Source of the DNA: Thermococcus sp. SY098 | GTDB taxonomy: Archaea; Methanobacteriota_B; Thermococci; Thermococcales; Thermococcaceae | Reading direction: 5' to 3' | Length of the DNA stretch: 64,000 bases | NCBI RefSeq assembly: GCF_035621495.1 | Contig: NZ_CP141821.1 | Coordinates: 1,764,760-1,828,759, forward strand | Shown here: positions 1 to 64,000 of the stretch, in pieces | Layout: every line of letters begins with the position of its first letter | Position numbering within the stretch: the first letter of the stretch is position 1 | The notes under the pieces: model-generated | The model's database searches: none | Told to the model about the DNA's origin: nothing | The model's input: only the letters and a program-made list of their open reading frames with translations | Position numbers and translations under genes: made by a program

Positions 1-376
1 TGAGAAGTGGAAGCAGCTCATGGAAGGAGCAATAAGACTATACAAAGAGGCTTATGAAAACGGTGTTCATCAAGAAGATGCCCGCTATATTCTTCCTCAG
101 GCAGTTAGGACTAAAATTGTCGTAACCATGAATCTTAGGGAACTTAAGCACTTCTTTGGTCTCAGAACATGTGAAAGGGCTCAGTGGGAGATAAATTATG
201 TTGCATGGAAAATGTTGGAGGAGATTTCAAAAGTTGAAGAATTACGACCCATAATCAAATGGGCAAAGTTAGGACCAAGGTGTATTCAGCTTGGATACTG
301 TCCAGAGCGGGAGCTGATGCCGGAAGGCTGTCTTAAGAGAACAAGAGAGAAGTGGATGGAAATAGCAGAGGGCTGA
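1..376 (+). CDS. thyX: FAD-dependent thymidylate synthase ThyX, C-terminal part (cut by window edge)
   Basis: The reading frame is open from base 2 and the start lies outside the window. ThyX makes dTMP from dUMP using methylene-tetrahydrofolate and FAD. The visible 125 or so residues match the family's C-terminal half: a helix with [17 protein letters not shown], then [15 protein letters not shown], which carries nucleotide-binding residues of the tetramer. The RHRxxS signature would be upstream and cannot be checked. The gene ends normally with TGA, and a hairpin/T-tract follows, so it is probably the last gene of its unit. Confidence 0.93.
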
Positions 377-432
377 TGGGAGTTTTGAGTTCATGAGGGT
401 GAGATCATTATAGAGCAAGTAACGGTAAAGTA

Positions 433-490
433 AAAATCCTTCCCTGATTGGCAGGATTTTCATATTAATTTTGATTTTTTGTCTTTTTTT
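433..490 (+). terminator. Hairpin plus T-tract terminator behind thyX
   Basis: AAAATCCT (433-440) pairs perfectly with AGGATTTT (453-460) across a 12-nt loop, and T-rich DNA follows, including runs of six and seven T near 473-490. Archaeal termination mainly needs the U-tract; the hairpin may protect the transcript end. Confidence 0.55.
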
Positions 491-503
491 AGAAGAATTC
501 TTG

Positions 504-518
504 GGAAAATTATATAAA
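504..518 (+). promoter_or_regulatory. TATA promoter of the first DUF257 gene
   Basis: A purine-rich BRE-like stretch (GGGAAAA) precedes TTATATAAA at 510-518. The usual spacing puts transcription start near 540. This lies downstream of the most upstream GTG (531) and argues for the TTG start at 552. Confidence 0.6.
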
Positions 519-551
519 CGTCAATACTGAGTGCAGTATGGTGAACATAAA

Positions 552-1199
552 TTGAAATTAGAAAAATTTTTTGAGAGCCTCAAAGCTGGCGAGACAGTTC
601 TTATTGAGCATGATTCCAAATCTGTTCCAGTTCATTCATTTTACTCATTGATCAAATGCGCGGGAAACATGAGGGTTCTTGTTGACGACTTCCTGGACAC
701 GCTGTATATCTATAAGGTGCATCTTGAGCTTTCTGGAACTGATACCTCGAAATTTGAGGATCTGCAGGTTATTAAAATTGGAGGAGTGAAAAGTGTTGGA
801 AAGATCGTGGGAAAAATTAGCTCCCGCGGAGGTGTTATACTGAGGAGAGAATACCAAACGATCTACGAGAATGCCATTGATGATGGGTCTCTGGTCATGA
901 ATCCAGTTTTGGGAATAGAAAAGCTCCTCATCTTGGGATCCTCAAGACTTGAAGTCTTAGAGACCTTGGCAGAAATCTCTTCCAGGCTTGGAGACAAAAG
1001 GAGAATCGCAGTGTATTTCGTTGACAAATCTGTTTTGAAAACTGGAGAGTTCAACCCACTCCCGATCATGGAATTCCTTTCAACAACAGTCGTTAATGTG
1101 GAAAAGAGAGGGAGGGTATACACTTTTGAGGTCTTGAAGTCAATAAACCCCGAGTTGGATGGGAAGACCTACAGCTATGATCTTGACGTTGTAGAATGA
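552..1199 (+). CDS. DUF257 family protein (function unknown)
   Basis: This protein of about 215 residues belongs to the Thermococcales-restricted DUF257 family. It shares ESLKxGETVLI, a VDDxLDxLYxxKxHLE block, VIKxGGxxxVGxxxxxI and VLGIEKLL with the second copy in this window (16816-17493). The start chosen is TTG at 552 because GGTGA lies seven bases upstream and the TATA box predicts a transcript start near 540. A GTG at 531 would add seven residues but would probably not be transcribed. No signal peptide or catalytic motif is visible. The 3' end overlaps the convergent HIT gene by 25 nt. Confidence 0.8.
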   Translation: MKLEKFFESLKAGETVLIEHDSKSVPVHSFYSLIKCAGNMRVLVDDFLDTLYIYKVHLELSGTDTSKFEDLQVIKIGGVKSVGKIVGKISSRGGVILRREYQTIYENAIDDGSLVMNPVLGIEKLLILGSSRLEVLETLAEISSRLGDKRRIAVYFVDKSVLKTGEFNPLPIMEFLSTTVVNVEKRGRVYTFEVLKSINPELDGKTYSYDLDVVE

Positions 1200-1693
1200 T
1201 GTTCCTCACTTAAAACTTCTTCGAGAGCCTTTTTCAGCTCTTTGTAGCTCTCTTCTATTGCCTGCGGAATTACTTTTACATCGGCTAAGACTGGCATGAA
1301 GTTTGTATCCCCGTTCCATCTCGGAACGATGTGAAGATGAACATGGTCATCTATACCAGCTCCAGCAACTCTGCCTAAGTTAACACCCATGTTAAACCCA
1401 TCAGGATTCATTGCCCTCTTTAGGGCTTTTATCATCAGTTGAGAAAGCTTCATTATTTCCAAAAGCTCATCATCGGTTAACTCTTCCCACTTTCCAACAT
1501 GTCTATAGGGGGCAATCATGACATGACCAGGATTATACGGATAATTGTTCATGATTATAAATGCATATTTTCCTCTGTACAGAATTAATCTCTCCTCATC
1601 CCTGTTCTCCTTTGGAAAGTCGCAGAAAATGCATCCATTATGCTTTGGAGATCTTATGTATCTAATTCTCCACGGTGCCCATATGATTTTCAA
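1175..1693 (-). CDS. HIT family nucleotide hydrolase/transferase
   Basis: This 172-residue cytosolic protein has the histidine triad as HVHLHIVPRW near residue 117; the middle His is the nucleophile attacking a nucleotide alpha-phosphate. N-terminal IFCDF and NNYPYNPGHVMIAPYRHV are typical of Ap4A hydrolase/phosphorylase-like HIT proteins. It probably splits dinucleoside polyphosphates or nucleoside phosphoramidates; the substrate cannot be read from sequence. Start is TTG behind GGAGGTGAGAGG. Its promoter region is shared divergently with apgM. Confidence 0.88.
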   Translation of the reverse strand: MKIIWAPWRIRYIRSPKHNGCIFCDFPKENRDEERLILYRGKYAFIIMNNYPYNPGHVMIAPYRHVGKWEELTDDELLEIMKLSQLMIKALKRAMNPDGFNMGVNLGRVAGAGIDDHVHLHIVPRWNGDTNFMPVLADVKVIPQAIEESYKELKKALEEVLSEEHHSTTSRS

Positions 1694-1796
1694 CCTCTCA
1701 CCTCCATGAGAGGCAACGCTGATGAATTAAAAAGCTTTTTCCCAGAAATCTTTAAGAAATCTCATTCTAAACTTGGAGCAAAGTGAGGTGATTGAA

Positions 1797-3029
1797 ATGA
1801 AGAGGAAAGGAATCTTGATTATCATAGATGGTCTTGGAGACAGACCCATAAAGGAATTTGGCGGAAAAACGCCATTGGAATATGCAAACACACCAAACCT
1901 TGATAAGCTTGCTAAAATAGGGATCCTTGGACTGCAGGATCCGATAAAACCCGGACAGCCGGCAGGAAGCGACACAGCTCATCTCTCAATCTTTGGATAC
2001 AATCCCTATAAAACCTACAGGGGAAGAGGGTTTTTTGAGGCATTAGGCGTTGGTTTGGACTTGGATAAAGATGATTTAGCTTTCAGGGTGAACTTTGCAA
2101 CCATTAAAAATGGAATAATTGTTGACAGAAGGGCAGGAAGGATTTCAACTGAGGAAGCTCACGAGCTCGCAAAGGCGATTCAAGAAAACGTTAGGCTTCC
2201 AGTTGAGTTCATATTCAAGGGCGCAACTGGACACAGGACAGTCTTGGTGCTTAAAGGGATGGCCGAAGGTTACAGAGTCGGTGAGAATGATCCGCATGAG
2301 GCAGGTAAACCGCCACACAAATTCACATATGAGGATGAAGAGAGCAGGAAAGTGGCTGAGATTCTTGAGGAGTTTGTTCAAAAAGCTCATGAGGTTCTTG
2401 AAAACCATCCAGTCAACGAGAAGAGAAGAAGAGAAGGCAAGCCTGTTGCCAATTATCTTCTCATTAGAGGAGCTGGGACCTATCCAGATATTCCCATGAA
2501 GTTCACTGAACAGTGGAAGGTGAAAGCTGCCGCTGTCCTTGCCACTGCTCTGGTTAAAGGTGTTGCAAGGGCTATTGGCTTTGATGTGTTCACACCTGAA
2601 GGAGCCACTGGTGAGTATAATACTGACGAAATGGCAAAGGCTAAAGCGGCTGTTGAACTGTTAAGGGATTATGATTTTGTATTTGTTCATTTCAAACCTA
2701 CAGATGCTGCAGGGCACGACAACAAGCCAAAGCTCAAGGCAGAGATGATTGAGAAGGCTGACAGAATGATCGGCTACATTATCGAGAACATCGACTTGGA
2801 AAGGACAGTTATAGCTGTGACTGGTGACCACTCAACCCCATGTGAGGTCATGAACCACAGCGGCGATCCGGTACCTCTTTTGATAGCCGGGGGAGGTGTA
2901 AGGACGGACTATACAGAGAGCTTTGGAGAAAGGGAGTGCATGCGCGGCGGCATTGGAAGGGTCAAAGGACATGACATAGTTCCAATGATGATGGATCTGA
3001 TGGGAAGGACAGAGAAGTTTGGGGCGTAA
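1797..3029 (+). CDS. apgM: 2,3-bisphosphoglycerate-independent phosphoglycerate mutase (archaeal type)
   Basis: The enzyme interconverts 3- and 2-phosphoglycerate in glycolysis and gluconeogenesis. At 410 residues it has the archaeal ApgM length. Alkaline phosphatase superfamily metal motifs are seen: IIDGLGDRP near residue 10, GSDTAHLSIFGYNP (nucleophile Ser) near 60, DAAGHDNKPK near 305 and TGDHSTPCEVMNHSGDPVP near 345. ATG 1797 follows GAGGTGA; a non-ATG start eight codons upstream lacks such a site. A TATA-like TTTAAGA lies near 1750. It stands alone on its strand, converging on rpl10e. Confidence 0.95.
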   Translation: MKRKGILIIIDGLGDRPIKEFGGKTPLEYANTPNLDKLAKIGILGLQDPIKPGQPAGSDTAHLSIFGYNPYKTYRGRGFFEALGVGLDLDKDDLAFRVNFATIKNGIIVDRRAGRISTEEAHELAKAIQENVRLPVEFIFKGATGHRTVLVLKGMAEGYRVGENDPHEAGKPPHKFTYEDEESRKVAEILEEFVQKAHEVLENHPVNEKRRREGKPVANYLLIRGAGTYPDIPMKFTEQWKVKAAAVLATALVKGVARAIGFDVFTPEGATGEYNTDEMAKAKAAVELLRDYDFVFVHFKPTDAAGHDNKPKLKAEMIEKADRMIGYIIENIDLERTVIAVTGDHSTPCEVMNHSGDPVPLLIAGGGVRTDYTESFGERECMRGGIGRVKGHDIVPMMMDLMGRTEKFGA

Positions 3030-3165
3030 TTTGATTTTTCTTTGCTTCCCTATATTTTAATCTCACTTGAGCTTTTCGGACCCTCTTCAGAGCTCTGGTA
3101 TAAAGTGGTCATGACATCTGGGGAGTGGCTTTCTTTAAGAACTAATAGGGAGAAAAGAAAAGATA

Positions 3166-3708
3166 TCACATGGTTGAGAGAATCTTTGTCGTGATATCGT
3201 TTCCCTGCTTATCGTAAATTCTGTAGTAGCACTTGCATGGGAACTTCATTGCTGCCCTCCTCATTGCTTCAAGGGCAAACTTGAGGTGCTGTCTGTTAAC
3301 CCTAACTGTCACTATCTTCTGGTCTCTCTTAAGCCTTGCAGCTAATCCAATTGGCTTTCCAAATGGTCTCCTCATACCGTTTCCGTAACGGTCTGCCTTT
3401 CTTCCGGTAGCCATCGGGTTCTCTCTGAGGACTTGGAACGGATAAACCCTGATCTTGAAGTGGTAGTTGCTCCTACCGACATTTTTCTGGAGGTATCTGT
3501 TCACCTGAATTCTCACTGCTTCAAGGGCGTTCTGTCTTATCTGGACAGGCTCAGCTGTGTGCAAACTAACCTCGAACTCAAAATCTCCAGCTGGATTTCC
3601 CATGTCGAAGATTGTGATTTTTGGACCTGGGGCACCTCTTATGTACTCTCTCCTTGTGTAAGCCGGTTTGTCAACGTATCTGTCAATCTTGGCTGGTCTC
3701 AAAGCCAT
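3166..3708 (-). CDS. rpl10e: 50S ribosomal protein L10e (uL16)
   Basis: This 180-residue protein begins [11 protein letters not shown] and has the L10e/L16 core with [18 protein letters not shown] and the FPCKCYY region near the end. uL16 lies near the A site and central protuberance of the large subunit. It is encoded alone, away from the main ribosomal operon, as is usual in this order. GGAGGTGAGTTGA precedes the ATG, and two TATA candidates lie upstream. Confidence 0.97.
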
Positions 3709-3756
3709 TCAACTCACCTCCATAATGAGCGTAACCTAAACTTAGGAAATCTACTC

Positions 3757-3809
3757 AGCTTATAAAAGTTTTGGAGTGCAGAGTTTTCAGGCTGCTCAAT
3801 CTATATAAA
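3757..3809 (-). promoter_or_regulatory. Two tandem candidate promoters of rpl10e
   Basis: Read on the minus strand, TTTATATAG (3801-3809) and CTTTTATAAG (3757-3766) each follow a purine-rich BRE-like stretch. They predict leaders of about 70 and 25 nt. A 12-bp palindrome, CCTAAACTTAGG (3735-3746), falls at the predicted start of the proximal promoter. Confidence 0.5.
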
Positions 3810-3829
3810 TTTTTTGCAAACGAAACGTG

Positions 3830-4993
3830 CTACCTCTTGCCATTTAGCATCATAGCAATCCCGAACAGCAGAAGTGACACGGGAGCAAATATCAGCAGTG
3901 CAGCTTTTAAAACAATCCCCAATATTGCAACTTCACCTAAGGAATAGGCAAGTCCAAAGACCAACTGTCCAGCAGTTGTGGATATATTCCTAACAGCGTT
4001 TATTCCTCCAATAGCAGCTGAGGCTCTCTTTGCTGATGCTAATAAACTCCTTGAGATTGGTCTGAATGTTTGAGCGGCAAATATTGCCATTAAAATTCCA
4101 AGGAATACAGTAACCGGATTTTTGATCGCTGCTAAAATCGGTGACACCCCAGCCAGAATTGATACAGTTATGATGACTTTTCTCTCATTGCCTAAATCAG
4201 CAAACTTTGAAGGAATGTACGCCAAAAGTGTCGCTATGAAACCTATGAGTCCAATTAGCGTTGCTGCAGTTCCTCTATCCAAATTTAGCGTTTCGGCAAC
4301 ATAGACATAGGTTATCTCACCAGAGGTGAACGCTACGAGGAATGAAATCAAAGCAGATAGGATTAAAATTTTCTTTGCATCCACTGGAGCTTCGCCTTCT
4401 TTTGTGTCTTTTTCTCTTTTGGGGACTATCTTTTCGTAGAGGAGCCAGTATGAGAGCAACATGCAGAGGGCTGTCAGGAAAAAGAAAAACGATGCAAGGT
4501 ACATCTGTCCTTTTAATCCAAACTCTTGAGTTAGAGCGTAAGTGTAGTTGCCCAAAAGCCCGGCGAAGTTTCCGAAGATAAAGTACAAAGCTGTGACCCT
4601 GCTTCTGATCTCTTTGGGAGATGAAACAGCAATAACAAACTGGGCAATCGGCCATGCAATACCGTTCAGAAAGCCGTTCATGAGCTTGATTCCAACAACA
4701 TGGATCCATGAAGATGTGAATGGATACAGATTGACAGCCAGGGCATTGCCAGTCATTGCAAGTGCACCAAGGTATACCAGGCTTTTCCTTTTCTCTAAGA
4801 GTAAACCGCTAAAAAGCGCAGAGAGGGATCGGGCTAAAATAAAAGAAGCCGAAATCACAGAGATGTTCACCATTGAGGCTTTAAGAATATCTCTGGTATA
4901 GAATGCAACGGCAGGGACCGCTAATCTAAAAGCCAGAGTTCCGGTGAAAGCCGATGCAATGAGAAGTGCTATTCCAAGGTAATGTTGTCTCAT
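3830..4993 (-). CDS. Major facilitator superfamily transporter
   Basis: This 387-residue protein has about twelve hydrophobic segments in two halves of six, separated by a charged loop with YEKIVPKREKDTKEGE near residue 200. That is a plain MFS layout. The first loop has a basic motif near LLEKRKSLVYLG, like the family's GxLaDrxGrr signature. Substrate is unknown; small-molecule export is a reasonable guess. ATG 4993 follows GTGAT. A perfect inverted repeat sits in its 5' leader, which suggests local repression. Confidence 0.85.
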   Translation of the reverse strand: MRQHYLGIALLIASAFTGTLAFRLAVPAVAFYTRDILKASMVNISVISASFILARSLSALFSGLLLEKRKSLVYLGALAMTGNALAVNLYPFTSSWIHVVGIKLMNGFLNGIAWPIAQFVIAVSSPKEIRSRVTALYFIFGNFAGLLGNYTYALTQEFGLKGQMYLASFFFFLTALCMLLSYWLLYEKIVPKREKDTKEGEAPVDAKKILILSALISFLVAFTSGEITYVYVAETLNLDRGTAATLIGLIGFIATLLAYIPSKFADLGNERKVIITVSILAGVSPILAAIKNPVTVFLGILMAIFAAQTFRPISRSLLASAKRASAAIGGINAVRNISTTAGQLVFGLAYSLGEVAILGIVLKAALLIFAPVSLLLFGIAMMLNGKR

Positions 4994-5001
4994 TTTTATC
5001 A

Positions 5002-5015
5002 CAGTTAAATAACTG
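5002..5015. promoter_or_regulatory. Inverted repeat in the leader of the MFS gene, candidate operator
   Basis: CAGTTA-AA-TAACTG is a perfect 6-2-6 inverted repeat 9 to 22 bases upstream of the MFS start, near its predicted transcription start. A further TAACTG lies at 5037-5042, upstream of the TATA-like element. A repressor bound here could block the MFS promoter and perhaps the divergent one. Confidence 0.4.
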
Positions 5016-5081
5016 CAGAGTTAGACTTAAAATTATTAACTGTTGAAATCTATAACGTCTTAATGATTTGAGGTGACGGAA

Positions 5082-5771
5082 ATGAGTATTCTTTTGATGC
5101 TAGTGGGGATACTCCTATTGAGCTTAGGTTTTATTATTGCTTATTCCCTTATTAGTCCAGTCTCTATTTTTGGAGACAAACCAACATTTATTCTTAGAAT
5201 GGTATCCTCTGGAGACATGTTGTTATTTGGGGTATTCATCTTAATACCTCAAATTTTAGTTTCTCTTGCGTATGCAATTATATACTATAATCTCAAAATT
5301 CTTGGTAACGTTCCATTTGAAAAATACTTATTTTTTAGCATAACAATGTTATTCTCTCCCCAGTATATTTCCTCTTACTCAATTATTGTTATCAGTGAAA
5401 TTTTTGTGGGATATCTTCTGATGATCGTATATATAGGGATTATTTTAAATTTGATAACACTCTACTATTGGTATCCAACAATAACTCTCCAAATCGGTGG
5501 CATTGAGAATTTAAAGGTATATCAATATAGAACGATTCATCTTTTACTTAAAAATGAAACAAAGAACTTTGCAGTAGATGTTCAGGTGTTTATAGTGTTT
5601 CCGGAAAGTATTGAAATTCGGAGCTATTCTAGTATGCTAAAATGTCTAAGAAAAAATGTTCTTATTAGTGAAAAATTCTTGCTTTATCCTCATTCTAATG
5701 AGGAGTTATTAATTTCTATTAAACCTCTAAAGAAAGGAAAATCCTATATATATAGAATTCTGGGAAGGTAA
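5082..5771 (+). CDS. Membrane protein with C-terminal beta-rich domain, unknown
   Basis: About 229 residues. The first 130 or so are very hydrophobic, with about four membrane segments (near residues 4-26, 45-72, 80-105 and 108-130). The remaining 100 alternate hydrophobic and polar residues like a beta-sandwich, with IHLLLKNETKNFAVDVQVFI and SNEELLISIKPLKKGKSY resembling Ig-like/CARDB repeats. No enzyme motif is seen. ATG 5082 follows GAGGTGA. Base composition is clearly more AT-rich than the flanks, with many ATA and TTA codons. The toroid protein downstream shares this composition, so the pair may work together. Confidence 0.7.
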   Translation: MSILLMLVGILLLSLGFIIAYSLISPVSIFGDKPTFILRMVSSGDMLLFGVFILIPQILVSLAYAIIYYNLKILGNVPFEKYLFFSITMLFSPQYISSYSIIVISEIFVGYLLMIVYIGIILNLITLYYWYPTITLQIGGIENLKVYQYRTIHLLLKNETKNFAVDVQVFIVFPESIEIRSYSSMLKCLRKNVLISEKFLLYPHSNEELLISIKPLKKGKSYIYRILGR

Positions 5772-5825
5772 TTCTATCAAAAGAATACTCCATAAAAAAA
5801 TCATTATAACTTAATATAATAACCA

Positions 5826-5838
5826 AAACATTTATAAC
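5826..5838 (+). promoter_or_regulatory. TATA promoter of the toroid-protein gene
   Basis: AAACA precedes TTTATAAC at 5831-5838. Usual spacing puts transcription start near 5861, three bases before ATG 5864, so the message would be essentially leaderless. The gene therefore can be expressed separately from the membrane protein before it. Confidence 0.5.
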
Positions 5839-5863
5839 TCTCCAAATGGTAAATATTAATACT

Positions 5864-6910
5864 ATGGCTGAGGCTAATATTCCTGAAAATTTCGAAATTC
5901 TAAAAAGACTATTATTAACCCACCTTAATAATTCTATTGACAAAGGAATTAACTGGTTGTTGTCTATAAGGGATTCAAGAACCTATGGATGGGGGAGGGT
6001 GCCATCATTACTCCCTGATCCATTTTCAACAGCAGATTCTTTACTAGTGTTAGCAGCAGCTGACGCTTTACCAAGTGACTATATTCAATCAATTGAATAT
6101 ATTTACAAGACAGCCATTATTACTCCTGATTATATATATTGGCCCAGATACTCCCCGCAGACGGATAGTGCTATTCCTAGTCCTGTTCACACTGCTGTAG
6201 TAATTTATGACTTAATTATGACTGGGGAAGATCCTAAAAGTGATTTAATCCAAAGGTGTATTCAATGGTTGATAGATGTTAGGGATTCCAAAACTCACGG
6301 ATGGAAATGGGTAATAACAGAGGGTTACCCCAGCCCTCTAGCTACTGTTTTTGTTTTAATGGCATTAAGAGTTGCAGGAGTTTCACTTAGTGAAATTGAA
6401 GGATCTGTTGAGTTTGTTTTTAACAACATAAATCCTGATTTTGGATGGGGTTATGAAAATGGGGGAATTAGTAATCCCGGAGAGACGGCATTTATACTAA
6501 CTGGATTGAGTGAGTTTTTTGGTACTTACCTCATTAATAGCAAGGAGGATATATTAAACAATTCCATTTTGTGGTTAATGTCTCAGCAACAATCAAATGG
6601 ATCATTTTTGGACATAGGTAGGTCTTATAGAGTAACTAGGAATACAAGTTGGTCGATAATAACTTTTCTTCTTTATGGTGCTAATCCATTTAGTGAACAA
6701 GTGTTGTCACCAATTTCCTGGTTACTGGAAACTCAGGAAAAAATTGGTTATTGGTCTAGTGATAATAAATATTCACTTGCACCTTCAGTTAGAGATACTC
6801 ACGATGCGTTATTGGCATTAATAACCTTCAAAAAGGTAGTAGAATATTACAACAAAAATAAAAATACTAAAAAATGGAAGTTCTCTGAGGCTATTCAACA
6901 TGCTTTGTAG
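5864..6910 (+). CDS. Prenyltransferase/squalene-cyclase-like alpha/alpha-toroid repeat protein
   Basis: A protein of 348 residues made of about five repeats of one pattern: an Ile/Trp-Leu helix (INWLLSIRDS, IQWLIDVRDS, ILWLMSQQQS, ISWLLETQEK), a Gly/Trp turn (YGWGR, HGWKW, FGWGY, NGSF, GYWSS), then a helix with T/S-A..L.AL. This is the toroid fold of prenyltransferase beta subunits and squalene/hopene cyclases. No DxDD cyclase motif or zinc set is evident, so catalysis is doubtful; binding or scaffolding is possible. No signal peptide. The start follows the TATA spacing; ATG 5846 is an alternative. AT-rich like its partner upstream. Confidence 0.75.
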   Translation: MAEANIPENFEILKRLLLTHLNNSIDKGINWLLSIRDSRTYGWGRVPSLLPDPFSTADSLLVLAAADALPSDYIQSIEYIYKTAIITPDYIYWPRYSPQTDSAIPSPVHTAVVIYDLIMTGEDPKSDLIQRCIQWLIDVRDSKTHGWKWVITEGYPSPLATVFVLMALRVAGVSLSEIEGSVEFVFNNINPDFGWGYENGGISNPGETAFILTGLSEFFGTYLINSKEDILNNSILWLMSQQQSNGSFLDIGRSYRVTRNTSWSIITFLLYGANPFSEQVLSPISWLLETQEKIGYWSSDNKYSLAPSVRDTHDALLALITFKKVVEYYNKNKNTKKWKFSEAIQHAL

Positions 6911-7019
6911 ACTTGATTTTTTTGGAGAGATATTAACTAGGTAGTAAGTAATATAAATCCTATCGGAGACTCATTGATGGGAGAATACTATGTCAGTTCC
7001 AATAGATGAGGTGGTGTTT

Positions 7020-8171
7020 ATGCAGATGCAGTTTGAGGATGCTTACAAGGAAGTTTATGAGATCGTTAAGCCGAGATACAAGCTCTTCACAGCTGGTCCA
7101 GTTGCATGTTTCCCTGAGGTTCTTGAGATAATGAAAGTTCAGATGTTCAGCCACAGAGCAAAGGAATATAAGGTAATCCACATGGACACCCTTGAAAGGC
7201 TTAAAAAATTCTTAGAAGCTGAAAACGGAGAAATAATTCTCTTTCCAAGTTCTGGAACCGGGTTTATGGAATCTGCTGTTAGGAACACAGTTCCAAGGGG
7301 AGGAAAGGTTTTAGTTACCATAATTGGCGCATTTGGAAAGCGCTTTAAGGAAGTTGTTGAGTCGAATGGGAGAAAAGCTGTTGTCCTTGAGTATGAGCCC
7401 GGAAAGGCTGTGAAGCCAGAGGATCTCGATGATGCATTAAGAAAAAACCCTGATGTTCATGCAGTAACTATAACATATAATGAAACTTCAACAGGTGTTC
7501 TCAATCCCCTTCCAGAGTTGGCCAAAGTTGTAAGCGAACATGACAAGCTTCTCTTTGTGGATGCGGTTAGTGCAATGGGAGGGGCTGATATAAAATTTGA
7601 CAAATGGGGAATCGACGTAATTTTTGGAAGCTCACAGAAAGCTTTTGGTGTTCCACCTGGTCTGGCAATCGCTGCCATTAGCCAGAGGGTCTTTGAAATC
7701 GCCGAAAAGATGCCGGAGAGAGGCTGGTACTTTGATCTGCCTCTCTATAAGAAGTTTAACTACAAGAAGCAGGGAACACCTTCAACCCCACCGATGCCTC
7801 AGGTCTTTGGTCTCAACGTTGTGTTGAGAATCATAGAGAAGATGGGCGGCAAGGAAGAGTGGCTCAAGATGTATCAGAAGAGGGCAGAGATGGTAAGGAG
7901 CGGGGTTAGGGAGATAGGTCTTGAAATCTTAGCAGAGCCGGGTTATGAAAGCCCAACAATAACTGCCGTCTTAACGCCAGAGGGCATAAAGGGCGAAGAC
8001 GTTTACAATGCAATGCGTGAAAGGGGCTTTGAACTGGCGAAGGGTTACGGTGAAGGAATTAAAGAAAAGACATTTAGGATTGGTCACATGGGATACATGA
8101 CTTTTGAAGACATTGAGGAGATGCTCCAAAACTTAAAAGAAGTTATAGAAGAACTGAAGAAGAAAGCTTAG
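7020..8171 (+). CDS. Class V aminotransferase (alanine/serine-glyoxylate type)
   Basis: This 383-residue PLP enzyme has the class V fold. LFTAGPVACFPEVL lies near the N-terminus, FPSSGTGFMESAVRN near 75 forms the cofactor phosphate site, DAVSAMGG near 180 holds the pyridine-binding Asp, and SSQKAFGVPPG near 205 holds the Schiff-base Lys. The GHMG near the end is typical. It probably transfers amino groups between alanine or serine and glyoxylate or another oxo acid. ATG 7020 follows GAGGTGGT; an ATG at 6990 lacks a ribosome-binding site. A TATA box lies at about 6950. Confidence 0.9.
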   Translation: MQMQFEDAYKEVYEIVKPRYKLFTAGPVACFPEVLEIMKVQMFSHRAKEYKVIHMDTLERLKKFLEAENGEIILFPSSGTGFMESAVRNTVPRGGKVLVTIIGAFGKRFKEVVESNGRKAVVLEYEPGKAVKPEDLDDALRKNPDVHAVTITYNETSTGVLNPLPELAKVVSEHDKLLFVDAVSAMGGADIKFDKWGIDVIFGSSQKAFGVPPGLAIAAISQRVFEIAEKMPERGWYFDLPLYKKFNYKKQGTPSTPPMPQVFGLNVVLRIIEKMGGKEEWLKMYQKRAEMVRSGVREIGLEILAEPGYESPTITAVLTPEGIKGEDVYNAMRERGFELAKGYGEGIKEKTFRIGHMGYMTFEDIEEMLQNLKEVIEELKKKA

Positions 8172-8761
8172 CGTATCTTCTCCAGTTTTATTTCTCCTCC
8201 TTCTTCAACTACTTTATAGACTGCGTTAGCTTTTCTGGCTCCCTCTTTTATATCGCGGTAGAGCTCAATTACAAGTTCAAACCTCTTTAGAGTATTATCA
8301 TCTATCTTAAGCCAGTGTTTAACTTCACTCACTATGTCCCTTGAAAGTATGAGAGAGGATATTATGAATGCATAGTCATCTATAAGCTCTTCCAGAATCA
8401 GAGGTACGTTAATTGTGTGGAGAGTGTCTATAACAACATAATCGGGATTAAGCTTTTTGATTTCCTCAATTACTTCCTTTGTTCTTGTTCTAACGCTCCT
8501 TTTATCAAATTCAGTGTTTATAATCTCAATGTTTTCTTTGAAGGGTTTGAACTCATTGTAAGCCGTTACAACTGCTATTTTCCACTCATCGGGAATTAAA
8601 TGAACCATAGCCTCAATCAGCTTTGTTTTGCCTGTTCTGCTTGCTCCAACAACTAAAATGTCGCTTTTTCTGAGAAGGGCATTTTTAATAGTCTCAAGCT
8701 GTTCATTGGTTATGTTACCATAGCGGAGCAAATCTTCTGGAGTAAAGATGTAAACTCCCAT
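8168..8761 (-). CDS. P-loop ATPase related to secretion/pilus ATPases, unknown role
   Basis: This 197-residue protein has a Walker A motif GASRTGKT near residue 44 and a Walker-B-like YVVIDTLHT near 112. The layout (N-terminal helix with NEQLETIKNALLRKSDILVVG, then P-loop) resembles the core of VirB11/PilT-family ATPases, but it is short and lacks their N-terminal domain and obvious partners. No membrane segment. ATG 8761 follows GGTGA. Its stop overlaps that of the convergent aminotransferase within TTAG. Function cannot be assigned. Confidence 0.65.
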   Translation of the reverse strand: MGVYIFTPEDLLRYGNITNEQLETIKNALLRKSDILVVGASRTGKTKLIEAMVHLIPDEWKIAVVTAYNEFKPFKENIEIINTEFDKRSVRTRTKEVIEEIKKLNPDYVVIDTLHTINVPLILEELIDDYAFIISSLILSRDIVSEVKHWLKIDDNTLKRFELVIELYRDIKEGARKANAVYKVVEEGGEIKLEKIR

Positions 8762-8842
8762 TTTTGTCACCGTAGAATACTTGGAGTCTAATTGTTATAA
8801 AATATTGGTTTGCACCACTGGGGAATAATTTCACGCCCGTAA

Positions 8843-8865
8843 GGGATTTTGGGATCATTTGGGAT
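8843..8865. repeat. Three short GGGAT direct repeats in a divergent promoter region
   Basis: GGGAT occurs at 8843, 8851 and 8861, the last two as TTTGGGAT one helical turn apart. They lie between the P-loop ATPase gene and asnA, upstream of the asnA TATA box (ATATAAAT near 8910). They could be binding sites of a regulator; nothing else is visible in this 238-nt gap except the small upstream frame. Confidence 0.3.
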
Positions 8866-8967
8866 GCCAATTCTAACCATTTTTCTTGTCAATTGTCCAA
8901 AAATTATCATATATAAATGCCAAAATTTGTTCAAATTCCAAAGTTTTTTGCATAAAAGACATAAACC

Positions 8968-8994
8968 ATGAATGCAGTGTCAAAAAATAGGTGA
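8968..8994 (+). other. Eight-codon upstream reading frame in the asnA leader
   Basis: ATG 8968 opens an 8-codon frame (MNAVSKNR) whose TGA lies inside the GGTGAT ribosome-binding site of asnA. The DNA around it (8961-8983) nearly repeats that around the true start (8994-9014), and both frames begin MNAV. Two of its codons are Asn. It may be a start-region duplication or a regulatory leader; there is no ribosome-binding site of its own. Confidence 0.4.
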
Positions 8995-8999
8995 TAAAC

Positions 9000-9914
9000 A
9001 TGAATGCTGTTCAATTAGTTAAAAGAGAGATTGCCCCAGCTATGGAAGTTCAGACCAAAGTCATTGAATATATGACAAGGTTTTTTGTTGGCAAAGGATT
9101 TAAGTGGCTGCTTCCAGTGATGCTCAGCTCGATAACTGATCCTCTCTGGCCAGATCCAGCGGCAAGTGAAGCCTTAAAGCCCCCAGAGATAGAGGCATAT
9201 GGTGGAAAGCTCAGATTAATGCATAGTATGATTTTGCACAAGCAATTGGCAGTTGCCATGGGAATAGACAAGTTGTTCATACTCTCTCCAAACATAAGGC
9301 TCGAAGGAAGGGAAGCTGACGATGGAAGGCACGCATATGAGTTCACTCAGCTCGACTTTGAAATAGCATATGCAACCATGGATGACGTCATGAGCTTAAT
9401 CGAAGAGGCAATCTCTGGGCTTTTCAAAGAGGCAAGAAAGTGGGAAATCCTTGAAGAACTGGGCAGAGAAGTTCCAAAGGCTAAGCCACCGTTTAAGCGG
9501 TTCACCTTGGAGGAAATCAAAGCTGAATTTGGTGATGAAGATAAAGCAAGTGAAGCAATGGATGAACCCTTCTGGATCACTGATATTGAGAGAGAATTCT
9601 ACGACAGGGAAGACCCAGAGAGGCCGGGACACTTCAGAAACTATGACTTGTACTTACCATGGGGTTACGGTGAGGTCTCAAGCGGCGGCGAGAGAGAGTG
9701 GGAGTACGATATAATCGTCAGGAAGATGAAGAAAGCTGGGATAAGCCTTGAGGCATTCAAACCATACTTAGAGGTTGCCAAAGCAGGATTGCTCAAGCCT
9801 ACAGCAGGGGCTGGCATAGGCATGGAGAGATTAGTGAGGTTCATCGTCGGAGCAAAGCACATAGCTGAGGTTCAGCCATTCCCGAGAATTCCGGGAATTC
9901 CGGCGATTATTTAA
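9000..9914 (+). CDS. asnA: Archaeal asparagine synthetase (AspRS-like AsnA)
   Basis: A 304-residue protein made only of a class II aminoacyl-tRNA synthetase catalytic core of the AspRS/AsnRS kind, with no anticodon-binding domain. The homologue in Pyrococcus abyssi is an ammonia- and ATP-dependent asparagine synthetase. Motif 2-like LFILSPNIRLE near 98, the FTQLDFE block near 117 and motif 3 GAGIGMERLVRFIVG near 265 are present. ATG 9000 follows GGTGATAAAC. The long leader carries a small frame echoing the gene's own start. The stop overlaps that of the convergent nitroreductase. Confidence 0.9.
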   Translation: MNAVQLVKREIAPAMEVQTKVIEYMTRFFVGKGFKWLLPVMLSSITDPLWPDPAASEALKPPEIEAYGGKLRLMHSMILHKQLAVAMGIDKLFILSPNIRLEGREADDGRHAYEFTQLDFEIAYATMDDVMSLIEEAISGLFKEARKWEILEELGREVPKAKPPFKRFTLEEIKAEFGDEDKASEAMDEPFWITDIEREFYDREDPERPGHFRNYDLYLPWGYGEVSSGGEREWEYDIIVRKMKKAGISLEAFKPYLEVAKAGLLKPTAGAGIGMERLVRFIVGAKHIAEVQPFPRIPGIPAII

Positions 9915-10444
9915 AAGTGGTTTCCAACTCTATTTAAATGCACCCTCTCCCACATTATTTCTTCTTTTCTGTGCTCTGGCTTTTCTTCAGCTGGATATCC
10001 AATACCGATTATGCAGAGGATCCTTATATGCTTAGGGATTCCCAAGAGTTCCCTGACGTAATCCTCGGCTGTCTTCTTATCATCGTGCATCCTTTCGTGT
10101 ATATGGCCCCAGCAGGCGCCTAAACCTAAGGCAGTTGCTGCCAGCTGAATGTGCTCAGCAGCTATTGAGCAGTCGTAAACCCATGCATTGCTTATCCTCT
10201 CATCCCCACAGACAACTATCGCTAAAGGTGCTGTTTCAAGGAACTCTACAGCGGATCTTGTTTTGGCGAGCTTTTTTATCAGCTCTCTATCTTTAACAAC
10301 CACAAAGTGCCAGGGTCTCCTGTTTCTTGAGCTTGGAGAATAAAAGGCAGCTTCGAGGATTTTCTCAATTAGTTCATCCGGAACTTCTTTATTTTGAAAT
10401 TTCCTGATGCTTCTTCTTTTCCTTATAACTTCAAAGAACTCCAT
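9911..10444 (-). CDS. Nitroreductase family FMN oxidoreductase
   Basis: A 177-residue flavoprotein. RKRRSIRKF near the start and SPSSRNRRPWHFVVV near 36 bind FMN phosphate, and ALGLGACWGHIHER near 113 is the family's central helix-turn. Such enzymes reduce nitro compounds, quinones or flavins with NAD(P)H; the physiological substrate is unknown. ATG 10444 follows GGTGAGCG. It lies just downstream of nfnB on the same strand, 40 nt away, so it may be co-transcribed with that redox unit. Confidence 0.88.
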   Translation of the reverse strand: MEFFEVIRKRRSIRKFQNKEVPDELIEKILEAAFYSPSSRNRRPWHFVVVKDRELIKKLAKTRSAVEFLETAPLAIVVCGDERISNAWVYDCSIAAEHIQLAATALGLGACWGHIHERMHDDKKTAEDYVRELLGIPKHIRILCIIGIGYPAEEKPEHRKEEIMWERVHLNRVGNHF

Positions 10445-10484
10445 ATCGCTCACCAAAATTATTAGAAAAGAGAGAAATTTAAAA

Positions 10485-11897
<1,413 letters not shown>

Positions 11898-12734
11898 TTA
11901 AACCATCCCCCTCTCGTGCTTCCACTTCTCAAAAGAAATCTTCTCCAAATCCTTGTAATAGTCCAGACGCTTCATCAGTTCATCCCAGTTCACTTGATGT
12001 GCATCGAACTCAGGTCCATCAACGCAGGCAAACTTTATTTCTCCCCCAACTGTTACTCTACAAGCGCCACACATACCAGTTCCGTCAACCATGATTGGAT
12101 TCAAGCTGGCAACTGTCTTTATGCCGTATGGCTTCGTGAGCTCTGCAACGAACTTCATCATTATCGTTGGTCCAACCGCATGGACGAGATCAATTTTTCT
12201 CCCCTCATCTATGAGCTTTTGAAGTGCATGAGTAGTAAATCCTTTCATCCCATAGCTTCCATCGTTTGTGGTCACTATGACCTCGTCACTAACTTGTTTC
12301 AGCTTATCTTCCCAGAACACAAGCTCCTTTGTTCTGAACCCGAGAATTGAGATGACATAATTGCCAGCCTCTTTCATGGCTTTTGCGACTGGGTAAATCT
12401 CTGCAACGCCAACTCCGCCACCTATCATTACAACCGTTCCAAACTTGTCGATGTGACTTGGCTTCCCTAAAGGACCAAGGAAGTCGAGGATGAAGTCCCC
12501 AACGTTGTATGTTCCAAGTTCGTGCGTTGTTTTTCCGACTTCCTGTGCAACTATTGTTACAGTACCCTTCTCTGGATTGGTATCGGCTATCGTTAGGGGT
12601 ATCCTTTCTCCCCTTTCGTGGAGCCTTAGTATAACAAACTGACCTGGTTTGGCTTTTTTTGCAATCCTCTCGGCTTTGATTTCGAAGAGATTAATCCCTG
12701 GAGCTAATCTTTCTTTATGCAGAATTTCAAACAT
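11898..12734 (-). CDS. nfnA: NADPH-dependent oxidoreductase small subunit (NfnA / sulfide dehydrogenase beta)
   Basis: A 278-residue ferredoxin-NADP reductase-like subunit. ERIPLTIAD near 52 is the FAD-binding turn, GGGVGVAEIYPVAKAM near 110 binds NAD(H), and MCGACRV plus FACVDGPEF near 220-245 supply the cysteines of a [2Fe-2S] cluster. It is the first gene of the nfn pair. GGTGGGG precedes the ATG. Its TATA box on the minus strand is at 12771-12777, with a SurR-like site directly upstream, so it is probably controlled with the divergent hydrogenase. Confidence 0.92.
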   Translation of the reverse strand: MFEILHKERLAPGINLFEIKAERIAKKAKPGQFVILRLHERGERIPLTIADTNPEKGTVTIVAQEVGKTTHELGTYNVGDFILDFLGPLGKPSHIDKFGTVVMIGGGVGVAEIYPVAKAMKEAGNYVISILGFRTKELVFWEDKLKQVSDEVIVTTNDGSYGMKGFTTHALQKLIDEGRKIDLVHAVGPTIMMKFVAELTKPYGIKTVASLNPIMVDGTGMCGACRVTVGGEIKFACVDGPEFDAHQVNWDELMKRLDYYKDLEKISFEKWKHERGMV

Positions 12735-12792
12735 TTAAGCCCCACCATTTTTTAATATCTGTTTTGCGAATATAAAATTCTTTTCACTATTA

Positions 12793-12809
12793 GTTGATAA
12801 CTAACCGTT
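12793..12809. promoter_or_regulatory. SurR-type binding site between nfn and the hydrogenase operon
   Basis: GTTGATAACTAACCGTT matches GTTn3AACn5GTT, the consensus of the sulfur-response regulator SurR of Pyrococcus furiosus, at every fixed position. It lies 2 bp from the BRE (12811) of the hydrogenase promoter (TATA-like CTTAAATC 12819-12826) and about 6 bp from the BRE of the nfn promoter on the other strand. This upstream placement is that of an activator site. Confidence 0.75.
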
Positions 12810-12875
12810 GCAAAAATCCTTAAATCATGTATTTGACAAATATAAACAAGAGAAGCAATCTTTCGGGTGATGATC

Positions 12876-13880
12876 TTGAGATATGTAAAGCTTCCCTCTG
12901 AGAATTTTGAGGAATTTTTCAATTCTCTCAAAAACTGGGGAACCGTTTATGCTCCAGTGAAACAAGGGAACATTTACTCTTTTAAACAAGTTAATACTTT
13001 AGAGGAAGTTTCATTGAATTACACTCGAACCATGCTTCCCCCAAAGAAGTTCTTTGTAAAGCCACGGGAGATACTTTTAAAGTTGAAAAATGGAAAATGG
13101 GAGGAAAACAGAAAAGCTGAAAAAATAGTTCTCTTTGGAGTCCACTCATGTGATATCCATGGACTTCAAATTCTTGACAGGGTATATCTTGAGGAACCCG
13201 CGGATCCCTACTACAAAGAAAGGCGGGAAAACACCATTATCATAGGGATAAGCTGCATGCCAGATGAGTACTGTTTCTGCAAGAGCTTGGGAACGCACTT
13301 TGCAATGCATGGGTTTGATCTCTTCCTGCATGAGCTTCCAGATGGCTGGCTTGTGAGAGTGGGAAGTGTAAAAGGTCATGAAATTGCATGGGCAAATGAA
13401 AGCCTTTTTGAGGAAGTTACGGAAGAGGACTTGAAGCACTTCAAAGAATTTGAAGAAAAGCGTTCTGCATCATTTAAAAAGCATCTGAACAAGGAAGGGC
13501 TTGCGGACTTGCTTGATCTTGCATTTAACAGCCCTGTTTGGAAGAAATACGAGCGTATTTGTCTCGGCTGTGGAAACTGCAACATGGTGTGTCCAACATG
13601 CAGATGTTATGAGGTCTGTGATTACTGGGTCAACGCATATGAGGCAGTGAGAGTCAGGAGATATGATTCATGCTTCATGGAAAGCCATGGACTTGTGGCA
13701 GGTGGTCACAACTTTAGACCAACGCGTTTGGATCGTTTCAGACATCGATACTACTGTAAAAGCTATTTCGATCCATCTGCGGGCTTCAACTGTGTCGGAT
13801 GCGGCAGGTGTGATGAATTCTGTCCAGCTAAGATAGAACATGTTAAGGTTCTTGACGAGGTTAGGGAGGCGTTGAAATGA
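12876..13880 (+). CDS. shyB: Cytosolic NiFe-hydrogenase (sulfhydrogenase II) beta subunit, iron-sulfur
   Basis: This subunit of about 334 residues passes electrons between the hydrogenase module and the flavin subunit. It carries CLGCGNCNMVCPTCRCYEVC near 228 and CVGCGRCDEFCPA near 311, two ferredoxin-type cluster sets. HSCDIHGL and ISCMPDEYCFC in the N-terminal half match sulfhydrogenase beta subunits. TTG 12876 is taken as start: GGGTGAT lies just upstream and the product begins MRYVKLP like its homologues. GTG 12867 and ATG 12870 are alternatives. First gene of the four-gene operon; its 3' end overlaps the next gene in ATGA. Confidence 0.9.
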   Translation: MRYVKLPSENFEEFFNSLKNWGTVYAPVKQGNIYSFKQVNTLEEVSLNYTRTMLPPKKFFVKPREILLKLKNGKWEENRKAEKIVLFGVHSCDIHGLQILDRVYLEEPADPYYKERRENTIIIGISCMPDEYCFCKSLGTHFAMHGFDLFLHELPDGWLVRVGSVKGHEIAWANESLFEEVTEEDLKHFKEFEEKRSASFKKHLNKEGLADLLDLAFNSPVWKKYERICLGCGNCNMVCPTCRCYEVCDYWVNAYEAVRVRRYDSCFMESHGLVAGGHNFRPTRLDRFRHRYYCKSYFDPSAGFNCVGCGRCDEFCPAKIEHVKVLDEVREALK

Positions 13881-14746
13881 ACCCCTTTCAAACCTATGAT
13901 GCGAGGATTTTGGAGGTAAAGGAACTTACTCCGAGGGAAAAGCTTTTCACTCTTAGATTTGTGGATCCAGAAATTAACAGGGAATTCACATACAAGCCGG
14001 GTCAGTTTGTTATAGTTGACATCCGAGGTTTTGGTGAATTCCCAATAAGTCTCTGTTCTTCCCCAACGAGGACAGGATACTTCCAGCTGTGTATAAGAAG
14101 GGTAGGAAGGATGACAAAATATATTCACAAACTTAAAGAGGGAGATATTGTGGGCATTCGGGGCCCTTATGGTAATGGCTTCCCCATGGAGGAGATGGAA
14201 GGTTCCAATCTGCTCTTGGTTGCTGGAGGTCTTGGGATGGCTCCATTGAGAAGTGTTTTGTGGTATGCCATCGACAGCGGAAAGTACGAGCAGATATACC
14301 TGTTTTATGGAACCAAAAGCTATGAAGATATCCTCTTTAGAGATGAAATAATTCATCTCCTTAAACATGGAGAAGCTATGAACTGCAGGGTAAAGCTTGC
14401 CTATGAGGTTGAGAGCCCTTCCTGCATATACCTCGAGAAGGGCTTTGCCCCCAAGGTCTGCAAAGGGGTCGTGACAGATTTGTTCAGAGGAGAGGAGTTT
14501 GATGTGGACAATACCTATGCCTTAATATGCGGACCTCCAGTGATGTATAAATTCGTGATAAGGGAGCTCTTGGACAGAAAGCTTACCCCTGGCAGGATTT
14601 ACATGACGCTTGAGAGAAGAATGAGATGCGGGATAGGCAAGTGCGGTCATTGCATTGTAGGAACCAGCACGTCAATAAAATACATCTGCAAAGATGGGCC
14701 CGTCTTTACCTACTGGGAAGCTCTTTCTACAAGGGGGTTGATTTAA
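13877..14746 (+). CDS. shyC: Sulfhydrogenase II gamma subunit, FAD/NAD(P)H
   Basis: A 289-residue ferredoxin-reductase-like subunit where NAD(P)H meets the enzyme. PISLCSSPTR near 56 is the FAD-binding turn, VAGGLGMAPLRSVLWYA near 115 binds the nucleotide, and MRCGIGKCGHC with YICKDGPVF near 252-277 binds a [2Fe-2S] cluster. It is coupled to shyB by an ATGA overlap and its stop abuts the start of shyD. It resembles NfnA in fold, so the two divergent operons use related flavin modules. Confidence 0.92.
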   Translation: MNPFQTYDARILEVKELTPREKLFTLRFVDPEINREFTYKPGQFVIVDIRGFGEFPISLCSSPTRTGYFQLCIRRVGRMTKYIHKLKEGDIVGIRGPYGNGFPMEEMEGSNLLLVAGGLGMAPLRSVLWYAIDSGKYEQIYLFYGTKSYEDILFRDEIIHLLKHGEAMNCRVKLAYEVESPSCIYLEKGFAPKVCKGVVTDLFRGEEFDVDNTYALICGPPVMYKFVIRELLDRKLTPGRIYMTLERRMRCGIGKCGHCIVGTSTSIKYICKDGPVFTYWEALSTRGLI

Positions 14747-15484
14747 ATGCTGAAGCTGGGAGTTTTTGAGCTTACCGATTGTGGAGGCTGTGCACTAAAC
14801 ATCCTGTTTCTATACGAGAAGCTGTTTGATCTGCTGGAGTTTTATGAGATTAAGGAGTTCCACATGGCATCAAGCTTTAAGGAGCATGATCACCTTGACG
14901 TTGCGATTGTCACGGGAACGGTATCATGCCAGAGGGATCTGGAGGTTTTAAGACATGCTCGCAATTATTCCAATTACTTGATCGCATTGGGAACTTGTGC
15001 AACTCATGGCTCTGTTCAGGGGGCTGTTGAAGGAAAGATCAGGGATAAGCTTGAAAAGGTGTATGGGACAAGGGCGAACACCATGAAAGCTCTTGATCCA
15101 AAGCCGGTAGTGGAATACGTAGCCGTCGACTTTGCTCTCCCCGGATGCCCTTATGATAAGATGGAGATTTATCAACTTCTCATTGATCTTGCAAAGGGTG
15201 TGGAGCCAATAAAGAAAGACTATCCAGTGTGCATTGAATGCAAGCTCAATGAATACGAATGTGTTCTGGTGAAAAAGGGACTTCCATGCTTAGGTCCAAT
15301 CACGGTGGGTGGATGCAATGCTATATGTGTTAAATCGAAACTCGGATGCATAGGGTGCAGGGGACCTTTGCCAAAGGAGGCAAACCCTGCAGGGGAGTTT
15401 GAGATACTAAGGAATCTTGGCTATGATGAGGAGTATCTGCGCAGGAAGTTCAAGACATTTGCAAGGGGTGAGCTGAGATGGTGA
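14747..15484 (+). CDS. shyD: Sulfhydrogenase II delta subunit (NiFe-hydrogenase small subunit)
   Basis: A 245-residue NiFe-hydrogenase small subunit. TDCGGCALN near 11, LGTCATHGSVQG near 82 and LPGCPYDKMEIYQ near 132 hold the proximal cluster ligands. The C-terminal half has further cysteines (CIECKLNEYEC, GGCNAICVKSKLGCIGC) for medial and distal clusters. No twin-arginine signal is present, which fits a cytosolic enzyme. It begins directly after the shyC stop and overlaps shyA by 7 nt. Confidence 0.93.
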   Translation: MLKLGVFELTDCGGCALNILFLYEKLFDLLEFYEIKEFHMASSFKEHDHLDVAIVTGTVSCQRDLEVLRHARNYSNYLIALGTCATHGSVQGAVEGKIRDKLEKVYGTRANTMKALDPKPVVEYVAVDFALPGCPYDKMEIYQLLIDLAKGVEPIKKDYPVCIECKLNEYECVLVKKGLPCLGPITVGGCNAICVKSKLGCIGCRGPLPKEANPAGEFEILRNLGYDEEYLRRKFKTFARGELRW

Positions 15485-16728
15485 TCCTTGAACTTGGGGA
15501 ATTCACAAGGGTTGAGGGAAACGGAAAGGCGGAAGTTATCATTGAAAACGGGGAAGTCAAAGAAGCGAGAGTGAAAATAGTTGAGGGTCCAAGATTCTTT
15601 GAATTGCTGACACTCGGCAGGTATTATTGGGATGTGCCAGATTTAGAGGCGAGAATTTGTGCAATCTGCTATCTGGCGCATTCGTTTGCCTCGGTGCTTG
15701 GGATAGAGAATGCCTTTGGAGTTAAAGTTCCGGAGGAGATTCAGCTTTTGAGGGAGCTTGGTTTGATTGGAGAAATCCTTGAGAGCCACAGCCTTCATCT
15801 CTATCTTCTGGTCGCCCCCGATTTGTTCGGCTATCCAGATGCTATCCGAATGGCAAGCAAACATGGAGAAATAGTAAGAGAGGGACTCGCACTCAAGGCA
15901 TTTGGTAACTATATCAGGGAAGTAATAGGGGGAAGAGAAATTCATGGGATAAACGTTAAGCCCGGGGGATTTGGGAGGTATCCTACAGAGGATGAGCTTG
16001 AAAAAATTGATAAAAGCTGTGATGCACTTTTAAGGTTTGCAAAAAGGGCAGTTAACATCTTTGCAACTCAAGAAGTTTTTGGAGCCGTTCCTGAATACCA
16101 TATTGCTACGGATGGTTACCTCTACGGAGAAAAGCTGATTGCATCTGATGGAGAAAGGTTCGATTATTTCGAGCATATCGAAGAAAAATCTCTGCCCTAC
16201 AGCTTTGCAAAGCAGAGCCATTATAAGGAAAGTGTCTTCATGACTGGAGCCCTCTCAAGGTTAATGGTCAAATCTGACAGGCTAACACCGATTGCAAAAG
16301 AGCTGTTTGAACAGCATAGGGAAAAGTTATCTCGGGGGAATGTTAGCCTAAACAACTTAGCACAGGCAATTGAGCTTGTGTATTCACTTGAGAGGGCTAA
16401 AGAAATAGTGGGGAAACTCTTAGATCATGGGGTCAAAGGGGAAAATGTTCCAATAGAGCCTAAAGAGGGAGAGGGGATAGGATACGTTGAGGCTCCCAGA
16501 GGTGTCCTTATACATCACTACAGGATTGACGAAAATGGAAACATCACTTATTCGAATATAATAACCCCCACTGCATTAAACCATGCACTGATGGAGCTGA
16601 GCCTTTATGAGGAGGCAAGAAAGCACTATGGGGCTGTAGATGAAAACTTTCTGAAGCACAAGCTTGAGGAAACTGTTAGGGCATTTGACCCATGCATCTC
16701 TTGTTCGGTGCATCTTGTTAGGCTTTAG
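15478..16728 (+). CDS. shyA: Sulfhydrogenase II alpha subunit (NiFe-hydrogenase large subunit)
   Basis: The 416-residue catalytic subunit. The four Ni ligands are in RICAIC near residue 60 and DPCISC near the C-terminus, followed by SVHLVRL, a short tail of the kind removed by a maturation protease. IEGPRF-like VEGPRFFE near 35 and the opening LGEFTRVEGNGKAEV match SHII rather than SHI, which has a different N-terminus and RICSFC. The enzyme takes up or evolves H2 with NAD(P)H and can reduce sulfur or polysulfide. No maturation genes lie nearby. Confidence 0.94.
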   Translation: MVILELGEFTRVEGNGKAEVIIENGEVKEARVKIVEGPRFFELLTLGRYYWDVPDLEARICAICYLAHSFASVLGIENAFGVKVPEEIQLLRELGLIGEILESHSLHLYLLVAPDLFGYPDAIRMASKHGEIVREGLALKAFGNYIREVIGGREIHGINVKPGGFGRYPTEDELEKIDKSCDALLRFAKRAVNIFATQEVFGAVPEYHIATDGYLYGEKLIASDGERFDYFEHIEEKSLPYSFAKQSHYKESVFMTGALSRLMVKSDRLTPIAKELFEQHREKLSRGNVSLNNLAQAIELVYSLERAKEIVGKLLDHGVKGENVPIEPKEGEGIGYVEAPRGVLIHHYRIDENGNITYSNIITPTALNHALMELSLYEEARKHYGAVDENFLKHKLEETVRAFDPCISCSVHLVRL

Positions 16729-16764
16729 CCTTCTATTCAAAATTTCTCTATCTATTTTTGTCAA

Positions 16765-16798
16765 ATCAAAATCATTATAAAATTTAAGAGATTTTGAT
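16765..16798. promoter_or_regulatory. Inverted repeat flanking the TATA box of the second DUF257 gene
   Basis: ATCAAAATC (16765-16773) and GATTTTGAT (16790-16798) are perfect 9-bp inverted copies separated by 16 bp that hold ATTATAAAAT, the likely TATA box. A dimer bound to both arms would cover the promoter. It might instead form the end of the hydrogenase transcript, but no long T-tract follows. Confidence 0.4.
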
Positions 16799-16815
16799 AT
16801 AATTGGGGACACATT

Positions 16816-17493
16816 ATGAGAAGAGCATTTGAGGCTGTAACCCGAATTATGGACTCCCTGAAAATGGGGGAGACCGTACTGTTAATATATGATGAATCAC
16901 TAATTCCCGAATTTTCATTTTTGTTTTTTGTTGAGTATGCATCTCAGAAGGGTGTTCCAGTTATTGTAGATGATATTCTCGACTCACTTTATGTTATTAA
17001 ACAGCACTTGGAGTTCATTGGGATAGACACTACGTTTTTTGAAAACATCACCGTTATCAAAGTTGGAGGTAAAAACAGGGTTGGACATGTTCGCCAGCAC
17101 ATACCATTGGAAGGTGCTTATAGGGAGAAGTACCGCCTGGCAGCTAAAGAAGTTTACAAGGAGAATAATAATGCCATAAATATCGTACTTGGAATTGAAA
17201 ATCTTTTTTACTTATCAACAAAACCCAGTGATATCACTGAGGTAATCTCCGAATTGATATCTTTTTTAGGCGAAAAAAGTCGCATAGCGGTATATATAAT
17301 TAACAAAAATATCACGGAAAAAGCACCAGTGAATCCTCTTCCTTTCTTTGAGAGGATTGCAAGTACTGTTATATATACAGAATCTCATCCAAGAAAAGCA
17401 GTATTAAGGATTGGAAAATGCTCATCTCTTGACCTGGTTGGAAAGTCCCTCATAATAGAACTTGATGATCTACTCCAGTACTGGGGACGGTAG
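16816..17493 (+). CDS. DUF257 family protein (second copy)
   Basis: A 225-residue paralogue of the protein at 552-1199, with the same order of motifs: DSLKMGETVLL, VDDILDSLYVIKQHLEFIG, VIKVGGKNRVGH, VLGIENLF and NPLPFFERI. Function is unknown. The predicted start of transcription lies near 16805, agreeing with ATG 16816. A small EF-Tu-domain-like gene follows after 2 nt, so the two form an operon. Its promoter carries an inverted repeat around the TATA box. Confidence 0.82.
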   Translation: MRRAFEAVTRIMDSLKMGETVLLIYDESLIPEFSFLFFVEYASQKGVPVIVDDILDSLYVIKQHLEFIGIDTTFFENITVIKVGGKNRVGHVRQHIPLEGAYREKYRLAAKEVYKENNNAINIVLGIENLFYLSTKPSDITEVISELISFLGEKSRIAVYIINKNITEKAPVNPLPFFERIASTVIYTESHPRKAVLRIGKCSSLDLVGKSLIIELDDLLQYWGR

Positions 17494-17495
17494 AA

Positions 17496-17816
17496 ATGGG
17501 CATTTTTAGAAGGATCTTTAAAAAACCCAAAAGAGAACTCAATAAAATTGAAATAGTTTCAAGAAAGCCAGTTGGAAGGTTTAGAGTCCTTCAGGTTTTT
17601 GATATTTTTGGGAAGCAGGTGCTTGCTGGCGAGGTAATTGATGGGATTATATATCCAGGATATAAGCTTAAAGGAAGAGACGTTGGGATAGTGAGGAATA
17701 TCGAGAAAAACCGCAAAAAGGTTGATTTTGCAGTTTCTGGCGACGTTGTTGCTTTAATGCTCGAGAACAAAATGGATGTTAATGACGGAGAACTTCTTGA
17801 AGTTTACCAATCATGA
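17496..17816 (+). CDS. Small protein with EF-Tu domain-2-like barrel (Pbp11-like)
   Basis: This 106-residue protein has a basic N-terminus (RRIFKKPKREL) followed by a beta-rich region in which FRVLQVFDIFGKQVLAGEVIDG, YPGYKLKGRDVGIVRNIEKN and VDFAVSGDVVALMLEN resemble domain 2 of translational GTPases. Thermococcales proteins of this type are annotated as tRNA-binding Pbp11. There is no GTPase domain. It may bind RNA, but the evidence is only fold resemblance. It sits 2 nt behind the DUF257 gene and is presumably co-transcribed. Confidence 0.65.
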   Translation: MGIFRRIFKKPKRELNKIEIVSRKPVGRFRVLQVFDIFGKQVLAGEVIDGIIYPGYKLKGRDVGIVRNIEKNRKKVDFAVSGDVVALMLENKMDVNDGELLEVYQS

Positions 17817-17862
17817 CTTAAGGCTTAAAAGTCCATAAGCTTAGCTCTTTTTGGTGACAAAA

Positions 17863-18708
17863 ATGATAATATTCGACAATCATTTTCACGTTGATCCCTT
17901 TAAGGGGCTCTTTCTTGAGGCAGTAAAGCAGTTCCACAGAGCAGGTGGGACGCATCTTGCTGTTGTGTATAAAACAGCTCACGATTACGGCTTTGCTGGA
18001 ATGAAAGCAGAGGACTTCATAAAGGCTATGGACTTTCACATAGAGCTCGTTGAAAAAATAAACAAGGAGACTCCGGTGAGGGCTTTTGCAGTTGTTGGTG
18101 TTCATCCAGCTGAGTTCGTGTATTTGGCCGAAAAGAAGGGCTTAGAATATGCTAAGGATGAGGTCATGAAAGCTTTAGAGTATGCTCAAAAGCTGTGCCT
18201 TGAGGGTAAAGCAATAGCCATCGGAGAAATTGGCAGACCTCATTTTGAGGTTAGAGAGGAGATTTGGAATGCAAGCATTGAGCTGATGAAGTATGGAATG
18301 GCTCTGGCTAAAGAAGCTGATTGTGCTGTTCAACTGCATACAGAGAGTTTCACAGAAGAGAAGTTCAGGGAGCTTGGAAAAATAGTTAGGGAGGTTGGAA
18401 TAAGGCCGTATAGAGTTGTCAAGCACTATTCCCCACCGCTCGTGAAAATTGCAGAAGAAGTTGGGGTTTTCCCGTCAATTTTGGCGAGCAAAAAAGCTAT
18501 GATGGAGGCTATAATGCAGGGGAACAGGTTTTTCATGGAGACCGATTACATCGATGATAAAAGAAGGCCTGGAGCAGTGTTAGGGCCAAAAACCGTGCCA
18601 AAGAGAACGAAAACTTTCCTCCAGCAGGGAATTTTCACTGAAGAAGATGTTTACAAAATCCATGTTGAGAATCCAGAAAAGGTTTACGGGGTGGAGATGG
18701 AGGAGTAG
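17863..18708 (+). CDS. TatD-related metal-dependent hydrolase
   Basis: A 281-residue amidohydrolase-superfamily TIM barrel. Metal ligands are visible as FDNHFHVD at the start, GEIGRPHFEV near 122, QLHTES near 162, KHYSP near 187 and METDYIDD near 225. The family includes nucleases and lactone or phosphoester hydrolases, so the substrate is unclear. ATG 17863 follows GGTGAC. The stop lies 4 nt from that of the convergent rtcA. Confidence 0.87.
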   Translation: MIIFDNHFHVDPFKGLFLEAVKQFHRAGGTHLAVVYKTAHDYGFAGMKAEDFIKAMDFHIELVEKINKETPVRAFAVVGVHPAEFVYLAEKKGLEYAKDEVMKALEYAQKLCLEGKAIAIGEIGRPHFEVREEIWNASIELMKYGMALAKEADCAVQLHTESFTEEKFRELGKIVREVGIRPYRVVKHYSPPLVKIAEEVGVFPSILASKKAMMEAIMQGNRFFMETDYIDDKRRPGAVLGPKTVPKRTKTFLQQGIFTEEDVYKIHVENPEKVYGVEMEE

Positions 18709-18712
18709 TAAC

Positions 18713-20939
<2,227 letters not shown>

Positions 20940-20990
20940 ATCTCTCTACCTTTTAGATTCTTTGTTTCTTTGGATTTATAGCATTTTTTA

Positions 20991-21503
20991 CTAAAGGCTC
21001 ATAAATCCAAGGGGCTCTTCTGTGTCGAGGTTAATTATCTTTACTTCTCTTTTCTTTGTGTCAAGAAATGCGACGCTTTTAATTCCCGTAACATATCCAC
21101 ACACTTCTCCAGGATTCACAAGTATGCTTCTCCCCGTTTCTCTAATCTCATATCTGTGAGTGTGGCCCCGAATAATAACATCGTACAGCTGACTCTTTGC
21201 AAAGGCATCAACTACCTTTTCATTTGTCCCATGGAGAACAATTATTTTCATACCGTCTGCTTCAACTTCAAGTATGTCTTCCGAGATTCCAAGTGCTTTA
21301 TTTAGACCCTTTTTCTCTCCGTCATTATTTCCGAAAACCCCTTTTAATGGTGCTTTTAGCTTTAGGAGCTCTTTTCTGACGAACGGGGCAACATAATCTC
21401 CTGCATGGATTACAAGATCAACTCCTTCTCTGTTAAAAAGCTCAACGGCTTTTGCTATAGCAGATAGATTGTCATGAGTATCGCTCATTATTCCAATTAA
21501 CAT
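20991..21503 (-). CDS. YfcE/MJ0936-type metallophosphoesterase
   Basis: A 170-residue calcineurin-like phosphoesterase. All dimetal motifs are visible in order: MSDTHDN near 6, HAGDYV near 33, GNNDG near 57, LHGT near 90 and GHTH near 112. MJ0936-like proteins hydrolyse phosphodiesters in vitro; the natural substrate is unknown. ATG 21503 follows GGTGAT. It lies 51 nt upstream of the unknown rtcA-linked gene and may belong to the same unit, though that gene also has a TATA-like element. Confidence 0.9.
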   Translation of the reverse strand: MLIGIMSDTHDNLSAIAKAVELFNREGVDLVIHAGDYVAPFVRKELLKLKAPLKGVFGNNDGEKKGLNKALGISEDILEVEADGMKIIVLHGTNEKVVDAFAKSQLYDVIIRGHTHRYEIRETGRSILVNPGEVCGYVTGIKSVAFLDTKKREVKIINLDTEEPLGFMSL

Positions 21504-21624
21504 AAGCATCACCTTAGCTTTCTTTTCTTTATGGGTTTATAGAGTTTCCTCCAATAATGATGTTCATGTGGGAAAGTTTAAGAAATATTGGCATCCACAT
21601 AATAGATGACATTGGGTGATGATT

Positions 21625-22119
21625 ATGTTTGCGGGCAGAACTTTAATCGCTGTAAAACTGCTCAAATCCTTTGGCGACTGGAAAGCTGGTGATATGGTGC
21701 TAATTGAAGATTGGAAAGCTAAAGAACTCTGGGAGACCGGGATAGTTGAAATAATTGATGAGGCTGAGAAAGTTATAGGGGAGCTTGATAGGGTTATTGC
21801 TGAGGAAAAAGAAAATGAGCCCATAACCCCGATTCCAGAAGGATTGTACGAGAGGGCAGAATTTTACATCTATTATCTGGAGAATTATATAAAGGAAAAT
21901 TTTGAGGGAAATGTTGATGTGCTTAATGTAAAAATGACGAGACTGGCAAATTTGAAGAAGAAATACTACTATCTTAAAAAGCTTCGCTTTAACAAAATTC
22001 TTAATGCAATAATGTTCCGTCCGAACAGCTTAGAAGTTCTTTCAAGGCTGTCCCCCGAGGAAAGGAGAGTTTACCTCCAGATATCAAAAATAAGAAATGA
22101 ATGGCTGGGTGAGAAATGA
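21625..22119 (+). CDS. gins23: GINS complex subunit Gins23
   Basis: A 164-residue replication protein. A small beta-rich domain (FAGRTLIAVKLL...DWKAGDMVLIEDWKA) comes first and the helical A domain second. This B-A order is that of Psf2/Psf3-like Gins23; Gins51 has A-B. GINS bridges MCM and the GAN/RecJ-like nuclease in the archaeal CMG-like helicase. ATG 21625 follows GGGTGAT. The stop overlaps the MCM start, so helicase and activator are made together. Confidence 0.85.
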   Translation: MFAGRTLIAVKLLKSFGDWKAGDMVLIEDWKAKELWETGIVEIIDEAEKVIGELDRVIAEEKENEPITPIPEGLYERAEFYIYYLENYIKENFEGNVDVLNVKMTRLANLKKKYYYLKKLRFNKILNAIMFRPNSLEVLSRLSPEERRVYLQISKIRNEWLGEK

Positions 22120-25100
22120 TGGACAAAGAAGAGATGATCAGCCGTTTTGTAAATTTTCTTAGAGAGTACTCTGACGATAAGGGCAGTAAGATTTATCTTA
22201 ACAAGATTAGTGATATCCTAACTGTCACTCCAAAGCGTTCAGTTTCGATAAACTGGGAGCATTTGAACGGATTTGATCCTGAGTTAGCTCAGAAGCTTTT
22301 GGAGAATCCGGAGGAGACTTTACTGGCAGCTGAAGATGCGCTCCAGATAATCCTTCAAGAAGAGTTCTTCAAAAAAGAACCTCTAAAAATCCATGCACGC
22401 TTTTACAATCTGCCAAAAACCCTTCTGGTTAAGGAGCTTGGCAGTGAGCATATAAACAAGCTCATCCAAGTTGAGGGCATTATAACAAGAATGAGTGAAG
22501 TCAAGCCATATGTTGCTAAGGCAGTTTTTGTGTGTAAAGACTGTGGAAATGAGATGATCCGTCTCCAAAAACCTTTTGCCTCATTAGTTAAACCGAATAA
22601 GTGTGACCAGTGTGGAAGCAAAAACCTTGAGCTCGACGTAGATAAGAGCAACTTCATCAATCTACAGACGTTCAGACTGCAGGACAGACCAGAAAGTCTG
22701 AAAGGTGGGCAGATGCCTCGTTTTGTCGATGCAATCCTCTTGGATGATTTAGTTGACACTGCCTTACCGGGTGATAGAGTTGTAATAACCGGCATTTTGA
22801 GGATTATCTTGGAGCAGAGGGAGAAAAGACCAATATTCAAGAAGATACTCGAGGTCAACCACATAGAACAGATAAGCAAGGAAATTGAAGAGCTTGAGAT
22901 AACCCCAGAGGATGAGCAGAAGATTAGGGAGTTAGCTAAGAGAAAGGACATAGTTGACGCAGTTGTAGATTCAATAGCTCCGGCCATTTACGGCTACCGC
23001 GAGGTTAAAAAGGGAATAGCATTAGCTCTGTTTGGTGGCGTTACAAGGCAATTACCAGATGGGACTAAGCTGAGAGGAGAGAGCCACGTTCTGCTCGTTG
23101 GTGATCCTGGGGTTGCTAAATCTCAGATCCTACGATATGTAGCTAATTTAGCCCCGAGAGCGATTTATACGAGTGGTAAGTCAAGTTCGGCAGCCGGTCT
23201 GTGTGTTGCTCCGGACTCGGTTATTATAACAGAAAACGGTGGATTTGAAATAGAAGCTCTTACTGAAAATTGGCTGTCCGAAATTGGTTCGATTGAATAT
23301 GACAAGGGCATAAACTACGCTCCATTCTTCGGGGAGACTGTTTCAATGGAGGGAAGTAGGATATCCCAAAATCTGCTCAGAAAAGTGTGGAAGCTCAAGG
23401 CTCCCAAGAACCTTGTAAAAATCAGAACAATGACCGGAAAAGAGATCCTCCTAACGCCTGAAACAAAGCTCATGACGCTGAAAGATGGAATCATAACATG
23501 GAAGGAAGCAAAGGACATTTCCTCCAGTGATTATGTTGCTACCGTCAGGAAGCTGGAAGTGAAGGAGAAACCATTGCTGACCCTTGAACTCCTTGAAGAT
23601 CTCGATAATCTTGTGCTTTACGGCATAAAGGGTAAGGTAAAAGAGCTTATAGAGGATGCATGTAAAAATCTTGGAATAACAAAGAGAGAGCTTGCAGGTG
23701 TGCTTGGTGTAAGTGAAGACTCACTTTATTATTACTGGGTAAAACCCAACACCCGAGGTAACATTCGGATGAAGCACCTTCGTCGGCTGATTGAATTGGC
23801 TGAGGCAAGTTTGGAAGAGATAGAACCAGAATATGTGTCTCTGCAGGCTGGAACTAAGCTTAAAATTCCGAAGTATGTTGATGAAAAGCTTGCATACTTT
23901 GCGGGTCTTATAGCTGGAGATGGAGACGTCTCAAGGGCAGGCTGGGGAGTCTCGATAAGGTTTTCGAACAGTAATGAGTTCATGCGGGAGAAGTTCAAAA
24001 AACTTGCGGAGAATCTGTTTGGTGTTGAGGTAAAAGAAATCAGACATAAAAACCGTGTACCAGCTGTTAGGTTTCACTCAAAGATTATTGCGCACATACT
24101 CAATAAGCTCGGTATTCCAATGTCTCCAAAATCTTCAACGCTTGACATAGGGCATCAGCTTATGGTGGCTCCGAAGAATGTTCTTGCAGCATTCATACGC
24201 GGTCTGTTCGACTGTGATGGAACAGTTGTCATCCGCAAAGGTGGTTCGTCATACATTGAGCTTGATACTACAAGTGAGAGACTTGCGAGAAAATTGCAGC
24301 TTGCTCTTCTCCGCTTTGGAATAGTCGCACATTTAAGGAAGCGCAAAAGAGCTGGGATGTTCTCAAAGATAAATGGAAAAGATGTTGTTTCAAGGCACGA
24401 CCGCTGGGAGCTGAAGATTTACGGAGAAAATATCGTCAAGTTTGCAGCATACATAGGCTTTGAACATCCAGAGAAAGCTAAGAAGCTTGAACTCCTCCTT
24501 GAAAAGCTTAAACAGTCGAGAAGTAACACAAACGTTGATGTCATTCCCGGAGTCGGAGGGTTGATAAAAGAAATTAGAACCTTCTATGGACTCAGTATAA
24601 ATGAAGTTTACGGTTCTCACTTTGGAAGTACGGTTGAAAGAGGAAAACCGATCTCGAGAAAGTCACTCCAGCGGGTTGTTGAGAGACTCAGGAAAAATGC
24701 GAACATCTTAAATGTCCCCATTGAACTACCAACAGAGATAAGGATTGGAATTGGAAACTTAATCAAGCCAGAAGAGCTTGGTATGAACTATGGTCAATTC
24801 TATGAGCTGTTTATGAGAAAGAGAAGTAAGAAGCTCCCCTATGGTCTATTAGTGGAAGTTGCAAGGTTCATTGAAGGAAGAGATAAAGAGACTTATAATG
24901 AACTTGTGTGGATTCTTAGTGAAATTACCGAGATAGAAGAAGAAATCAAGAGCAAACTTCATGTTCTTGAGGAACTTGCTTACTCTGACATCTTATGGGA
25001 GAAAGTGAGAGAAGTAAAAACAATCAGAAGTCCATACGACTATGTCTATGACCTCACTGTTGAGGGATCTCACAGCTTCATTGCCAGCGGTTTCGTAGTC

Positions 25101-28100
25101 CATAATACTGCAGCAGCTGTGAGAGACGAGTTCACAGGATCTTGGGTTCTTGAAGCGGGTGTTTTAGTTTTGGCAGACGGTGGGATTGCCTGCCTGCATC
25201 CGGATACAAGGGTTCTTGTCAATGGGAGATACAGACGCATAGAAGAGCTCTTTGACCTTAGTAAGGCTTACAAGGCTCGCTCTGGAAACGAAATTGTGGA
25301 CATACAGAAAGAGGAAAATAGCATTGTATCTCTCAATCTTGACAGCATGAGGATTCGGGAAACCAAAGCAACCATAATTCGCCGGAAACCATGGAAAGGT
25401 GAGCTTATTAGAATAAAGCTCCGTTCTGGCAATGAGATAACATTAACTCCGGATCATTTGCTTATAGATGGAAGAACTCTTGAATGGAAAGAGGCAGAGA
25501 AGTTCGGGGTGGGGGATTTAATAGTGGCACCGTTAAAACTGCCCAGTGTTAGGGAAAAAGTTTACATTCTTGACATACTGCCTGATGAGTGGAAGGTCAA
25601 GCTTACAGACGACGAAAAGGCGGAGCTAAAGAGGGAAGTTCTGAAGAGATTCAAGAGTCTTGCAGAGTTCAACAGATATTATGGGATTTCGAAGGATTTT
25701 CTCTCAGGAAAAGGTGCCATAACAGTTGAAAAGTTTAAAGAGATTCTTAAAGATTTTAGAATATATGAAAAGTGGAAGAAAAAGCCACTAACGGTTGGCC
25801 CGCACTCAAGGCGCGAGAGACTCAAGGTGGCTTATATCACACCAGAGCTCGCCTACTTCCTTGGCTTCCTTTATGGAGATGGATGGATTAAACGAAACGG
25901 TTCAAAGGTGCAAGTAAGGATAGTGCAGTCAAAAGTTCATAAGAGACAAATTGAAGCTATAAGGAGTGCCTTCCATGCGTTTTACAATGAAGACCTTAGA
26001 GAGTACGAACGCGTAACGGAGAGTAAAGTGGCTGGAAATAAAATTTCAAGCAAAACGATAACGTTTCACATTAGCTCACCTCTTATCGCATACATCTATG
26101 AATATTTAACCAAGAATGCCCTTGAAAACGTATTTGTTCTTGATGATGAAGCAGCGAAAGCCTTCATAGCAGGTGCCCTTGATTCAGATGGATGCGTCTC
26201 AATTAAAAAGAGCACAAAGGGTAAGGTAATCCATGTTGAGTTCCTTCTTTCAAACGATATTGAAAGCGATAGGGCCTTTGCACTTTTGCTTAGGAGGTTT
26301 GACGTCTATGCTCGAGTAATCCCGGATAAGGGCGTAAACAGAATTCGCATAACAGGAAGGGAAGATGTTAAAAACCTTCTTAATGCAGTGCGAAAGTACA
26401 GCGTCAAGGTTAAGGAAATTCCGGACATGAAGCACCTTGTATCTTCAAGGAGTGATAAGCTCCCGGCTGAGCCAGTGAAACAGATAGCAAGGAAAATAGT
26501 TGAGAGAGTTCCATCTACTATTCTCCAAAAGAAGGGTCTGTGGAGCACCCTTTACGCCTACATGAAAGGAAGCTACCTCCCAAGTAGGGCACAGCTCAGA
26601 AAGATTCTTGAAAGACTTAACGATTTTCTTGACGAAGAAACGAAGTTCAAACTTAACATTCTGATAACAAGAGATTACTTCCTTGATGAGATTGTTTCGG
26701 TTGAGTACATTCCTTATGATGGCTATGTATATGATTTATATGTCCCGGATTTGCATAATTTTGTTGCAGGGGGGATAGTCGTGCACAACTGCATAGATGA
26801 ATTCGACAAGATGAGTGACAGAGATAGGAGTGCCATACACGAGGCACTTGAGCAGCAGAGCTATCATAAGGATTTTGAGTTACTTCTTGCTGACGGTAGG
26901 AAGGTGAAGATTGGTGAATTTGTGGATGAGCTCATTGAGAGAAATCGCGATAAAGTTATTGTTGGAAAAGACACAGAAATACTGCCCATTGATGATGTTT
27001 ATCTTCTTGCCTATGATCTTGAGAAAAAGGAAATAGTTAAGGTCAAAGCAGATAGAGTAAGCAGACATAAAGCTCCAGAGAAGTTCATAAAGCTCCGCTT
27101 TTCCAACGGGAGAGAGATAATCGTAACACCAGAACATCCGGTGATGGTGTGGGATAATGGACGAATCGTCGAAAAAAGGGCAGATGAGATAGTCCCAGGG
27201 AATTTGGCTGTTGGAGTTAAGTCCTACCCAGTCTTTGGGAAGCTGGGAGGAGGGAGAGAGTTAGCGCTGTCTTTGTTTACCCAAAGCTATAGGTTTAAGA
27301 GGAGTGCAAGATTACATGAGAAAGTCTTTAAACTAAAAAGAGAAGAGCTTGAAGAATTTTTGAGAACAATATGGGAAATCCGTGGAAGTATAATTAATGG
27401 AAAGCCGTGCATAAGGTTTCCCAACAGAGGATTCGCTGAGGATATACAGGATGTCCTCCTAATGCTTGGCATAAGCTCTTCCATATATGAGAGCCCAACC
27501 ACCATAACACTGATCGTTCATGAAAAAGAAAGTGTGGAAAGGCTTATGAGGATAACCGGAAAGGCATTTAGAGTACAAAGGTCAAGTGAAATCATCCCGG
27601 GGGACTTAGCGAGAAGGTTCTTAGAAGTTTCAAAGCTTCTGCGTGTGTGGATTTCTCACAAAGATAGGGTTAAATTGTACAGAGTCTACGTTCCAAGGGA
27701 TGTCATACTTAAGTATTATAATGATGCAAAAGCTGAACTTGAAAGATTGAAACAGGTTATAGAAAAGCAAAACTATGAACCTCTTCTCAGGATAATATCA
27801 ACGTACAGGATATACTCCAAGTATGGCATATCCCCTCTGTCTTTGAAGAATCTTCTGAGAAAGGGTGATAAGAGGGCACTTGAAATTGTTTTAAGTGAGG
27901 CTAAGAAAGTTGTAGAGCATGCTGAGAATATCCTTGTTCAAATCGGGAAAATATTGAACTCAAATATCAAATTCATTAAAGTAATCAAAGTTGAGGAAGT
28001 TGAAAACAGGGATTCGGAATGGGTCTATGATGTTACCGTTGAGCCGTATAATCTCTTTGTTTCTCACGGACTGATACTGCACAATACGATCAGCATTTCA

Positions 28101-28895
28101 AAAGCTGGAATTACGGCAACTTTAAACGCAAGAACAACAGTCATTGCAGCTGCAAATCCAAAACACGGAAGGTTCAACAAGATGAAGCCTCTTCCAGAGC
28201 AGCTTGATCTGCCACCAACCCTGCTCAGCAGATTTGATCTCATATTTGTCCTCATAGATGAGCCAAACGAAAAACTTGATGCCGAAATTGCTTCACACAT
28301 CTTAAAGGTCAGAAAAGGGGAGGCAGAGGCTATAACGCCGAAGATTCCATACGATCTGCTCAAAAAGTACATAGCCTACGCAAGAAAGAACATTCACCCC
28401 GTTCTCAGCAGGGAAGCGATGGATGAAATCCTTCACTACTATGTCAAAATGAGAAAAGGTCTAAAAAGGACCACGGAGAGTGAAGGTGTTAAACCTATCC
28501 CAATCACTGCGAGGCAGCTTGAAGCATTGATAAGATTAGCTGAGGCACACGCCAGAATGCGCTTAAGCGAGATAGTTACAAGAGAAGATGCAAGGGAAGC
28601 AATAAAGCTGGTGGAATACACTTTAAGACAGATAGCCGTTGATGAAGAAGGGGTAATGGATATTTCGATCCTTGAGGTAGGGAAGTCTGCAAGAAAGATA
28701 AATAAGGTTGATAGGCTGTTGGAGATAATTGAGGCACTCCAAGATCAATCAGAATACGGAGCCCCAATAGATGATATAATTAAGGAAGCCATGAGGGCAG
28801 GAATTGACAAGAAAGAAGTTAGAAAGCTTATTGAAGAGCTCAAGGCAAATTCAAGAATTTATGAGCCGAGGAATGGATATTATAAAGTGCTGTGA
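22116..28895 (+). CDS. mcm: Replicative DNA helicase MCM precursor with three inteins
   Basis: One uninterrupted frame of 2259 codons. Removing three inteins leaves about 682 residues, the normal archaeal MCM length. The N-terminal domain has a zinc site (CKDCGNE and CDQCGSK near 140-167). Walker A GDPGVAKSQ lies near 330, Walker B is LADGGIA|CIDEFDKM (split by intein B), and sensor 1/arginine finger are AAANPKHGRF and LLSRFDL. The C-terminus has a winged-helix-like tail. The start may be ATG 22116, overlapping the gins23 stop, or ATG 22119, which has better spacing to GGTGAG. Function: 3'-5' unwinding at replication forks, with GINS. Confidence 0.95.
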   Translation: MMDKEEMISRFVNFLREYSDDKGSKIYLNKISDILTVTPKRSVSINWEHLNGFDPELAQKLLENPEETLLAAEDALQIILQEEFFKKEPLKIHARFYNLPKTLLVKELGSEHINKLIQVEGIITRMSEVKPYVAKAVFVCKDCGNEMIRLQKPFASLVKPNKCDQCGSKNLELDVDKSNFINLQTFRLQDRPESLKGGQMPRFVDAILLDDLVDTALPGDRVVITGILRIILEQREKRPIFKKILEVNHIEQISKEIEELEITPEDEQKIRELAKRKDIVDAVVDSIAPAIYGYREVKKGIALALFGGVTRQLPDGTKLRGESHVLLVGDPGVAKSQILRYVANLAPRAIYTSGKSSSAAGLCVAPDSVIITENGGFEIEALTENWLSEIGSIEYDKGINYAPFFGETVSMEGSRISQNLLRKVWKLKAPKNLVKIRTMTGKEILLTPETKLMTLKDGIITWKEAKDISSSDYVATVRKLEVKEKPLLTLELLEDLDNLVLYGIKGKVKELIEDACKNLGITKRELAGVLGVSEDSLYYYWVKPNTRGNIRMKHLRRLIELAEASLEEIEPEYVSLQAGTKLKIPKYVDEKLAYFAGLIAGDGDVSRAGWGVSIRFSNSNEFMREKFKKLAENLFGVEVKEIRHKNRVPAVRFHSKIIAHILNKLGIPMSPKSSTLDIGHQLMVAPKNVLAAFIRGLFDCDGTVVIRKGGSSYIELDTTSERLARKLQLALLRFGIVAHLRKRKRAGMFSKINGKDVVSRHDRWELKIYGENIVKFAAYIGFEHPEKAKKLELLLEKLKQSRSNTNVDVIPGVGGLIKEIRTFYGLSINEVYGSHFGSTVERGKPISRKSLQRVVERLRKNANILNVPIELPTEIRIGIGNLIKPEELGMNYGQFYELFMRKRSKKLPYGLLVEVARFIEGRDKETYNELVWILSEITEIEEEIKSKLHVLEELAYSDILWEKVREVKTIRSPYDYVYDLTVEGSHSFIASGFVVHNTAAAVRDEFTGSWVLEAGVLVLADGGIACLHPDTRVLVNGRYRRIEELFDLSKAYKARSGNEIVDIQKEENSIVSLNLDSMRIRETKATIIRRKPWKGELIRIKLRSGNEITLTPDHLLIDGRTLEWKEAEKFGVGDLIVAPLKLPSVREKVYILDILPDEWKVKLTDDEKAELKREVLKRFKSLAEFNRYYGISKDFLSGKGAITVEKFKEILKDFRIYEKWKKKPLTVGPHSRRERLKVAYITPELAYFLGFLYGDGWIKRNGSKVQVRIVQSKVHKRQIEAIRSAFHAFYNEDLREYERVTESKVAGNKISSKTITFHISSPLIAYIYEYLTKNALENVFVLDDEAAKAFIAGALDSDGCVSIKKSTKGKVIHVEFLLSNDIESDRAFALLLRRFDVYARVIPDKGVNRIRITGREDVKNLLNAVRKYSVKVKEIPDMKHLVSSRSDKLPAEPVKQIARKIVERVPSTILQKKGLWSTLYAYMKGSYLPSRAQLRKILERLNDFLDEETKFKLNILITRDYFLDEIVSVEYIPYDGYVYDLYVPDLHNFVAGGIVVHNCIDEFDKMSDRDRSAIHEALEQQSYHKDFELLLADGRKVKIGEFVDELIERNRDKVIVGKDTEILPIDDVYLLAYDLEKKEIVKVKADRVSRHKAPEKFIKLRFSNGREIIVTPEHPVMVWDNGRIVEKRADEIVPGNLAVGVKSYPVFGKLGGGRELALSLFTQSYRFKRSARLHEKVFKLKREELEEFLRTIWEIRGSIINGKPCIRFPNRGFAEDIQDVLLMLGISSSIYESPTTITLIVHEKESVERLMRITGKAFRVQRSSEIIPGDLARRFLEVSKLLRVWISHKDRVKLYRVYVPRDVILKYYNDAKAELERLKQVIEKQNYEPLLRIISTYRIYSKYGISPLSLKNLLRKGDKRALEIVLSEAKKVVEHAENILVQIGKILNSNIKFIKVIKVEEVENRDSEWVYDVTVEPYNLFVSHGLILHNTISISKAGITATLNARTTVIAAANPKHGRFNKMKPLPEQLDLPPTLLSRFDLIFVLIDEPNEKLDAEIASHILKVRKGEAEAITPKIPYDLLKKYIAYARKNIHPVLSREAMDEILHYYVKMRKGLKRTTESEGVKPIPITARQLEALIRLAEAHARMRLSEIVTREDAREAIKLVEYTLRQIAVDEEGVMDISILEVGKSARKINKVDRLLEIIEALQDQSEYGAPIDDIIKEAMRAGIDKKEVRKLIEELKANSRIYEPRNGYYKVL
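23202..25106 (+). mobile_element. MCM intein A (635 aa) with LAGLIDADG homing endonuclease
   Basis: It is inserted after SSAAGL and before Thr of TAAAVRDEF. It starts with Cys (CVAPDSVI) and ends VVHN, followed by Thr. Two dodecapeptide motifs, YFAGLIAGDGDV and AFIRGLFDCDGTV, keep their acidic residues, so the endonuclease looks intact. A helix-turn-helix-like stretch (LGITKRELAGVLGVSEDSL) precedes it. The splicing block B reads LLTPETKLM: the usual TxxH histidine is absent. Confidence 0.95.
25191..26789 (+). mobile_element. MCM intein B (533 aa) with LAGLIDADG homing endonuclease
   Basis: It is inserted in Walker B between LADGGIA and CIDEFDKM. It starts with Cys (CLHPDTRVLVNGRYR), has block B LTPDHLLI with its histidine, and ends VVHN before Cys. 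Endonuclease motifs YFLGFLYGDGWI and FIAGALDSDGCV retain their aspartates, so it looks active. Because it splits the ATPase motif, MCM cannot work until splicing occurs. Confidence 0.95.
26859..28085 (+). mobile_element. MCM intein C (409 aa) with degenerate endonuclease region
   Basis: It is inserted between HEALEQQ and TISISKAGI. The first residue is Ser (SYHKDFELLLADGRKVKIG), block B is VTPEHPVMVW, and it ends ILHN before Thr. The middle resembles half of a LAGLIDADG endonuclease: FLRTIWEIRGSI stands where FLRGLFDADGSI is expected, and the following DIQDVLLMLGISSSI fits the family. The first motif is missing and the catalytic Asp of the second is lost. Confidence 0.92.
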
Positions 28896-28939
28896 AAAGG
28901 TTATAAAGGGAAAGGAGTAGCATTTTTGGAGGTGTTGAA

Positions 28940-29386
28940 ATGGGCGAGAAAGGAATCGAAAAAGTTGAATATGACTATTACGATTATGAAAAGCTATTGG
29001 AGAAAGCCTACGATGAGTTGCCGGAGAACGTTAAGCACCACACATCAAGATTTGAGGTTCCAGTTGCCATAGTTACAATTGAGGGCAACAAAACAATTAT
29101 AGAGAACTTTAAGGATATAGCTGAAGCTATGAATAGAGATCCAAATCACCTGCTTAAGTTCATTCTGAGAGAAGTGGCTACCGCAGGAACCCTTGAAGGA
29201 AGAAGAGTCATCCTCCAGGGTAGATTTACACCATATCTCATAGCAAACAAGATGAAAAAGTATCTCAAGGAGTACGTTATCTGTCCAGTGTGTGGTTCAC
29301 CAGATACAAAGATCACCAAGAAGGGCAGGTTCCATTATCTCAAGTGTGAAGCATGTGGTGCAGAAACACCAATTGCCCACCTGTGA
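28940..29386 (+). CDS. eif2b: Translation initiation factor aIF2 beta subunit
   Basis: A 148-residue subunit of the heterotrimeric initiation factor that brings Met-tRNAi to the small subunit. The N-terminal helix binds the gamma subunit. The core with [27 protein letters not shown] near 50-80 is typical, and a C-terminal zinc ribbon has [10 protein letters not shown] and CEACGAE. ATG 28940 follows GGAGGTGTT. It lies 44 nt behind mcm and may be read from the same transcript. Confidence 0.96.
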
Positions 29387-29539
29387 TTTAATTCACTCAA
29401 TCCTTTATTTTTCTAATTTTGTTGTCGAGCGTTTCTGAGCAATTTCTGTGCAATAATTTTACAAAATTAAAAGAGAAGGGTTAGGTTTTGAGCGTTCAGC
29501 TGTAGGCATTTGTTCATTATTTTGCAATCATAAAAACCC

Positions 29540-29548
29540 TTTTAAACT
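29540..29548 (+). promoter_or_regulatory. TATA box of the methylmalonyl-CoA decarboxylase operon
   Basis: AAAAACCC precedes TTTTAAACT, giving a BRE/TATA pair with predicted start near 29570. The 205-nt gap upstream holds otherwise only a short AATTTT-AC-AAAATT palindrome (29455-29468) and T-rich DNA after eif2b. Confidence 0.55.
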
Positions 29549-29591
29549 TTACAAACTACAAAATTTAGACTAATGCTAACGGGGGATTTCT

Positions 29592-31160
29592 ATGAGCATG
29601 GAGGAAAAGGTGAACGAACTGTATGAAAAGAAGAGGAAGATTTTGCAGATGGGTGGTGAGGCCAAGATTCAGAAGCAGCATGAGAAGGGTAAGCTTACGG
29701 CAAGAGAGAGGATTGAGAAACTCCTTGATCCGGGAAGCTTTGTTGAGATCGGTATGTTCGTTAAGCACAGGAACACTGAATTTGGCCTCGACAAAATGGA
29801 ACTGCCGGCGGATGGCGTTATCACTGGATATGGAACAATTGACGGTAGGTTGGTTTTTGTTTACGCCCAAGACTTCACAGTGATGGGCGGTTCATTAGGG
29901 GAAATGCATGCAATGAAGATTAAACGCGTCATGGAACTTGCACTTGAGGCTGGAGCCCCAATAATTGGACTCAACGATTCGGGAGGGGCAAGAATCCAAG
30001 AAGGCGTAGATTCACTTAAAGGCTACGGGGAAATCTTTAAGATGAACACAATTTTAAGCGGTGTTGTTCCACAGATTACAGCTATTATGGGCCCCTGTGC
30101 TGGTGGTGCAGTTTACAGCCCTGCCATAGGCGACTTCATCCTCATGGTTGACAATCCGGCAACATTCATGTTCATCACCGGACCACAAGTTGTTAAGGCA
30201 GTTACTGGAGTTGAAGTCTCACCAACCCAGCTTGGCGGAGCAATGGTTCACGCTCAAAAGAGCGGGCAGGCACACTTAATCGGCAAGAGTGATGAGGAAG
30301 TCCTCATGCTCATCAGAAAGCTGTTAAGCTATTTGCCATCAAACAACATGGAGAAGCCTCCGAGGGTTAAAACAAATGACCCACCGTTTAGAAAGAGCGA
30401 CAGGCTTTACGAAATTGTTCCCGATGATCCGAACAAGGGGTATGATGTTAGGCAGGTGATTTACGAGATTGTCGATAGGGATGCAAATGGAAATCCAGAT
30501 TTCCTTGAGATTCTGCCTTACTATGCACCAAATGCTGTTGTCGGCTTTGGACGTTTTAACGGTCAGACGGTGGGAATTGTGGCTAATAACCCCATACACC
30601 TGGCTGGCGTCCTTGATATCGACAGCTCGGATAAGATTGCGAGATTCGTTAGAACTTGTGATGCGTTTAACATTCCAATTGTAACTTTGGTTGACGTTCC
30701 TGGTTATTTACCTGGAGTCCAGCAGGAGTACGGAGGAATAATTAGGCACGGTGCAAAAGTTCTCTACGCTTATGCAGAAGCTACAGTTCCAATGGTGACT
30801 GTTATTTTAAGAAAAGCTTACGGTGGAGCCTACTTAGCCATGGGGAGCAAACATTTGGGAGCGGATTTCGTTTTCGCATGGCCTACTGCTGAGATTGCCG
30901 TTATGGGTCCCGAGGGTGCTGCGAACATTATCTTCAGGAAGGAGATCGCAAAAGCAGAAAATCCGGAGGAGTTCAAGCAACAAAAAATCAAGGAGTACAG
31001 GGATAAGTTTGCCAACCCATACGTTGCAGCTGGAAGAGGGTACATTGATGATGTTATTGATCCGGCAGAGACAAGAGGAAAGATCATTATGGCTCTTGAG
31101 GCTTTGGAGAGCAAGAGGGTTAAGCTTCCACCGAAAAAGCATGGGAATATTCCACTGTGA
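29592..31160 (+). CDS. mmdA: Methylmalonyl-CoA decarboxylase alpha subunit (carboxyltransferase)
   Basis: A 522-residue carboxyltransferase of the PccB/MmdA family that moves CO2 from (methyl)malonyl-CoA to biotin. KLTARERIEKLLDPGSF at the N-terminus, DSGGARIQEG near 124, PCAGGAVYSPAIGDF near 158 and RKAYGGAYLAM near 397 form the two crotonase-like halves and oxyanion holes. Association with a membrane beta subunit and biotin carrier, and no biotin carboxylase gene here, supports a sodium-pumping decarboxylase rather than acyl-CoA carboxylase. Confidence 0.92.
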   Translation: MSMEEKVNELYEKKRKILQMGGEAKIQKQHEKGKLTARERIEKLLDPGSFVEIGMFVKHRNTEFGLDKMELPADGVITGYGTIDGRLVFVYAQDFTVMGGSLGEMHAMKIKRVMELALEAGAPIIGLNDSGGARIQEGVDSLKGYGEIFKMNTILSGVVPQITAIMGPCAGGAVYSPAIGDFILMVDNPATFMFITGPQVVKAVTGVEVSPTQLGGAMVHAQKSGQAHLIGKSDEEVLMLIRKLLSYLPSNNMEKPPRVKTNDPPFRKSDRLYEIVPDDPNKGYDVRQVIYEIVDRDANGNPDFLEILPYYAPNAVVGFGRFNGQTVGIVANNPIHLAGVLDIDSSDKIARFVRTCDAFNIPIVTLVDVPGYLPGVQQEYGGIIRHGAKVLYAYAEATVPMVTVILRKAYGGAYLAMGSKHLGADFVFAWPTAEIAVMGPEGAANIIFRKEIAKAENPEEFKQQKIKEYRDKFANPYVAAGRGYIDDVIDPAETRGKIIMALEALESKRVKLPPKKHGNIPL

Positions 31161-31170
31161 GGTGTTTTGC

Positions 31171-31554
31171 ATGGTTGTTGCTGTTACCATGCAGGAATTC
31201 CTTGAAGGGCTTTACATAACAATCCTTGGGGTTACAGTAGTTTTCACCGTTTTAACCATTTTAGCCATTGCAATGTATGCGATTGGTTACTTGGAAAAGC
31301 GCTTGGTTGAAAAGGAGAAGGCAAAGGAGGCACCTGTGGTTAGGGAAGAAGCTAAAGTTGAGGAGAAGCCTAAGATTGAACCTAAAAAGCTTGCTGTAAT
31401 AACAGCAGCAATTTTAGCGTATATAGCTGAGAAAAATGCTCAGCTGAGACCTGTTCCGTTTAAAAGGAAGCCTTCTGATGCTTGGCGTTTATATGGAATT
31501 CAAACTCAAATGGAGGAAGTTGAGGATTTCAACTATGAGTTGGGGAAGTGGTGA
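31171..31554 (+). CDS. mmdD: Methylmalonyl-CoA decarboxylase delta subunit (OadG-like)
   Basis: A 127-residue small membrane subunit. One N-terminal membrane helix (near 14-38: ITILGVTVVFTVLTILAIAM) is followed by a Lys/Glu linker and a C-terminal tail (KLAVITAAILAYIAEKNA). The subunit assembles the alpha and beta subunits at the membrane. ATG 31171 follows TGAGGTG, whose TGA is the mmdA stop. The frame is open far upstream inside mmdA, but only this start fits. Confidence 0.85.
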   Translation: MVVAVTMQEFLEGLYITILGVTVVFTVLTILAIAMYAIGYLEKRLVEKEKAKEAPVVREEAKVEEKPKIEPKKLAVITAAILAYIAEKNAQLRPVPFKRKPSDAWRLYGIQTQMEEVEDFNYELGKW

Positions 31555-31556
31555 AG

Positions 31557-32033
31557 ATGAAAGGCAAGGTTAAGGTCATCGTTGATGGTGTCACTTACGA
31601 GGTTGAAGTTGAGGAACTTGGCACAGGCAAATTCAGAGTATCATTTGAAGGAGAGAGCTATGAAGTTGAAGCTAAGGACTTAGGAATTCCGTTGAGTGCA
31701 ATGGAGATGCCAGCTCAAGTGCAAGCTCCTTCAGTATCTGCACCAGCTCCTTCTGCACCTTCGGTAGTTCCTGTTTCAACTCCAGTAGCACCTTCAACTC
31801 CAACGTCAGTGTCGGTGGGTGGTAATGTGGTTTCTGCTCCGATGCCTGGTAAGGTTTTGAGGATTTTGGTGAGTGAGGGTGAGAAAGTTAAGACTGGTCA
31901 GGGTTTGCTTGTGCTTGAGGCAATGAAAATGGAGAACGAAATACCAGCACCAAAAGACGGGATAGTAAAGAAAATCCTCATAAAAGAAGGCGACACCGTA
32001 GACACAAACCAACCACTAATAGAAATAGGGTGA
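31557..32033 (+). CDS. mmdC: Biotin carboxyl carrier protein (decarboxylase gamma subunit)
   Basis: A 158-residue carrier. The N-terminal 50 residues are beta-rich, a Pro/Ala/Ser/Val linker spans about 50-88, and the C-terminal biotinyl domain has EAMKMEN with the biotin Lys near residue 125. The swinging arm carries CO2 from MmdA to MmdB. ATG 31557 lies behind GGTGA, which contains the mmdD stop. The linker DNA is repetitive (CCTTC.GCACC units), as expected for such a spacer. Confidence 0.92.
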   Translation: MKGKVKVIVDGVTYEVEVEELGTGKFRVSFEGESYEVEAKDLGIPLSAMEMPAQVQAPSVSAPAPSAPSVVPVSTPVAPSTPTSVSVGGNVVSAPMPGKVLRILVSEGEKVKTGQGLLVLEAMKMENEIPAPKDGIVKKILIKEGDTVDTNQPLIEIG

Positions 32034-32039
32034 GGGAAC

Positions 32040-33164
32040 ATGGGATTAGAACAGGCAATAATAGACTTTTTTGCACACATGGGGTTGCTTAACCTAACTG
32101 TAGGTAACGTGGTTATGATACTTGTAGGGCTTACGCTTGTTTATCTGGCAGTGGTCAAAGGTATGGAGCCCTTGCTGTTGCTCCCAATAGGTATAAGTGC
32201 CGTGCTCGTGAATCTGCCGTTTACAGGAATAGCTGATCCACCTCATGGACTGTTCTATCTGATCCATCGGTACTTAATCAGCACGGAAGTAGTTCCCCTG
32301 CTGATATTCTTTGGTCTTGGTGCAATGACTGATTTTGGCCCAATGATTGCTGATCCTAAGACGGCACTACTTGGTGCAGCTGCTCAGATTGGTGTCTTCA
32401 TTGCGATGCTCACAGCAGTTGCTTTGGGCTTCACTCTTCAAGAAGCGGCTTCAATTGGCATTATTGGTGGTGCCGATGGCCCTACAACGATTTATTTAAC
32501 GACAAAACTTGCACCACACCTCTTGGGCGCAACGGCTGTGGCAGCTTACAGCTATATGAGTTTAGTCCCCCTGATCCAGCCGCCGGTTATTAAGGCATTG
32601 ACAACTCCGGAGGAGAGAAAAATCAGGATGGAGCAGCTGAGGCCAGTCTCAAAACGTGAAAAGATTCTCTTCCCGATTGCATCGATGTTAATTATCGGTC
32701 TGCTCGTTCCTTCAGCGGCTCCGTTAATTGGCATGCTCATGATAGGGAATCTCTTCAGAGAGAGCGGTGTCGTTGAAAGGCTCAGCAAAGCGGCAAGGGA
32801 AGAGCTTATGAATATCGTCACAATCTTTCTTGGACTTGGAGTCGGTTCAACAATGAGGGCGGAATATTTCTTAACAGCAAAAACCCTAATGATTCTCGCC
32901 CTTGGCGTTATCGCATTTGCAACAGCAACTGCCGGCGGTGTCCTCTTAGGAAAGCTTATGATGAAGCTCAGTGGAGGAAAGATAAACCCGATGATAGGGG
33001 CAGCTGGAGTTTCAGCAGTGCCAATGTCAGCAAGAGTCGTTCAGAAATTAGCAGCTGAGGAGGATCCAGGCAACTTTATACTGATGCATGCAATGGGCCC
33101 AAACGTTGCTGGAGTTATAGGGACTGCTGTCGTTGCTGGAGTCCTGCTTTCAGCGCTTGGATGA
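32040..33164 (+). CDS. mmdB: Sodium-translocating methylmalonyl-CoA decarboxylase beta subunit
   Basis: A 374-residue membrane protein with about nine to eleven hydrophobic segments. [15 protein letters not shown] near 142 holds the conserved Asp of the Na+ channel and carboxybiotin site. It decarboxylates carboxybiotin and uses the energy to export Na+, helping a sodium-based bioenergetic economy. It is the last gene of the A-D-C-B operon, 6 nt behind mmdC. Confidence 0.93.
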
Positions 33165-33219
33165 CTTTCTCTTTTATTCTAATTTTAAGACAATGTTTGA
33201 AAGCCATCTGGTTTGGTAT

Positions 33220-33250
33220 TTGACGATTTGTCAATGAAAAGTTTAAATAG
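33220..33250 (+). promoter_or_regulatory. Promoter with upstream palindrome before the CBS-hom operon
   Basis: TTGAC-GATTT-GTCAA (33220-33234) is a perfect 5-5-5 inverted repeat of the length typical of Lrp/AsnC-family sites. It ends just before the BRE/TATA AAAGTTTAAATAG (33238-33250). It could serve amino-acid-responsive control of the downstream hom gene. Confidence 0.4.
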
Positions 33251-33284
33251 GAGTACGGCATTTTAGTTAAGACCGGTGGTAAAA

Positions 33285-34133
33285 GTGAAAGTTAAGAGCA
33301 TAATGACGCCAGATCCCGTCGTTATTGAACTGCCTGCAACAAGGAGCTATGCCCTTGAGCTGTTTAAAAAACATAATGTTAGGTCTTTTCCGGTAGTTAG
33401 GAGAGGAAATAAAGAGCTGGTTGGTATTGTGAGCATTAAGAGGGTTCTTGTGAATCCTGATGAGGATCAGTTAGCAATGCTCGTTAAGAGAGATGTTCCT
33501 GTAGTCAAACCGACCGATGACCTTAAGAAAGCTGTTCGTTTGATGCTCGACTATGACTATAGGAGGGTAATTGTTGTTAATGATGATGGCAAAGTTGTTG
33601 GAATCCTAACAGTTGGTGACATTATTAGGAGGTATCTTGCAAAGAATGAGAAGTACAGGAATGTTGAAATTGAGCCCTATTACCAGAGAAATGTCAGTGT
33701 TGTGTGGAAGGGAACCCCATTAAAAGCTGCATTAAAAGCCCTTCTCCTCTGCAATGCAATGGCAATTCCGGTGATTGATGATGATGGAAATTTAGTTGGA
33801 ATAGTTGATGAGACAGATTTACTTAAGGACAGCGAAGTTGTCAGAGTCATGAAGAGTTCTGCTTTGGCGGTCTCGAGTGAAGAGGAGTGGATTCTTGAGA
33901 GCAATCCTACTCTGCTCTTTGAAAAAGCAGAACTTCAGCTTCCCAAGAAGCCAGTTGAAGACATTATGACGAAAAATCCAATAATAGCGACGCCTCACAT
34001 GAGTGTTTACGATGTTGCAAACAAAATGGCTAAATACAAGATTGAACAGCTCCCTGTCATTAGAGGAGAAGGTGACCTTGTAGGATTAATCAGAGATATG
34101 GACTTAATAAAGGTAATTGTGAACAGAAGATGA
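33285..34133 (+). CDS. Protein with four CBS domains
   Basis: A 282-residue protein built of four CBS repeats: VKSIMTPDPVVIELPA at the start, then VPVVKPTDDLKKAVRLM near 68, VSVVWKGTPLKAALKALL near 136 and VEDIMTKNPIIATPHMS near 225. CBS pairs sense adenine nucleotides. There is no effector domain. The start is taken as GTG 33285 behind GGTGGT; GTG 33276 would add three residues. It overlaps hom in ATGA, so it may regulate or stabilise threonine/methionine synthesis. Confidence 0.88.
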   Translation: MKVKSIMTPDPVVIELPATRSYALELFKKHNVRSFPVVRRGNKELVGIVSIKRVLVNPDEDQLAMLVKRDVPVVKPTDDLKKAVRLMLDYDYRRVIVVNDDGKVVGILTVGDIIRRYLAKNEKYRNVEIEPYYQRNVSVVWKGTPLKAALKALLLCNAMAIPVIDDDGNLVGIVDETDLLKDSEVVRVMKSSALAVSSEEEWILESNPTLLFEKAELQLPKKPVEDIMTKNPIIATPHMSVYDVANKMAKYKIEQLPVIRGEGDLVGLIRDMDLIKVIVNRR

Positions 34134-35131
34134 CCGAGGTTTTTCTTTCTTTTATAGGTTTTGGAAATGTAGGGAAAGGAGTTGCGAGAGTTCTAATTGA
34201 AAAAGCGGAGCAGTTTAGAATAAAGTATGGTTTGAAATTTAGAATCGTTAGCATTTCCGATTCTAAGGCAACGATCTGGGATGAGGGTGGAATAGATTTA
34301 AGAGAGGCGTTAATGGTAAAGGAAACTTTTGGAAGCTTGGATAAATGGGGCAACGACTATGAGGTTTATCAGATGTCCCCCATGGAGGTTGTAAAGGAAG
34401 TTGAAAGCGACGTTGTTATTGATGTGACCAACGATGTGAATGCATGGAAATGGCATATGGAAGCTTTCAGACATGGTAGGCATGTTGTAACTTCAAACAA
34501 ACCTCCTTTGGTTTTTCATTTCATGGAACTCACCCAGGAGGCGTATATGAGGAGAGTAAACTATCGCTTTGAAGCAACTGTAATGGCTGGAACTCCAATA
34601 ATAACCCTTTTGCAGGAAAGCCTCTTGGGGGATGAAATTCTGAGCATTCAGGGAGTTTTCAACGGGACAACAACTTTCATTTTGAGCCAGATGGAGAGAG
34701 GACTGAGCTTTGAAGAGGCATTAAAAAAAGCTCAAGAGCTCGGAATAGCTGAGAGAGATCCAAGCACAGATATCAAGGGGATAGACGCTGCTTATAAGGC
34801 CACAATCCTCCACAATGTTGCTTTCTATCCAATAAGCTTTGAAAAGTTAAAGATTAGGGGCATTGCTGGAGTATCAATGAGGGATATAGAGAGAGCTAAA
34901 AAAGAAGGCAAGGTCATAAGGTTGGTTGCTGAAGTTAAAAAAGGGGAAGTCTCTGTTGAGCCAAGCTTTATTTCCAAAGAATCTCCATTGGCTGTCTATG
35001 GAACACAAAATGTTGCGGTAATAGAGACTGATTTATTGGGAAAACTTATAGTTAAAGGTGCAGGTGCAGGGGTTAAAGAGACAGCTTCAGCCGTTGTGAG
35101 TGATATCATTAAAGCCGTGATAAGAGAATAA
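34130..35131 (+). CDS. hom: Homoserine dehydrogenase
   Basis: A 333-residue enzyme that reduces aspartate semialdehyde to homoserine on the way to threonine and methionine. FIGFGNVGKGVA at the N-terminus is the dinucleotide-binding turn, VTSNKPPLV near 124 and QGVFNGTTTFIL near 180 form the active site, and VKGAGAGVKETASAVVSDI closes the protein. There is no aspartokinase or ACT domain. Its ATG overlaps the CBS gene stop. Confidence 0.94.
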   Translation: MTEVFLSFIGFGNVGKGVARVLIEKAEQFRIKYGLKFRIVSISDSKATIWDEGGIDLREALMVKETFGSLDKWGNDYEVYQMSPMEVVKEVESDVVIDVTNDVNAWKWHMEAFRHGRHVVTSNKPPLVFHFMELTQEAYMRRVNYRFEATVMAGTPIITLLQESLLGDEILSIQGVFNGTTTFILSQMERGLSFEEALKKAQELGIAERDPSTDIKGIDAAYKATILHNVAFYPISFEKLKIRGIAGVSMRDIERAKKEGKVIRLVAEVKKGEVSVEPSFISKESPLAVYGTQNVAVIETDLLGKLIVKGAGAGVKETASAVVSDIIKAVIRE

Positions 35132-35175
35132 CCAAATCTTTATATTTCTATAGTTGAGCTTTCTTCGGTGAGACC

Positions 35176-35703
35176 ATGGAGCATGTGATTGCACTCCATC
35201 AGGTATATGGCGAGCTGATATTCAGAGGATTGAAGTCTCACGAAATTAGACGTTCGAGAATTTTTGATGAAGGGGATATTGTCTTCCTTTACATAGCGAG
35301 AGGGAATTTATTCACCCTTAAGAGAACACTTGAGAAACTCGGCTTAACTGAGGAGCAACTGCTAACTAAGAGGGGAACGATTGCAGGTGGTTTTGAGGTG
35401 GGCGAGGTTATAAAGGCTGATTTTGAGACCCTTTGGGAGCTTACAAAAGATACAAGCGGCTTAACTTTTGTTCACGGGGAAGAGAGGGGCAAGCAGTGGC
35501 TTAAGGAATATGTCAAAAATTACGGCTACGCCTTTACCATTGAGAAGCCATTTCTCTTCAAGGAGCCTATAAGCAGAGAAGAGATGAAAGAAAAGTACGG
35601 TGTCTTTGTGGAAGGCATCATTCACCTATCAAGCAAGACGAGACAACCTTGGGTTAAAGCCCTGCTTGAGGACTTAATGAGTAGGGAAACAGTTTTTATT
35701 TAG
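35176..35703 (+). CDS. PUA/ASCH-like small protein (DUF365-like)
   Basis: A 175-residue protein. ALHQVYGELIFRGLKSHEIRRSR near the start and GDIVFLYIARGN near 37 resemble the beta-barrel of ASCH/PUA-like domains that bind RNA or modified bases. Thermococcal proteins of this form are listed as DUF365. No catalytic residue can be named. ATG 35176 follows GGTGAGACC; a TATA-like TTTATATTT lies about 35 bases upstream. Its stop overlaps that of the convergent ZPR1 gene. Confidence 0.6.
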   Translation: MEHVIALHQVYGELIFRGLKSHEIRRSRIFDEGDIVFLYIARGNLFTLKRTLEKLGLTEEQLLTKRGTIAGGFEVGEVIKADFETLWELTKDTSGLTFVHGEERGKQWLKEYVKNYGYAFTIEKPFLFKEPISREEMKEKYGVFVEGIIHLSSKTRQPWVKALLEDLMSRETVFI

Positions 35704-36326
35704 CCTTTTTCTTTCTCAAGTTCTTCTGGCTCAATTACCACATAAGGTCCTGTGCTGAGCTTTTTAATTTCTTCCTTTGTCAAAAGTCTGCTCTTGACTT
35801 TTTCACCTATCAATGCGCTGTTTCCGAAGGGATCCATAATTTTAACTGTTAATGACCTTCTGCCTTCCTTAACATCTTCAATGTACTCCAAGAGCTCATC
35901 GATTTTGTCAACTGCTTCCTTATCGTTTTCCTGTTCTTTAAAGTTCCTTGCCATCAGAAGAGTTTCTTTAACTCTCTCCAAAACACCTTCAACGTTGCTT
36001 ACGAATCCCTGACTCGCTGGTCCGGGTTCAATCTTTATACCGAGTTCTTCCAGTTCAATTGTCCCGCTCTTGCTCCTCACAACCCTTGTAAACAGATCTT
36101 TTTCGTCTTCAACCTTCACTGTGTATAACTTTGGTTCCTTTTCTTCCAGTATCATCACGTCCGCACTTCTGTAGCCGCATTTTTCACAGATGATCGTCGA
36201 CTCCATGACCTTGCCGAAGTAAGGGATATCATGAATATATTGAATGGCTTTGAGGCTGTTTTTGCCCCCACAGATTGGACAGTTCCCAAGTCTGATCTCT
36301 TGAATATTGGCTGTCTTTTCGTTCAT
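35700..36326 (-). CDS. ZPR1-type zinc finger protein
   Basis: A 208-residue protein with one ZPR1 module: a CPICGGK...CEKCGYRSADV zinc ribbon near 16-53, then the partner domain with RVVRSKSGTIELEELGIKIEPGPASQGFVSNVEGVL. Eukaryotic ZPR1 has two such modules and binds eEF1A; archaeal forms have one. ATG 36326 follows GGTGACTCTC. Confidence 0.9.
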   Translation of the reverse strand: MNEKTANIQEIRLGNCPICGGKNSLKAIQYIHDIPYFGKVMESTIICEKCGYRSADVMILEEKEPKLYTVKVEDEKDLFTRVVRSKSGTIELEELGIKIEPGPASQGFVSNVEGVLERVKETLLMARNFKEQENDKEAVDKIDELLEYIEDVKEGRRSLTVKIMDPFGNSALIGEKVKSRLLTKEEIKKLSTGPYVVIEPEELEKEKG

Positions 36327-36392
36327 GAGAGTCACCAGTAGAAGAGTTCCAGGGGGGTTTATAAATTCATTGTTGAGGAAAGGAAAGAAAGG

Positions 36393-36794
36393 TTAGCCCC
36401 TGTATATTTTTATGTCTGGAGGTGTTACAATGAGCTTGATTTCATACTTAGAAACTTTTGCAAGATCTCCACCAAGCCCATGTACCATACCTTTTATCTG
36501 CTCTGCAATCTTCTCCAGTATCTCCTGCTTTGACTCAAGGGGGGTTAAGTCAACTATGACAATATTTCCTTCCTGAATTTCTTCAGAAATCTTTTCAAGA
36601 TCAGTGTAGCTGGTGACAACGATTTTTTTGATGTATCTAATTTCGGGCTTTGCAATTTCCTTTGCAAGCTCATCCTCCTCAAGGGGGATAACATCAATAT
36701 CTGCCCTTACTTTCCCTTCAAGTTCCTTCCTTGAAAATTTTAGGGGCTTTCTTTTTGGCTCTTCTTTCTTAATAATTTTGTCAAACAGTCCCAT
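36393..36794 (-). CDS. sepF: SepF-like cell division protein
   Basis: A 133-residue protein. It begins MGLFDKIIKK, the short amphipathic helix that anchors archaeal SepF to the membrane, followed by a Lys/Glu linker and the SepF core (YIKKIVVTSYTDLEKISEEIQEGNIVIVDLTPL; GMVHGLGGDLAKVS; LIVTPPDIKIYRG). SepF tethers FtsZ to the membrane. ATG 36794 behind GGAGGG is chosen over an ATG five codons upstream because it starts with the anchor. Confidence 0.88.
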   Translation of the reverse strand: MGLFDKIIKKEEPKRKPLKFSRKELEGKVRADIDVIPLEEDELAKEIAKPEIRYIKKIVVTSYTDLEKISEEIQEGNIVIVDLTPLESKQEILEKIAEQIKGMVHGLGGDLAKVSKYEIKLIVTPPDIKIYRG

Positions 36795-36868
36795 TATTTT
36801 TCCCTCCATGAACCTTAGACTGAATTATTTTTGTGCATTGGTGTTTATATTTCTTGTGGAAGGGCGAC

Positions 36869-36983
36869 AAGGGGCTTCGCCCCTTATCTCCCTTTACCCT
36901 CAATCCCCATCTTTCTCTATTGGGGAAACTACGTTTCCCTAACCCTTCCTTTTTTCTTAGCTACCGGGGGAGCATAGCTCCCC
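36869..36983. repeat. Array of three GC-rich 7-3-7 hairpins in a 438-nt gene-free gap
   Basis: Three perfect hairpins with 7-bp stems and 3-nt loops: AAGGGGC-TTC-GCCCCTT (36869-36885), GGGAAAC-TAC-GTTTCCC (36923-36939) and GGGGAGC-ATA-GCTCCCC (36967-36983). Pyrimidine-rich spacers separate them. A weaker CGCTC-GAA-GAGCG lies at 37079-37091. No coding frame is evident between sepF and the ribosomal operon. They could be a structured RNA, a repeat element or a terminator/boundary structure. Confidence 0.6.
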
Positions 36984-37159
36984 TCGCCCCTCATATTTTT
37001 AAAACTAATATTTGTGGAATGTTATGAGCTTAGTTCAAATCCATAAACTGATTTTGATTTGTGTTCCTTATTCTCTTGCGCTCGAAGAGCGATGTTTTAA
37101 GTTGATTTGCTTTGCAAAAATTTTTCATACTTCAAAGACAGAAAAAGGGTGGAAGGGTT

Positions 37160-37176
37160 CGAAAGTCTTTTAAATA
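37160..37176 (+). promoter_or_regulatory. Main promoter of the large ribosomal protein operon
   Basis: CGAAAG (BRE-like, from 37160) leads into TTTAAATA (37169-37176). Transcription would start near 37199, giving a leader of about 34 nt to the SPOUT methyltransferase gene. It is the best promoter seen before the 16-kb gene run. Confidence 0.6.
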
Positions 37177-37232
37177 CTTTCCTTTTACTCCATCACAGCT
37201 TCCCCATGTGTATAAGTGAAGGATGAGCAAAA

Positions 37233-38009
37233 ATGACATTACACATCTTCATTCCAGATTCACTCCTTGAAGAGACAGCCGACCCAAAAATAAGGACATA
37301 CAAAGTTGGGCAGATAGCAAGGGCAGCTGCAATCTTCGGTGTTGAACACATATGGATTTACAAAGCCGGCGGCAAAGATGGAAAGTTCATAAAACTGATC
37401 CTTGACTACGCAGAAACTCCCCAGTACCTCCGTAAGGCATTGTTCCCGATAAGGAAGGAGCTTAAATATGTTGGTGTGATCCCTCCTTTAAGAACTCCCC
37501 ACCATAAGCTCAAGGGAAGACCCAAGCTGGGGGAAATTCGGGAGGGTGTAATCATTAAAAAGGGAAAGCGGCTTTACGCGGACATTGGCCTTGACGAGCT
37601 GGCTCTCGTTGAAGGCTCTGGAGAAGGGCGAATGACGTTCAAAATAGTTTCAGTGAATCCCCTGAGGGTAGTTCCGGCGAAACCTGCTGAATACTGGGGA
37701 TACAGGGTTCATCTCACGAACAAAACACTGGCAAAAACACTTAAAAAGGCAAGACTTGACTTAGCAATCGCGACCTCACGTAAAGGTGAGGATGTAAGGA
37801 AAGTTAAGCTCCCTCCTCTGGAGGGGGAGATCGGATTCGTGTTCGGATCGCCGAGAAAGGGCGTGATGGAGATCCTGAGAGACTTCAATGAGGATTATCC
37901 CTTTGATCTAATCCTCAATACGATTCCAAATCAAAAGACAAAAACGGTTAGAACCGAAGAAGCCGTGTTGGCGACTTTGGCGGTGTTTAATTTCATAAGG
38001 AGGGATTGA
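37233..38009 (+). CDS. SPOUT-class RNA methyltransferase (DUF171 / SPOUT1 family)
   Basis: A 258-residue protein with the deep-knot SPOUT layout: an N-terminal half [25 protein letters not shown], an inserted beta-barrel near 75-150 ([20 protein letters not shown]), and a C-terminal AdoMet-binding knot with [10 protein letters not shown] and [21 protein letters not shown]. It probably methylates rRNA; human SPOUT1 is a homologue. As first gene of the ribosomal operon, 1 nt before L3, it likely acts in ribosome assembly. Confidence 0.88.
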
Positions 38010-38010
38010 T

Positions 38011-39051
38011 ATGGGTAAGATTAGCAAGCCAAGAAGAGGTTCACTGGCGTATTCCCCAAGAAAAAGGGCTAAGAGCATAGTCCCAAGAATTAGGAAGTGG
38101 CCTCAAGAGGAAGAAGTGAGGTTACTCGGATTCGCTGGATACAAGGCAGGAATGACTCACATACTCATGATAGATGACAGACCAGGGCTTACAAAGGGCA
38201 AAGAGATATTCATGCCGGTTACAATAGTTGAGACTCCACCAATGGTTGTCTTTGGAATCAGAGCGTACAAACAGGGTTATCTTGGTCTTGAAACAGCAAC
38301 AGAGGTCTGGATTCCAAATCTCAATCCAGACTTAAAGAGAAGGATCAAAACACTTCCAAAGAACTACGATGAAGAGGCATTCCAGCAGAAGCTTGGCGAG
38401 CTTGAAGATCTCGTTAAGAGCGGTGAAATTGTTGAAGTTAGGGCATTGGTTCACACTCAGCCAAGGCTCATCAAGCTCAAGAAGAAGCCAGAAGTTATGG
38501 AATACGCCGTTGGTGGAAAGAGCGTAGAAGAGAAGTTTGCCTATCTAAAGGAAAAGCTTGGAAAAGAAATCAGGGCAAAGGAAGTCCTCAAGGAAGGTGA
38601 GCTTTTGGACGTCATAGCCGTCACAAAGGGCAAAGGAACTCAAGGTCCAGTTAAGAGGTGGGGCATTAAGATTCAGTTCCACAAGGCTCAGAGGGCTGGA
38701 AAGGGAAGGCACGTTGGTAACCTCGGCCCATGGCATCCAGCAAGGGTTATGTGGACGGTTCCACAAGCCGGTCAGATGGGCTTCCACCACAGGACAGAGT
38801 TCAACAAAAGGTTGATCGCTATTGGTGAAAACGGATTTCTTGAGCTCAATGGCAACAAGATCGAGATTACACCAAAGGGCGGCTTTCCACACTATGGAAT
38901 CGTTAGGAGTGACTTCCTCATGATTGCAGGTTCAGTGCCAGGTGCGATTAAGAGAATCATCAGAGTCAGACCAGCAATCAGACCACCAGCTAAGAAGCCA
39001 CCTGTTGAGAGGCCACAGATTACATACGTTAGTAGAGAATCAAAGCAGTGA
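38011..39051 (+). CDS. rpl3: 50S ribosomal protein L3 (uL3)
   Basis: A 346-residue L3 of archaeal/eukaryotic length. [10 protein letters not shown]-like basic N-terminus, [12 protein letters not shown] near 42, the [12 protein letters not shown] and [26 protein letters not shown] region near 207-255 that reaches the peptidyl transferase centre. Follows the methyltransferase directly; its TGA is fused with the L4 ribosome-binding site. Confidence 0.97.
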
Positions 39052-39061
39052 GGTGAGTTAG

Positions 39062-39829
39062 ATGAAGGTTAAGGTATTTTCACTCAACGGCGAGCCAATT
39101 GAGGAGATTGAGTTGCCCAAGGTATTTGAAACCCCCTTCAGACCAGATTTGATTAGAAGAGCTGTCATCGCTTCATGGACACACAGAATTCAGCCCCAGG
39201 GTAGAGACCCAATGGCCGGTAAGAGAAGGGTCACAGAGAACATTGGTAAGGGTCATGGAATGGCAAGAGTTGAAAGAATAAAGACCGCTCCAAGGTTTGC
39301 TGCATTCGTCCCATTTGCAAGGGGAGGTAGAAGGGCTCATCCGCCAAAGGTCGAGAAGATAATCTGGGAGGATATCAACAGGAAAGAGAAGAAGCTCGCT
39401 CTCATGAGTGCAATTGCAGCAACAGCCAACTATGATTTGGTTAGAGCGAGAGGGCACATAATTGACAACGTTCCGCAAATTCCGCTCATCGTTGAGGATG
39501 AGCTCGAGAAAATAGGTAAGACAAGGGAGACAAGGGAGATATTTAAGAAACTCGGCATTTGGGACGATATTGAGAGAGCTAAGAAGAACACAAAGGTTAG
39601 AGCTGGAAAAGGTAAGATGAGAGGAAGGAGATACAAGAAGGCTAAAGGTCCACTCATCGTCGTTGCAAAGAATGAGGGAATACTCTTAGGTGCAAGGAAC
39701 CACCCAGGTGTTGATGTTGTATTAGTAGACAACCTTGGAGTTGAGATGCTTGCTCCAGGTACACACCCAGGAAGATTGACAATCTGGACAAAGGGTGCAA
39801 TTGAGAGATTGAGGGAGATTTACGGGTGA
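39062..39829 (+). CDS. rpl4: 50S ribosomal protein L4 (uL4)
   Basis: A 255-residue L4e-type protein. [11 protein letters not shown] near 28 and the extended basic loop [19 protein letters not shown] with [15 protein letters not shown] line the exit tunnel. Translation start is ATG behind TGAGGTGA; the stop TGA lies inside the GGTGA of L23. Confidence 0.97.
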
Positions 39830-39835
39830 TGGAAG

Positions 39836-40096
39836 ATGGATCCGTACAAGGTTATTATCAGACCTGTTGTTACAGAAAAGGCAGTTTCATTGATTGAGAA
39901 AGAAAACAAGCTCACATTCATCGTTGACAGAAGGGCTACAAAACAAGACATCAAAAGAGCAGTAGAGGAGATCTACAATGTTAAAGTTGAAAAAGTGAAT
40001 ACACTTATTACAATGAAGGGCGAGAAGAAGGCATATGTTAAGCTCAAGCCTGAATACAGTGCAAGTGAAATTGCTGCCAGGATAGGATTGTTCTGA
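39836..40096 (+). CDS. rpl23: 50S ribosomal protein L23 (uL23)
   Basis: An 86-residue L23 with the opening [16 protein letters not shown] and the [15 protein letters not shown] block. It lies at the tunnel exit, where signal recognition particle and SecY dock. Encoded between L4 and L2 as in all archaea. Confidence 0.97.
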
Positions 40097-40107
40097 GGTG
40101 GGTGAGA

Positions 40108-40827
40108 ATGGGTAAGAGTTTGATTCAACAGAGGAGAGGTAAAGGAAGTCCAACCTTTAGGGCTCCGTCTCACAGGTATAGGGGAGCTGTGAGGTATATA
40201 CCCCTTAACCTGACAAAGGAAAAGACAATCGTTGGTAAGGTAGTTGAAATCCTCCACGATCCTGGAAGAACCGCACCAGTTGCAAGGGTTAAGTTTGAAA
40301 ACGGTCTTGAAAAGCTCATCATAGCCCCAGAGGGACTCTTGGTTGGAGATGAGATAGCAATTGGACCAAACGCACCAATCAAGATAGGCAACACACTTCC
40401 GCTTGCAATGATTCCTGAGGGAACCTACATCTATGACATTGAAGCAGTTCCAGGTGATGGAGGAAAGTTTGTAAGAGCCGGCGGTAGCTATGCATTAGTT
40501 GTCAGCAGAGAAAAAGACAAGGTCATTGTTCAACTGCCAAGCGGTGAGCTTAAAGCATTCAACCCAATGTGCAGGGCAACAATTGGTGTTGTCGCTGGTG
40601 GTGGAAGATTAGAGAAGCCATTAGTTAAGGCGGGTAAGGCATACTATGTCATGAAAGCAAGGAACAGGTTCTGGCCGAAGCCAAGAGGTGTCAAGATGAA
40701 CGCTGTGAACCACCCACACGGTGGTAAAGAGCACCACATCGGTAGACCAAGCACCGTCTCTCGTAGAGCCCCACCCGGAAGAAAGGTTGGCCATATTGCT
40801 GCGAGAAGAACGGGTAGGAGGAAGTGA
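40108..40827 (+). CDS. rpl2: 50S ribosomal protein L2 (uL2)
   Basis: 239 residues beginning [20 protein letters not shown], the archaeal L2 start. The C-terminal [23 protein letters not shown] holds the conserved His near the peptidyl transferase centre. A GTG two codons upstream is less likely because GGTGAG overlaps it. Confidence 0.97.
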
Positions 40828-40837
40828 GGTGATTTGA

Positions 40838-41236
40838 ATGGCAAGAAAAGAGTTTAGATATCGCGGTTACACCCTTGAAGAGCTCTTAAACATGCCTCTT
40901 GATAAGGTAGCTGAGCTTTTCCCTGCAAGACAGAGGAGAAGCTTGAAGAGAGGTTTTAGTCCAGAGCAGAAGAAGCTCTTGAGGAAGATTAGGCTGGCTA
41001 AGAAGGGCAAATACAAGAAGCCCATCAGAACACACTGCAGGGACATGGTAATCCTCCCAGAGATGGTTGGTATAACAATCTACGTTCACAATGGAAAAGA
41101 GTTTGTGCCCGTTGAAATAAAGCCAGAGATGATAGGACACTACTTGGGTGAGTTTGCATTAACAAGAAAGAGAGTCCAGCACGGTTCACCTGGTGTTGGT
41201 GCAACAAGATCATCAATGTTCGTTGCAATCAAGTGA
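40838..41236 (+). CDS. rps19: 30S ribosomal protein S19 (uS19)
   Basis: 132 residues with the S15-like archaeal N-terminal extension ([24 protein letters not shown]) and the S19 core [14 protein letters not shown] and [22 protein letters not shown]. It contacts S13 in the head of the small subunit. TGAGGTGA precedes its ATG. Confidence 0.97.
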
Positions 41237-41246
41237 GGTGGTATGA

Positions 41247-41717
41247 ATGTCCAGAGGAAGATTTGGCTACTCTTTCCAAAATTTTGATCCAGAAAGGATG
41301 GCGAGAGCAAGTGGAAGGGACTTAAGAATATCACCAAAGTTTTCCGTCGAGATATGCAGAGAGATTAGGGGAATGATGCTTAACGATGCAATAAAATTCC
41401 TTGATGATGTAATTGCAATGAAGAGACCAGTTCCATTGAGAAGATTCAATGACTCACAGGGGCACAAGAGAGGGAAGGGCTTTGGTCCAGGTAGGTATCC
41501 AGTCAAGGTTGCAAAGGCAATAAAGAAGATTCTCCTGAATGCAAAGAACAACGCAGAGCAGAAGGGACTTGATCCAGATAAGCTTAAGATCATCCATGCA
41601 GCAGCCCACAGGGGCCCAGTGCTCAGGGGGTACATCCCAAGGGCTTTCGGAAGAGCCACCCCCTTCAACGAGGAGACAACGCACATTGAGATAGTTGTTG
41701 AAGAGGTAAGGAGGTGA
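41247..41717 (+). CDS. rpl22: 50S ribosomal protein L22 (uL22)
   Basis: 156 residues beginning [31 protein letters not shown]-like, in pieces typical of archaeal L22. The basic hairpin [19 protein letters not shown] and the [19 protein letters not shown] end reach into the exit tunnel. Its stop TGA is inside the GGAGGTGA of S3. Confidence 0.97.
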
Positions 41718-41721
41718 GCTC

Positions 41722-42345
41722 ATGGCTATTGAGAGATACTTCATTAGAGAAGCAGTTAAAGAAATGCTCATCGATGAATATCTGGAAAAGGAATTAAGGA
41801 GAGCAGGTTACGGTGGACTGGACATTAAGAAAACACCTCTTGGAACAAAAGTTATAATCTTTGCAGCAAATCCTGGTTATGTTATAGGTAGAGGTGGGAG
41901 AAGAATCAGGGAGCTCACAAGGATTCTTGAGAGGCAGTTTGGATTGGAAAATCCACAGATTGAAGTTGAGGAAATCAAGAACCCCTATCTAAACGCAAAG
42001 GTTCAAGCCGTTAGGCTTGCCCAAGCTTTAGAGAGGGGCGTTCACTTCAGAAGGGCAGCTTATGCGGCAATTAGGGCAATTATGAGGAATGGTGCAAGAG
42101 GCGTCGAGATTCGCCTAAGCGGGAAGCTTACAGGTGAGAGAGCAAAGAGCATTAGATTTTACCAGGGCTACCTTGCAAAAGTCGGAAACCCTGCAGAGAC
42201 ACTCGTTAGCAAGGGATATGCACAGGCTTTGCTTAAGCTTGGTGTTATTGGTGTTAAAGTTGCAATAATGCCGCCAGAGGCAAGGCTTCCAGATGAAATT
42301 GAGATTATTGAGAAGCCACTTGAAGAAGAGGTGAGCGAAGGATGA
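41722..42345 (+). CDS. rps3: 30S ribosomal protein S3 (uS3)
   Basis: 207 residues. The KH domain has [16 protein letters not shown] near 54, and the C-terminal domain has [20 protein letters not shown]. uS3 forms part of the mRNA entry site. The stop overlaps the L29 start in ATGA. Confidence 0.97.
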
Positions 42346-42542
42346 AGCCCAGTGAAATTAGGGAGATGAGCTTGGAGGAGATTGAGCAGAAAATCAGAGA
42401 ACTTAGGCTTGAGCTTGCTAAGGAAAGGGGAATGCTCACGATGGGAACGTCTTTGGAGAATCCAATGGTTATTAGGAATCTTAGACGGGATATAGCCCGT
42501 TTGTTAACAATTAAAAGGGAGAAGTTGAGAGAAAGAAGGTGA
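42342..42542 (+). CDS. rpl29: 50S ribosomal protein L29 (uL29)
   Basis: A 66-residue helical hairpin protein ([38 protein letters not shown]). Located at the tunnel exit with L23. Its TGA stop is part of the GGTGAT used by the next gene. Confidence 0.96.
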
Positions 42543-42545
42543 TGT

Positions 42546-42845
42546 TTGGTGCCAAGGATAGTAAACCCTCTGGATGAGATGTTATTTAAAGAGGTATTGA
42601 AGGAGCAGCAGAGGATTAAGGTCTATATTGAACGTGCAAGGTATGGAAAGCTGAAGACAATAATTGAAGGTATAGACGAGAAGGAATTTGACCTTGAGGA
42701 GATAGCAAAAAAACTGAAGGCGAAGCTGGCATGCGGAGGAACAGTAAAGAAAGGAAGGATCGAGCTTCAAGGGGATCACAGAGAAAAGGTCAAGCAATTG
42801 TTGGCAGAGTATGGATTTTCAGAGGACTTAATAGAAATCGAGTGA
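42546..42845 (+). CDS. Translation initiation factor aIF1 (SUI1 homologue)
   Basis: A 99-residue factor that checks start-codon pairing in the P site. [26 protein letters not shown] and [14 protein letters not shown] are the SUI1 signature. Start is TTG 42546 as in pyrococcal homologues ([12 protein letters not shown]) or GTG 42549, both behind AAGGTGAT. The last 115 nt, including the conserved SUI1 core, also encode the N-terminus of RNase P p29 in another frame. Confidence 0.93.
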
Positions 42846-43108
42846 ACAAGAAAAAATTAATATGGCACGAGCTAATAGGGCTGAAAGTGAAAATCAAGAA
42901 AAGCTCTCATCCAGAGCTGGTTGGCATTGAGGGTTATGTAATAGACGAGACCAGAAATACGCTTACAATCGTCGGGGAAAAGGTTTGGATAATCCCCAAG
43001 AACGTTGCTGAATTTGAGTTTGAAGTTGGCGATAAGAAAATCGTGATCGATGGAAAGGATCTGATTGGAAGACCCGAGATGAGATTGAAGAAGAGGTGGA
43101 AAAAATGA
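42731..43108 (+). CDS. rnp1: Ribonuclease P protein component 1 (p29/Rpp29)
   Basis: A 125-residue subunit of archaeal RNase P, which trims tRNA 5' ends. [29 protein letters not shown] is the Sm-like barrel signature, and [13 protein letters not shown] closes the protein. The start at ATG 42731 gives [12 protein letters not shown], which resembles the pyrococcal p29 N-terminus, so a long out-of-phase overlap with aIF1 is likely real. A GTG near 42840 would start a shorter version that drops this basic region. Confidence 0.85.
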
Positions 43109-43440
43109 GAGACATTGGGTTGAGAATTCAACCTCCCGCTGAAAAATGTGATGATCCAAAGTGCCCCTGGCATGGGCACTTAAAAATCCACGGTAGGGTA
43201 TTTGAAGGAATAGTTGTCAGTGACAAGCCAAGGAGAACCGTTACAGTTGAAAGGCAGTACTACCACTACCTTAGGAAGTATGAGAGATATGAGCTCAGAA
43301 GGAGCAAAATACATGCACACAATCCGCCATGCATCAATGCCAGAGCCGGTGATAGAGTGTTGATTGCTGAGACAAGGCCGTTAAGCAAGACAAAGCACTT
43401 TGTCGTTGTTGCAGTTTTGCAGAAAGCTGGTAAGAGGTGA
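43105..43440 (+). CDS. rps17: 30S ribosomal protein S17 (uS17)
   Basis: 111 residues beginning [24 protein letters not shown], in the archaeal S17 style, with the OB-fold core [26 protein letters not shown] in segments. ATG 43105 follows GAGGTGG and overlaps the rnp1 stop. A GTG three codons earlier is unlikely. Confidence 0.96.
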
Positions 43441-43445
43441 TTGTG

Positions 43446-43880
43446 ATGGCAAAGAGAGGAAAGAAAGGTGCTGGTGCAACCAGAGGTGTTTCCCCTGTAA
43501 GGCCTACAAGGGCTTTACCCGTTGGTGCTTACCTTAAAGTTGCTGACAACAGCGGTGCAAAGGTAATCCAGATCATTGGCGTTGTTGAATATCACGGCGT
43601 TAGAAGAAGGTTAGCAAGTGCGGGCGTTGGCGATATGGTAGTTGCGACGGTTAAAAAGGGAAGACCAGACATGAGGCACCAAGTCGTTAGGGCGGTCATT
43701 GTTAGACAGAGAAAAGAATACAGAAGATTGGATGGTATGAGGGTTAAGTTTGAGGACAATGCAGCTGTTATCACAACAGAAGATGGTGTTCCAAGAGGAA
43801 CTGAAATCAGAGGACCAATCGCAAGAGAAGCAGCTGAGAAGTGGGTTAGATTGGGTGGTATTGCGAGCATAGTATTGTGA
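43446..43880 (+). CDS. rpl14: 50S ribosomal protein L14 (uL14)
   Basis: 144 residues with [20 protein letters not shown] and [20 protein letters not shown], the L14 beta-barrel. It sits at the subunit interface and is the docking site of anti-association factor aIF6. ATG 43446 follows GAGGTGATTGTG, which contains the S17 stop. Confidence 0.97.
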
Positions 43881-43890
43881 GGTGAGAGAG

Positions 43891-44253
43891 ATGAGACTTA
43901 AGAGTAAGCAACCAAGAAAGCAGAGGAAGTTTTTATATAACGCTCCTCTCCACTTAAGGCACAAAATAATGAGTGCCACACTATCACCAGAGCTCAGGGA
44001 GAAATACGGCGTAAGGAACCTGCCAATAAGGACTGGTGATAAGGTTAGAATTATGCGCGGAGATTACAAGGGTATTGAGGGTAAAGTTGTTGAAGTTGAC
44101 TTAAGGAGATACAGGATTTACGTTGAGGGAGTTACACTTAAGAAGGTCAATGGAACTGAAGTGTTCTACCCAATACATCCCTCAAACGTTATGATTGTTG
44201 AGCTTAACCTTGACGATGAGAGAAGGAAGAAGATAATTGAGAGGAGGGCTTGA
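43891..44253 (+). CDS. rpl24: 50S ribosomal protein L24 (uL24)
   Basis: 120 residues. The KOW motif reads [23 protein letters not shown] near 49. The basic N-terminus [13 protein letters not shown] is typical of archaeal L24, an early assembly protein. ATG 43891 follows TGAGGTGAGAG. Confidence 0.97.
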
Positions 44254-44255
44254 AT

Positions 44256-45002
44256 ATGGCAAGAAAAGGTGCTAAGAGGCATTTAAAGAGGCTTGCAGCT
44301 CCAACTCAGTGGTATATTGAGAGAAAAGCCTATAAGTGGGCTGTGAGACCAAGGCCAGGACCGCACAACATGAGAACATCAATTCCACTCCTTTACATCG
44401 TTAGAGATTACCTTGGCTATGCAAAGACGGCAAGAGAGGCAAGAAAGATACTCAACGAAGGCAAAATCCTTGTAGATGGGAAGGCAAGGAAGGATTACAA
44501 GTTTCCAGTTGGAATTATGGATGTTGTTTCAATCCCAGAGACTGGTGAGCATTACAGGGTTCTACCAAACAGAATTGGCAAGCTCATCCTTCATCCAATA
44601 AGCGAGGAAGAGGCTAAGATAAAACCGCTTAGAATTACCAGGAAGGTCATGGTCAAGGGAGGAAACCTTCAGATTGGCTTCCATGATGGGACTAACTATC
44701 TCGTAAAGCTCAGCTCACTCACCGATGAAGTCAAAGACCGCTTCAAGACATCATACACAGTCTTCATGAAGATGCCGGAGAGAGAAATCGTTGAGATACT
44801 TCCGTTTGAAATCGGTGCATACGTCTTCGTCACACAGGGTAAGAACGTTGCAAGAATTGGTAAGATAGTTGAGGTCAGACACTTCCCAGCGGGCTGGCCA
44901 GATGTCGTTACAATTGAAGATCAAGAAGGTGAGCTCTTCGATACGCTCAAAGAGTATGCCTTCGTTATTGGAAAGGACAAGCCAGGGATTTCACTGCCAT
45001 GA
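44256..45002 (+). CDS. rps4e: 30S ribosomal protein S4e
   Basis: 248 residues beginning [19 protein letters not shown], the S4e signature. An S4-like RNA-binding segment ([20 protein letters not shown]) is followed by a KOW-like C-terminal part. Found only in archaea and eukaryotes. The ATG overlaps the L24 stop region. Confidence 0.97.
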
Positions 45003-45013
45003 GGTGAATTGGA

Positions 45014-45565
45014 ATGATAGCAAATAGGGAGCAGATTTTAGCTGATTGGGAAGCTCACCCAATGAGGAGGCCGAGGATAGCTAAGGTCACAATCAACATT
45101 GGTGTTGGCGAGAGCGGAGAGAGACTAACCAAAGCAGAGTCAATGCTCCAGCAACTTGTTGGGCAGAAGCCAATTAGGAGAAGGGCAAAGAAAACAAACA
45201 GGGATTTCGGAATTAGAAGAGGAGAGCCAATAGCTGTAAAAGTTACACTCAGAGGAAAAAAAGCCTATGAAATGCTCAGAAGACTTTTGGCGGCAGTTGA
45301 CAATAAGCTCAAGGCATCAAGTTTTGATGAACACGGAAACGTCTGCTTTGGAATTGATGAGCACATCAACATTCCTGGAGTTGAATACGACCCAGAGATC
45401 GGTATCTTCGGTATGGATGTGTGTGTCACCCTTGAAAGACCAGGATTTAGAGTTGCAAGAAGGAGGAGAAAGAGAACAAAGATACCCACAAGACACAAAC
45501 TGACAAAAGAAGAAGGTATGGTTTTCATGCAAGAGGAGTTTGGCGTTGAGATTGTGGAGGGATGA
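45014..45565 (+). CDS. rpl5: 50S ribosomal protein L5 (uL5)
   Basis: 183 residues. [21 protein letters not shown] near 19 and GRKAYEML-like [14 protein letters not shown] near 80 match L5/L11e, which binds 5S rRNA in the central protuberance. ATG follows TGAGGTGAATTGG. Confidence 0.97.
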
Positions 45566-45568
45566 TTA

Positions 45569-45739
45569 ATGGCGAAGGCAGACTACAACAGGAGAAAACC
45601 GAGAAGGTTTGGTAAGGGTGCGAGAAGGTGCATTCGTTGCGGACAGTATGGGCCGATCATCAGAATCCACGGGCTTATGTTGTGCAGGCACTGCTTTAGA
45701 GAGATGGCTCCAAAGTTAGGATTTAGGAAATACGAGTGA
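45569..45739 (+). CDS. rps14: 30S ribosomal protein S14 (uS14), zinc type
   Basis: A 56-residue protein beginning [17 protein letters not shown]. Four cysteines in a CX2C-X14-CX2C pattern (CIRC and CRHC) bind zinc, as in archaeal S14. It fits exactly between L5 and S8 in the usual order, 3 nt behind L5, with its TGA fused to the S8 ribosome-binding site. Confidence 0.95.
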
Positions 45740-45750
45740 GGTGAGAGAAA

Positions 45751-46143
45751 ATGACTTTGCTTGATCCGCTGGCAAATGCCCTATCTCATATCACAAACAG
45801 TGAGAAGGTTGGGAAGAAGGAGGTTTATATAAAGCCAGCCTCAAAGCTCATTGGGGAAGTTTTGAGGGTTATGCAGGAAAATGGTTACATTGGCGAATTC
45901 GAGTTCATCGACGACGGAAGGGCTGGAATTTACAGAGTTCAGCTCATAGGCAAGATAAACAAGGCTGGCGCAATAAAACCAAGATTTCCCGTCAAAGCCA
46001 GAGACTATGAGTACTGGGAGAAGAGATTCCTCCCGGCATTCGAGTTTGGAATACTGATAGTCTCAACATCCCAGGGTGTAATGACTCACAAAGAGGCAAG
46101 AGATAAGGGGATTGGTGGAAGGCTGATAGCCTACGTCTACTGA
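45751..46143 (+). CDS. rps8: 30S ribosomal protein S8 (uS8)
   Basis: 130 residues. [20 protein letters not shown] at the start and [26 protein letters not shown] at the end (read in segments) are the S8 hallmarks. It binds helix 21 of 16S rRNA. TGAGGTGA stands before the ATG. Confidence 0.97.
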
Positions 46144-46153
46144 GGTGAGAGAG

Positions 46154-46708
46154 ATGCCAATTGACGCATGGGTAAGGGAAGAAGTTGAAATTCCAGAGGG
46201 AGTTGAGGTCACTGTTGAGAATAACCTTGTTAAAGTAAAGGGTCCAAAGGGAGAGCTTGAGAGAGAGCTGAAGTATCCGGGAGTCAGGATATTCACGGAG
46301 GACGGTAAGGTTGTGATTTACAAGGACTTTCCAAGGAGGAAGGACATAGCAATTGCAAGAACATTCAAGGCACACATAAACAACATGATTAAGGGTGTAA
46401 CAGAGGGCTTCACATACAAGCTTAAGGTTGTTTACAGCCACTTCCCGATTACCGTTAAGGTTCAGGGAGATAAAGTTGTCATCGAGAACTTCCTTGGTGA
46501 AAAAGCTCCAAGAATAGCTCAAATACTGCCGGGAGTCAAAGTCAAAGTCCAGGGACAGGAAATCATCGTTGAAGGGATCGATAAAGAAAAAGTGGGACAA
46601 ACTGCCGCAAATATTGAGCAGGCAACGAGGATTACAAAGTGGGATAGAAGAGTGTTCCAAGATGGAATTTACATTGTTGAGAAGGCTGGCAAGCCTATAA
46701 AATTCTGA
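46154..46708 (+). CDS. rpl6: 50S ribosomal protein L6 (uL6)
   Basis: 184 residues starting [19 protein letters not shown], with [15 protein letters not shown] near 28 and [14 protein letters not shown] near 77, typical L9e/L6. It lies near the factor-binding centre. ATG 46154 is chosen behind TGAGGTGAGAG over a GTG three codons upstream. Confidence 0.97.
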
Positions 46709-46718
46709 GGTGTGAGAA

Positions 46719-47099
46719 ATGAATGAGAAAGCGAGACTCTTAAGAATTAGGGCAAAGCTCAAGAGGAAAAAGCCCAAGTTCCTCAGGCAGGAATGGTGGC
46801 GCTTTCCAAAGTTCAAGAATGATCCAAAGTGGAGAAGGCCAAAGGGAATTGACAGCAAGATGAGACTCAAGAAAAAGGGCAAGCCAAGGTCACCAAGCAT
46901 TGGATGGAGCTCACCCAAACTTGTTAGAGGATTACATCCAAGTGGGTATGAGGAAGTGTTAGTTCACAACGTCAAGGAGCTTGAAGCCCTTGACCCGGCA
47001 AGACAGGCAGCAAGGATTGCAAGAACCGTTGGAAAGAAGAAGAGGATTATGATAGTTGAGAGAGCCAGAGAGCTGGGTATTAAGGTGCTCAATGGGTGA
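46719..47099 (+). CDS. rpl32e: 50S ribosomal protein L32e
   Basis: 126 residues. [23 protein letters not shown] and [25 protein letters not shown]-type segments define L32e, a protein of archaea and eukaryotes only. The stop TGA is inside the GGGTGAT of L19e. Confidence 0.96.
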
Positions 47100-47104
47100 T
47101 AATC

Positions 47105-47548
47105 ATGAGAATGCAGAGAAGAATTGCTGCTGAGATTTTGAAATGTGGTGAGAACAGAATTTGGATTGACCCTGAGAGAATTGAGGATGTCAAATCCGCA
47201 ATTACAAGGGAAGATATTAAGCGTTTGATAAAAGAGGGGGTCATTAAGAAAAAACCAGTCAAGGGACAGAGCACTTACAGAGCTAAAATAAGGCACGAGC
47301 AGAGAAAGAAAGGAAGACACAGGGGGCCAGGAAGCAGAAAGGGTAAGAAGACAGCGAGAATGGGCAAGAAGGAGAGATGGATTATGACCATCAGGGCATT
47401 GAGAAAAGAACTTAGAAAGCTCAAGGCAGAGAAGAAGATAGATGTTCACACCTACAGGAGATTGTACATAAGAGCAAAAGGTGGACAGTTCAAGAACAAG
47501 CACCAGCTCTACCTGTTCCTTGAGGAGAAGGGAATATTGAAGAGGTGA
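47105..47548 (+). CDS. rpl19e: 50S ribosomal protein L19e
   Basis: 147 residues beginning [20 protein letters not shown]. Very basic middle section ([20 protein letters not shown]) and long C-terminal helices, as usual for L19e. ATG 47105 follows GGGTGATAATC. Confidence 0.96.
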
Positions 47549-47553
47549 TATAA

Positions 47554-48159
47554 ATGGCACACGGACCAAGATATAGGGTTCCATTCAGGAGAAGGAGAGA
47601 AGGTAAGACTAACTATCACAAGCGCTTAGCCCTACTCAAGTCGGGCAAGCCAAGGTTAGTTGTTAGAAAAACATTAAACCATCACATTGCCCAAATCATC
47701 GTTTACGATCCAAAAGGTGACAGAACTTTGGTTTCAGCTCATACAAGGGAATTGATGAGGGACTTTGGCTGGAAGGGGCATGGAGGAAACACACCAAGTG
47801 CTTATCTGCTTGGTCTGCTTATCGGTTACAAGGCGTTGCAGAAAGGAATAAGCGAAGCCATCCTTGATATAGGCTTACACCCACCAACAAGAGGTTCGAG
47901 CATCTTTGCAGTCCTTAAAGGTGCAGTTGACGCTGGTTTAAACGTTCCGCACAGCGAGGAAATTTACCCAGAGGATTATAGGATCAGGGGAGAACACATA
48001 GCCGAATACGCTAAGATGCTCAAAGAGGAAGATGAAGAGAGGTATAGGAGACAGTTTGGCGGTTATCTCCTTAAGGGTCTCGAACCTGAAAAGCTCCCAG
48101 AGCACTTTGATGAGGTCAAAGCGAGAATAATTGAAAAGTTTGAGGAGGCGAGAGAATGA
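47554..48159 (+). CDS. rpl18: 50S ribosomal protein L18 (uL18)
   Basis: 201 residues, the long L5e-like archaeal form. [22 protein letters not shown] at the start (in part), [21 protein letters not shown] near 84 and [18 protein letters not shown]-type text near 108. It binds 5S rRNA together with L5. The stop overlaps the S5 start. Confidence 0.97.
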
Positions 48160-48863
48160 GCCAAGACTGGAGGGAATACGCTCAAAGGGTATTGGAGGAG
48201 TGGCAGCCCAGGACTAAGTTGGGCATGCTTGTTAAAGAAGGACAGATTACCGACATTCATGAAGTATTCAGAAAAGGGTACCAGATTAAGGAGCCAGAGA
48301 TTGTTGACGTTTTACTGCCGGAGGTTAACGCAAGGGAAAACCAGCAAGTTCTTGACATTGCCCTGACAGTTAGAATGACTGACAGCGGTAGAAGGGTAAG
48401 ATTCAGGGTCTTGGCAGCAGTTGGTAACAGAGATGGCTATGTCGGATTGGGCATTGGTCACGGAAAGGAAGTGGGAATTGCAATTAGAAAAGCGATAAAC
48501 TACGCCAAGATGAACATCATTGAAATTAAGAGGGGCTGTGGTTCATGGGAGTGCAGATGCAGGAGACCGCACTCAGTTCCATTCACCGTTGAGGGGAAAG
48601 AGGGAAGCGTTAGGGTTAAGCTCATGCCTGGACCAAGAGGTCTTGGTCTCGTTATAGGCGATGTGGGCAAGAAGATACTAACATTGGCGGGAGTTAAAGA
48701 CGTCTGGAGCCAGAGCTTTGGTGAAACAAGAACAACAGTTAACTTCGCAAAGGCAGTGTTCGATGCACTCTACAACACTAACAGGGTTGCCATTAAACCA
48801 GAAATGATTGAGAAGTACGGTATAGTCGTTGGTAGAGAGATGCCCCAGAGCTTTGAACTGTGA
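48156..48863 (+). CDS. rps5: 30S ribosomal protein S5 (uS5)
   Basis: 235 residues. [20 protein letters not shown] and [20 protein letters not shown] form the S5 double-stranded-RNA-binding domain, and [21 protein letters not shown] follows. It lines the mRNA entry channel. The TGA is fused to the L30 ribosome-binding site. Confidence 0.97.
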
Positions 48864-48874
48864 GGTGAGCAAAG

Positions 48875-49342
48875 ATGGCAAAAATAGCAATAATTAGGGT
48901 TAGAGGAAGGGTTGGAGTTAAGAGACCAGTGAAGGATACACTTGCAATGCTCAGACTTCACAAGGTTAATCATCTCGTTATAGTTGATGACACGCCAAGC
49001 TACAAGGGAATGATTCAGAAGGCAAAGGACTACATTACATGGGGTGAAATTAACGCAGAAACACTTGCAAAGCTCATAAGGAAGAGGGGCAGATTAATCG
49101 GGAACAAGAGGGTTACAGATGAGTACGTTCAGGAGAAGCTCGGAATGACAATTGAAGAATTCGCAGAAAAAGTCATTAACGGAGAAATGAAGCTCAGCGA
49201 CTTGCCAAATCTTAAGCCAGTCTTTAGACTCCATCCACCAAGGGGGGGCTTCAAGGGAAGCAAGAAGAGGACATTCAAAGAGGGAGGAGCTTTGGGCTAC
49301 AGAGGCGAGAAGATTAATGAGCTTATAGAAAGAATGCTGTGA
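48875..49342 (+). CDS. rpl30: 50S ribosomal protein L30 (uL30)
   Basis: 155 residues, the long archaeal form. [20 protein letters not shown] at the start and [21 protein letters not shown] near 110. ATG follows TGAGGTGAGCAAAG. Confidence 0.97.
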
Positions 49343-49352
49343 GGTGCTTGTG

Positions 49353-49796
49353 ATGATTAGGAGAAGGAAGAAAGTGAGAAAGCTTCGTGGTTCCCACACT
49401 CATGGCTGGGGATGCAAGAAAAAGCACAGGGGCGGAGGTCACAAAGGCGGTAGAGGAATGGCAGGAACTGGGAAGAGAAAGAAGACAAAGTGGACTTGGG
49501 TTATTAAGTACATGCCTGATCATCTCGGTAAGAGAGGATTCAGCAGACCAAAAGCTGTCCAAAGAGAAATTGTTGCTGTTAACTTGAAGTTCATTGATGA
49601 GCACTTGGACGAGCTCATGCAGATGGGAGTTGCATATGAAGAGAATGGAAAGATCATCGTTGACACAACCCAGTTCGCCGACAAAGTCTTAGGTACTGGA
49701 AAGCTCACAAAGCCTTTGGTCATTAAAGCTTATGCATTCTCCCCCAAGGCTCAGGAAAAGATTAGAGAAGCAGGGGGAGAGGCTGTCCTTGCTTGA
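49353..49796 (+). CDS. rpl15: 50S ribosomal protein L15 (uL15)
   Basis: 147 residues starting [20 protein letters not shown], then a Gly/Arg/Lys-rich extended segment ([18 protein letters not shown]) that threads into the rRNA core. Ribosomal protein L15/L27a family. ATG 49353 follows TGAGGTGCTTGTG. Confidence 0.97.
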
Positions 49797-49829
49797 TCTT
49801 TTTATTTTAACTTTTGGCAGGTGTTAATC

Positions 49830-51218
49830 ATGGGCGTAAGAGATGTAGTATATGCATTAGAAAGATGGTTTCCAGAAATCGAAAGACCAAAACGACATGT
49901 CCCCTTGAAAGAAAAGTTTGCTTGGACGGGTATTGTATTGTTGTTATACTTTATACTCTCAGAAATACCCCTATTTGGAATGCCTCCAACTGTTCAGGAT
50001 TATTTTCAAACTTTGAGAGTTGTTCTTGCGGGTAGAAGTGGAAGCATTCTCACTCTGGGTATCGGACCTATAGTCACAGCCGGAATTATCATGCAGCTTT
50101 TAGTCGGTTCTGAAATTATTAAGCTTGATTTATCTGATCATGAGGATAGAAGGTTCTATCAGGCACTGCAGAGGGTATTCGCAGTGTTCATGTGCTTCTT
50201 TGAGGCAGCCATCTATGTATTTGCCGGTGCCTTTGGGAATCCAGCATTAAGCATTAAAATACTCCTGATGCTGCAACTGGCTATGGGTGGAATACTGCTC
50301 ATCATAATGGATGAACTTGTGAGCAAATGGGGAATTGGGAGTGGTATAAGCCTTTTCATTGCGGCTGGTGTTTCCCAGACAATAATTACAAGAGCGTTCA
50401 ACCCACTAACCACAACTCAAGTGATTGATCCCCTCACTGGAAAACCTGCTATAATTGGTGCGATTCCTGCGTTTATCCAGCATTTAATCAACGGTGATTT
50501 GACAGGTGGATTTTATAGAGGTAACCTGCCAGACATGAGCAATGTGCTTGCAACATTTGTTGTCTTCCTCATAGTGGTTTACTTAGAAAGCATGCGTGTT
50601 GAAATTCCACTCAGCTACGGAAGAGTCACGGTTAGGGGAAGATATCCAATCAGGTTCATGTACGTTTCAAACATTCCAATTATCCTGACTTTTGCACTTT
50701 ATGCAAATATCCAGCTCTGGGCGAGATTACTGCAAAGAATCGGATATCCAATTTTGGGGCAGTTTGACCCAGAAACAGGTGCAGCGATTTCGGGATTTGT
50801 CAGGTATACAATTCCTCCAAGGGACATTTTCCACGTTACGGCTGATCCAGGAAGGGCTCTAATCTATGCTCTCATGACAATCACTTGGTCACTGATATTT
50901 GGATTTCTCTGGGTTGAGCTAACTGGATTGGATGCAAAAAGTATAGCAAGACAACTTCAAAGAGCAGGGCTTCAGATCCCCGGATTCAGGAGAGATCCAA
51001 GAATACTGGAGAGGGTCCTCCAGAGGTACATTCCATACGTAACCTTCTGGGGTTCATTTACATTGGCAGTGGTTGCAATACTGGCAGATTTCCTTGGAGC
51101 ATTAGGAACTGGAACTGGAATACTGCTGACTGTTGGTATACTCTACAGGTTCTATGAAGAGATAGCCAGAGAGCAAGTAAGCGAAATGTTCCCAATGTTG
51201 CGCAGGTTCTTTGGTTGA
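49830..51218 (+). CDS. secY: Preprotein translocase subunit SecY
   Basis: A 462-residue integral membrane protein with ten hydrophobic segments, the channel of the Sec translocon. The N-terminal part [21 protein letters not shown] opens into TM1, the plug-like region follows [24 protein letters not shown], and [15 protein letters not shown] near 168 is highly conserved. ATG 49830 follows AGGTGTTAATC. It is encoded between L15 and adenylate kinase as in most archaea. Confidence 0.97.
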
Positions 51219-51316
51219 CATTTCTTTTTCCAAAAAATCTTTAAACCCCCACTTCTTTTATCCCTTTGACAGCAAATTTCATTGAGCTTAATCTCAGATT
51301 CATTAGGGTGGTATCG

Positions 51317-51907
51317 ATGCCATTTGTGGTCATGATAACTGGTATTCCTGGGGTAGGTAAGAGTACTATAACAAGATTAGCTTTAAGAAGAACCCGGGCT
51401 AAATTCAGGCTCATCAACTTTGGAGACTTAATGTTTGAGGAAGCTGTAAAGTTGGGCTGGGTTAGGCACAGGGATGAGATGAGAAAACTGGATCTGCCAA
51501 AGCAGAGAATCCTTCAGCAGAAAGTAGCAGAAAAAATTGCAGAGATAGCAAAAAAAGAACCCGTCTTGTTAGATACTCATGCAACGATCAGAACCCCTCT
51601 CGGCTATCTGCTTGGATTTCCTCGAAAAGTTATTGAGACAATAAACCCCACTTTCATTGTAATAATAGAAGCCACTCCAAGCGAGATCCTCGGAAGAAGA
51701 TTGAGGGATCTCAAAAGAGATAGAGATGTTGAAACTGAAGAACAAATCCAGAGACATCAAGATTTAAATAGGGCTGCTGCGATAAGCTATGCAATGCATT
51801 CCAATGCACTTATAAAGATAATTGAAAACCATGAAGATAAGGGTCTTGAAGAGGCGGTTAATGAGTTAGTAAAAATACTTGATTTGGCGGTGGAGGAATA
51901 TGCTTGA
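51317..51907 (+). CDS. adkA: Archaeal adenylate kinase
   Basis: A 196-residue archaeal-type kinase (AMP + ATP to 2 ADP). The P-loop GIPGVGKST is at residues 8-16, [15 protein letters not shown] near 99 follows the Walker-B-like VLLDTHA, and [19 protein letters not shown] near 145 belongs to the lid. ATG 51317 follows GGGTGGTATCG. A TATA-like TTTAAACC (51239-51246) could give an extra promoter. Confidence 0.94.
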
Positions 51908-52421
51908 GCCTATATATGCTGTACTGGATAAGGTATTTGGACCGTTGCTGGTCTCAACTCATCCATTATGGGTAGTGACAATTTCAGGAATACTCTTGGG
52001 TGCATTCTTTACATTAGTAAATTATTTCTTAGTTGACCAAGAGAAGATGAAGAGACTTCAGAAACTCAGCAAAGAGTTCCAAAAGGAATGGAATGAAGCA
52101 AAGAAGTCGGGAGATGAAAAGAAACTTAGAAAACTTCAACAGAAACAGATGGAGCTTTTAAAGCTCCAGAATGAGGTTATGAAGGATACGTTCTTTAAGC
52201 CAATGCTCGTGACAATGCCAATATTCTGGATATTCTTTGGATGGATGAGGAGATGGTACACCGAAGTTGTTGTCGTAAAATTGCCATTCAACTTTTTCCT
52301 GGCTGACTTTTTCCACAAGTCATCGGCTCTCCATGCAAATGAGCTCGGTTACATTGGATGGTACATCCTGACTTCGATGGTAGTAGGACAGGTTTTAAGA
52401 AAGCTGCTTGATATGGCTTAG
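51900..52421 (+). CDS. EMC3/TMCO1-like membrane protein of the Oxa1 superfamily (DUF106)
   Basis: A 173-residue protein with three membrane segments (near 22-43, 100-117 and 145-168) and a Lys/Glu coiled-coil hairpin ([20 protein letters not shown] and on) between the first two. This is the archaeal Oxa1-like insertase architecture, related to EMC3, TMCO1 and Get1. Its start overlaps the adkA end, close to secY, which fits a role in membrane protein insertion. Confidence 0.88.
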
Positions 52422-52467
52422 TTAAGTTTAAAAATGCTGAACAAAAATGCTAAGCGAGGTGGAGAAA

Positions 52468-52737
52468 ATGAAACCAATGTATAGATCAAGGTCATGGAGG
52501 AGGAAATACGTTAGAACCCCTGGAGGAAGGACTGTCATACACTTTGAGAGAAGGAAGCCAAAGATAGCCCACTGTGCAATGTGTGGAAGACCACTTAACG
52601 GCATTCCAAGAGGAAGACCAAGTGAACTGAGGAAGTTGCCAAAGACCAAGAAGAGACCAGAGAGACCGATGCCACACCTCTGTCCAAGCTGCATGCGTAA
52701 GGTTATGAAGGCTCAGGTTAGAGCTCAAATTTCCTGA
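52468..52737 (+). CDS. rpl34e: 50S ribosomal protein L34e
   Basis: 89 residues starting [20 protein letters not shown], with CAMCGRPL and CPSCMRK zinc ligands. ATG 52468 is preferred over an ATG at 52447 because GAGGTGGAG precedes it and a TATA box (GTTTAAAAA near 52430) puts transcription start near 52455. Confidence 0.96.
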
Positions 52738-52765
52738 TTTTTTAAAACTTTTATAAGTGGTTGAA

Positions 52766-53335
52766 ATGCCAAAAGGCTGCTTAGTGATAACAGTAAGCGG
52801 TTTAGCTGGTTCAGGCACAACGACGCTCTGCAGGAACATCGCCAGGCACTACGGATTTAAGCACATATATGCCGGCTTAATTTTCAGGCAGATGGCAAGG
52901 GAAATGGGCATGACTCTGCAAGAGTTTCAAAAATACGCTGAGCTCCACCCAGAAATCGACAGAGAAGTAGATCGGAGGCAAGTTGAGGCTGCAAAAGAGT
53001 GCAACGTCGTGATTGAGGGTCGTTTAGCCGGTTGGATGGTTAGGAATGCTGACCTTAAAATATGGCTTGATGCCCCAATTAAAGTTAGAGCTGAAAGGGT
53101 TGCGAGGAGAGAGGGCATTAGTGTTGAGGAGGCATTCATGCAGATTGCCGAGAGGGAAAAGCAAAATAGGAAAAGATATTTAAACCTTTATGGTATTGAC
53201 ATCAACGACCTTTCGATTTATGATTTGGTCATAGACACTTCGAAATGGTCGCCCGATGGGGTCTTCGCTATTGTGAAGGCCGCCATCGACCACCTGTACC
53301 CCGATGGCGACACGGGGTTTAGAAAGAAAAAATGA
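52766..53335 (+). CDS. cmk: Cytidylate kinase (archaeal type)
   Basis: A 189-residue nucleoside monophosphate kinase phosphorylating CMP/dCMP. The P-loop is SGLAGSGTTTLCRN near 9, IEGRLAGWMVRNADLKIWLDAP near 82 (in parts) is the NMP-binding region, and RVARREG and RYLNLYGIDINDLSIYDLVIDT follow. ATG 52766 follows AGTGGTTGAA. It lies between L34e and L14e, as usual in Thermococcales. Confidence 0.94.
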   Translation: MPKGCLVITVSGLAGSGTTTLCRNIARHYGFKHIYAGLIFRQMAREMGMTLQEFQKYAELHPEIDREVDRRQVEAAKECNVVIEGRLAGWMVRNADLKIWLDAPIKVRAERVARREGISVEEAFMQIAEREKQNRKRYLNLYGIDINDLSIYDLVIDTSKWSPDGVFAIVKAAIDHLYPDGDTGFRKKK

Positions 53336-53348
53336 GGAGGTGGGATGA

Positions 53349-53600
53349 ATGCCAGCAATTGATATAGGGAGAATAGCTGTTGTTATTGCCGGAAGAAGAG
53401 CTGGACAAAAGGTTGTTGTGGTTGATATAATTGACAAGAACTTTGTCCTCGTTACTGGAGCAGGCCTGAATAAGGTTAAGAGAAGAAGGATGAACATAAA
53501 GCACATTGAGCCGCTTCCGGAGAAGATCAACATCCAAAGAGGAGCAAGCGACGAGGAAGTTAAGGCTGCTTTGGAGCAGGCTGGAATCAGCTTGGCTTGA
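53349..53600 (+). CDS. rpl14e: 50S ribosomal protein L14e
   Basis: 83 residues. [21 protein letters not shown] is the KOW-like core and [17 protein letters not shown] follows. ATG 53349 follows GGAGGTGGGATGA. It is the last gene of the long ribosomal operon: the final codons and stop form part of a strong terminator hairpin. Confidence 0.96.
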
Positions 53601-53618
53601 AACTAAGCCAAGCTTTTT
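53589..53618 (+). terminator. Hairpin terminator closing the ribosomal operon
   Basis: AGCTTGGCTT (53589-53598) pairs perfectly over 10 bp with AAGCCAAGCT (53605-53614) around a 6-nt loop, and the transcript then ends in U residues (T run 53614-53618). The left arm encodes the end of L14e and two bases of its stop codon lie in the loop. Confidence 0.75.
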
Positions 53619-53654
53619 GACTTCTCTTTTCTAATTCTTACTTGGGTGAGATTT

Positions 53655-54359
53655 ATGAAAAATGCACTTGTTACTGGAGCTTCCGGTGGAATTGGAAAGT
53701 TAATTGTAAAAAGATTGATTGAGCAGGATTATTTTGTTATTGGAGTTGGCAGGAATGAAAAAGCCCTGAGAAAGCTTAGCTCACTCGAAAATTTTGACTA
53801 CATTATTATGGATTTAAGTGAAAAAGGAGCGGCAAAAAGGATTAGAAAGGCGCTGGAACAAAGGAGTATTGGAAGGCTTGATCTTCTCATTAACAACGCG
53901 GGCTTTGCTGTAGCTAAACCCCTTCTTGAGCAAGATGAAGATGAGCTTGAGAGGCTTTTCAAAGTAAATGTAATAGCCCCAATTGCGCTTACGAAGGAGT
54001 TTCTGGACATGATTCCCAGAGGTGGGAAAGTAGTTTTTATAATTAGTGGTGCTGCTTTTATAAATTCTGTGGATTTACCGGCTTATGGTGCATCAAAGGC
54101 AGCCCTCCACTATCTTGCAATAAATCTTGAAAAAGAGCTTAAAAATAGGGGTATTAGTGTCATCCGGATTTACCCAAAACAAGTTGCTACCCCTTTCTGG
54201 AAGAGAGTACCAAAGGGAGCAATCCCAGCAGAAAAAGTTGCTGATGCCATTATTGAAGCAATTCACAAAAACAAAAGTGAAGTTTTTGTTCCCTTTTACA
54301 TCAGGATTGCGAAGTACTTCCCGAGATGGCCAGCATTTGATTATAAGTTCAAATTCTGA
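53655..54359 (+). CDS. Short-chain dehydrogenase/reductase
   Basis: A 234-residue classical SDR. VTGASGGIGK near 6 binds NAD(P), NNAGFA near 80 follows, Ser in IISGAA near 129, and YGASK near 145 holds the catalytic Tyr and Lys. The substrate is unknown. ATG 53655 follows GGGTGAGATTT. It stands between the terminated ribosomal operon and cbf5 and is probably transcribed on its own or with cbf5. Confidence 0.88.
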   Translation: MKNALVTGASGGIGKLIVKRLIEQDYFVIGVGRNEKALRKLSSLENFDYIIMDLSEKGAAKRIRKALEQRSIGRLDLLINNAGFAVAKPLLEQDEDELERLFKVNVIAPIALTKEFLDMIPRGGKVVFIISGAAFINSVDLPAYGASKAALHYLAINLEKELKNRGISVIRIYPKQVATPFWKRVPKGAIPAEKVADAIIEAIHKNKSEVFVPFYIRIAKYFPRWPAFDYKFKF

Positions 54360-54418
54360 GGGCAGATTTATAAAGCAAAATTCTGAGATTCTTACATGGC
54401 AATCATTGGGTGATGCTC

Positions 54419-55423
54419 ATGGCGAGAGATGAAGTTAGGAGAATCCTTCCTACAGACATCAAGAGGGAAGTGTTAATCAAAGATGAAAAAGCTGAAACTA
54501 ACCCAAAATGGGGCTTTCCTCCAGAAAAAAGACCAATAGAAATGCACATGCAGTTTGGCATAATCAACTTAGACAAGCCTCCAGGACCGACAAGTCACGA
54601 GGTTGTTGCGTGGATTAAAAAGCTCTTTAACTTAAAGAAAGCGGGTCATGGGGGAACACTTGATCCAAAGGTCAGCGGTGTTTTACCGGTTGCCCTTGAG
54701 AAAGCAACCCGTGTGGTTCAGGCTCTTCTACCTGCGGGAAAGGAGTATATAGCCTTAATGCATCTCCATGGAGAGGTTCCAGAGGATAAAATCCACAAAG
54801 TCATGAAGGAGTTTGAGGGGGAGATCATTCAGAGACCTCCTCTAAGAAGTGCCGTTAAGAGAAGATTGAGAACGAGAAAGGTTTACTACATTGAAATTTT
54901 GGAGATTGACGGCAAGGATGTGCTCTTCAGAGTCGGCGTTGAAGCTGGAACTTACATACGTTCACTTATTCACCACATTGGGCTGGCTTTGGGTGTTGGT
55001 GCTCACATGGCCGAGTTGAGAAGAACGAGGAGCGGGCCATTTAAGGAGGATGAAACATTAGTGACTTTGCATGACCTTGTAGATTACTATCACTTCTGGA
55101 AGGAGGATGGAATAGAGGAGTACTTCAGGAAAGCAATCCAGCCAATGGAGAAAGCTGTGGAACATCTGCCGAAGGTATGGATAAGAGATTCTGCAGTTGC
55201 CGCTGTGACTTATGGAGCTGATTTGGCAGTTCCTGGGATTGTTAAGCTTCACGCTGGCATAAAGAGAGGAGATTTGGTTGCTGTAATGACCCTCAAGGAT
55301 GAACTTGTTGCGTTAGGAAAAGCTATGATGACAAGCCAAGAGATGCTCAACAAGAGCAAGGGAATAGCTGTAGATGTTGAAAAGGTCTTCATGCCAAGGG
55401 ATTGGTATCCAAAGATGTGGTGA
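54419..55423 (+). CDS. cbf5: rRNA/tRNA pseudouridine synthase Cbf5 (H/ACA RNP catalytic subunit)
   Basis: 334 residues. FGIINLDKPPGPTSHEVVAWIK near 47 (in parts) and GHGGTLDPKVSGVLPV near 78, with the catalytic Asp, define the TruB/Cbf5 family. RPPLRSAVKRRLRTRKVYYIEIL and EAGTYIRSLIHHIG follow. The C-terminal PUA domain (GADLAVPGIVKLHAGIKRGD) binds the ACA tail of guide RNAs. ATG 54419 follows GGTGATGCTC. It works with Nop10, Gar1 and L7Ae, not seen here. Confidence 0.95.
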   Translation: MARDEVRRILPTDIKREVLIKDEKAETNPKWGFPPEKRPIEMHMQFGIINLDKPPGPTSHEVVAWIKKLFNLKKAGHGGTLDPKVSGVLPVALEKATRVVQALLPAGKEYIALMHLHGEVPEDKIHKVMKEFEGEIIQRPPLRSAVKRRLRTRKVYYIEILEIDGKDVLFRVGVEAGTYIRSLIHHIGLALGVGAHMAELRRTRSGPFKEDETLVTLHDLVDYYHFWKEDGIEEYFRKAIQPMEKAVEHLPKVWIRDSAVAAVTYGADLAVPGIVKLHAGIKRGDLVAVMTLKDELVALGKAMMTSQEMLNKSKGIAVDVEKVFMPRDWYPKMW

Positions 55424-55643
55424 TTGTGGACTTTTCATAAACTTTTTTTCCACTGTTGCGCTCATTTAGGTATGGCTTTACCCCCTTCTTAATATAGTAT
55501 ATAGTTCAAATAGGCTTAGTGAAACTATTGGTTGGGTATCCTAATTCTACAAAAAAGCGGAAATAATTACATTTGGTAAAAGGAAAGGTTATAAGAAGGT
55601 TGATTGAATATTAATTTCAGTGGCACTATGGAGATGTGGTAGT

Positions 55644-55922
55644 ATGATGTCATGGGACAAACTAGGAGTCTATGCTGGTATGTTTATCGGCTTGTTGTAC
55701 TTTCTTTTCCTTTTAGTGCATCGGAAAAGGATAAGTAGAGAAGGCTGGCTCTTAAATATCGAAATAGCGTTGTTTGTTTTATCAATAAGCATTGCAAATT
55801 ACATGTCTCTTCGAGAATATACAGGGGCAACTGTCATTGGAGCTCTGTCATGGGCATGGTTAATCATAATAGCTTTGACCACGCTGTATGTAATTAAATC
55901 TGGGACATTGACAGGGAGATAA
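55644..55922 (+). CDS. Small membrane protein, unknown
   Basis: A protein of about 92 residues with three hydrophobic segments (near 8-28, 42-58 and 66-86) and a basic loop HRKRISREG between the first two. I do not recognise it. The start may be ATG 55644 or 55647; a GTG at 55620 would add eight residues. A TATA-like GGTTATAAG lies near 55590. The 220-nt gap before it shows nothing else definite. Confidence 0.6.
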   Translation: MMSWDKLGVYAGMFIGLLYFLFLLVHRKRISREGWLLNIEIALFVLSISIANYMSLREYTGATVIGALSWAWLIIIALTTLYVIKSGTLTGR

Positions 55923-55960
55923 GAGCCATCTTTTTAAACCTTCTCAGTGAATCTTCAACC

Positions 55961-56548
55961 ATGAGCCACTACTATTCCGAGAATCCCAATGTTCCACTAA
56001 AAACCAAGACAATTGAGGTATTTATTAGAGGACAGTATTTTAAGTTCATTACAGCGAGCGGAGTCTTCTCTTTTGGTAAATATGACGAAGGCACCCGGTT
56101 ATTGGTTGAAAATGCTATTCTCGAAAAAGACTGGCGTGTTTTGGATTTAGGCTGTGGGTATGGTGCAATTGGCATTGTGATATCTAAATTCGTTGATTAC
56201 GTTGTCATGACTGACATTAACAGGAGAGCGGTAAGTATAGCAAAGAAAAACTTAAAAATCAACAATGTGAAGAATGCCGAGGTTAGGTGGGGCAATCTTT
56301 ATGAACCCATCAAAGGAGAAAAGTTTCACAGCATAATTACAAACCCTCCGGTGCATGCTGGCAAGGAAGTTTTGAGGGAAATAGTTATAAATGCTCCCAA
56401 GCATCTCTACGATGGAGGTCTGCTCCAGCTGGTGATAAGAACTAATCAGGGCGCAAAGTTTATTAAAGCCCTAATGGAGCAAACCTTTAATGATGTGAGA
56501 GAATTAGCTAAGGGGAGTGGTTATAGGGTATATGCCGGGATCGCCTAG
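55961..56548 (+). CDS. Class I methyltransferase, RsmC-like
   Basis: 195 residues, an AdoMet-dependent methyltransferase of the RsmC/RlmG type acting on guanine N2. Motif I is VLDLGCGYGAIGIVIS near 61, and IITNPPVHAG near 126 is the NPPxHxG catalytic loop. The N-terminus FKFITASGVFSFGKYDEGTRLL is usual for the family. Its last four codons and TAG stop lie inside tRNA-Ser, so the two genes overlap by 15 nt. Confidence 0.9.
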   Translation: MSHYYSENPNVPLKTKTIEVFIRGQYFKFITASGVFSFGKYDEGTRLLVENAILEKDWRVLDLGCGYGAIGIVISKFVDYVVMTDINRRAVSIAKKNLKINNVKNAEVRWGNLYEPIKGEKFHSIITNPPVHAGKEVLREIVINAPKHLYDGGLLQLVIRTNQGAKFIKALMEQTFNDVRELAKGSGYRVYAGIA

Positions 56549-56620
56549 CCTGGGATGGCGCGGGCCTTGAGAGCCCGTGGGCGTTTGCCCGCCGGGGTTC
56601 AAATCCCCGTCCCGGCGCCA
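56534..56620 (+). tRNA. tRNA-Ser(UGA)
   Basis: The 7-bp acceptor stem GCCGGGA/TCCCGGC, a CGGGC/GCCCG anticodon stem with loop CTTGAGA (anticodon UGA), a long variable arm (GGGCG-type stem) and GGGGTTCAAATCCCC T arm are visible. The discriminator is G and CCA is encoded (56618-56620). No intron is seen. Its first 15 nt are also the end of the upstream methyltransferase gene. Confidence 0.97.
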
Positions 56621-56660
56621 AAATCCTCTTTGAAGGATTGAAGCTGGAGGTGTAGTTATA

Positions 56661-57107
56661 ATGGCAGATTTCAGACACATCGTTCGTGTTGCGGGAGTCG
56701 ATTTGGATGGGAATAAGCAACTTAGATGGGCGCTCACAGGAATAAAAGGGATAGGCATAAACTTTGCCACGATGGTGTGCAGAGTTGCTGGATTAGATCC
56801 ATTTCAGAAGGCAGGTTATCTAACAGACGAGCAGGTTAAGCTTATTGAGAAAATCCTTGAAGATCCAGTTAAACATGGAATCCCACCCTGGGCAGTAAAC
56901 AGACCAAAGGACTACGAGACTGGAAGGGACATGCACCTCATTGGTGCAAAGCTTGTCATGGCATGGCGTGAGGACATCAACAGGCTCAGGAGAATTAGGG
57001 CATACAGAGGCATTAGACACGAGCTTGGCTTGCCATTGAGAGGACAGAGAACGAGGTCAAACTTCAGAAGAGGAACAACAGTCGGTGTAAGGAGAAAGAA
57101 GAAGTGA
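56661..57107 (+). CDS. rps13: 30S ribosomal protein S13 (uS13)
   Basis: 148 residues. [21 protein letters not shown] at the start (in part), the helix-hairpin region [15 protein letters not shown] and the basic tail [19 protein letters not shown]. It starts the S13-S4-S11-rpoD cluster. ATG follows GGAGGTGTAGTTATA, and its TGA is fused to the S4 ribosome-binding site. Confidence 0.97.
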
Positions 57108-57117
57108 GGTGATATAA

Positions 57118-57663
57118 ATGGGAGACCCTAAGAGACAAAGGAAGAAGTACGAAACTCCCTCTCATCCATGGATTAAGGAAAGGCTTGACAGAGAAAGAGT
57201 TTTGATGAAGAAGTACGCTCTCAAAAACAAGAAAGAGCTTTGGAAGCACGAGACTCAGCTTAAGGAGTTCAGAAGAAGAGCAAGAAGACTTCTTGCGGCA
57301 AGAGGAAAGCAGGCAGAAATCGAGAGGCAGCAGCTCCTTCAGAGATTAGCAAGACTTGGGCTCCTTCCAGAAAATGCAGTATTGGATGACGTTCTCTCAC
57401 TTACAATTGAAGACATCTTAGAGAGAAGACTTCAGACACTTGTTTATAAGAAGGGACTTGCAAGGACAATTAAACAGGCAAGACAGCTCATTGTTCACGG
57501 GCACATAGAGGTCAACGGGCAAATAATCAGGTCACCAAGCTACCTCGTTCTCAGAGAAGAGGAAGATGGTATAACCTATGCAAAGACCTCGCCTTTTGCT
57601 AAGGAGTCACACCCCGAGAGGGTTGTTATTGAGCAGGCTAAGCAGGCGGGTGAGGCTCAATGA
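57118..57663 (+). CDS. rps4: 30S ribosomal protein S4 (uS4)
   Basis: 181 residues, the S9e-like archaeal form. Basic N-terminus [17 protein letters not shown] and the S4 domain [20 protein letters not shown] plus [14 protein letters not shown] near 145. A primary 16S rRNA-binding assembly protein. Its stop overlaps the S11 start (ATGA). Confidence 0.97.
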
Positions 57664-58070
57664 GTGAGGAGGTAAATATTAAGAAGAAAGAGAAATGGGG
57701 AGTTGCTCACATTTACTCCTCATACAACAACACCATAATTCACATAACTGACCTCACAGGTGCAGAGACAATTTCAAGATGGAGCGGCGGTATGGTTGTT
57801 AAGGCAGACAGAGATGAGCCATCTCCGTATGCAGCAATGATCGCTGCCAAGAGGGCAGCTGAAGAGGCTTTGGAGAAGGGTATTGTTGGTGTTCACATTA
57901 AAGTTAGAGCCCCCGGGGGAAGTAAGAGCAAAACACCTGGACCTGGTGCTCAGGCAGCAATTAGAGCTTTAGCCAGGGCTGGTCTCAAGATCGGTCGCGT
58001 TGAGGACGTAACACCAATACCTCATGATGGTACAAGACCCAAGGGCGGTCGTAGGGGTAGAAGAGTTTAG
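57660..58070 (+). CDS. rps11: 30S ribosomal protein S11 (uS11)
   Basis: 136 residues. [22 protein letters not shown] near 13 (in part) and [21 protein letters not shown] near 82 with the [13 protein letters not shown] tail are diagnostic. It forms the platform near the E site. Confidence 0.97.
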
Positions 58071-58103
58071 CTTTCTTTACAACTTCTTTTTTGGTGAGAA
58101 AAA

Positions 58104-58880
58104 ATGAAAATCAAAGTTCTTGAAAAAAGGGAAGATGCAATTCGCTTTATCTTAGAGGGCGTTGATGCAGCTTTCGCAAATGCACTGAGAAGGGTGATAA
58201 TCGGAGAGGTTCCGACTTTTGCAGTTGATGAGGTTGAGTTCTATGAGAACGATTCAGCCCTTTTCGATGAGATTATAGCACACCGCTTGGCTATGATACC
58301 CCTTACCACTCCATATGACAGGTTTGAGCTCGATGCTCTTGAGCTTGATGAATATACTGTCACTTTAAGCTTAGAGGCTGAAGGACCGGGTATAGTGTAC
58401 TCAGGTGATTTAAAGAGTGATGATCCTGATGTTAAACCTGTGACACCAAACATACCGATTGTAAAGCTGGCTGAAGGTCAAAAATTGACTCTAAATGCCT
58501 ATGCCAAGCTTGGAAGAGGAAAAGATCATGCGAAGTGGCAGCCGGGCTTTGCTTATTACAAATACCTCACAGAGATTCATGTCAGCAAAGAAGTTCCAGA
58601 GTGGGAGAAAATAAAGAAGCTGGCAAAGAAAAGAAAACTACCTATCGAAGAAACCGAAGAGGAGCTGGTAATAAAGACAATCACTGCTTTCTATCTTCCA
58701 AGAGAATTTGAGCAGTACATTGGCACTCTGATTAAAGAAGAAATTGTGCCGGATACATTCGTGTTTACAGTAGAAAGCAACGGAGAACTGCCAGTTGAGG
58801 AAATAGTGAGCATAGCGCTCAAGATTTTAATGAGAAAGAGCGATAAATTTATAAACGAGCTTCATAAATTAGCCGAATAG
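58104..58880 (+). CDS. rpoD: DNA-directed RNA polymerase subunit D
   Basis: 258 residues, homologue of bacterial alpha and eukaryotic Rpb3, which pairs with subunit L to start polymerase assembly. [21 protein letters not shown] near 24 (in part) and AHRLAMIPL near 59 are the alpha-motif. The protein has no cysteine at all, so it cannot hold the Fe-S cluster found in some archaeal D subunits such as that of Sulfolobus. Confidence 0.96.
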
Positions 58881-58887
58881 CCGTAGT

Positions 58888-58975
58888 GCGGGGGTTGCCG
58901 AGCCTGGTCAAAGGCGCGGGATTCAGGGTCCCGTCCCGTAGGGGTTCCGGGGTTCAAATCCCCGCCCCCGCACCA
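58888..58975 (+). tRNA. tRNA-Leu(CAG)
   Basis: Acceptor stem GCGGGGG/CCCCCGC, anticodon stem CGGGA/TCCCG with loop TTCAGGG (anticodon CAG), a long variable arm and T arm CGGGGTTCAAATCCCCG. The discriminator is A and CCA is encoded. It lies 7 nt behind rpoD and probably is processed from the operon transcript. Confidence 0.97.
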
Positions 58976-59025
58976 TAATGATCACCCCGTCCCTCGCTGC
59001 GAGAAGGAATTGAGGAGGAATGCTC

Positions 59026-59388
59026 ATGAAGAGAACTGGTCCAACTGATATTAATTTGAGAAGGCTTATAAGGTATTTAAGGAAGAAGTCAAACGAGGAA
59101 GGAGTAAGGATATGGAAGGACATAGCTTGGCGTCTTGAAAGACCAAGAAGGCAGAGAGCTGAGGTGAACATCAGCAAAATTAACAGATACACAAAGGAAG
59201 GGGACGTTGTTATAGTCCCAGGAAGTGTTCTTGGTGCAGGAAACCTTGACCATAAGGTTGTTGTAGCCGCGTGGAAGTTCAGCGAAAAAGCTAAAGAAAA
59301 GATTATCAACGCTGGTGGAGAGGCAATAACAATTGAAGAACTAATCGAGAGAAATCCAAAAGGTAGTGGAGTAATCATAATGGAGTGA
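59026..59388 (+). CDS. rpl18e: 50S ribosomal protein L18e
   Basis: 120 residues starting [18 protein letters not shown], with [18 protein letters not shown] and [18 protein letters not shown] near 65. ATG 59026 sits seven bases behind GAGGAGG; an ATG two codons earlier is too close. L18e is archaeal/eukaryotic and L15-like in fold. Confidence 0.96.
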
Positions 59389-59394
59389 TGAGCT

Positions 59395-59823
59395 ATGAGA
59401 ATTATTAACGCTGAAGGTCTCATATTGGGAAGACTTGCATCAAAAGTCGCCAAGATGCTCCTTGAGGGGGAAGAAGTCGTCATTGTCAATGCTGAAAAAG
59501 CTATAATCACTGGAAACAGAGAGGACATCTTTGCAAAGTATAAACAGAGAACTGAGCTTAGAACAAGGACAAACCCAAGAAGAGGTCCCTTCTATCCAAA
59601 GAGAAGTGACGAGATCGTTAGAAGAACAATTAGAGGGATGCTTCCATGGAAGACCGACAGAGGCAGGAAGGCTTTCAAGAGACTCAAAGTTTACGCCGGT
59701 GTTCCAAAGGAGTTTGAAGGAAGAGAGTTTGAGACAATAATGGAAGCACATATGTCAAGGCTTAAGACGCCCAAGTATGTGACGGTTGGGGAGGTTGCAA
59801 AGTATTTGGGTGGAAAGTTCTGA
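59395..59823 (+). CDS. rpl13: 50S ribosomal protein L13 (uL13)
   Basis: 142 residues. [22 protein letters not shown] at the start (in part) and [22 protein letters not shown] near 60 with [21 protein letters not shown] define L13. The TGA is fused to the S9 ribosome-binding site. Confidence 0.97.
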
Positions 59824-59833
59824 GGTGATAATA

Positions 59834-60241
59834 ATGAGGATCATTCAAACGGCCGGAAAGAGAAAGACCGCAATTGCAAGGGCAACGATTAGAGAGGGTA
59901 AGGGCAGGATAAGGATCAACAACAAGCCCGTTGAGATTATTGAGCCTGAGATAGCAAGATTCACGATCCTTGAGCCGCTTATCCTAGCTGGTGAAGAAAT
60001 CGTCAGCAAAGTTGATATTGATGTCAAAGTACAGGGCGGAGGATTCATGGGGCAGGCTGAGGCTGCAAGAGTTGCAATTGCAAGGGCTTTAGTAGAGTGG
60101 ACAGGAGACATGAATCTCAAGGAGAAGTTTATGAAGTACGACAGAACAATGCTTGTCGGCGACAGCAGAAGAACTGAGCCACACAAGCCAAACAGGTCAA
60201 CAAAAGGTCCAAGGGCAAAGAGGCAAAAGAGCTATCGTTGA
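59834..60241 (+). CDS. rps9: 30S ribosomal protein S9 (uS9)
   Basis: 135 residues starting [19 protein letters not shown], ending [12 protein letters not shown], whose last Arg reaches the P-site tRNA. ATG 59834 follows TGAGGTGATAATA; the frame is open further up inside L13 but has no proper start there. Confidence 0.97.
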
Positions 60242-60298
60242 ATTGGTTTGCTTTCCTTTAAAACTTTAGTTTGGTTAAAACTTTAAAAGGTGATTTGG

Positions 60299-60496
60299 TT
60301 GATAGTTCCCGTGAGATGCTTTACATGTGGAAAGGTCATAGGTGATAAATACTACATCTTTAAAGAGCGTGTTGAGAAGGGCGAAGATCCTGAGAAAGTG
60401 CTTGATGACCTTGGATTGGAGAGATACTGCTGCAGGAGAATGCTCCTCACTCATGTTGAGTTGATTGATGACATAATGCAGTATAGGGTGTATTAA
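60299..60496 (+). CDS. rpoN: DNA-directed RNA polymerase subunit N
   Basis: 65 residues, the Rpb10 homologue. [15 protein letters not shown] and YCCRRM carry the CX2C...CC zinc site. The start is TTG 60299 behind AAAGGTGATTTGG, giving the normal subunit length; a GTG three codons earlier lies in the ribosome-binding site. Confidence 0.96.
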
Positions 60497-60515
60497 AAAC
60501 CACATTTCTTTAGGT

Positions 60516-60593
60516 GGGGCCGTGGGGTAGCTTGGTCCATCCTCTCGGCCTGGGGCGCCGGAGACCCGGGTTCAAATCCCGGCGGCCCCACCA
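60516..60593 (+). tRNA. tRNA-Pro(GGG)
   Basis: Acceptor stem GGGGCCG/CGGCCCC, anticodon loop CTGGGGC (anticodon GGG) closed by TCGGC/GCCGG, short variable loop, T arm CCGGGTTCAAATCCCGG. The discriminator is A and CCA is encoded. It lies 19 nt behind rpoN and 21 nt before rpoK, inside the polymerase-subunit run. Confidence 0.97.
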
Positions 60594-60614
60594 AAATTGG
60601 CATAGGTGGTAAAC

Positions 60615-60788
60615 ATGTTCAAGTACACGAGATTTGAAAAGGCGAGAATCATTGGAGCAAGAGCACTGCAGATAGCAATGGGAGCTCCCGTCTTGATCGA
60701 CGTTCCAGAGGGCATAACCCCGTTAGATGCTGCAATATTGGAGTTTGAAAAGGGCATAATACCAATAACCGTTATAAGACCGAGCTGA
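60615..60788 (+). CDS. rpoK: DNA-directed RNA polymerase subunit K
   Basis: 57 residues, homologue of Rpb6/omega: [24 protein letters not shown] and the [18 protein letters not shown] end. It helps the largest subunit fold and assemble. ATG 60615 follows AGGTGGTAAAC. The enolase-like gene begins 6 nt later. Confidence 0.96.
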
Positions 60789-60794
60789 TGAAAG

Positions 60795-61820
60795 ATGACG
60801 ATAATAGAGAACGTTGTGGGTAGGGTTACAATCCTCAGAGGTGGCAAATATTCGATTGAAGTTGATGTTATAACCAGCTCTGGCTTTGGGAGATTTGCAG
60901 CTCCCGTTGACAAGAACCCTTCCCTATACATTGTTGAAGCCCACAGAGCTGTTAGCGAAGTAGATGAGATCATAGGACCTGAGCTAATTGGGTTTGATGC
61001 TCAAGAACAGGAGCTCATTGACAGTTATCTCTGGGAGATTGATGGGACGGACAATTTGAGCCATATAGGTGCCAACACTGCATTGGCTGTTTCAGTAGCT
61101 GTCGCAAAAGCTGCAGCTAACGTAAAGAAGATGCCTCTTTACAGCTACATCGGAGGAACATTTACAACGGAGCTTCCAGTGCCGCTCATCGGCTTTGCAA
61201 GTGATGATGCTTTTGAGTACTACGTTATGGTCAGAGATTTGATGGAGATAACAGATGTTGTTGATGCGATGGTCAAGATTGAAGAACACACAGAAAAAAT
61301 AAGTGTTGAGGAACTCTCAAAGGCTTCAGAAGTCGCAAGTGATGAACTTGGATTGGATATTGCAATAGGAATTGTTCAAAAAAGACCTCTTGAGCTTGAA
61401 GAAGTTCTCAGGACGGTTGAGGACAACAACATAGCATATATAAAGCCGCTTGGAGAAGAGGAGCTTTTCCTTGAGCTCATTGCCAGCACACATGGAGTTT
61501 TTGTTGATGGTGAATACCTCTTTAAGGAGAAGGATATACTTGATAGGAGGTACTACAACGCGCTTTCAATAAAGCCTATAAACTTCGGCACACTTACCGA
61601 CTTATACAACCTTGTGAATGATGCGAAATCCGAGAGGATTACGCCCATATTGGCTGAGGCAAAATTTGAATCGGCTGATGAGGCTTTGCCTCATATGGCT
61701 GTTGGGCTCAAATGCCCAGCTATAATGCTTTACAAAGATTCGCTCGTTAAAATAAACGAACTGATTAGGATAGCCGAAGATTTGGGTGAAAGAGGAAGGA
61801 TAATAACATTTGAGGGGTGA
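60795..61820 (+). CDS. Enolase-like protein, probably catalytically inactive
   Basis: 341 residues against about 430 for a true enolase. The enolase order can be followed: [13 protein letters not shown] where SGRGNPTVEVD-type text is expected, [26 protein letters not shown] (close to the GANAILGVS block), [11 protein letters not shown] in place of MNVINGG, and [21 protein letters not shown] near 250 (good match to KPNQIGTLTET). The Mg ligands have gone: IEDP reads IKPL and GDD reads VDG. Many archaea have the real enolase between rpoK and rps2, so this is probably a diverged remnant with another role. Confidence 0.85.
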
Positions 61821-61825
61821 AAGGA

Positions 61826-62431
61826 ATGGATGAGTATTTGGTTCCACTCGACCAATATTTGGCGGCTGGAGTTCACATCGGAACACAGCAGAAAACTAAG
61901 GATATGAAGAAGTTCATATATAGGGTCAGGCAAGATGGTCTCTACGTTTTGGATGTTAGGAAGACGGATGAAAGGCTCCGCATTGCTGGTAAGTTCCTTG
62001 CAAAGTTTGAGCCAGACAAAATCTTAGCGGTCAGCGTTAGACTCTACGGTCAGAAGCCTGTTAAAAAGTTTGGCGAAGTTACAGGGGCAAGGGCAATTCC
62101 GGGGAGATTCCTTCCAGGGACAATGACAAATCCAGCAGTCAAAAACTTCTTTGAGCCAGATGTTCTGATTGTCACAGACCCAAGGGCTGACCACCAGGCA
62201 CTCAAGGAAGCTGTTGAAGTTGGAATTCCCATCGTGGCATTAGTTGACACCGAGAACTTGCTCAGCTACGTTGACTTGGCAATTCCAACAAACAACAAAG
62301 GTAGAAAGGCTCTGGCATTGATTTACTGGATACTTGCAAGGGAGATTCTCTATAACCGCAAAGAAATCGAGAGCAGAGAGGACTTCAAGGTTCCGGTTGA
62401 GGACTTTGAGATGAGGATTGTTAGGACTTGA
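61826..62431 (+). CDS. rps2: 30S ribosomal protein S2 (uS2)
   Basis: 201 residues. [23 protein letters not shown] at the start (in part), [11 protein letters not shown] near 90 and [27 protein letters not shown] near 115 match archaeal S2. ATG 61826 follows GGGGTGAAAGG and overlaps the end of the enolase-like gene region. Confidence 0.97.
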
Positions 62432-62514
62432 GCTTTCTTTTCTTCATTCTTAGCTTAATGATTTTAACCAAAATCCTATAAGCTCTTCTGCGTAACTTAT
62501 TTTGGGTGGTAGTG

Positions 62515-63393
62515 ATGATCAGGTATTCTGCTGTAGCGGGCAGCTTTTATCCTACTGGCGAAGAGCTGGTGATAATGCTTGAACGCTTTTTCAGTGACTT
62601 AGGAGAGCTTGGCAGTGAGAGAAAGATAACAGCGGGCGTTGCACCTCATGCTGGCTATGTTTTCTCTGGTTATACGGCTTCAAGAACATACAAAGCTATT
62701 TATGAAGATGGTCTTCCAGAGACATTCGTCATAATAGGGCCAAATCACACTGGCTTAGGCTCACCCGTTGCCGTATATCCAGAAGGAGAATGGATCACTC
62801 CGTTAGGAGGGGTTGAAGTTGATGCTGAGTTAGCCAGAGCAATTGTCAAGAGTTCCAGCATTGCCGACTTGGATGAGCTGGCTCACAAGTATGAGCATTC
62901 CATAGAGGTTCAACTACCATTTATACAGTACATAGTTGATAAGGCTGGTAAGGAAATCAAAATAGTGCCAATAGCTTTAGGGCTACAAGATGAAGAAGTT
63001 GCTGAAGATTTAGGAAAAGCAATTTTTGAAGCTTCCCATGAGCTTGGCAGAGATGTTGTTGTGATTGCAAGCACTGACATGATGCACTATGGCTACATGT
63101 ACGGCTACGTTCCCTTCAGGGCGAGGGGAGAAGACCTGCTCGGCAGGATTAAGGAGTGGGACTTCAGGGTTATTCAGAAAATCTTGGAATTTGACTACAA
63201 GGGCATGTTTGAGGAGATAAGGAAAATGGATCACACAATGTGCGGCCCGGGTGGAGTTGCCACTGGGATAGTGTTTTCAAGGTTAGCTGGAGCCCTTGAA
63301 GCAGAGCTTTTACACTACACCACAAGCTTTGAGGTCAGCAGAAGTACAGATGCAATAGTTGGCTATGCGTCGATTGTTATGAGAAAGCCTTGA
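62515..63393 (+). CDS. MEMO1 family protein
   Basis: 292 residues. [10 protein letters not shown] at the start, [17 protein letters not shown] near 43, GPNHTGLG near 75, [13 protein letters not shown] near 126 and [13 protein letters not shown] near 238 form the MEMO fold, related to extradiol dioxygenases with a His-rich metal site. The archaeal function is not settled. It lies just upstream of mevalonate kinase, a pairing common in Thermococcales that hints at isoprenoid metabolism. ATG 62515 follows GGGTGGTAGTG. Confidence 0.92.
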
Positions 63394-63488
63394 CACCTCT
63401 CTTACTATTTTGAGACCAAAAGGAAAATAAATCTTGGGCTTTAAATTTCTTAGGGGTAAATTTCACTGGATTTAATGGAGGGTTCAAA

Positions 63489-64000
63489 ATGAGAGTTCTT
63501 GCATCAGCTCCTGCTAAAATTATTCTTTTCGGTGAGCACAGCGTCGTTTATGGAAAACCTGCTATAGCAGCGGCTATTGATTTGAGGACATACGTTTGGG
63601 CTGAGTTCAACAAGAACGGAAGGATTAGGATTGAGGCAAAGGATATTAAAATCCCTGGGTTAACCGTGTCTTTTTCGGAAAGTGAAATTTACTTTGAAAC
63701 AGATTATGGAAAAGCTGCAGAGGTTTTGAGCTACGTAAGAGAAGCCATAAACCTTGTTTTAGAGGAAGCAGGAAAGCAAAAAGGAGTTACGGTATCTATA
63801 ACGTCACAAATTCCTGTTGGTGCCGGTTTGGGTTCATCAGCCGCCGTAGCAGTTGCAACAATCGGTGCAGTTTCAAGACTTTTGGGCCTGGAGCTCACAA
63901 AGGAAGAAGTTGCAAAGCTCGGACATAAAACTGAGCTTTTAGTCCAGGGAGCTTCGAGTGGAATTGATCCAACAGTTTCGGCAATTGGTGGTTTCCTTTA
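63489..64000 (+). CDS. mvk: Mevalonate kinase, N-terminal part (cut by window edge)
   Basis: 170 codons are visible and the frame runs off the end. [23 protein letters not shown] at the start (in part) and [16 protein letters not shown] near 105, the GHMP kinase phosphate loop, identify it; [20 protein letters not shown] holds the catalytic Asp region. It phosphorylates mevalonate for archaeal isoprenoid lipids. GGAGGGTTC precedes the ATG. Confidence 0.95.

Follow-up and report, generated by a model that had tools for sequence, protein, structure and literature searches.

Between a gene for an MFS transporter and one for an aminotransferase, the genome of a Thermococcales strain (G000; 2.03 Mb in a single contig) carries two neighbouring genes, here called A and T, which raise the questions of where they came from and whether they act together. 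The window, which is the whole stretch of 64,000 nucleotides that was analysed, belongs to this genome. An original prediction had described the two genes as an AT-rich island, perhaps acquired by horizontal transfer, with a possible role in signalling, defence or surface modification. Our analysis gives good support to the acquisition. As to the function, our best single guess, which we put forward tentatively, is that A and T constitute a horizontally acquired sensor/effector cassette, probably anti-viral, that replaced a divergent promoter region and in which the toroid protein T would control the membrane protein A. The features of the locus are collected in Table 1.

Table 1. Features of the insert and its flanks, in positions of the window
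Feature	Position	Strand	Basis or remark
Left neighbour, MFS transporter gene	3830..5002	-	PF07690, E 3.4e-23
Left junction zone	4978..5001	.	Similarity to G087, G090, G088 and G091 stops here; to the distant G047 at 4966
Ribosome-binding-like GAGGTGA ahead of gene A	5070..5076	+	Sequence
Gene A, 229 aa: TM0, then an S5-P-S6-like pore domain that lacks the K+ filter, then a C-terminal part in which strands are predicted	5082..5771	+	
Left arm of perfect 15-nt inverted repeat around gene A (codons 1-6)	5084..5098	+	
Gene A, aa 52-121: stretch resembling the pore domain of pentapeptide-repeat/Ion_trans_2 channels	5235..5444	+	Smith-Waterman against shuffles
Gene A, selectivity-filter position: TVGYGD stretch replaced, 5-residue gap	5355..5378	+	Alignment to L024
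Gene A, C-terminal domain (about aa 143-229), no convincing relative	5508..5768	+	
Right arm of 15-nt inverted repeat around gene A	5776..5790	+	
TATA-like box TTTATAA of gene T	5831..5837	+	Sequence
Gene T, 354 aa (348 aa if ATG 5864 is the start): alpha/alpha toroid of six repeats, lacking DxDD and thioester motifs	5846..6910	+	
Gene T, aa 266-328: final two repeats, with GYW...HDALLAL; common to G086 and Thiodictyon viperin-locus toroids	6641..6829	+	
Candidate replacement TATA box of the aminotransferase gene, AATATAAAT	6950..6958	+	Sequence; conserved promoter-like strings of relatives missing
Right neighbour, aminotransferase gene	6990..8171	+	Identity by sequence reading; conserved similarity restarts at 7007

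Base composition and acquisition of the insert

Genes A and T were the lowest two in both GC and GC3 among the 73 ORFs of the window. Their GC was 0.305 and 0.354, respectively, and their GC3 0.284 and 0.271, compared with a mean GC of 0.438 (sd 0.028, minimum 0.370) and a mean GC3 of 0.438 (sd 0.048, minimum 0.333) for the 71 other ORFs, a set that was chosen mechanically (non-overlapping window ORFs of at least 100 aa) and probably includes some spurious ones. The AT-rich island that had been predicted was therefore confirmed. In the comparison of GC and codon use with the flanks, however, only the former differed; codon-choice likelihood was unremarkable (z of -1.2 for gene A and -0.7 for gene T) and, because it was not outlying, the deviation of both genes is attributed to base composition. 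Both ORFs were found where they had been placed, co-oriented on the plus strand with 74 bp between them. Besides A and T, no ORF reaching 80 aa is present in the insert, which therefore carries neither an integrase nor a transposase. At 8168-8770, on the minus strand, lies an AT-rich (0.37) gene for a 200-aa P-loop protein, shorter than secretion ATPases, with a weak VirB11/TrbB-like match (1.1e-8, 34.6 bits; cut-off 249.95).

The MFS and aminotransferase genes were both present, at the cut-offs used, in 77 Thermococcales genomes. They were divergent and adjacent in 60 of these, and in the remaining 17 they were found far apart (12) or on separate contigs (5). The gap between the matched ends measured 85-193 bp in 58 of the 77 genomes, 1987 bp in G000 and 8696 bp in G030; about 2.0 kb in G000 stands where the relatives have a short promoter region. 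The closest genome compared (G087), with flanking DNA ~96% identical and flanking proteins 97% identical, has the short site. The junctions were delimited by blastn of positions 4401-7700 against five relatives, in which the similarity on the right side restarted at 7007 (7008 for G047). Two promoter-like strings conserved in the four genus relatives checked (4/4) are missing in G000, which implies that the native intergenic region was replaced and not merely interrupted, and therefore that both neighbours are presumably expressed from new promoters. As many relatives have the short arrangement, a gain in G000 is likelier than repeated loss.

Across the 93 other genomes of the order, no match covered the full length of either gene. 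Gene T gave weak matches to portions of other toroids in 20 of them (E 2.3e-5 to 9.2e-4), and gene A in three, two of these being channel proteins and one a frame broken by stops. A search of 115 genomes of the phylum added nothing for gene T at E 1e-6, and at E 1e-4 it kept just one of the two channel matches of gene A. With at most three candidates scored per genome, the DNA of the insert gave only matches of 25-39 nt (E 4.5e-4 or weaker), in six other genomes. Gene A had no relative in genome contigs, viral contigs, phages or plasmids, as judged by whole-protein scans, of which those of contigs work with short peptide patterns and are insensitive; in the same collections the sole match of gene T was a weak one from Paenibacillus (24.4%, E 5e-3). 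Together, the restriction of both genes to one strain, their GC, the lowest in the window, and the short conserved site in relatives make horizontal acquisition of A and T, as originally proposed, a well-supported reading of the sequences.

A second genome, G030, has an insert of 8.7 kb at the same site (L159, G030:C1:457900-467900), implying that the site was invaded at least two times. By sequence reading, this insert resembles an oligopeptide ABC transporter and beta-glycosidase cluster and not a defence locus. The site was also considered as a defence hot spot, an idea that we rejected since inserts were found only in G000 and G030 among the 60 genomes with the adjacent pair, and the one in G030 looks metabolic. 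Whatever the function of the pair, the locus is a clear-cut example, amenable to testing, of two genes gained recently at the expense of the promoter region of two conserved neighbours.

Gene A is enclosed by a perfect 15-nt inverted repeat (Table 1), the longest exact one in positions 5000-7005, a length that none of 200 dinucleotide shuffles reached. This repeat could be a route for the inversion of gene A, or a remnant of the insertion. A 14-mer, ATAACTCTCCAAAT, is present at 5481-5494, within gene A, and at 5834-5847, at the start of gene T, with a near inverted copy at 6921-6934, right after the stop codon of T; a direct repeat of this length appeared in 6 of 200 shuffles. A bacterial-type scan reported nine promoter-like sites (10.8 in shuffles) and two terminator-like sites (1.0 in shuffles). 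No Rfam family was detected at 4700-7300, and no tRNA at 1-20000.

These data also bear on the possibility that A and T are unrelated cargo of a mobile element or virus, that is, chance neighbours without a joint function, which we consider rather unlikely. In its favour, besides the lack of full-length matches to either gene elsewhere in the order, no second A-T pair was found in the collections searched; moreover, gene A has its own inverted repeat and T its own TATA-like box. Against it, the two genes are on the same strand, 74 bp apart and both AT-rich, no integrase or transposase accompanies them, and two toroids related to T (see below) have a hydrophobic C-terminus within the same protein. 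As to the co-occurrence of A and T elsewhere, which the original prediction had proposed as a check, no second copy of A was encountered, and the relatives of T adjoin other genes.

Gene T and its toroid relatives

The original prediction of a leaderless promoter for gene T was partly borne out: its TATA-like box agrees with a leaderless transcript that begins at the second in-frame ATG (5864) and not at the first one (5846), a choice based on the archaeal TATA-to-start spacing. The family PF13243 (SQHop_cyclase_C) matched T with 37 bits (cut-off 26.1; E 2.7e-9), and squalene-hopene cyclase was also its match in the PDB sequences (E 2.9e-4). The structural model of T was poor (mean pLDDT 42.7). 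Its top match in the fold search was again squalene-hopene cyclase (prob 1.00, E 9.8e-3), followed at lower ranks by diterpene cyclase, geranylgeranyltransferase, complement fragments and transcobalamin, among unrelated helical-repeat proteins; no match passed E 0.001. The NCBIfam hopene cyclase model gave 25.8 bits, with an enzyme cut-off of 431.1, and NF053823 (SCO2321-family membrane protein) matched weakly (4.3e-7, 29.2 bits; cut-off 300).

Six repeats were found in T, the second of them degenerate (about aa 85-99), instead of the five that had been predicted. The accompanying claim that the toroid lacks obvious catalytic residues was upheld for two motifs, as T contains neither the DxDD of class II terpene cyclases (no D.DD) nor the TED/complement-like thioester GC[GA]EQ (PF07678, 19.7 vs 22 bits). 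The beta subunit of prenyltransferases has Asp, Cys and His zinc ligands in late repeats; T has a single Cys, at position 138 within repeat 3, so that such a zinc site is unlikely (PF00432, 18.1 bits, under the cut-off of 26.5). The only hydrophobic window of T, aa 163-184, is located inside the repeats; because it has no clear TM helix and no visible signal peptide, T should be cytosolic.

T might also bind lipids or isoprenoids, or be an isoprenoid enzyme that has escaped recognition, and A would then be its partner in the membrane, the two serving to modify the envelope or to handle lipids. This alternative, for which the squalene-hopene cyclase matches and the weak similarity to the membrane protein model NF053823 would speak, is in our opinion improbable: T has no DxDD, the insert encodes nothing else of 80 aa or longer, A resembles a channel, and toroids of the same fold also include plain binding proteins, such as the complement fragments and transcobalamin recovered in the fold search. 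The surface modification role suggested in the original prediction received no specific support.

Some toroid match was obtained in 97 of 115 genomes, G000 included. One of the weak matches of T in the order was a 428-aa toroid with a hydrophobic C-terminus, encoded on a 3.4-kb, possibly misbinned contig (G086:C115) of an assembly with 61% completeness. Its gene neighbours a DUF1599 gene (nucleotide modification associated domain 1; Nmad1, 1.4e-53), a gene for a HIT-like protein and one for a 210-aa protein without an assigned family. The DUF1599, HIT-like, toroid-TM and 210-aa genes form a one-strand row (L009, 72-3262) reminiscent of a conflict operon, on this possibly misbinned contig. The G086 toroid matched 20 plasmid records, many of them squalene-hopene cyclases, and the best match (3e-16) was a protein of plasmid pTs485 of Candidatus Thiodictyon syntrophicum (WP_335582538.1). 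The latter also possesses C-terminal hydrophobic segments, and its gene is followed by an inositol-monophosphatase-family gene and then by a viperin gene (288.5 bits; NCBIfam cut-off 180). This toroid may be a viperin accessory, and it may be truncated, because an IS630 gene is located directly upstream. The row of toroid, inositol-monophosphatase-family and viperin genes (L080, 8899-11714) lies between IS630 and recombinase genes. As both relatives have C-terminal hydrophobic segments, a toroid and a membrane part can be joined in a single protein elsewhere, whereas here they are separate.

The likeness of T to these two toroids is concentrated at its end. A model built on the final two repeats of the G086 and Thiodictyon proteins, with T left out, scored T at 28.6 bits, compared with 11.3 for the toroid that came next and 9.1 for the highest of 1000 shuffled versions of T. 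The motif GYW...HD[AS]L.AL, which was spotted by eye before testing, was present in the last repeat of three of the 27 toroids compared (T, G086 and Thiodictyon), a count that is incomplete because 11 of the 26 comparison toroids run off the end of their DNA stretch. When full lengths are compared, these two are not the nearest toroids to T: phmmer with full-length T placed 12 other toroids above them (best 46.8 bits, vs 28.7 for each), a Paenibacillus ORF led the full-length shuffle z (14.9 vs 9.4 and 8.5), and a full-length model of the two scored a squalene-cyclase-like protein at 98.1, T at 67.6 and the next toroid at 61.0. Three genomes (G094, G113 and G114) have toroids of 338-340 aa that were discarded as kin of T, because T scored at most 7.1 bits against them and they have other neighbours (UvrA-like in G113 and G114, by sequence reading).

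Viral contigs scanned with an alignment of the toroid group gave no match. Likewise, none was found for the G086 toroid in viral contigs or phages, for its 210-aa neighbour in plasmids, or for the Thiodictyon toroid in viral contigs; in plasmids, the latter retrieved only itself and one Streptomyces record.

Gene A and its pore domain

Whole A matched no Pfam, NCBIfam or PADLOC family. PHROGs gave one match at E 0.21, and pieces of A reached E 0.15 and 3.3 in Pfam. The two weak channel matches obtained with A in the order are located in the Ion_trans_2 domain of the channel L024 and in the corresponding protein of L025. The Smith-Waterman score of A against L024, a 374-aa pentapeptide-repeat channel (PF07885, 5.5e-16) with a counterpart in L025, was 104, while 500 hydropathy-preserving shuffles averaged 36.1 (sd 6.7) and none reached that value. 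Eleven of the 25 segments tested, corresponding to 9 distinct places and one channel subfamily, outscored all 500 shuffles of A; the other 14, one of them not a channel, did not. The alignment with the channels spans S5, the pore helix and S6, and reaches 35% identity over 71 aa with L024. A was missed by the PF07885 profile, even with E values up to 10 allowed, and likewise by a model of 31 MthK-like pore domains, against which 1650 of 2000 shuffles scored as high. From these alignments, we take A for a divergent relative, devoid of the filter, of a single channel subfamily. The original prediction had included neither this likeness to a channel pore nor the replacement of the promoter region of both neighbours. 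The pentapeptide-repeat channels L024 and L025 adjoin protein-kinase-like and AAA+ ATPase-like genes, by sequence reading.

A four-helix membrane protein with a beta-sandwich had been predicted for A, and neither description was sustained. We found three hydrophobic regions (two of four windows overlap), plus a short helix in the single-sequence AlphaFold model, which is of low confidence (mean pLDDT 49.8). This model contains helices at 2-24, 35-40, 43-73, 80-91 and 100-129, followed by two strands (144-157 and 162-174) and a helix (182-192), and no beta-sandwich; its C-terminus is mostly under pLDDT 50. Leaving aside the short helix 35-40, the order of helices would fit, with low confidence, TM0-S5-pore helix-S6, with 80-91 located between the second and third hydrophobic regions. 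A fold search with this poor model found nothing at E 0.001. The C-terminal 95 residues had no usable relative: matches at E up to 0.1 were obtained in 12 of 114 other genomes, the best being 0.0036 over 54 aa.

Least probable of all is that A is a non-conducting subunit that silences or retunes the cellular K+ channels, with T as its regulator in a physiological ion-homeostasis module: the pore similarity with a lost filter and the two other places in the genome that exceed the Ion_trans_2 cut-off would suit it, but these two (L075 and L074) are outside the subfamily most like A, the score of L075 was reached by 33 of 500 shuffles, L074 belongs to the MthK-like set, the model of which did not recognise A, and the strain restriction of A and T does not suggest core physiology.

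A possible function and its comparison with known systems

We return to the sensor/effector cassette, our preferred reading, which we favour because T could bind the cytosolic domain of A, the acquisition is strain-restricted, and membrane-anchored kin of T are encoded beside anti-viral or nucleotide-modification genes. A would conserve a K+-channel pore fold (S5, pore helix and S6) that has lost its filter, to which a helix is added at the N-terminus and a domain at the C-terminus; the latter would be cytosolic if the channel topology is kept. As T would also be cytosolic, it could bind A at this domain. A ligand, or a viral or host protein, might be bound in the cavity of the soluble toroid, and T would hold or release the cytosolic part of A. 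Once freed, A might oligomerise and open an unselective pore, or disturb the membrane, stopping the infected cell.

We infer a probable anti-viral function for the pair. The signalling or defence role originally predicted had indirect backing from the two related toroids with hydrophobic C-termini, found beside viperin or nucleotide-modification/HIT-like genes, but not by PADLOC, which gave 0 families for A or T at E up to 1 and likewise left the G086 toroid unmatched. Among the literature matches listed (titles and abstract starts), none linked a toroid to viperin, or to a channel in defence. In passages of PMC8195603, PMC7159879, PMC12839542 and PMC10853773, the word toroid refers to ATPase or NTPase rings, with no mention of squalene-cyclase-like toroids. 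The parts of A and T are known folds; no instance of their combination emerged from the sequence collections searched, from PADLOC or from the literature matches listed. A bolder proposal, which we consider unlikely, is that a toroid sensor and a filterless pore derived from a K+ channel form an undescribed, abortive-infection-like defence of hyperthermophilic archaea, with the viperin-adjacent membrane-anchored toroids as its single-protein versions. If the pair works as proposed, a toroid-controlled membrane effector would be added to archaeal immunity, the K+-channel pore fold would have been reused after the loss of its filter, and a group of toroids whose name reflects nothing but a resemblance to squalene cyclases would gain a function.

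Among known systems, the CBASS effector Cap15 presumably resembles A in having N-terminal TM helices followed by a strand-bearing domain. In contrast to CBASS, however, the insert has no nucleotide cyclase, and whole A has no Pfam match. With the Thermococcales pentapeptide-repeat Ion_trans_2 channels, such as L024, A shares a similar S5-pore helix-S6 arrangement, but it lacks TVGYGD and the pentapeptide repeats, and both of its ends differ, as one more helix is present at the N-terminus and the C-terminus is of another kind. T, for its part, is made of alpha/alpha repeats with QW-like turns, as are the C-terminal domain of squalene-hopene cyclase (PF13243) and the prenyltransferase toroids; with respect to squalene-hopene cyclase, it is a single toroid of 354 aa, without DxDD and far under the NCBIfam enzyme cut-off. 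The long toroids of the Thermococcales (open frames mostly of about 580-860 aa) also contain toroid repeats, and many of them start, by sequence reading, with a signal-peptide-like stretch, whereas T is short and has none. The closest parallel in the last two repeats, with the motif GYW...HD[AS]L.AL, is that with the G086 and Thiodictyon toroids. These have hydrophobic C-termini of their own, whereas T has none and adjoins the membrane protein A, and the neighbours differ in each case: viperin and inositol-monophosphatase-family genes in Thiodictyon, DUF1599 and HIT-like genes in G086, and gene A next to T.

Follow-up and report, generated by a model that had tools for sequence, protein, structure and literature searches.

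Gap between sepF and the L3 operon

Two oppositely oriented transcription units border a gene-free gap in the window, the 64,000-nucleotide stretch of the genome of Thermococcus sp. SY098 analysed here (GC content 43%). To the left lies a sepF-like gene and to the right the operon of a SPOUT methyltransferase and ribosomal protein L3. The gap contains four small hairpins, A to D (Table 1), with centre spacings of 54, 44 and 110 nt. Three perfect hairpins with 7-bp stems and 3-nt loops (7-3-7) and one 5-3-5 hairpin had been reported in the initial annotation of this DNA, and all four were recovered at exactly these coordinates. The right-hand part of the region (37106-37260) shares 89-99% identity with relatives.

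Table 1. Features of the sepF-L3 gap (positions in the window).
Feature	Position	Strand	Description
sepF-like gene	36393-36809	-	left flank of the gap
Probable TATA region of the sepF promoter	36842..36857	-	predicted from sequence; flush with the repeat; nearly invariant in six relatives
Window copy of the dispersed mosaic hairpin repeat	36858..36995 (~138 bp)	+	slots 1, 3 and 4 of the four-slot form; copies elsewhere in own and related genomes, orthologous alignment
Hairpin A (slot 1)	36869-36885		AAGGGGC-TTC-GCCCCTT, 7-3-7, loop TTC
Hairpin B (slot 3)	36923-36939		GGGAAAC-TAC-GTTTCCC, 7-3-7, loop TAC
CCCTTCC box beside hairpin B	36943..36949	+	nearly invariant in the family (alignment A1); beside the same palindrome in other phyla
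Hairpin C (slot 4)	36967-36983		GGGGAGC-ATA-GCTCCCC, 7-3-7, loop ATA
Inner part of another dispersed element, unlike the hairpin repeat	37012..37105		holds hairpin D; sequence matches in relatives
Hairpin D	37079-37091		CGCTC-GAA-GAGCG, 5-3-5, loop GAA
Probable BRE/TATA of the methyltransferase-L3 operon	37160..37180	+	predicted from sequence; conserved, separate from the repeat
SPOUT methyltransferase-L3 ribosomal operon	from 37233	+	right flank of the gap

If four or more G/C are required in the stem, the whole window has only five perfect 7-3-7 hairpins, three of which are A, B and C, located inside 115 bp. Dinucleotide shuffles (n = 200) yielded 1.2 such hairpins on average and in no case three within 130 bp; the cluster of A, B and C is real and beyond chance. 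Folding of a 281-nt segment as single-stranded DNA gave a z-score of -4.6. Hairpin D, taken alone, is within chance (seven 5-3-5 hairpins of this kind in the window compared to 3.5 +/- 1.9 expected), and this is the only point in favour of a chance cluster of unrelated hairpins. Such an origin of the array has virtually no probability left, being ruled out by the shuffles and by the homologous copies dispersed in this and other genomes.

Copies and distribution of the repeat

In a DNA search of seven genomes of the genus, the segment 36904-37001 matched four other places in the SY098 genome and several in its relatives, in both orientations. The pattern GGGAAACNNNGTTTCCC, representing hairpin B, occurs in three of the six genera of the family and in 39 of 94 genomes (reversed control: 0), and the module ACAAGGGG(N5-7)CCCCTTATCTC, representing hairpin A, in 30 of the 94 (control: 0). 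With a covariance model built from modules B and C, six copies were identified in the SY098 genome and up to nine in others; the nine g3 genomes yielded none, and genus g5 a single weak match. In the window and a 400-kb sample of the SY098 genome, every perfect GC hairpin that is non-coding and not part of the rRNA locus is a member of the hairpin repeat; genome-wide hairpin counts are based on this 400-kb sample together with the pattern and model searches. The initial annotation had proposed a search for the same hairpins elsewhere in the genome and in related species, and had named lack of conservation and of further copies as arguments against its reading; dispersed copies were found with zero control hits, and the array is conserved. 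The 17-mer of hairpin B, GGGAAACTACGTTTCCC, is present in four IMG/VR contigs, two of which also carry the CCYTTCC box described below, while no blastn match pointing to a plasmid or virus remnant was obtained among phages or plasmids.

The assumption that the four hairpins are of one kind holds for A, B and C, which form one repeat copy, and fails for D, which belongs to a different sequence block. This second element is approx 275 bp long and fuller in G004 and G006; the gap thus contains sequence from two different dispersed elements. In G002, G004 and G005, the sepF-L3 gap (L014:1580-2790, L005:1578-2765) harbors an ORF remnant between oppositely oriented repeat copies or parts, an arrangement resembling a composite element. 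The remnant is lost from the SY098 genome, and no Pfam match above the cut-off was obtained for the one filling the G002 gap.

Anatomy of the repeat

A unit of the repeat comprises a G-rich/C-rich stem of 6-8 bp, a loop of 3-4 nt and a pyrimidine-rich spacer, altogether approx 45 nt. Copies are dispersed in both orientations and contain one to four units of different type in a fixed order. The fullest form was found in genus g4, where slot 1 reads ACGAAAGACAAGGGGG-CTCCG-CCCCCTTATCTCTCTGTACTCTCAAACCCC and slot 2 GGAGTGGGG-TTCCA-CCCCACAACCCC, a T-rich stretch is followed by slot 3, GGGAAAC-TAC-GTTTCCC-CACCTTCC, and slot 4 reads GGGGGGC-TAAC-GCCCCCACACCCCC. Slots 1 to 4 show losses and swaps among copies, and a second hairpin family, marked by AAACTTTG...CAAAGTTT ends, can take the place of slot 1. 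No clear terminal inverted repeats were found for the element as a whole. At the window site, GGAAGGG and CCCTTCC bracket hairpins A and B, which was seen in none of the other copies read. On the minus strand of the window copy, positions 36880-36908 (GGGGATTGAGGGTAAAGGGAGATAAGGGG) fit a G-quadruplex pattern. G-quadruplexes as a common feature of the repeat were dropped, since the G-runs are missing from the g4 copies.

The loop of the hairpin B pattern is TAC, on the C-rich strand, in nearly all cases. Loops of the TNC/GNA type account for 81 of 110 in the family and for 11 of 53 in control hairpins, an enrichment inflated by common descent. Most loops are TNC and thus correspond to C-GNA-G minihairpins on the opposite strand; C-GNA-G represents the class of very stable DNA minihairpin loops (literature cited in PMC6479982).

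Genomic context of the copies

All copies read lie extragenically, between genes. The distance from the 3' end of a tRNA gene to the start of module A is exactly 9 nt for tRNA-Thr, -Leu, -Arg, -Gln, -Val and -Cys in various species (tRNA-Arg(tct) of the SY098 genome is among them) and 10 nt for tRNA-His, the module following in the direction of the tRNA. A copy with the 9-nt placement is also located behind the C/D RNA sR36 (gene identified by Rfam), and further copies have their start at the stop codon of gcvT or of an htpX-like protease gene (named by eye). This placement in the direction of the gene would suit a transcription-termination or RNA 3'-end element, whose hairpins and T/C-rich tracts end or protect the upstream tRNA, sR36 or mRNA transcripts, and two hairpins of the window gap score as terminator-like. 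However, the window copy at the sepF promoter and a copy at 615944 have no upstream gene in that direction and abut divergent promoters, most tRNA genes examined in the SY098 genome lack the repeat, and archaeal termination generally depends on U-tracts with aCPSF1 rather than on hairpins (PMC8716108). A role at transcript 3' ends is the leading rival explanation, but it does not suit the window copy and is unlikely overall.

The tRNA-His site was read in approx 70 genomes. The repeat is present there in G001, G049, G054 and G078 and absent in the SY098 genome and G005 (plain AACGATTTT), and many other genomes have different hairpin families in its place; an alignment of filled with empty sites breaks off after the tRNA. 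In this 3' flank (L015, L249-L318), three or more further dispersed families with hairpins, seemingly mutually exclusive, were observed, namely TAACAGCCCTT...AAGCGCTGG, AAGAAACTTTGC...GCAAAGTTTCATCAAAG and TTCTAACAAACTTCGCC.... In genus g4, a conserved four-hairpin array shared by approx 20 species is located directly upstream of lipS1 (lipoyl synthase; L023:1355-1600, L204, L209, L211, L215, L216), between a duplicated first part of lipS1 and the intact gene; the start of lipS1 thus forms a long duplication on either side of these copies. The copies at sR36, lipS1 and the window site are common to many species and well conserved, and this strong conservation could mean a function at those sites.

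Evolution of stems and loops

At the orthologous window site, compared in six species, the stems scarcely change and decay only in G003, while the loops differ: loop A is TTC, GAA or TTT, loop B is TAC or GTA, and loop C is ATA or TAT. The pairs TTC/GAA, TAC/GTA and ATA/TAT are exact reverse complements differing at all three bases, so that inversion is a far simpler explanation than substitution. Loop inversions by template switching have been reported in rRNA hairpins, bacteria included (PMC8794818), and the same process can be considered as a possible cause of those observed here.

Slot-2 stems contain compensatory changes (T-A to C-G, G-C to A-T, C-G to T-A); 26 cells were changed on both sides, a value as high as this being reached in 0 of 500 shuffles. 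No covariation was found for hairpin C in alignment A1, in which loops of 3 and 4 nt are misaligned. The search for covariation suggested in the initial annotation was thus positive for slot 2 and negative for hairpin C. The changes in slot 2 would fit a palindrome kept in either RNA or DNA.

A structured RNA or cis-regulatory leader formed by the three hairpins would account for these compensatory changes, for the RNA fold of the window copy (z = -4.8), in which a GGAAGGG/CCCUUCC helix encloses hairpins A and B, and for the conserved related array just upstream of lipS1 in g4. This explanation is improbable, since only the window copy, of those read, showed the enclosing helix, the loops are freely inverted, hairpin C does not covary, and the context is inconsistent, with copies 3' of genes as well as upstream of promoters and in both orientations. 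Rfam, to which a lax search was also applied, includes no family of this kind and gave no match at the gathering score. The proposal of a structured RNA at this site is not supported, given the missing Rfam match, the loop inversions between species and the occurrence in both orientations to neighbouring genes. A set of candidate binding sites for a DNA-architectural or regulatory protein would agree with the conserved palindromes and their GNA-class loops, and with the position of some copies next to promoters. The low copy number, together with the inconsistent gene set and position, leaves little room for it, and such sites are very improbable.

The history of the element differs from that of its surroundings. 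Between G000 and G005, only 2 of its 129 non-loop sites are different, compared to 45% and 20% of the third codon positions in the flanking genes. Between G000 and G006, 13% of the element sites differ compared to approx 6% in the flanking genes, a contrast weakened by the fact that G006 is a low-coverage metagenome bin. The element tree disagrees with those of both flanking genes. The mismatch would be explained if lineages had exchanged the element, or if it were under strong constraint in some of them. Third codon positions of sepF differ by 45-56% between G000, G001 and G006 on the one hand and the other four genomes on the other, twice as much as in the methyltransferase gene next door; a replacement of sepF in one lineage is possible.

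Hairpin B motif in distant bacteria and archaea

The 17-mer GGGAAACTACGTTTCCC was also found in unrelated genomes. In a sample of 73 places outside Thermococcus, which was not selected for the box, CCYTTCC is located within 25 nt 3' of the TAC-oriented core in 30 cases and its complement 5' in 9 more, while random stretches lead to an expectation of approx 0.5% per side; the wrong-strand word was found in 0 of 73. A tRNA gene lies within 150 bp of 13 of the 73 places (3% expected), or of 20 if introns are allowed (4% expected). A relaxed pattern occurs 1 to 25 times in each of 20 hand-picked genomes, with no control hits; examples are a Myxococcales genome with 25 copies and two Patescibacteria with 10-11. 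In Nanoarchaeota, the motif is located in apparent tRNA introns together with a GGGGC-TCC-GCCCC hairpin. Hairpin B combined with CCCTTCC was identified in 1 of 380 Patescibacteria genomes, the query genome itself, and the cross-phylum motif is therefore sporadic.

Dispersed repeats of the form GGGAAAC-NNN-GTTTCCC with CCYTTCC nearby (L062, L067, L074, L087, L088, L061, L066, L348-L387) were observed in Myxococcales, Patescibacteria, Omnitrophota, Eubacteriales, Betaproteobacteria and several DPANN archaea. In Nanoarchaeota and Aenigmatarchaeota (L074:740-900, L087:1385-1560, L082 around 2327), the motif lies inside apparent introns of different tRNA genes; those in tRNA-Ile and tRNA-Gly have near-identical left parts, as if an intron had moved between tRNAs.

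On the basis of these sequence matches, hairpin B and CCCTTCC might tentatively be regarded as the core recognised in a mobile hairpin element that is sporadic in bacteria and archaea and favours tRNA genes. The Thermococcaceae array would then be a mosaic built around this core and moved by a putative activity at the level of single-stranded DNA or RNA. The recurrence across phyla may reflect shared descent through transfer or convergence on a stable, template-switching hairpin. That a single unit should recur together with its box in such distant phyla is unexpected and deserves a survey of its own.

Interpretation of the array

The array is probably a member of a low-copy, extragenic, mosaic family of non-autonomous palindromic DNA repeats of the Thermococcaceae, similar in structure to bacterial interspersed mosaic elements (BIMEs). 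Evidence for this reading comes from the dispersal of the copies, their modular order with the swap in slot 1, the exact placement behind stable-RNA genes, the presence/absence differences, the loop inversions, the compensatory changes in slot 2 and the disagreement between the trees of the element and its flanking genes. The low copy number, the strong conservation of the copies common to many species and the missing covariation of hairpin C argue against it, and mobility is not supported by any target-site duplication or partner enzyme. As a non-autonomous repeat, it would be spread by an activity acting in trans or through recombination of one copy with another. New copies would land intergenically, preferably right at the 3' side of genes for tRNA, sR36 or proteins, and template switching at folded-back hairpins would keep the stems perfect and flip the loops. 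As a passive spacer, the window copy most likely just separates the sepF promoter from the L3 operon, which is the weakest step of this interpretation.

Neither a description of the Thermococcaceae repeat nor the printed 17-mer was found in the open literature, most subscription journals lying outside the search; the table of REP counts in the RepRanger paper includes Pyrococcus furiosus but not Thermococcus. The repeat is a new archaeal variant of mosaic palindromic repeats, although its novelty is not certain. Palindromic extragenic repeats have been studied best in bacteria with transposase partners. A family in hyperthermophilic archaea with no visible partner, placed with nucleotide precision behind tRNA and C/D RNA genes, offers a countable system for the spread of repeats.

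Comparison with known elements

Among the three ideas of the initial annotation (structured RNA, REP-like element, site for DNA-structuring proteins), the REP-like element came closest. Recurrence as an extragenic mosaic palindromic repeat was borne out; a REP in the strict sense was not, as only six copies and no Y1/RAYT transposase are present. Y1 (PF01797) had no match in the SY098 genome, and one of seven genomes of the genus has one. A REP/RAYT system (REPtron) was rejected because of this lack of PF01797, which is also absent from 5 of 13 other genomes with the B motif (8 have it). An integron attC reading was likewise rejected, as the stem ends, compared by eye, do not match the attC boxes. 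Neither a GTAG nor a CGTC tag, as in PMC3733652, was found at the stem foot in the copies inspected.

The BIMEs and REPs of enterobacteria and pseudomonads resemble the repeat in being extragenic and mosaic, with several types of palindromic unit joined by conserved non-palindromic linkers, often 3' of genes. They are bacterial, whereas the Thermococcaceae repeat is archaeal, has no RAYT in the genome and shows a fixed placement behind tRNA and sR36. REPs usually exceed 100 copies (PMC2817692), compared to up to approx nine per genome here. Miniature elements of the MITE type share with the repeat the short, non-coding, dispersed form and the presence/absence differences between species; the repeat differs in that neither clear terminal inverted repeats nor a target duplication were seen, and no related transposon was found. 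The second family of the gap, which includes hairpin D, looks closer to a MITE than the hairpin repeat does.

The loops resemble those of GNA-triloop DNA minihairpins of the d(GCGAAGC) class, since on the G-rich strand most of them are GAA, GTA or GGA with a closing C-G (or T-A) pair, and the TAAC tetraloops of the repeat read GTTA there. These minihairpins are known as a property of oligonucleotides, whereas the enrichment in the repeat is known from sequence alone. In hairpin-loop inversions by template switching (PMC8794818) and in small inversions of chloroplast hairpins, the loop is likewise reverse-complemented and the stem unchanged. Such inversions have been described in rRNA genes, microRNAs and plastids; here they occur repeatedly in a dispersed intergenic repeat of archaea, as inversions of three-base loops, so that the template-switch model can be put to the test in a genus amenable to genetics.
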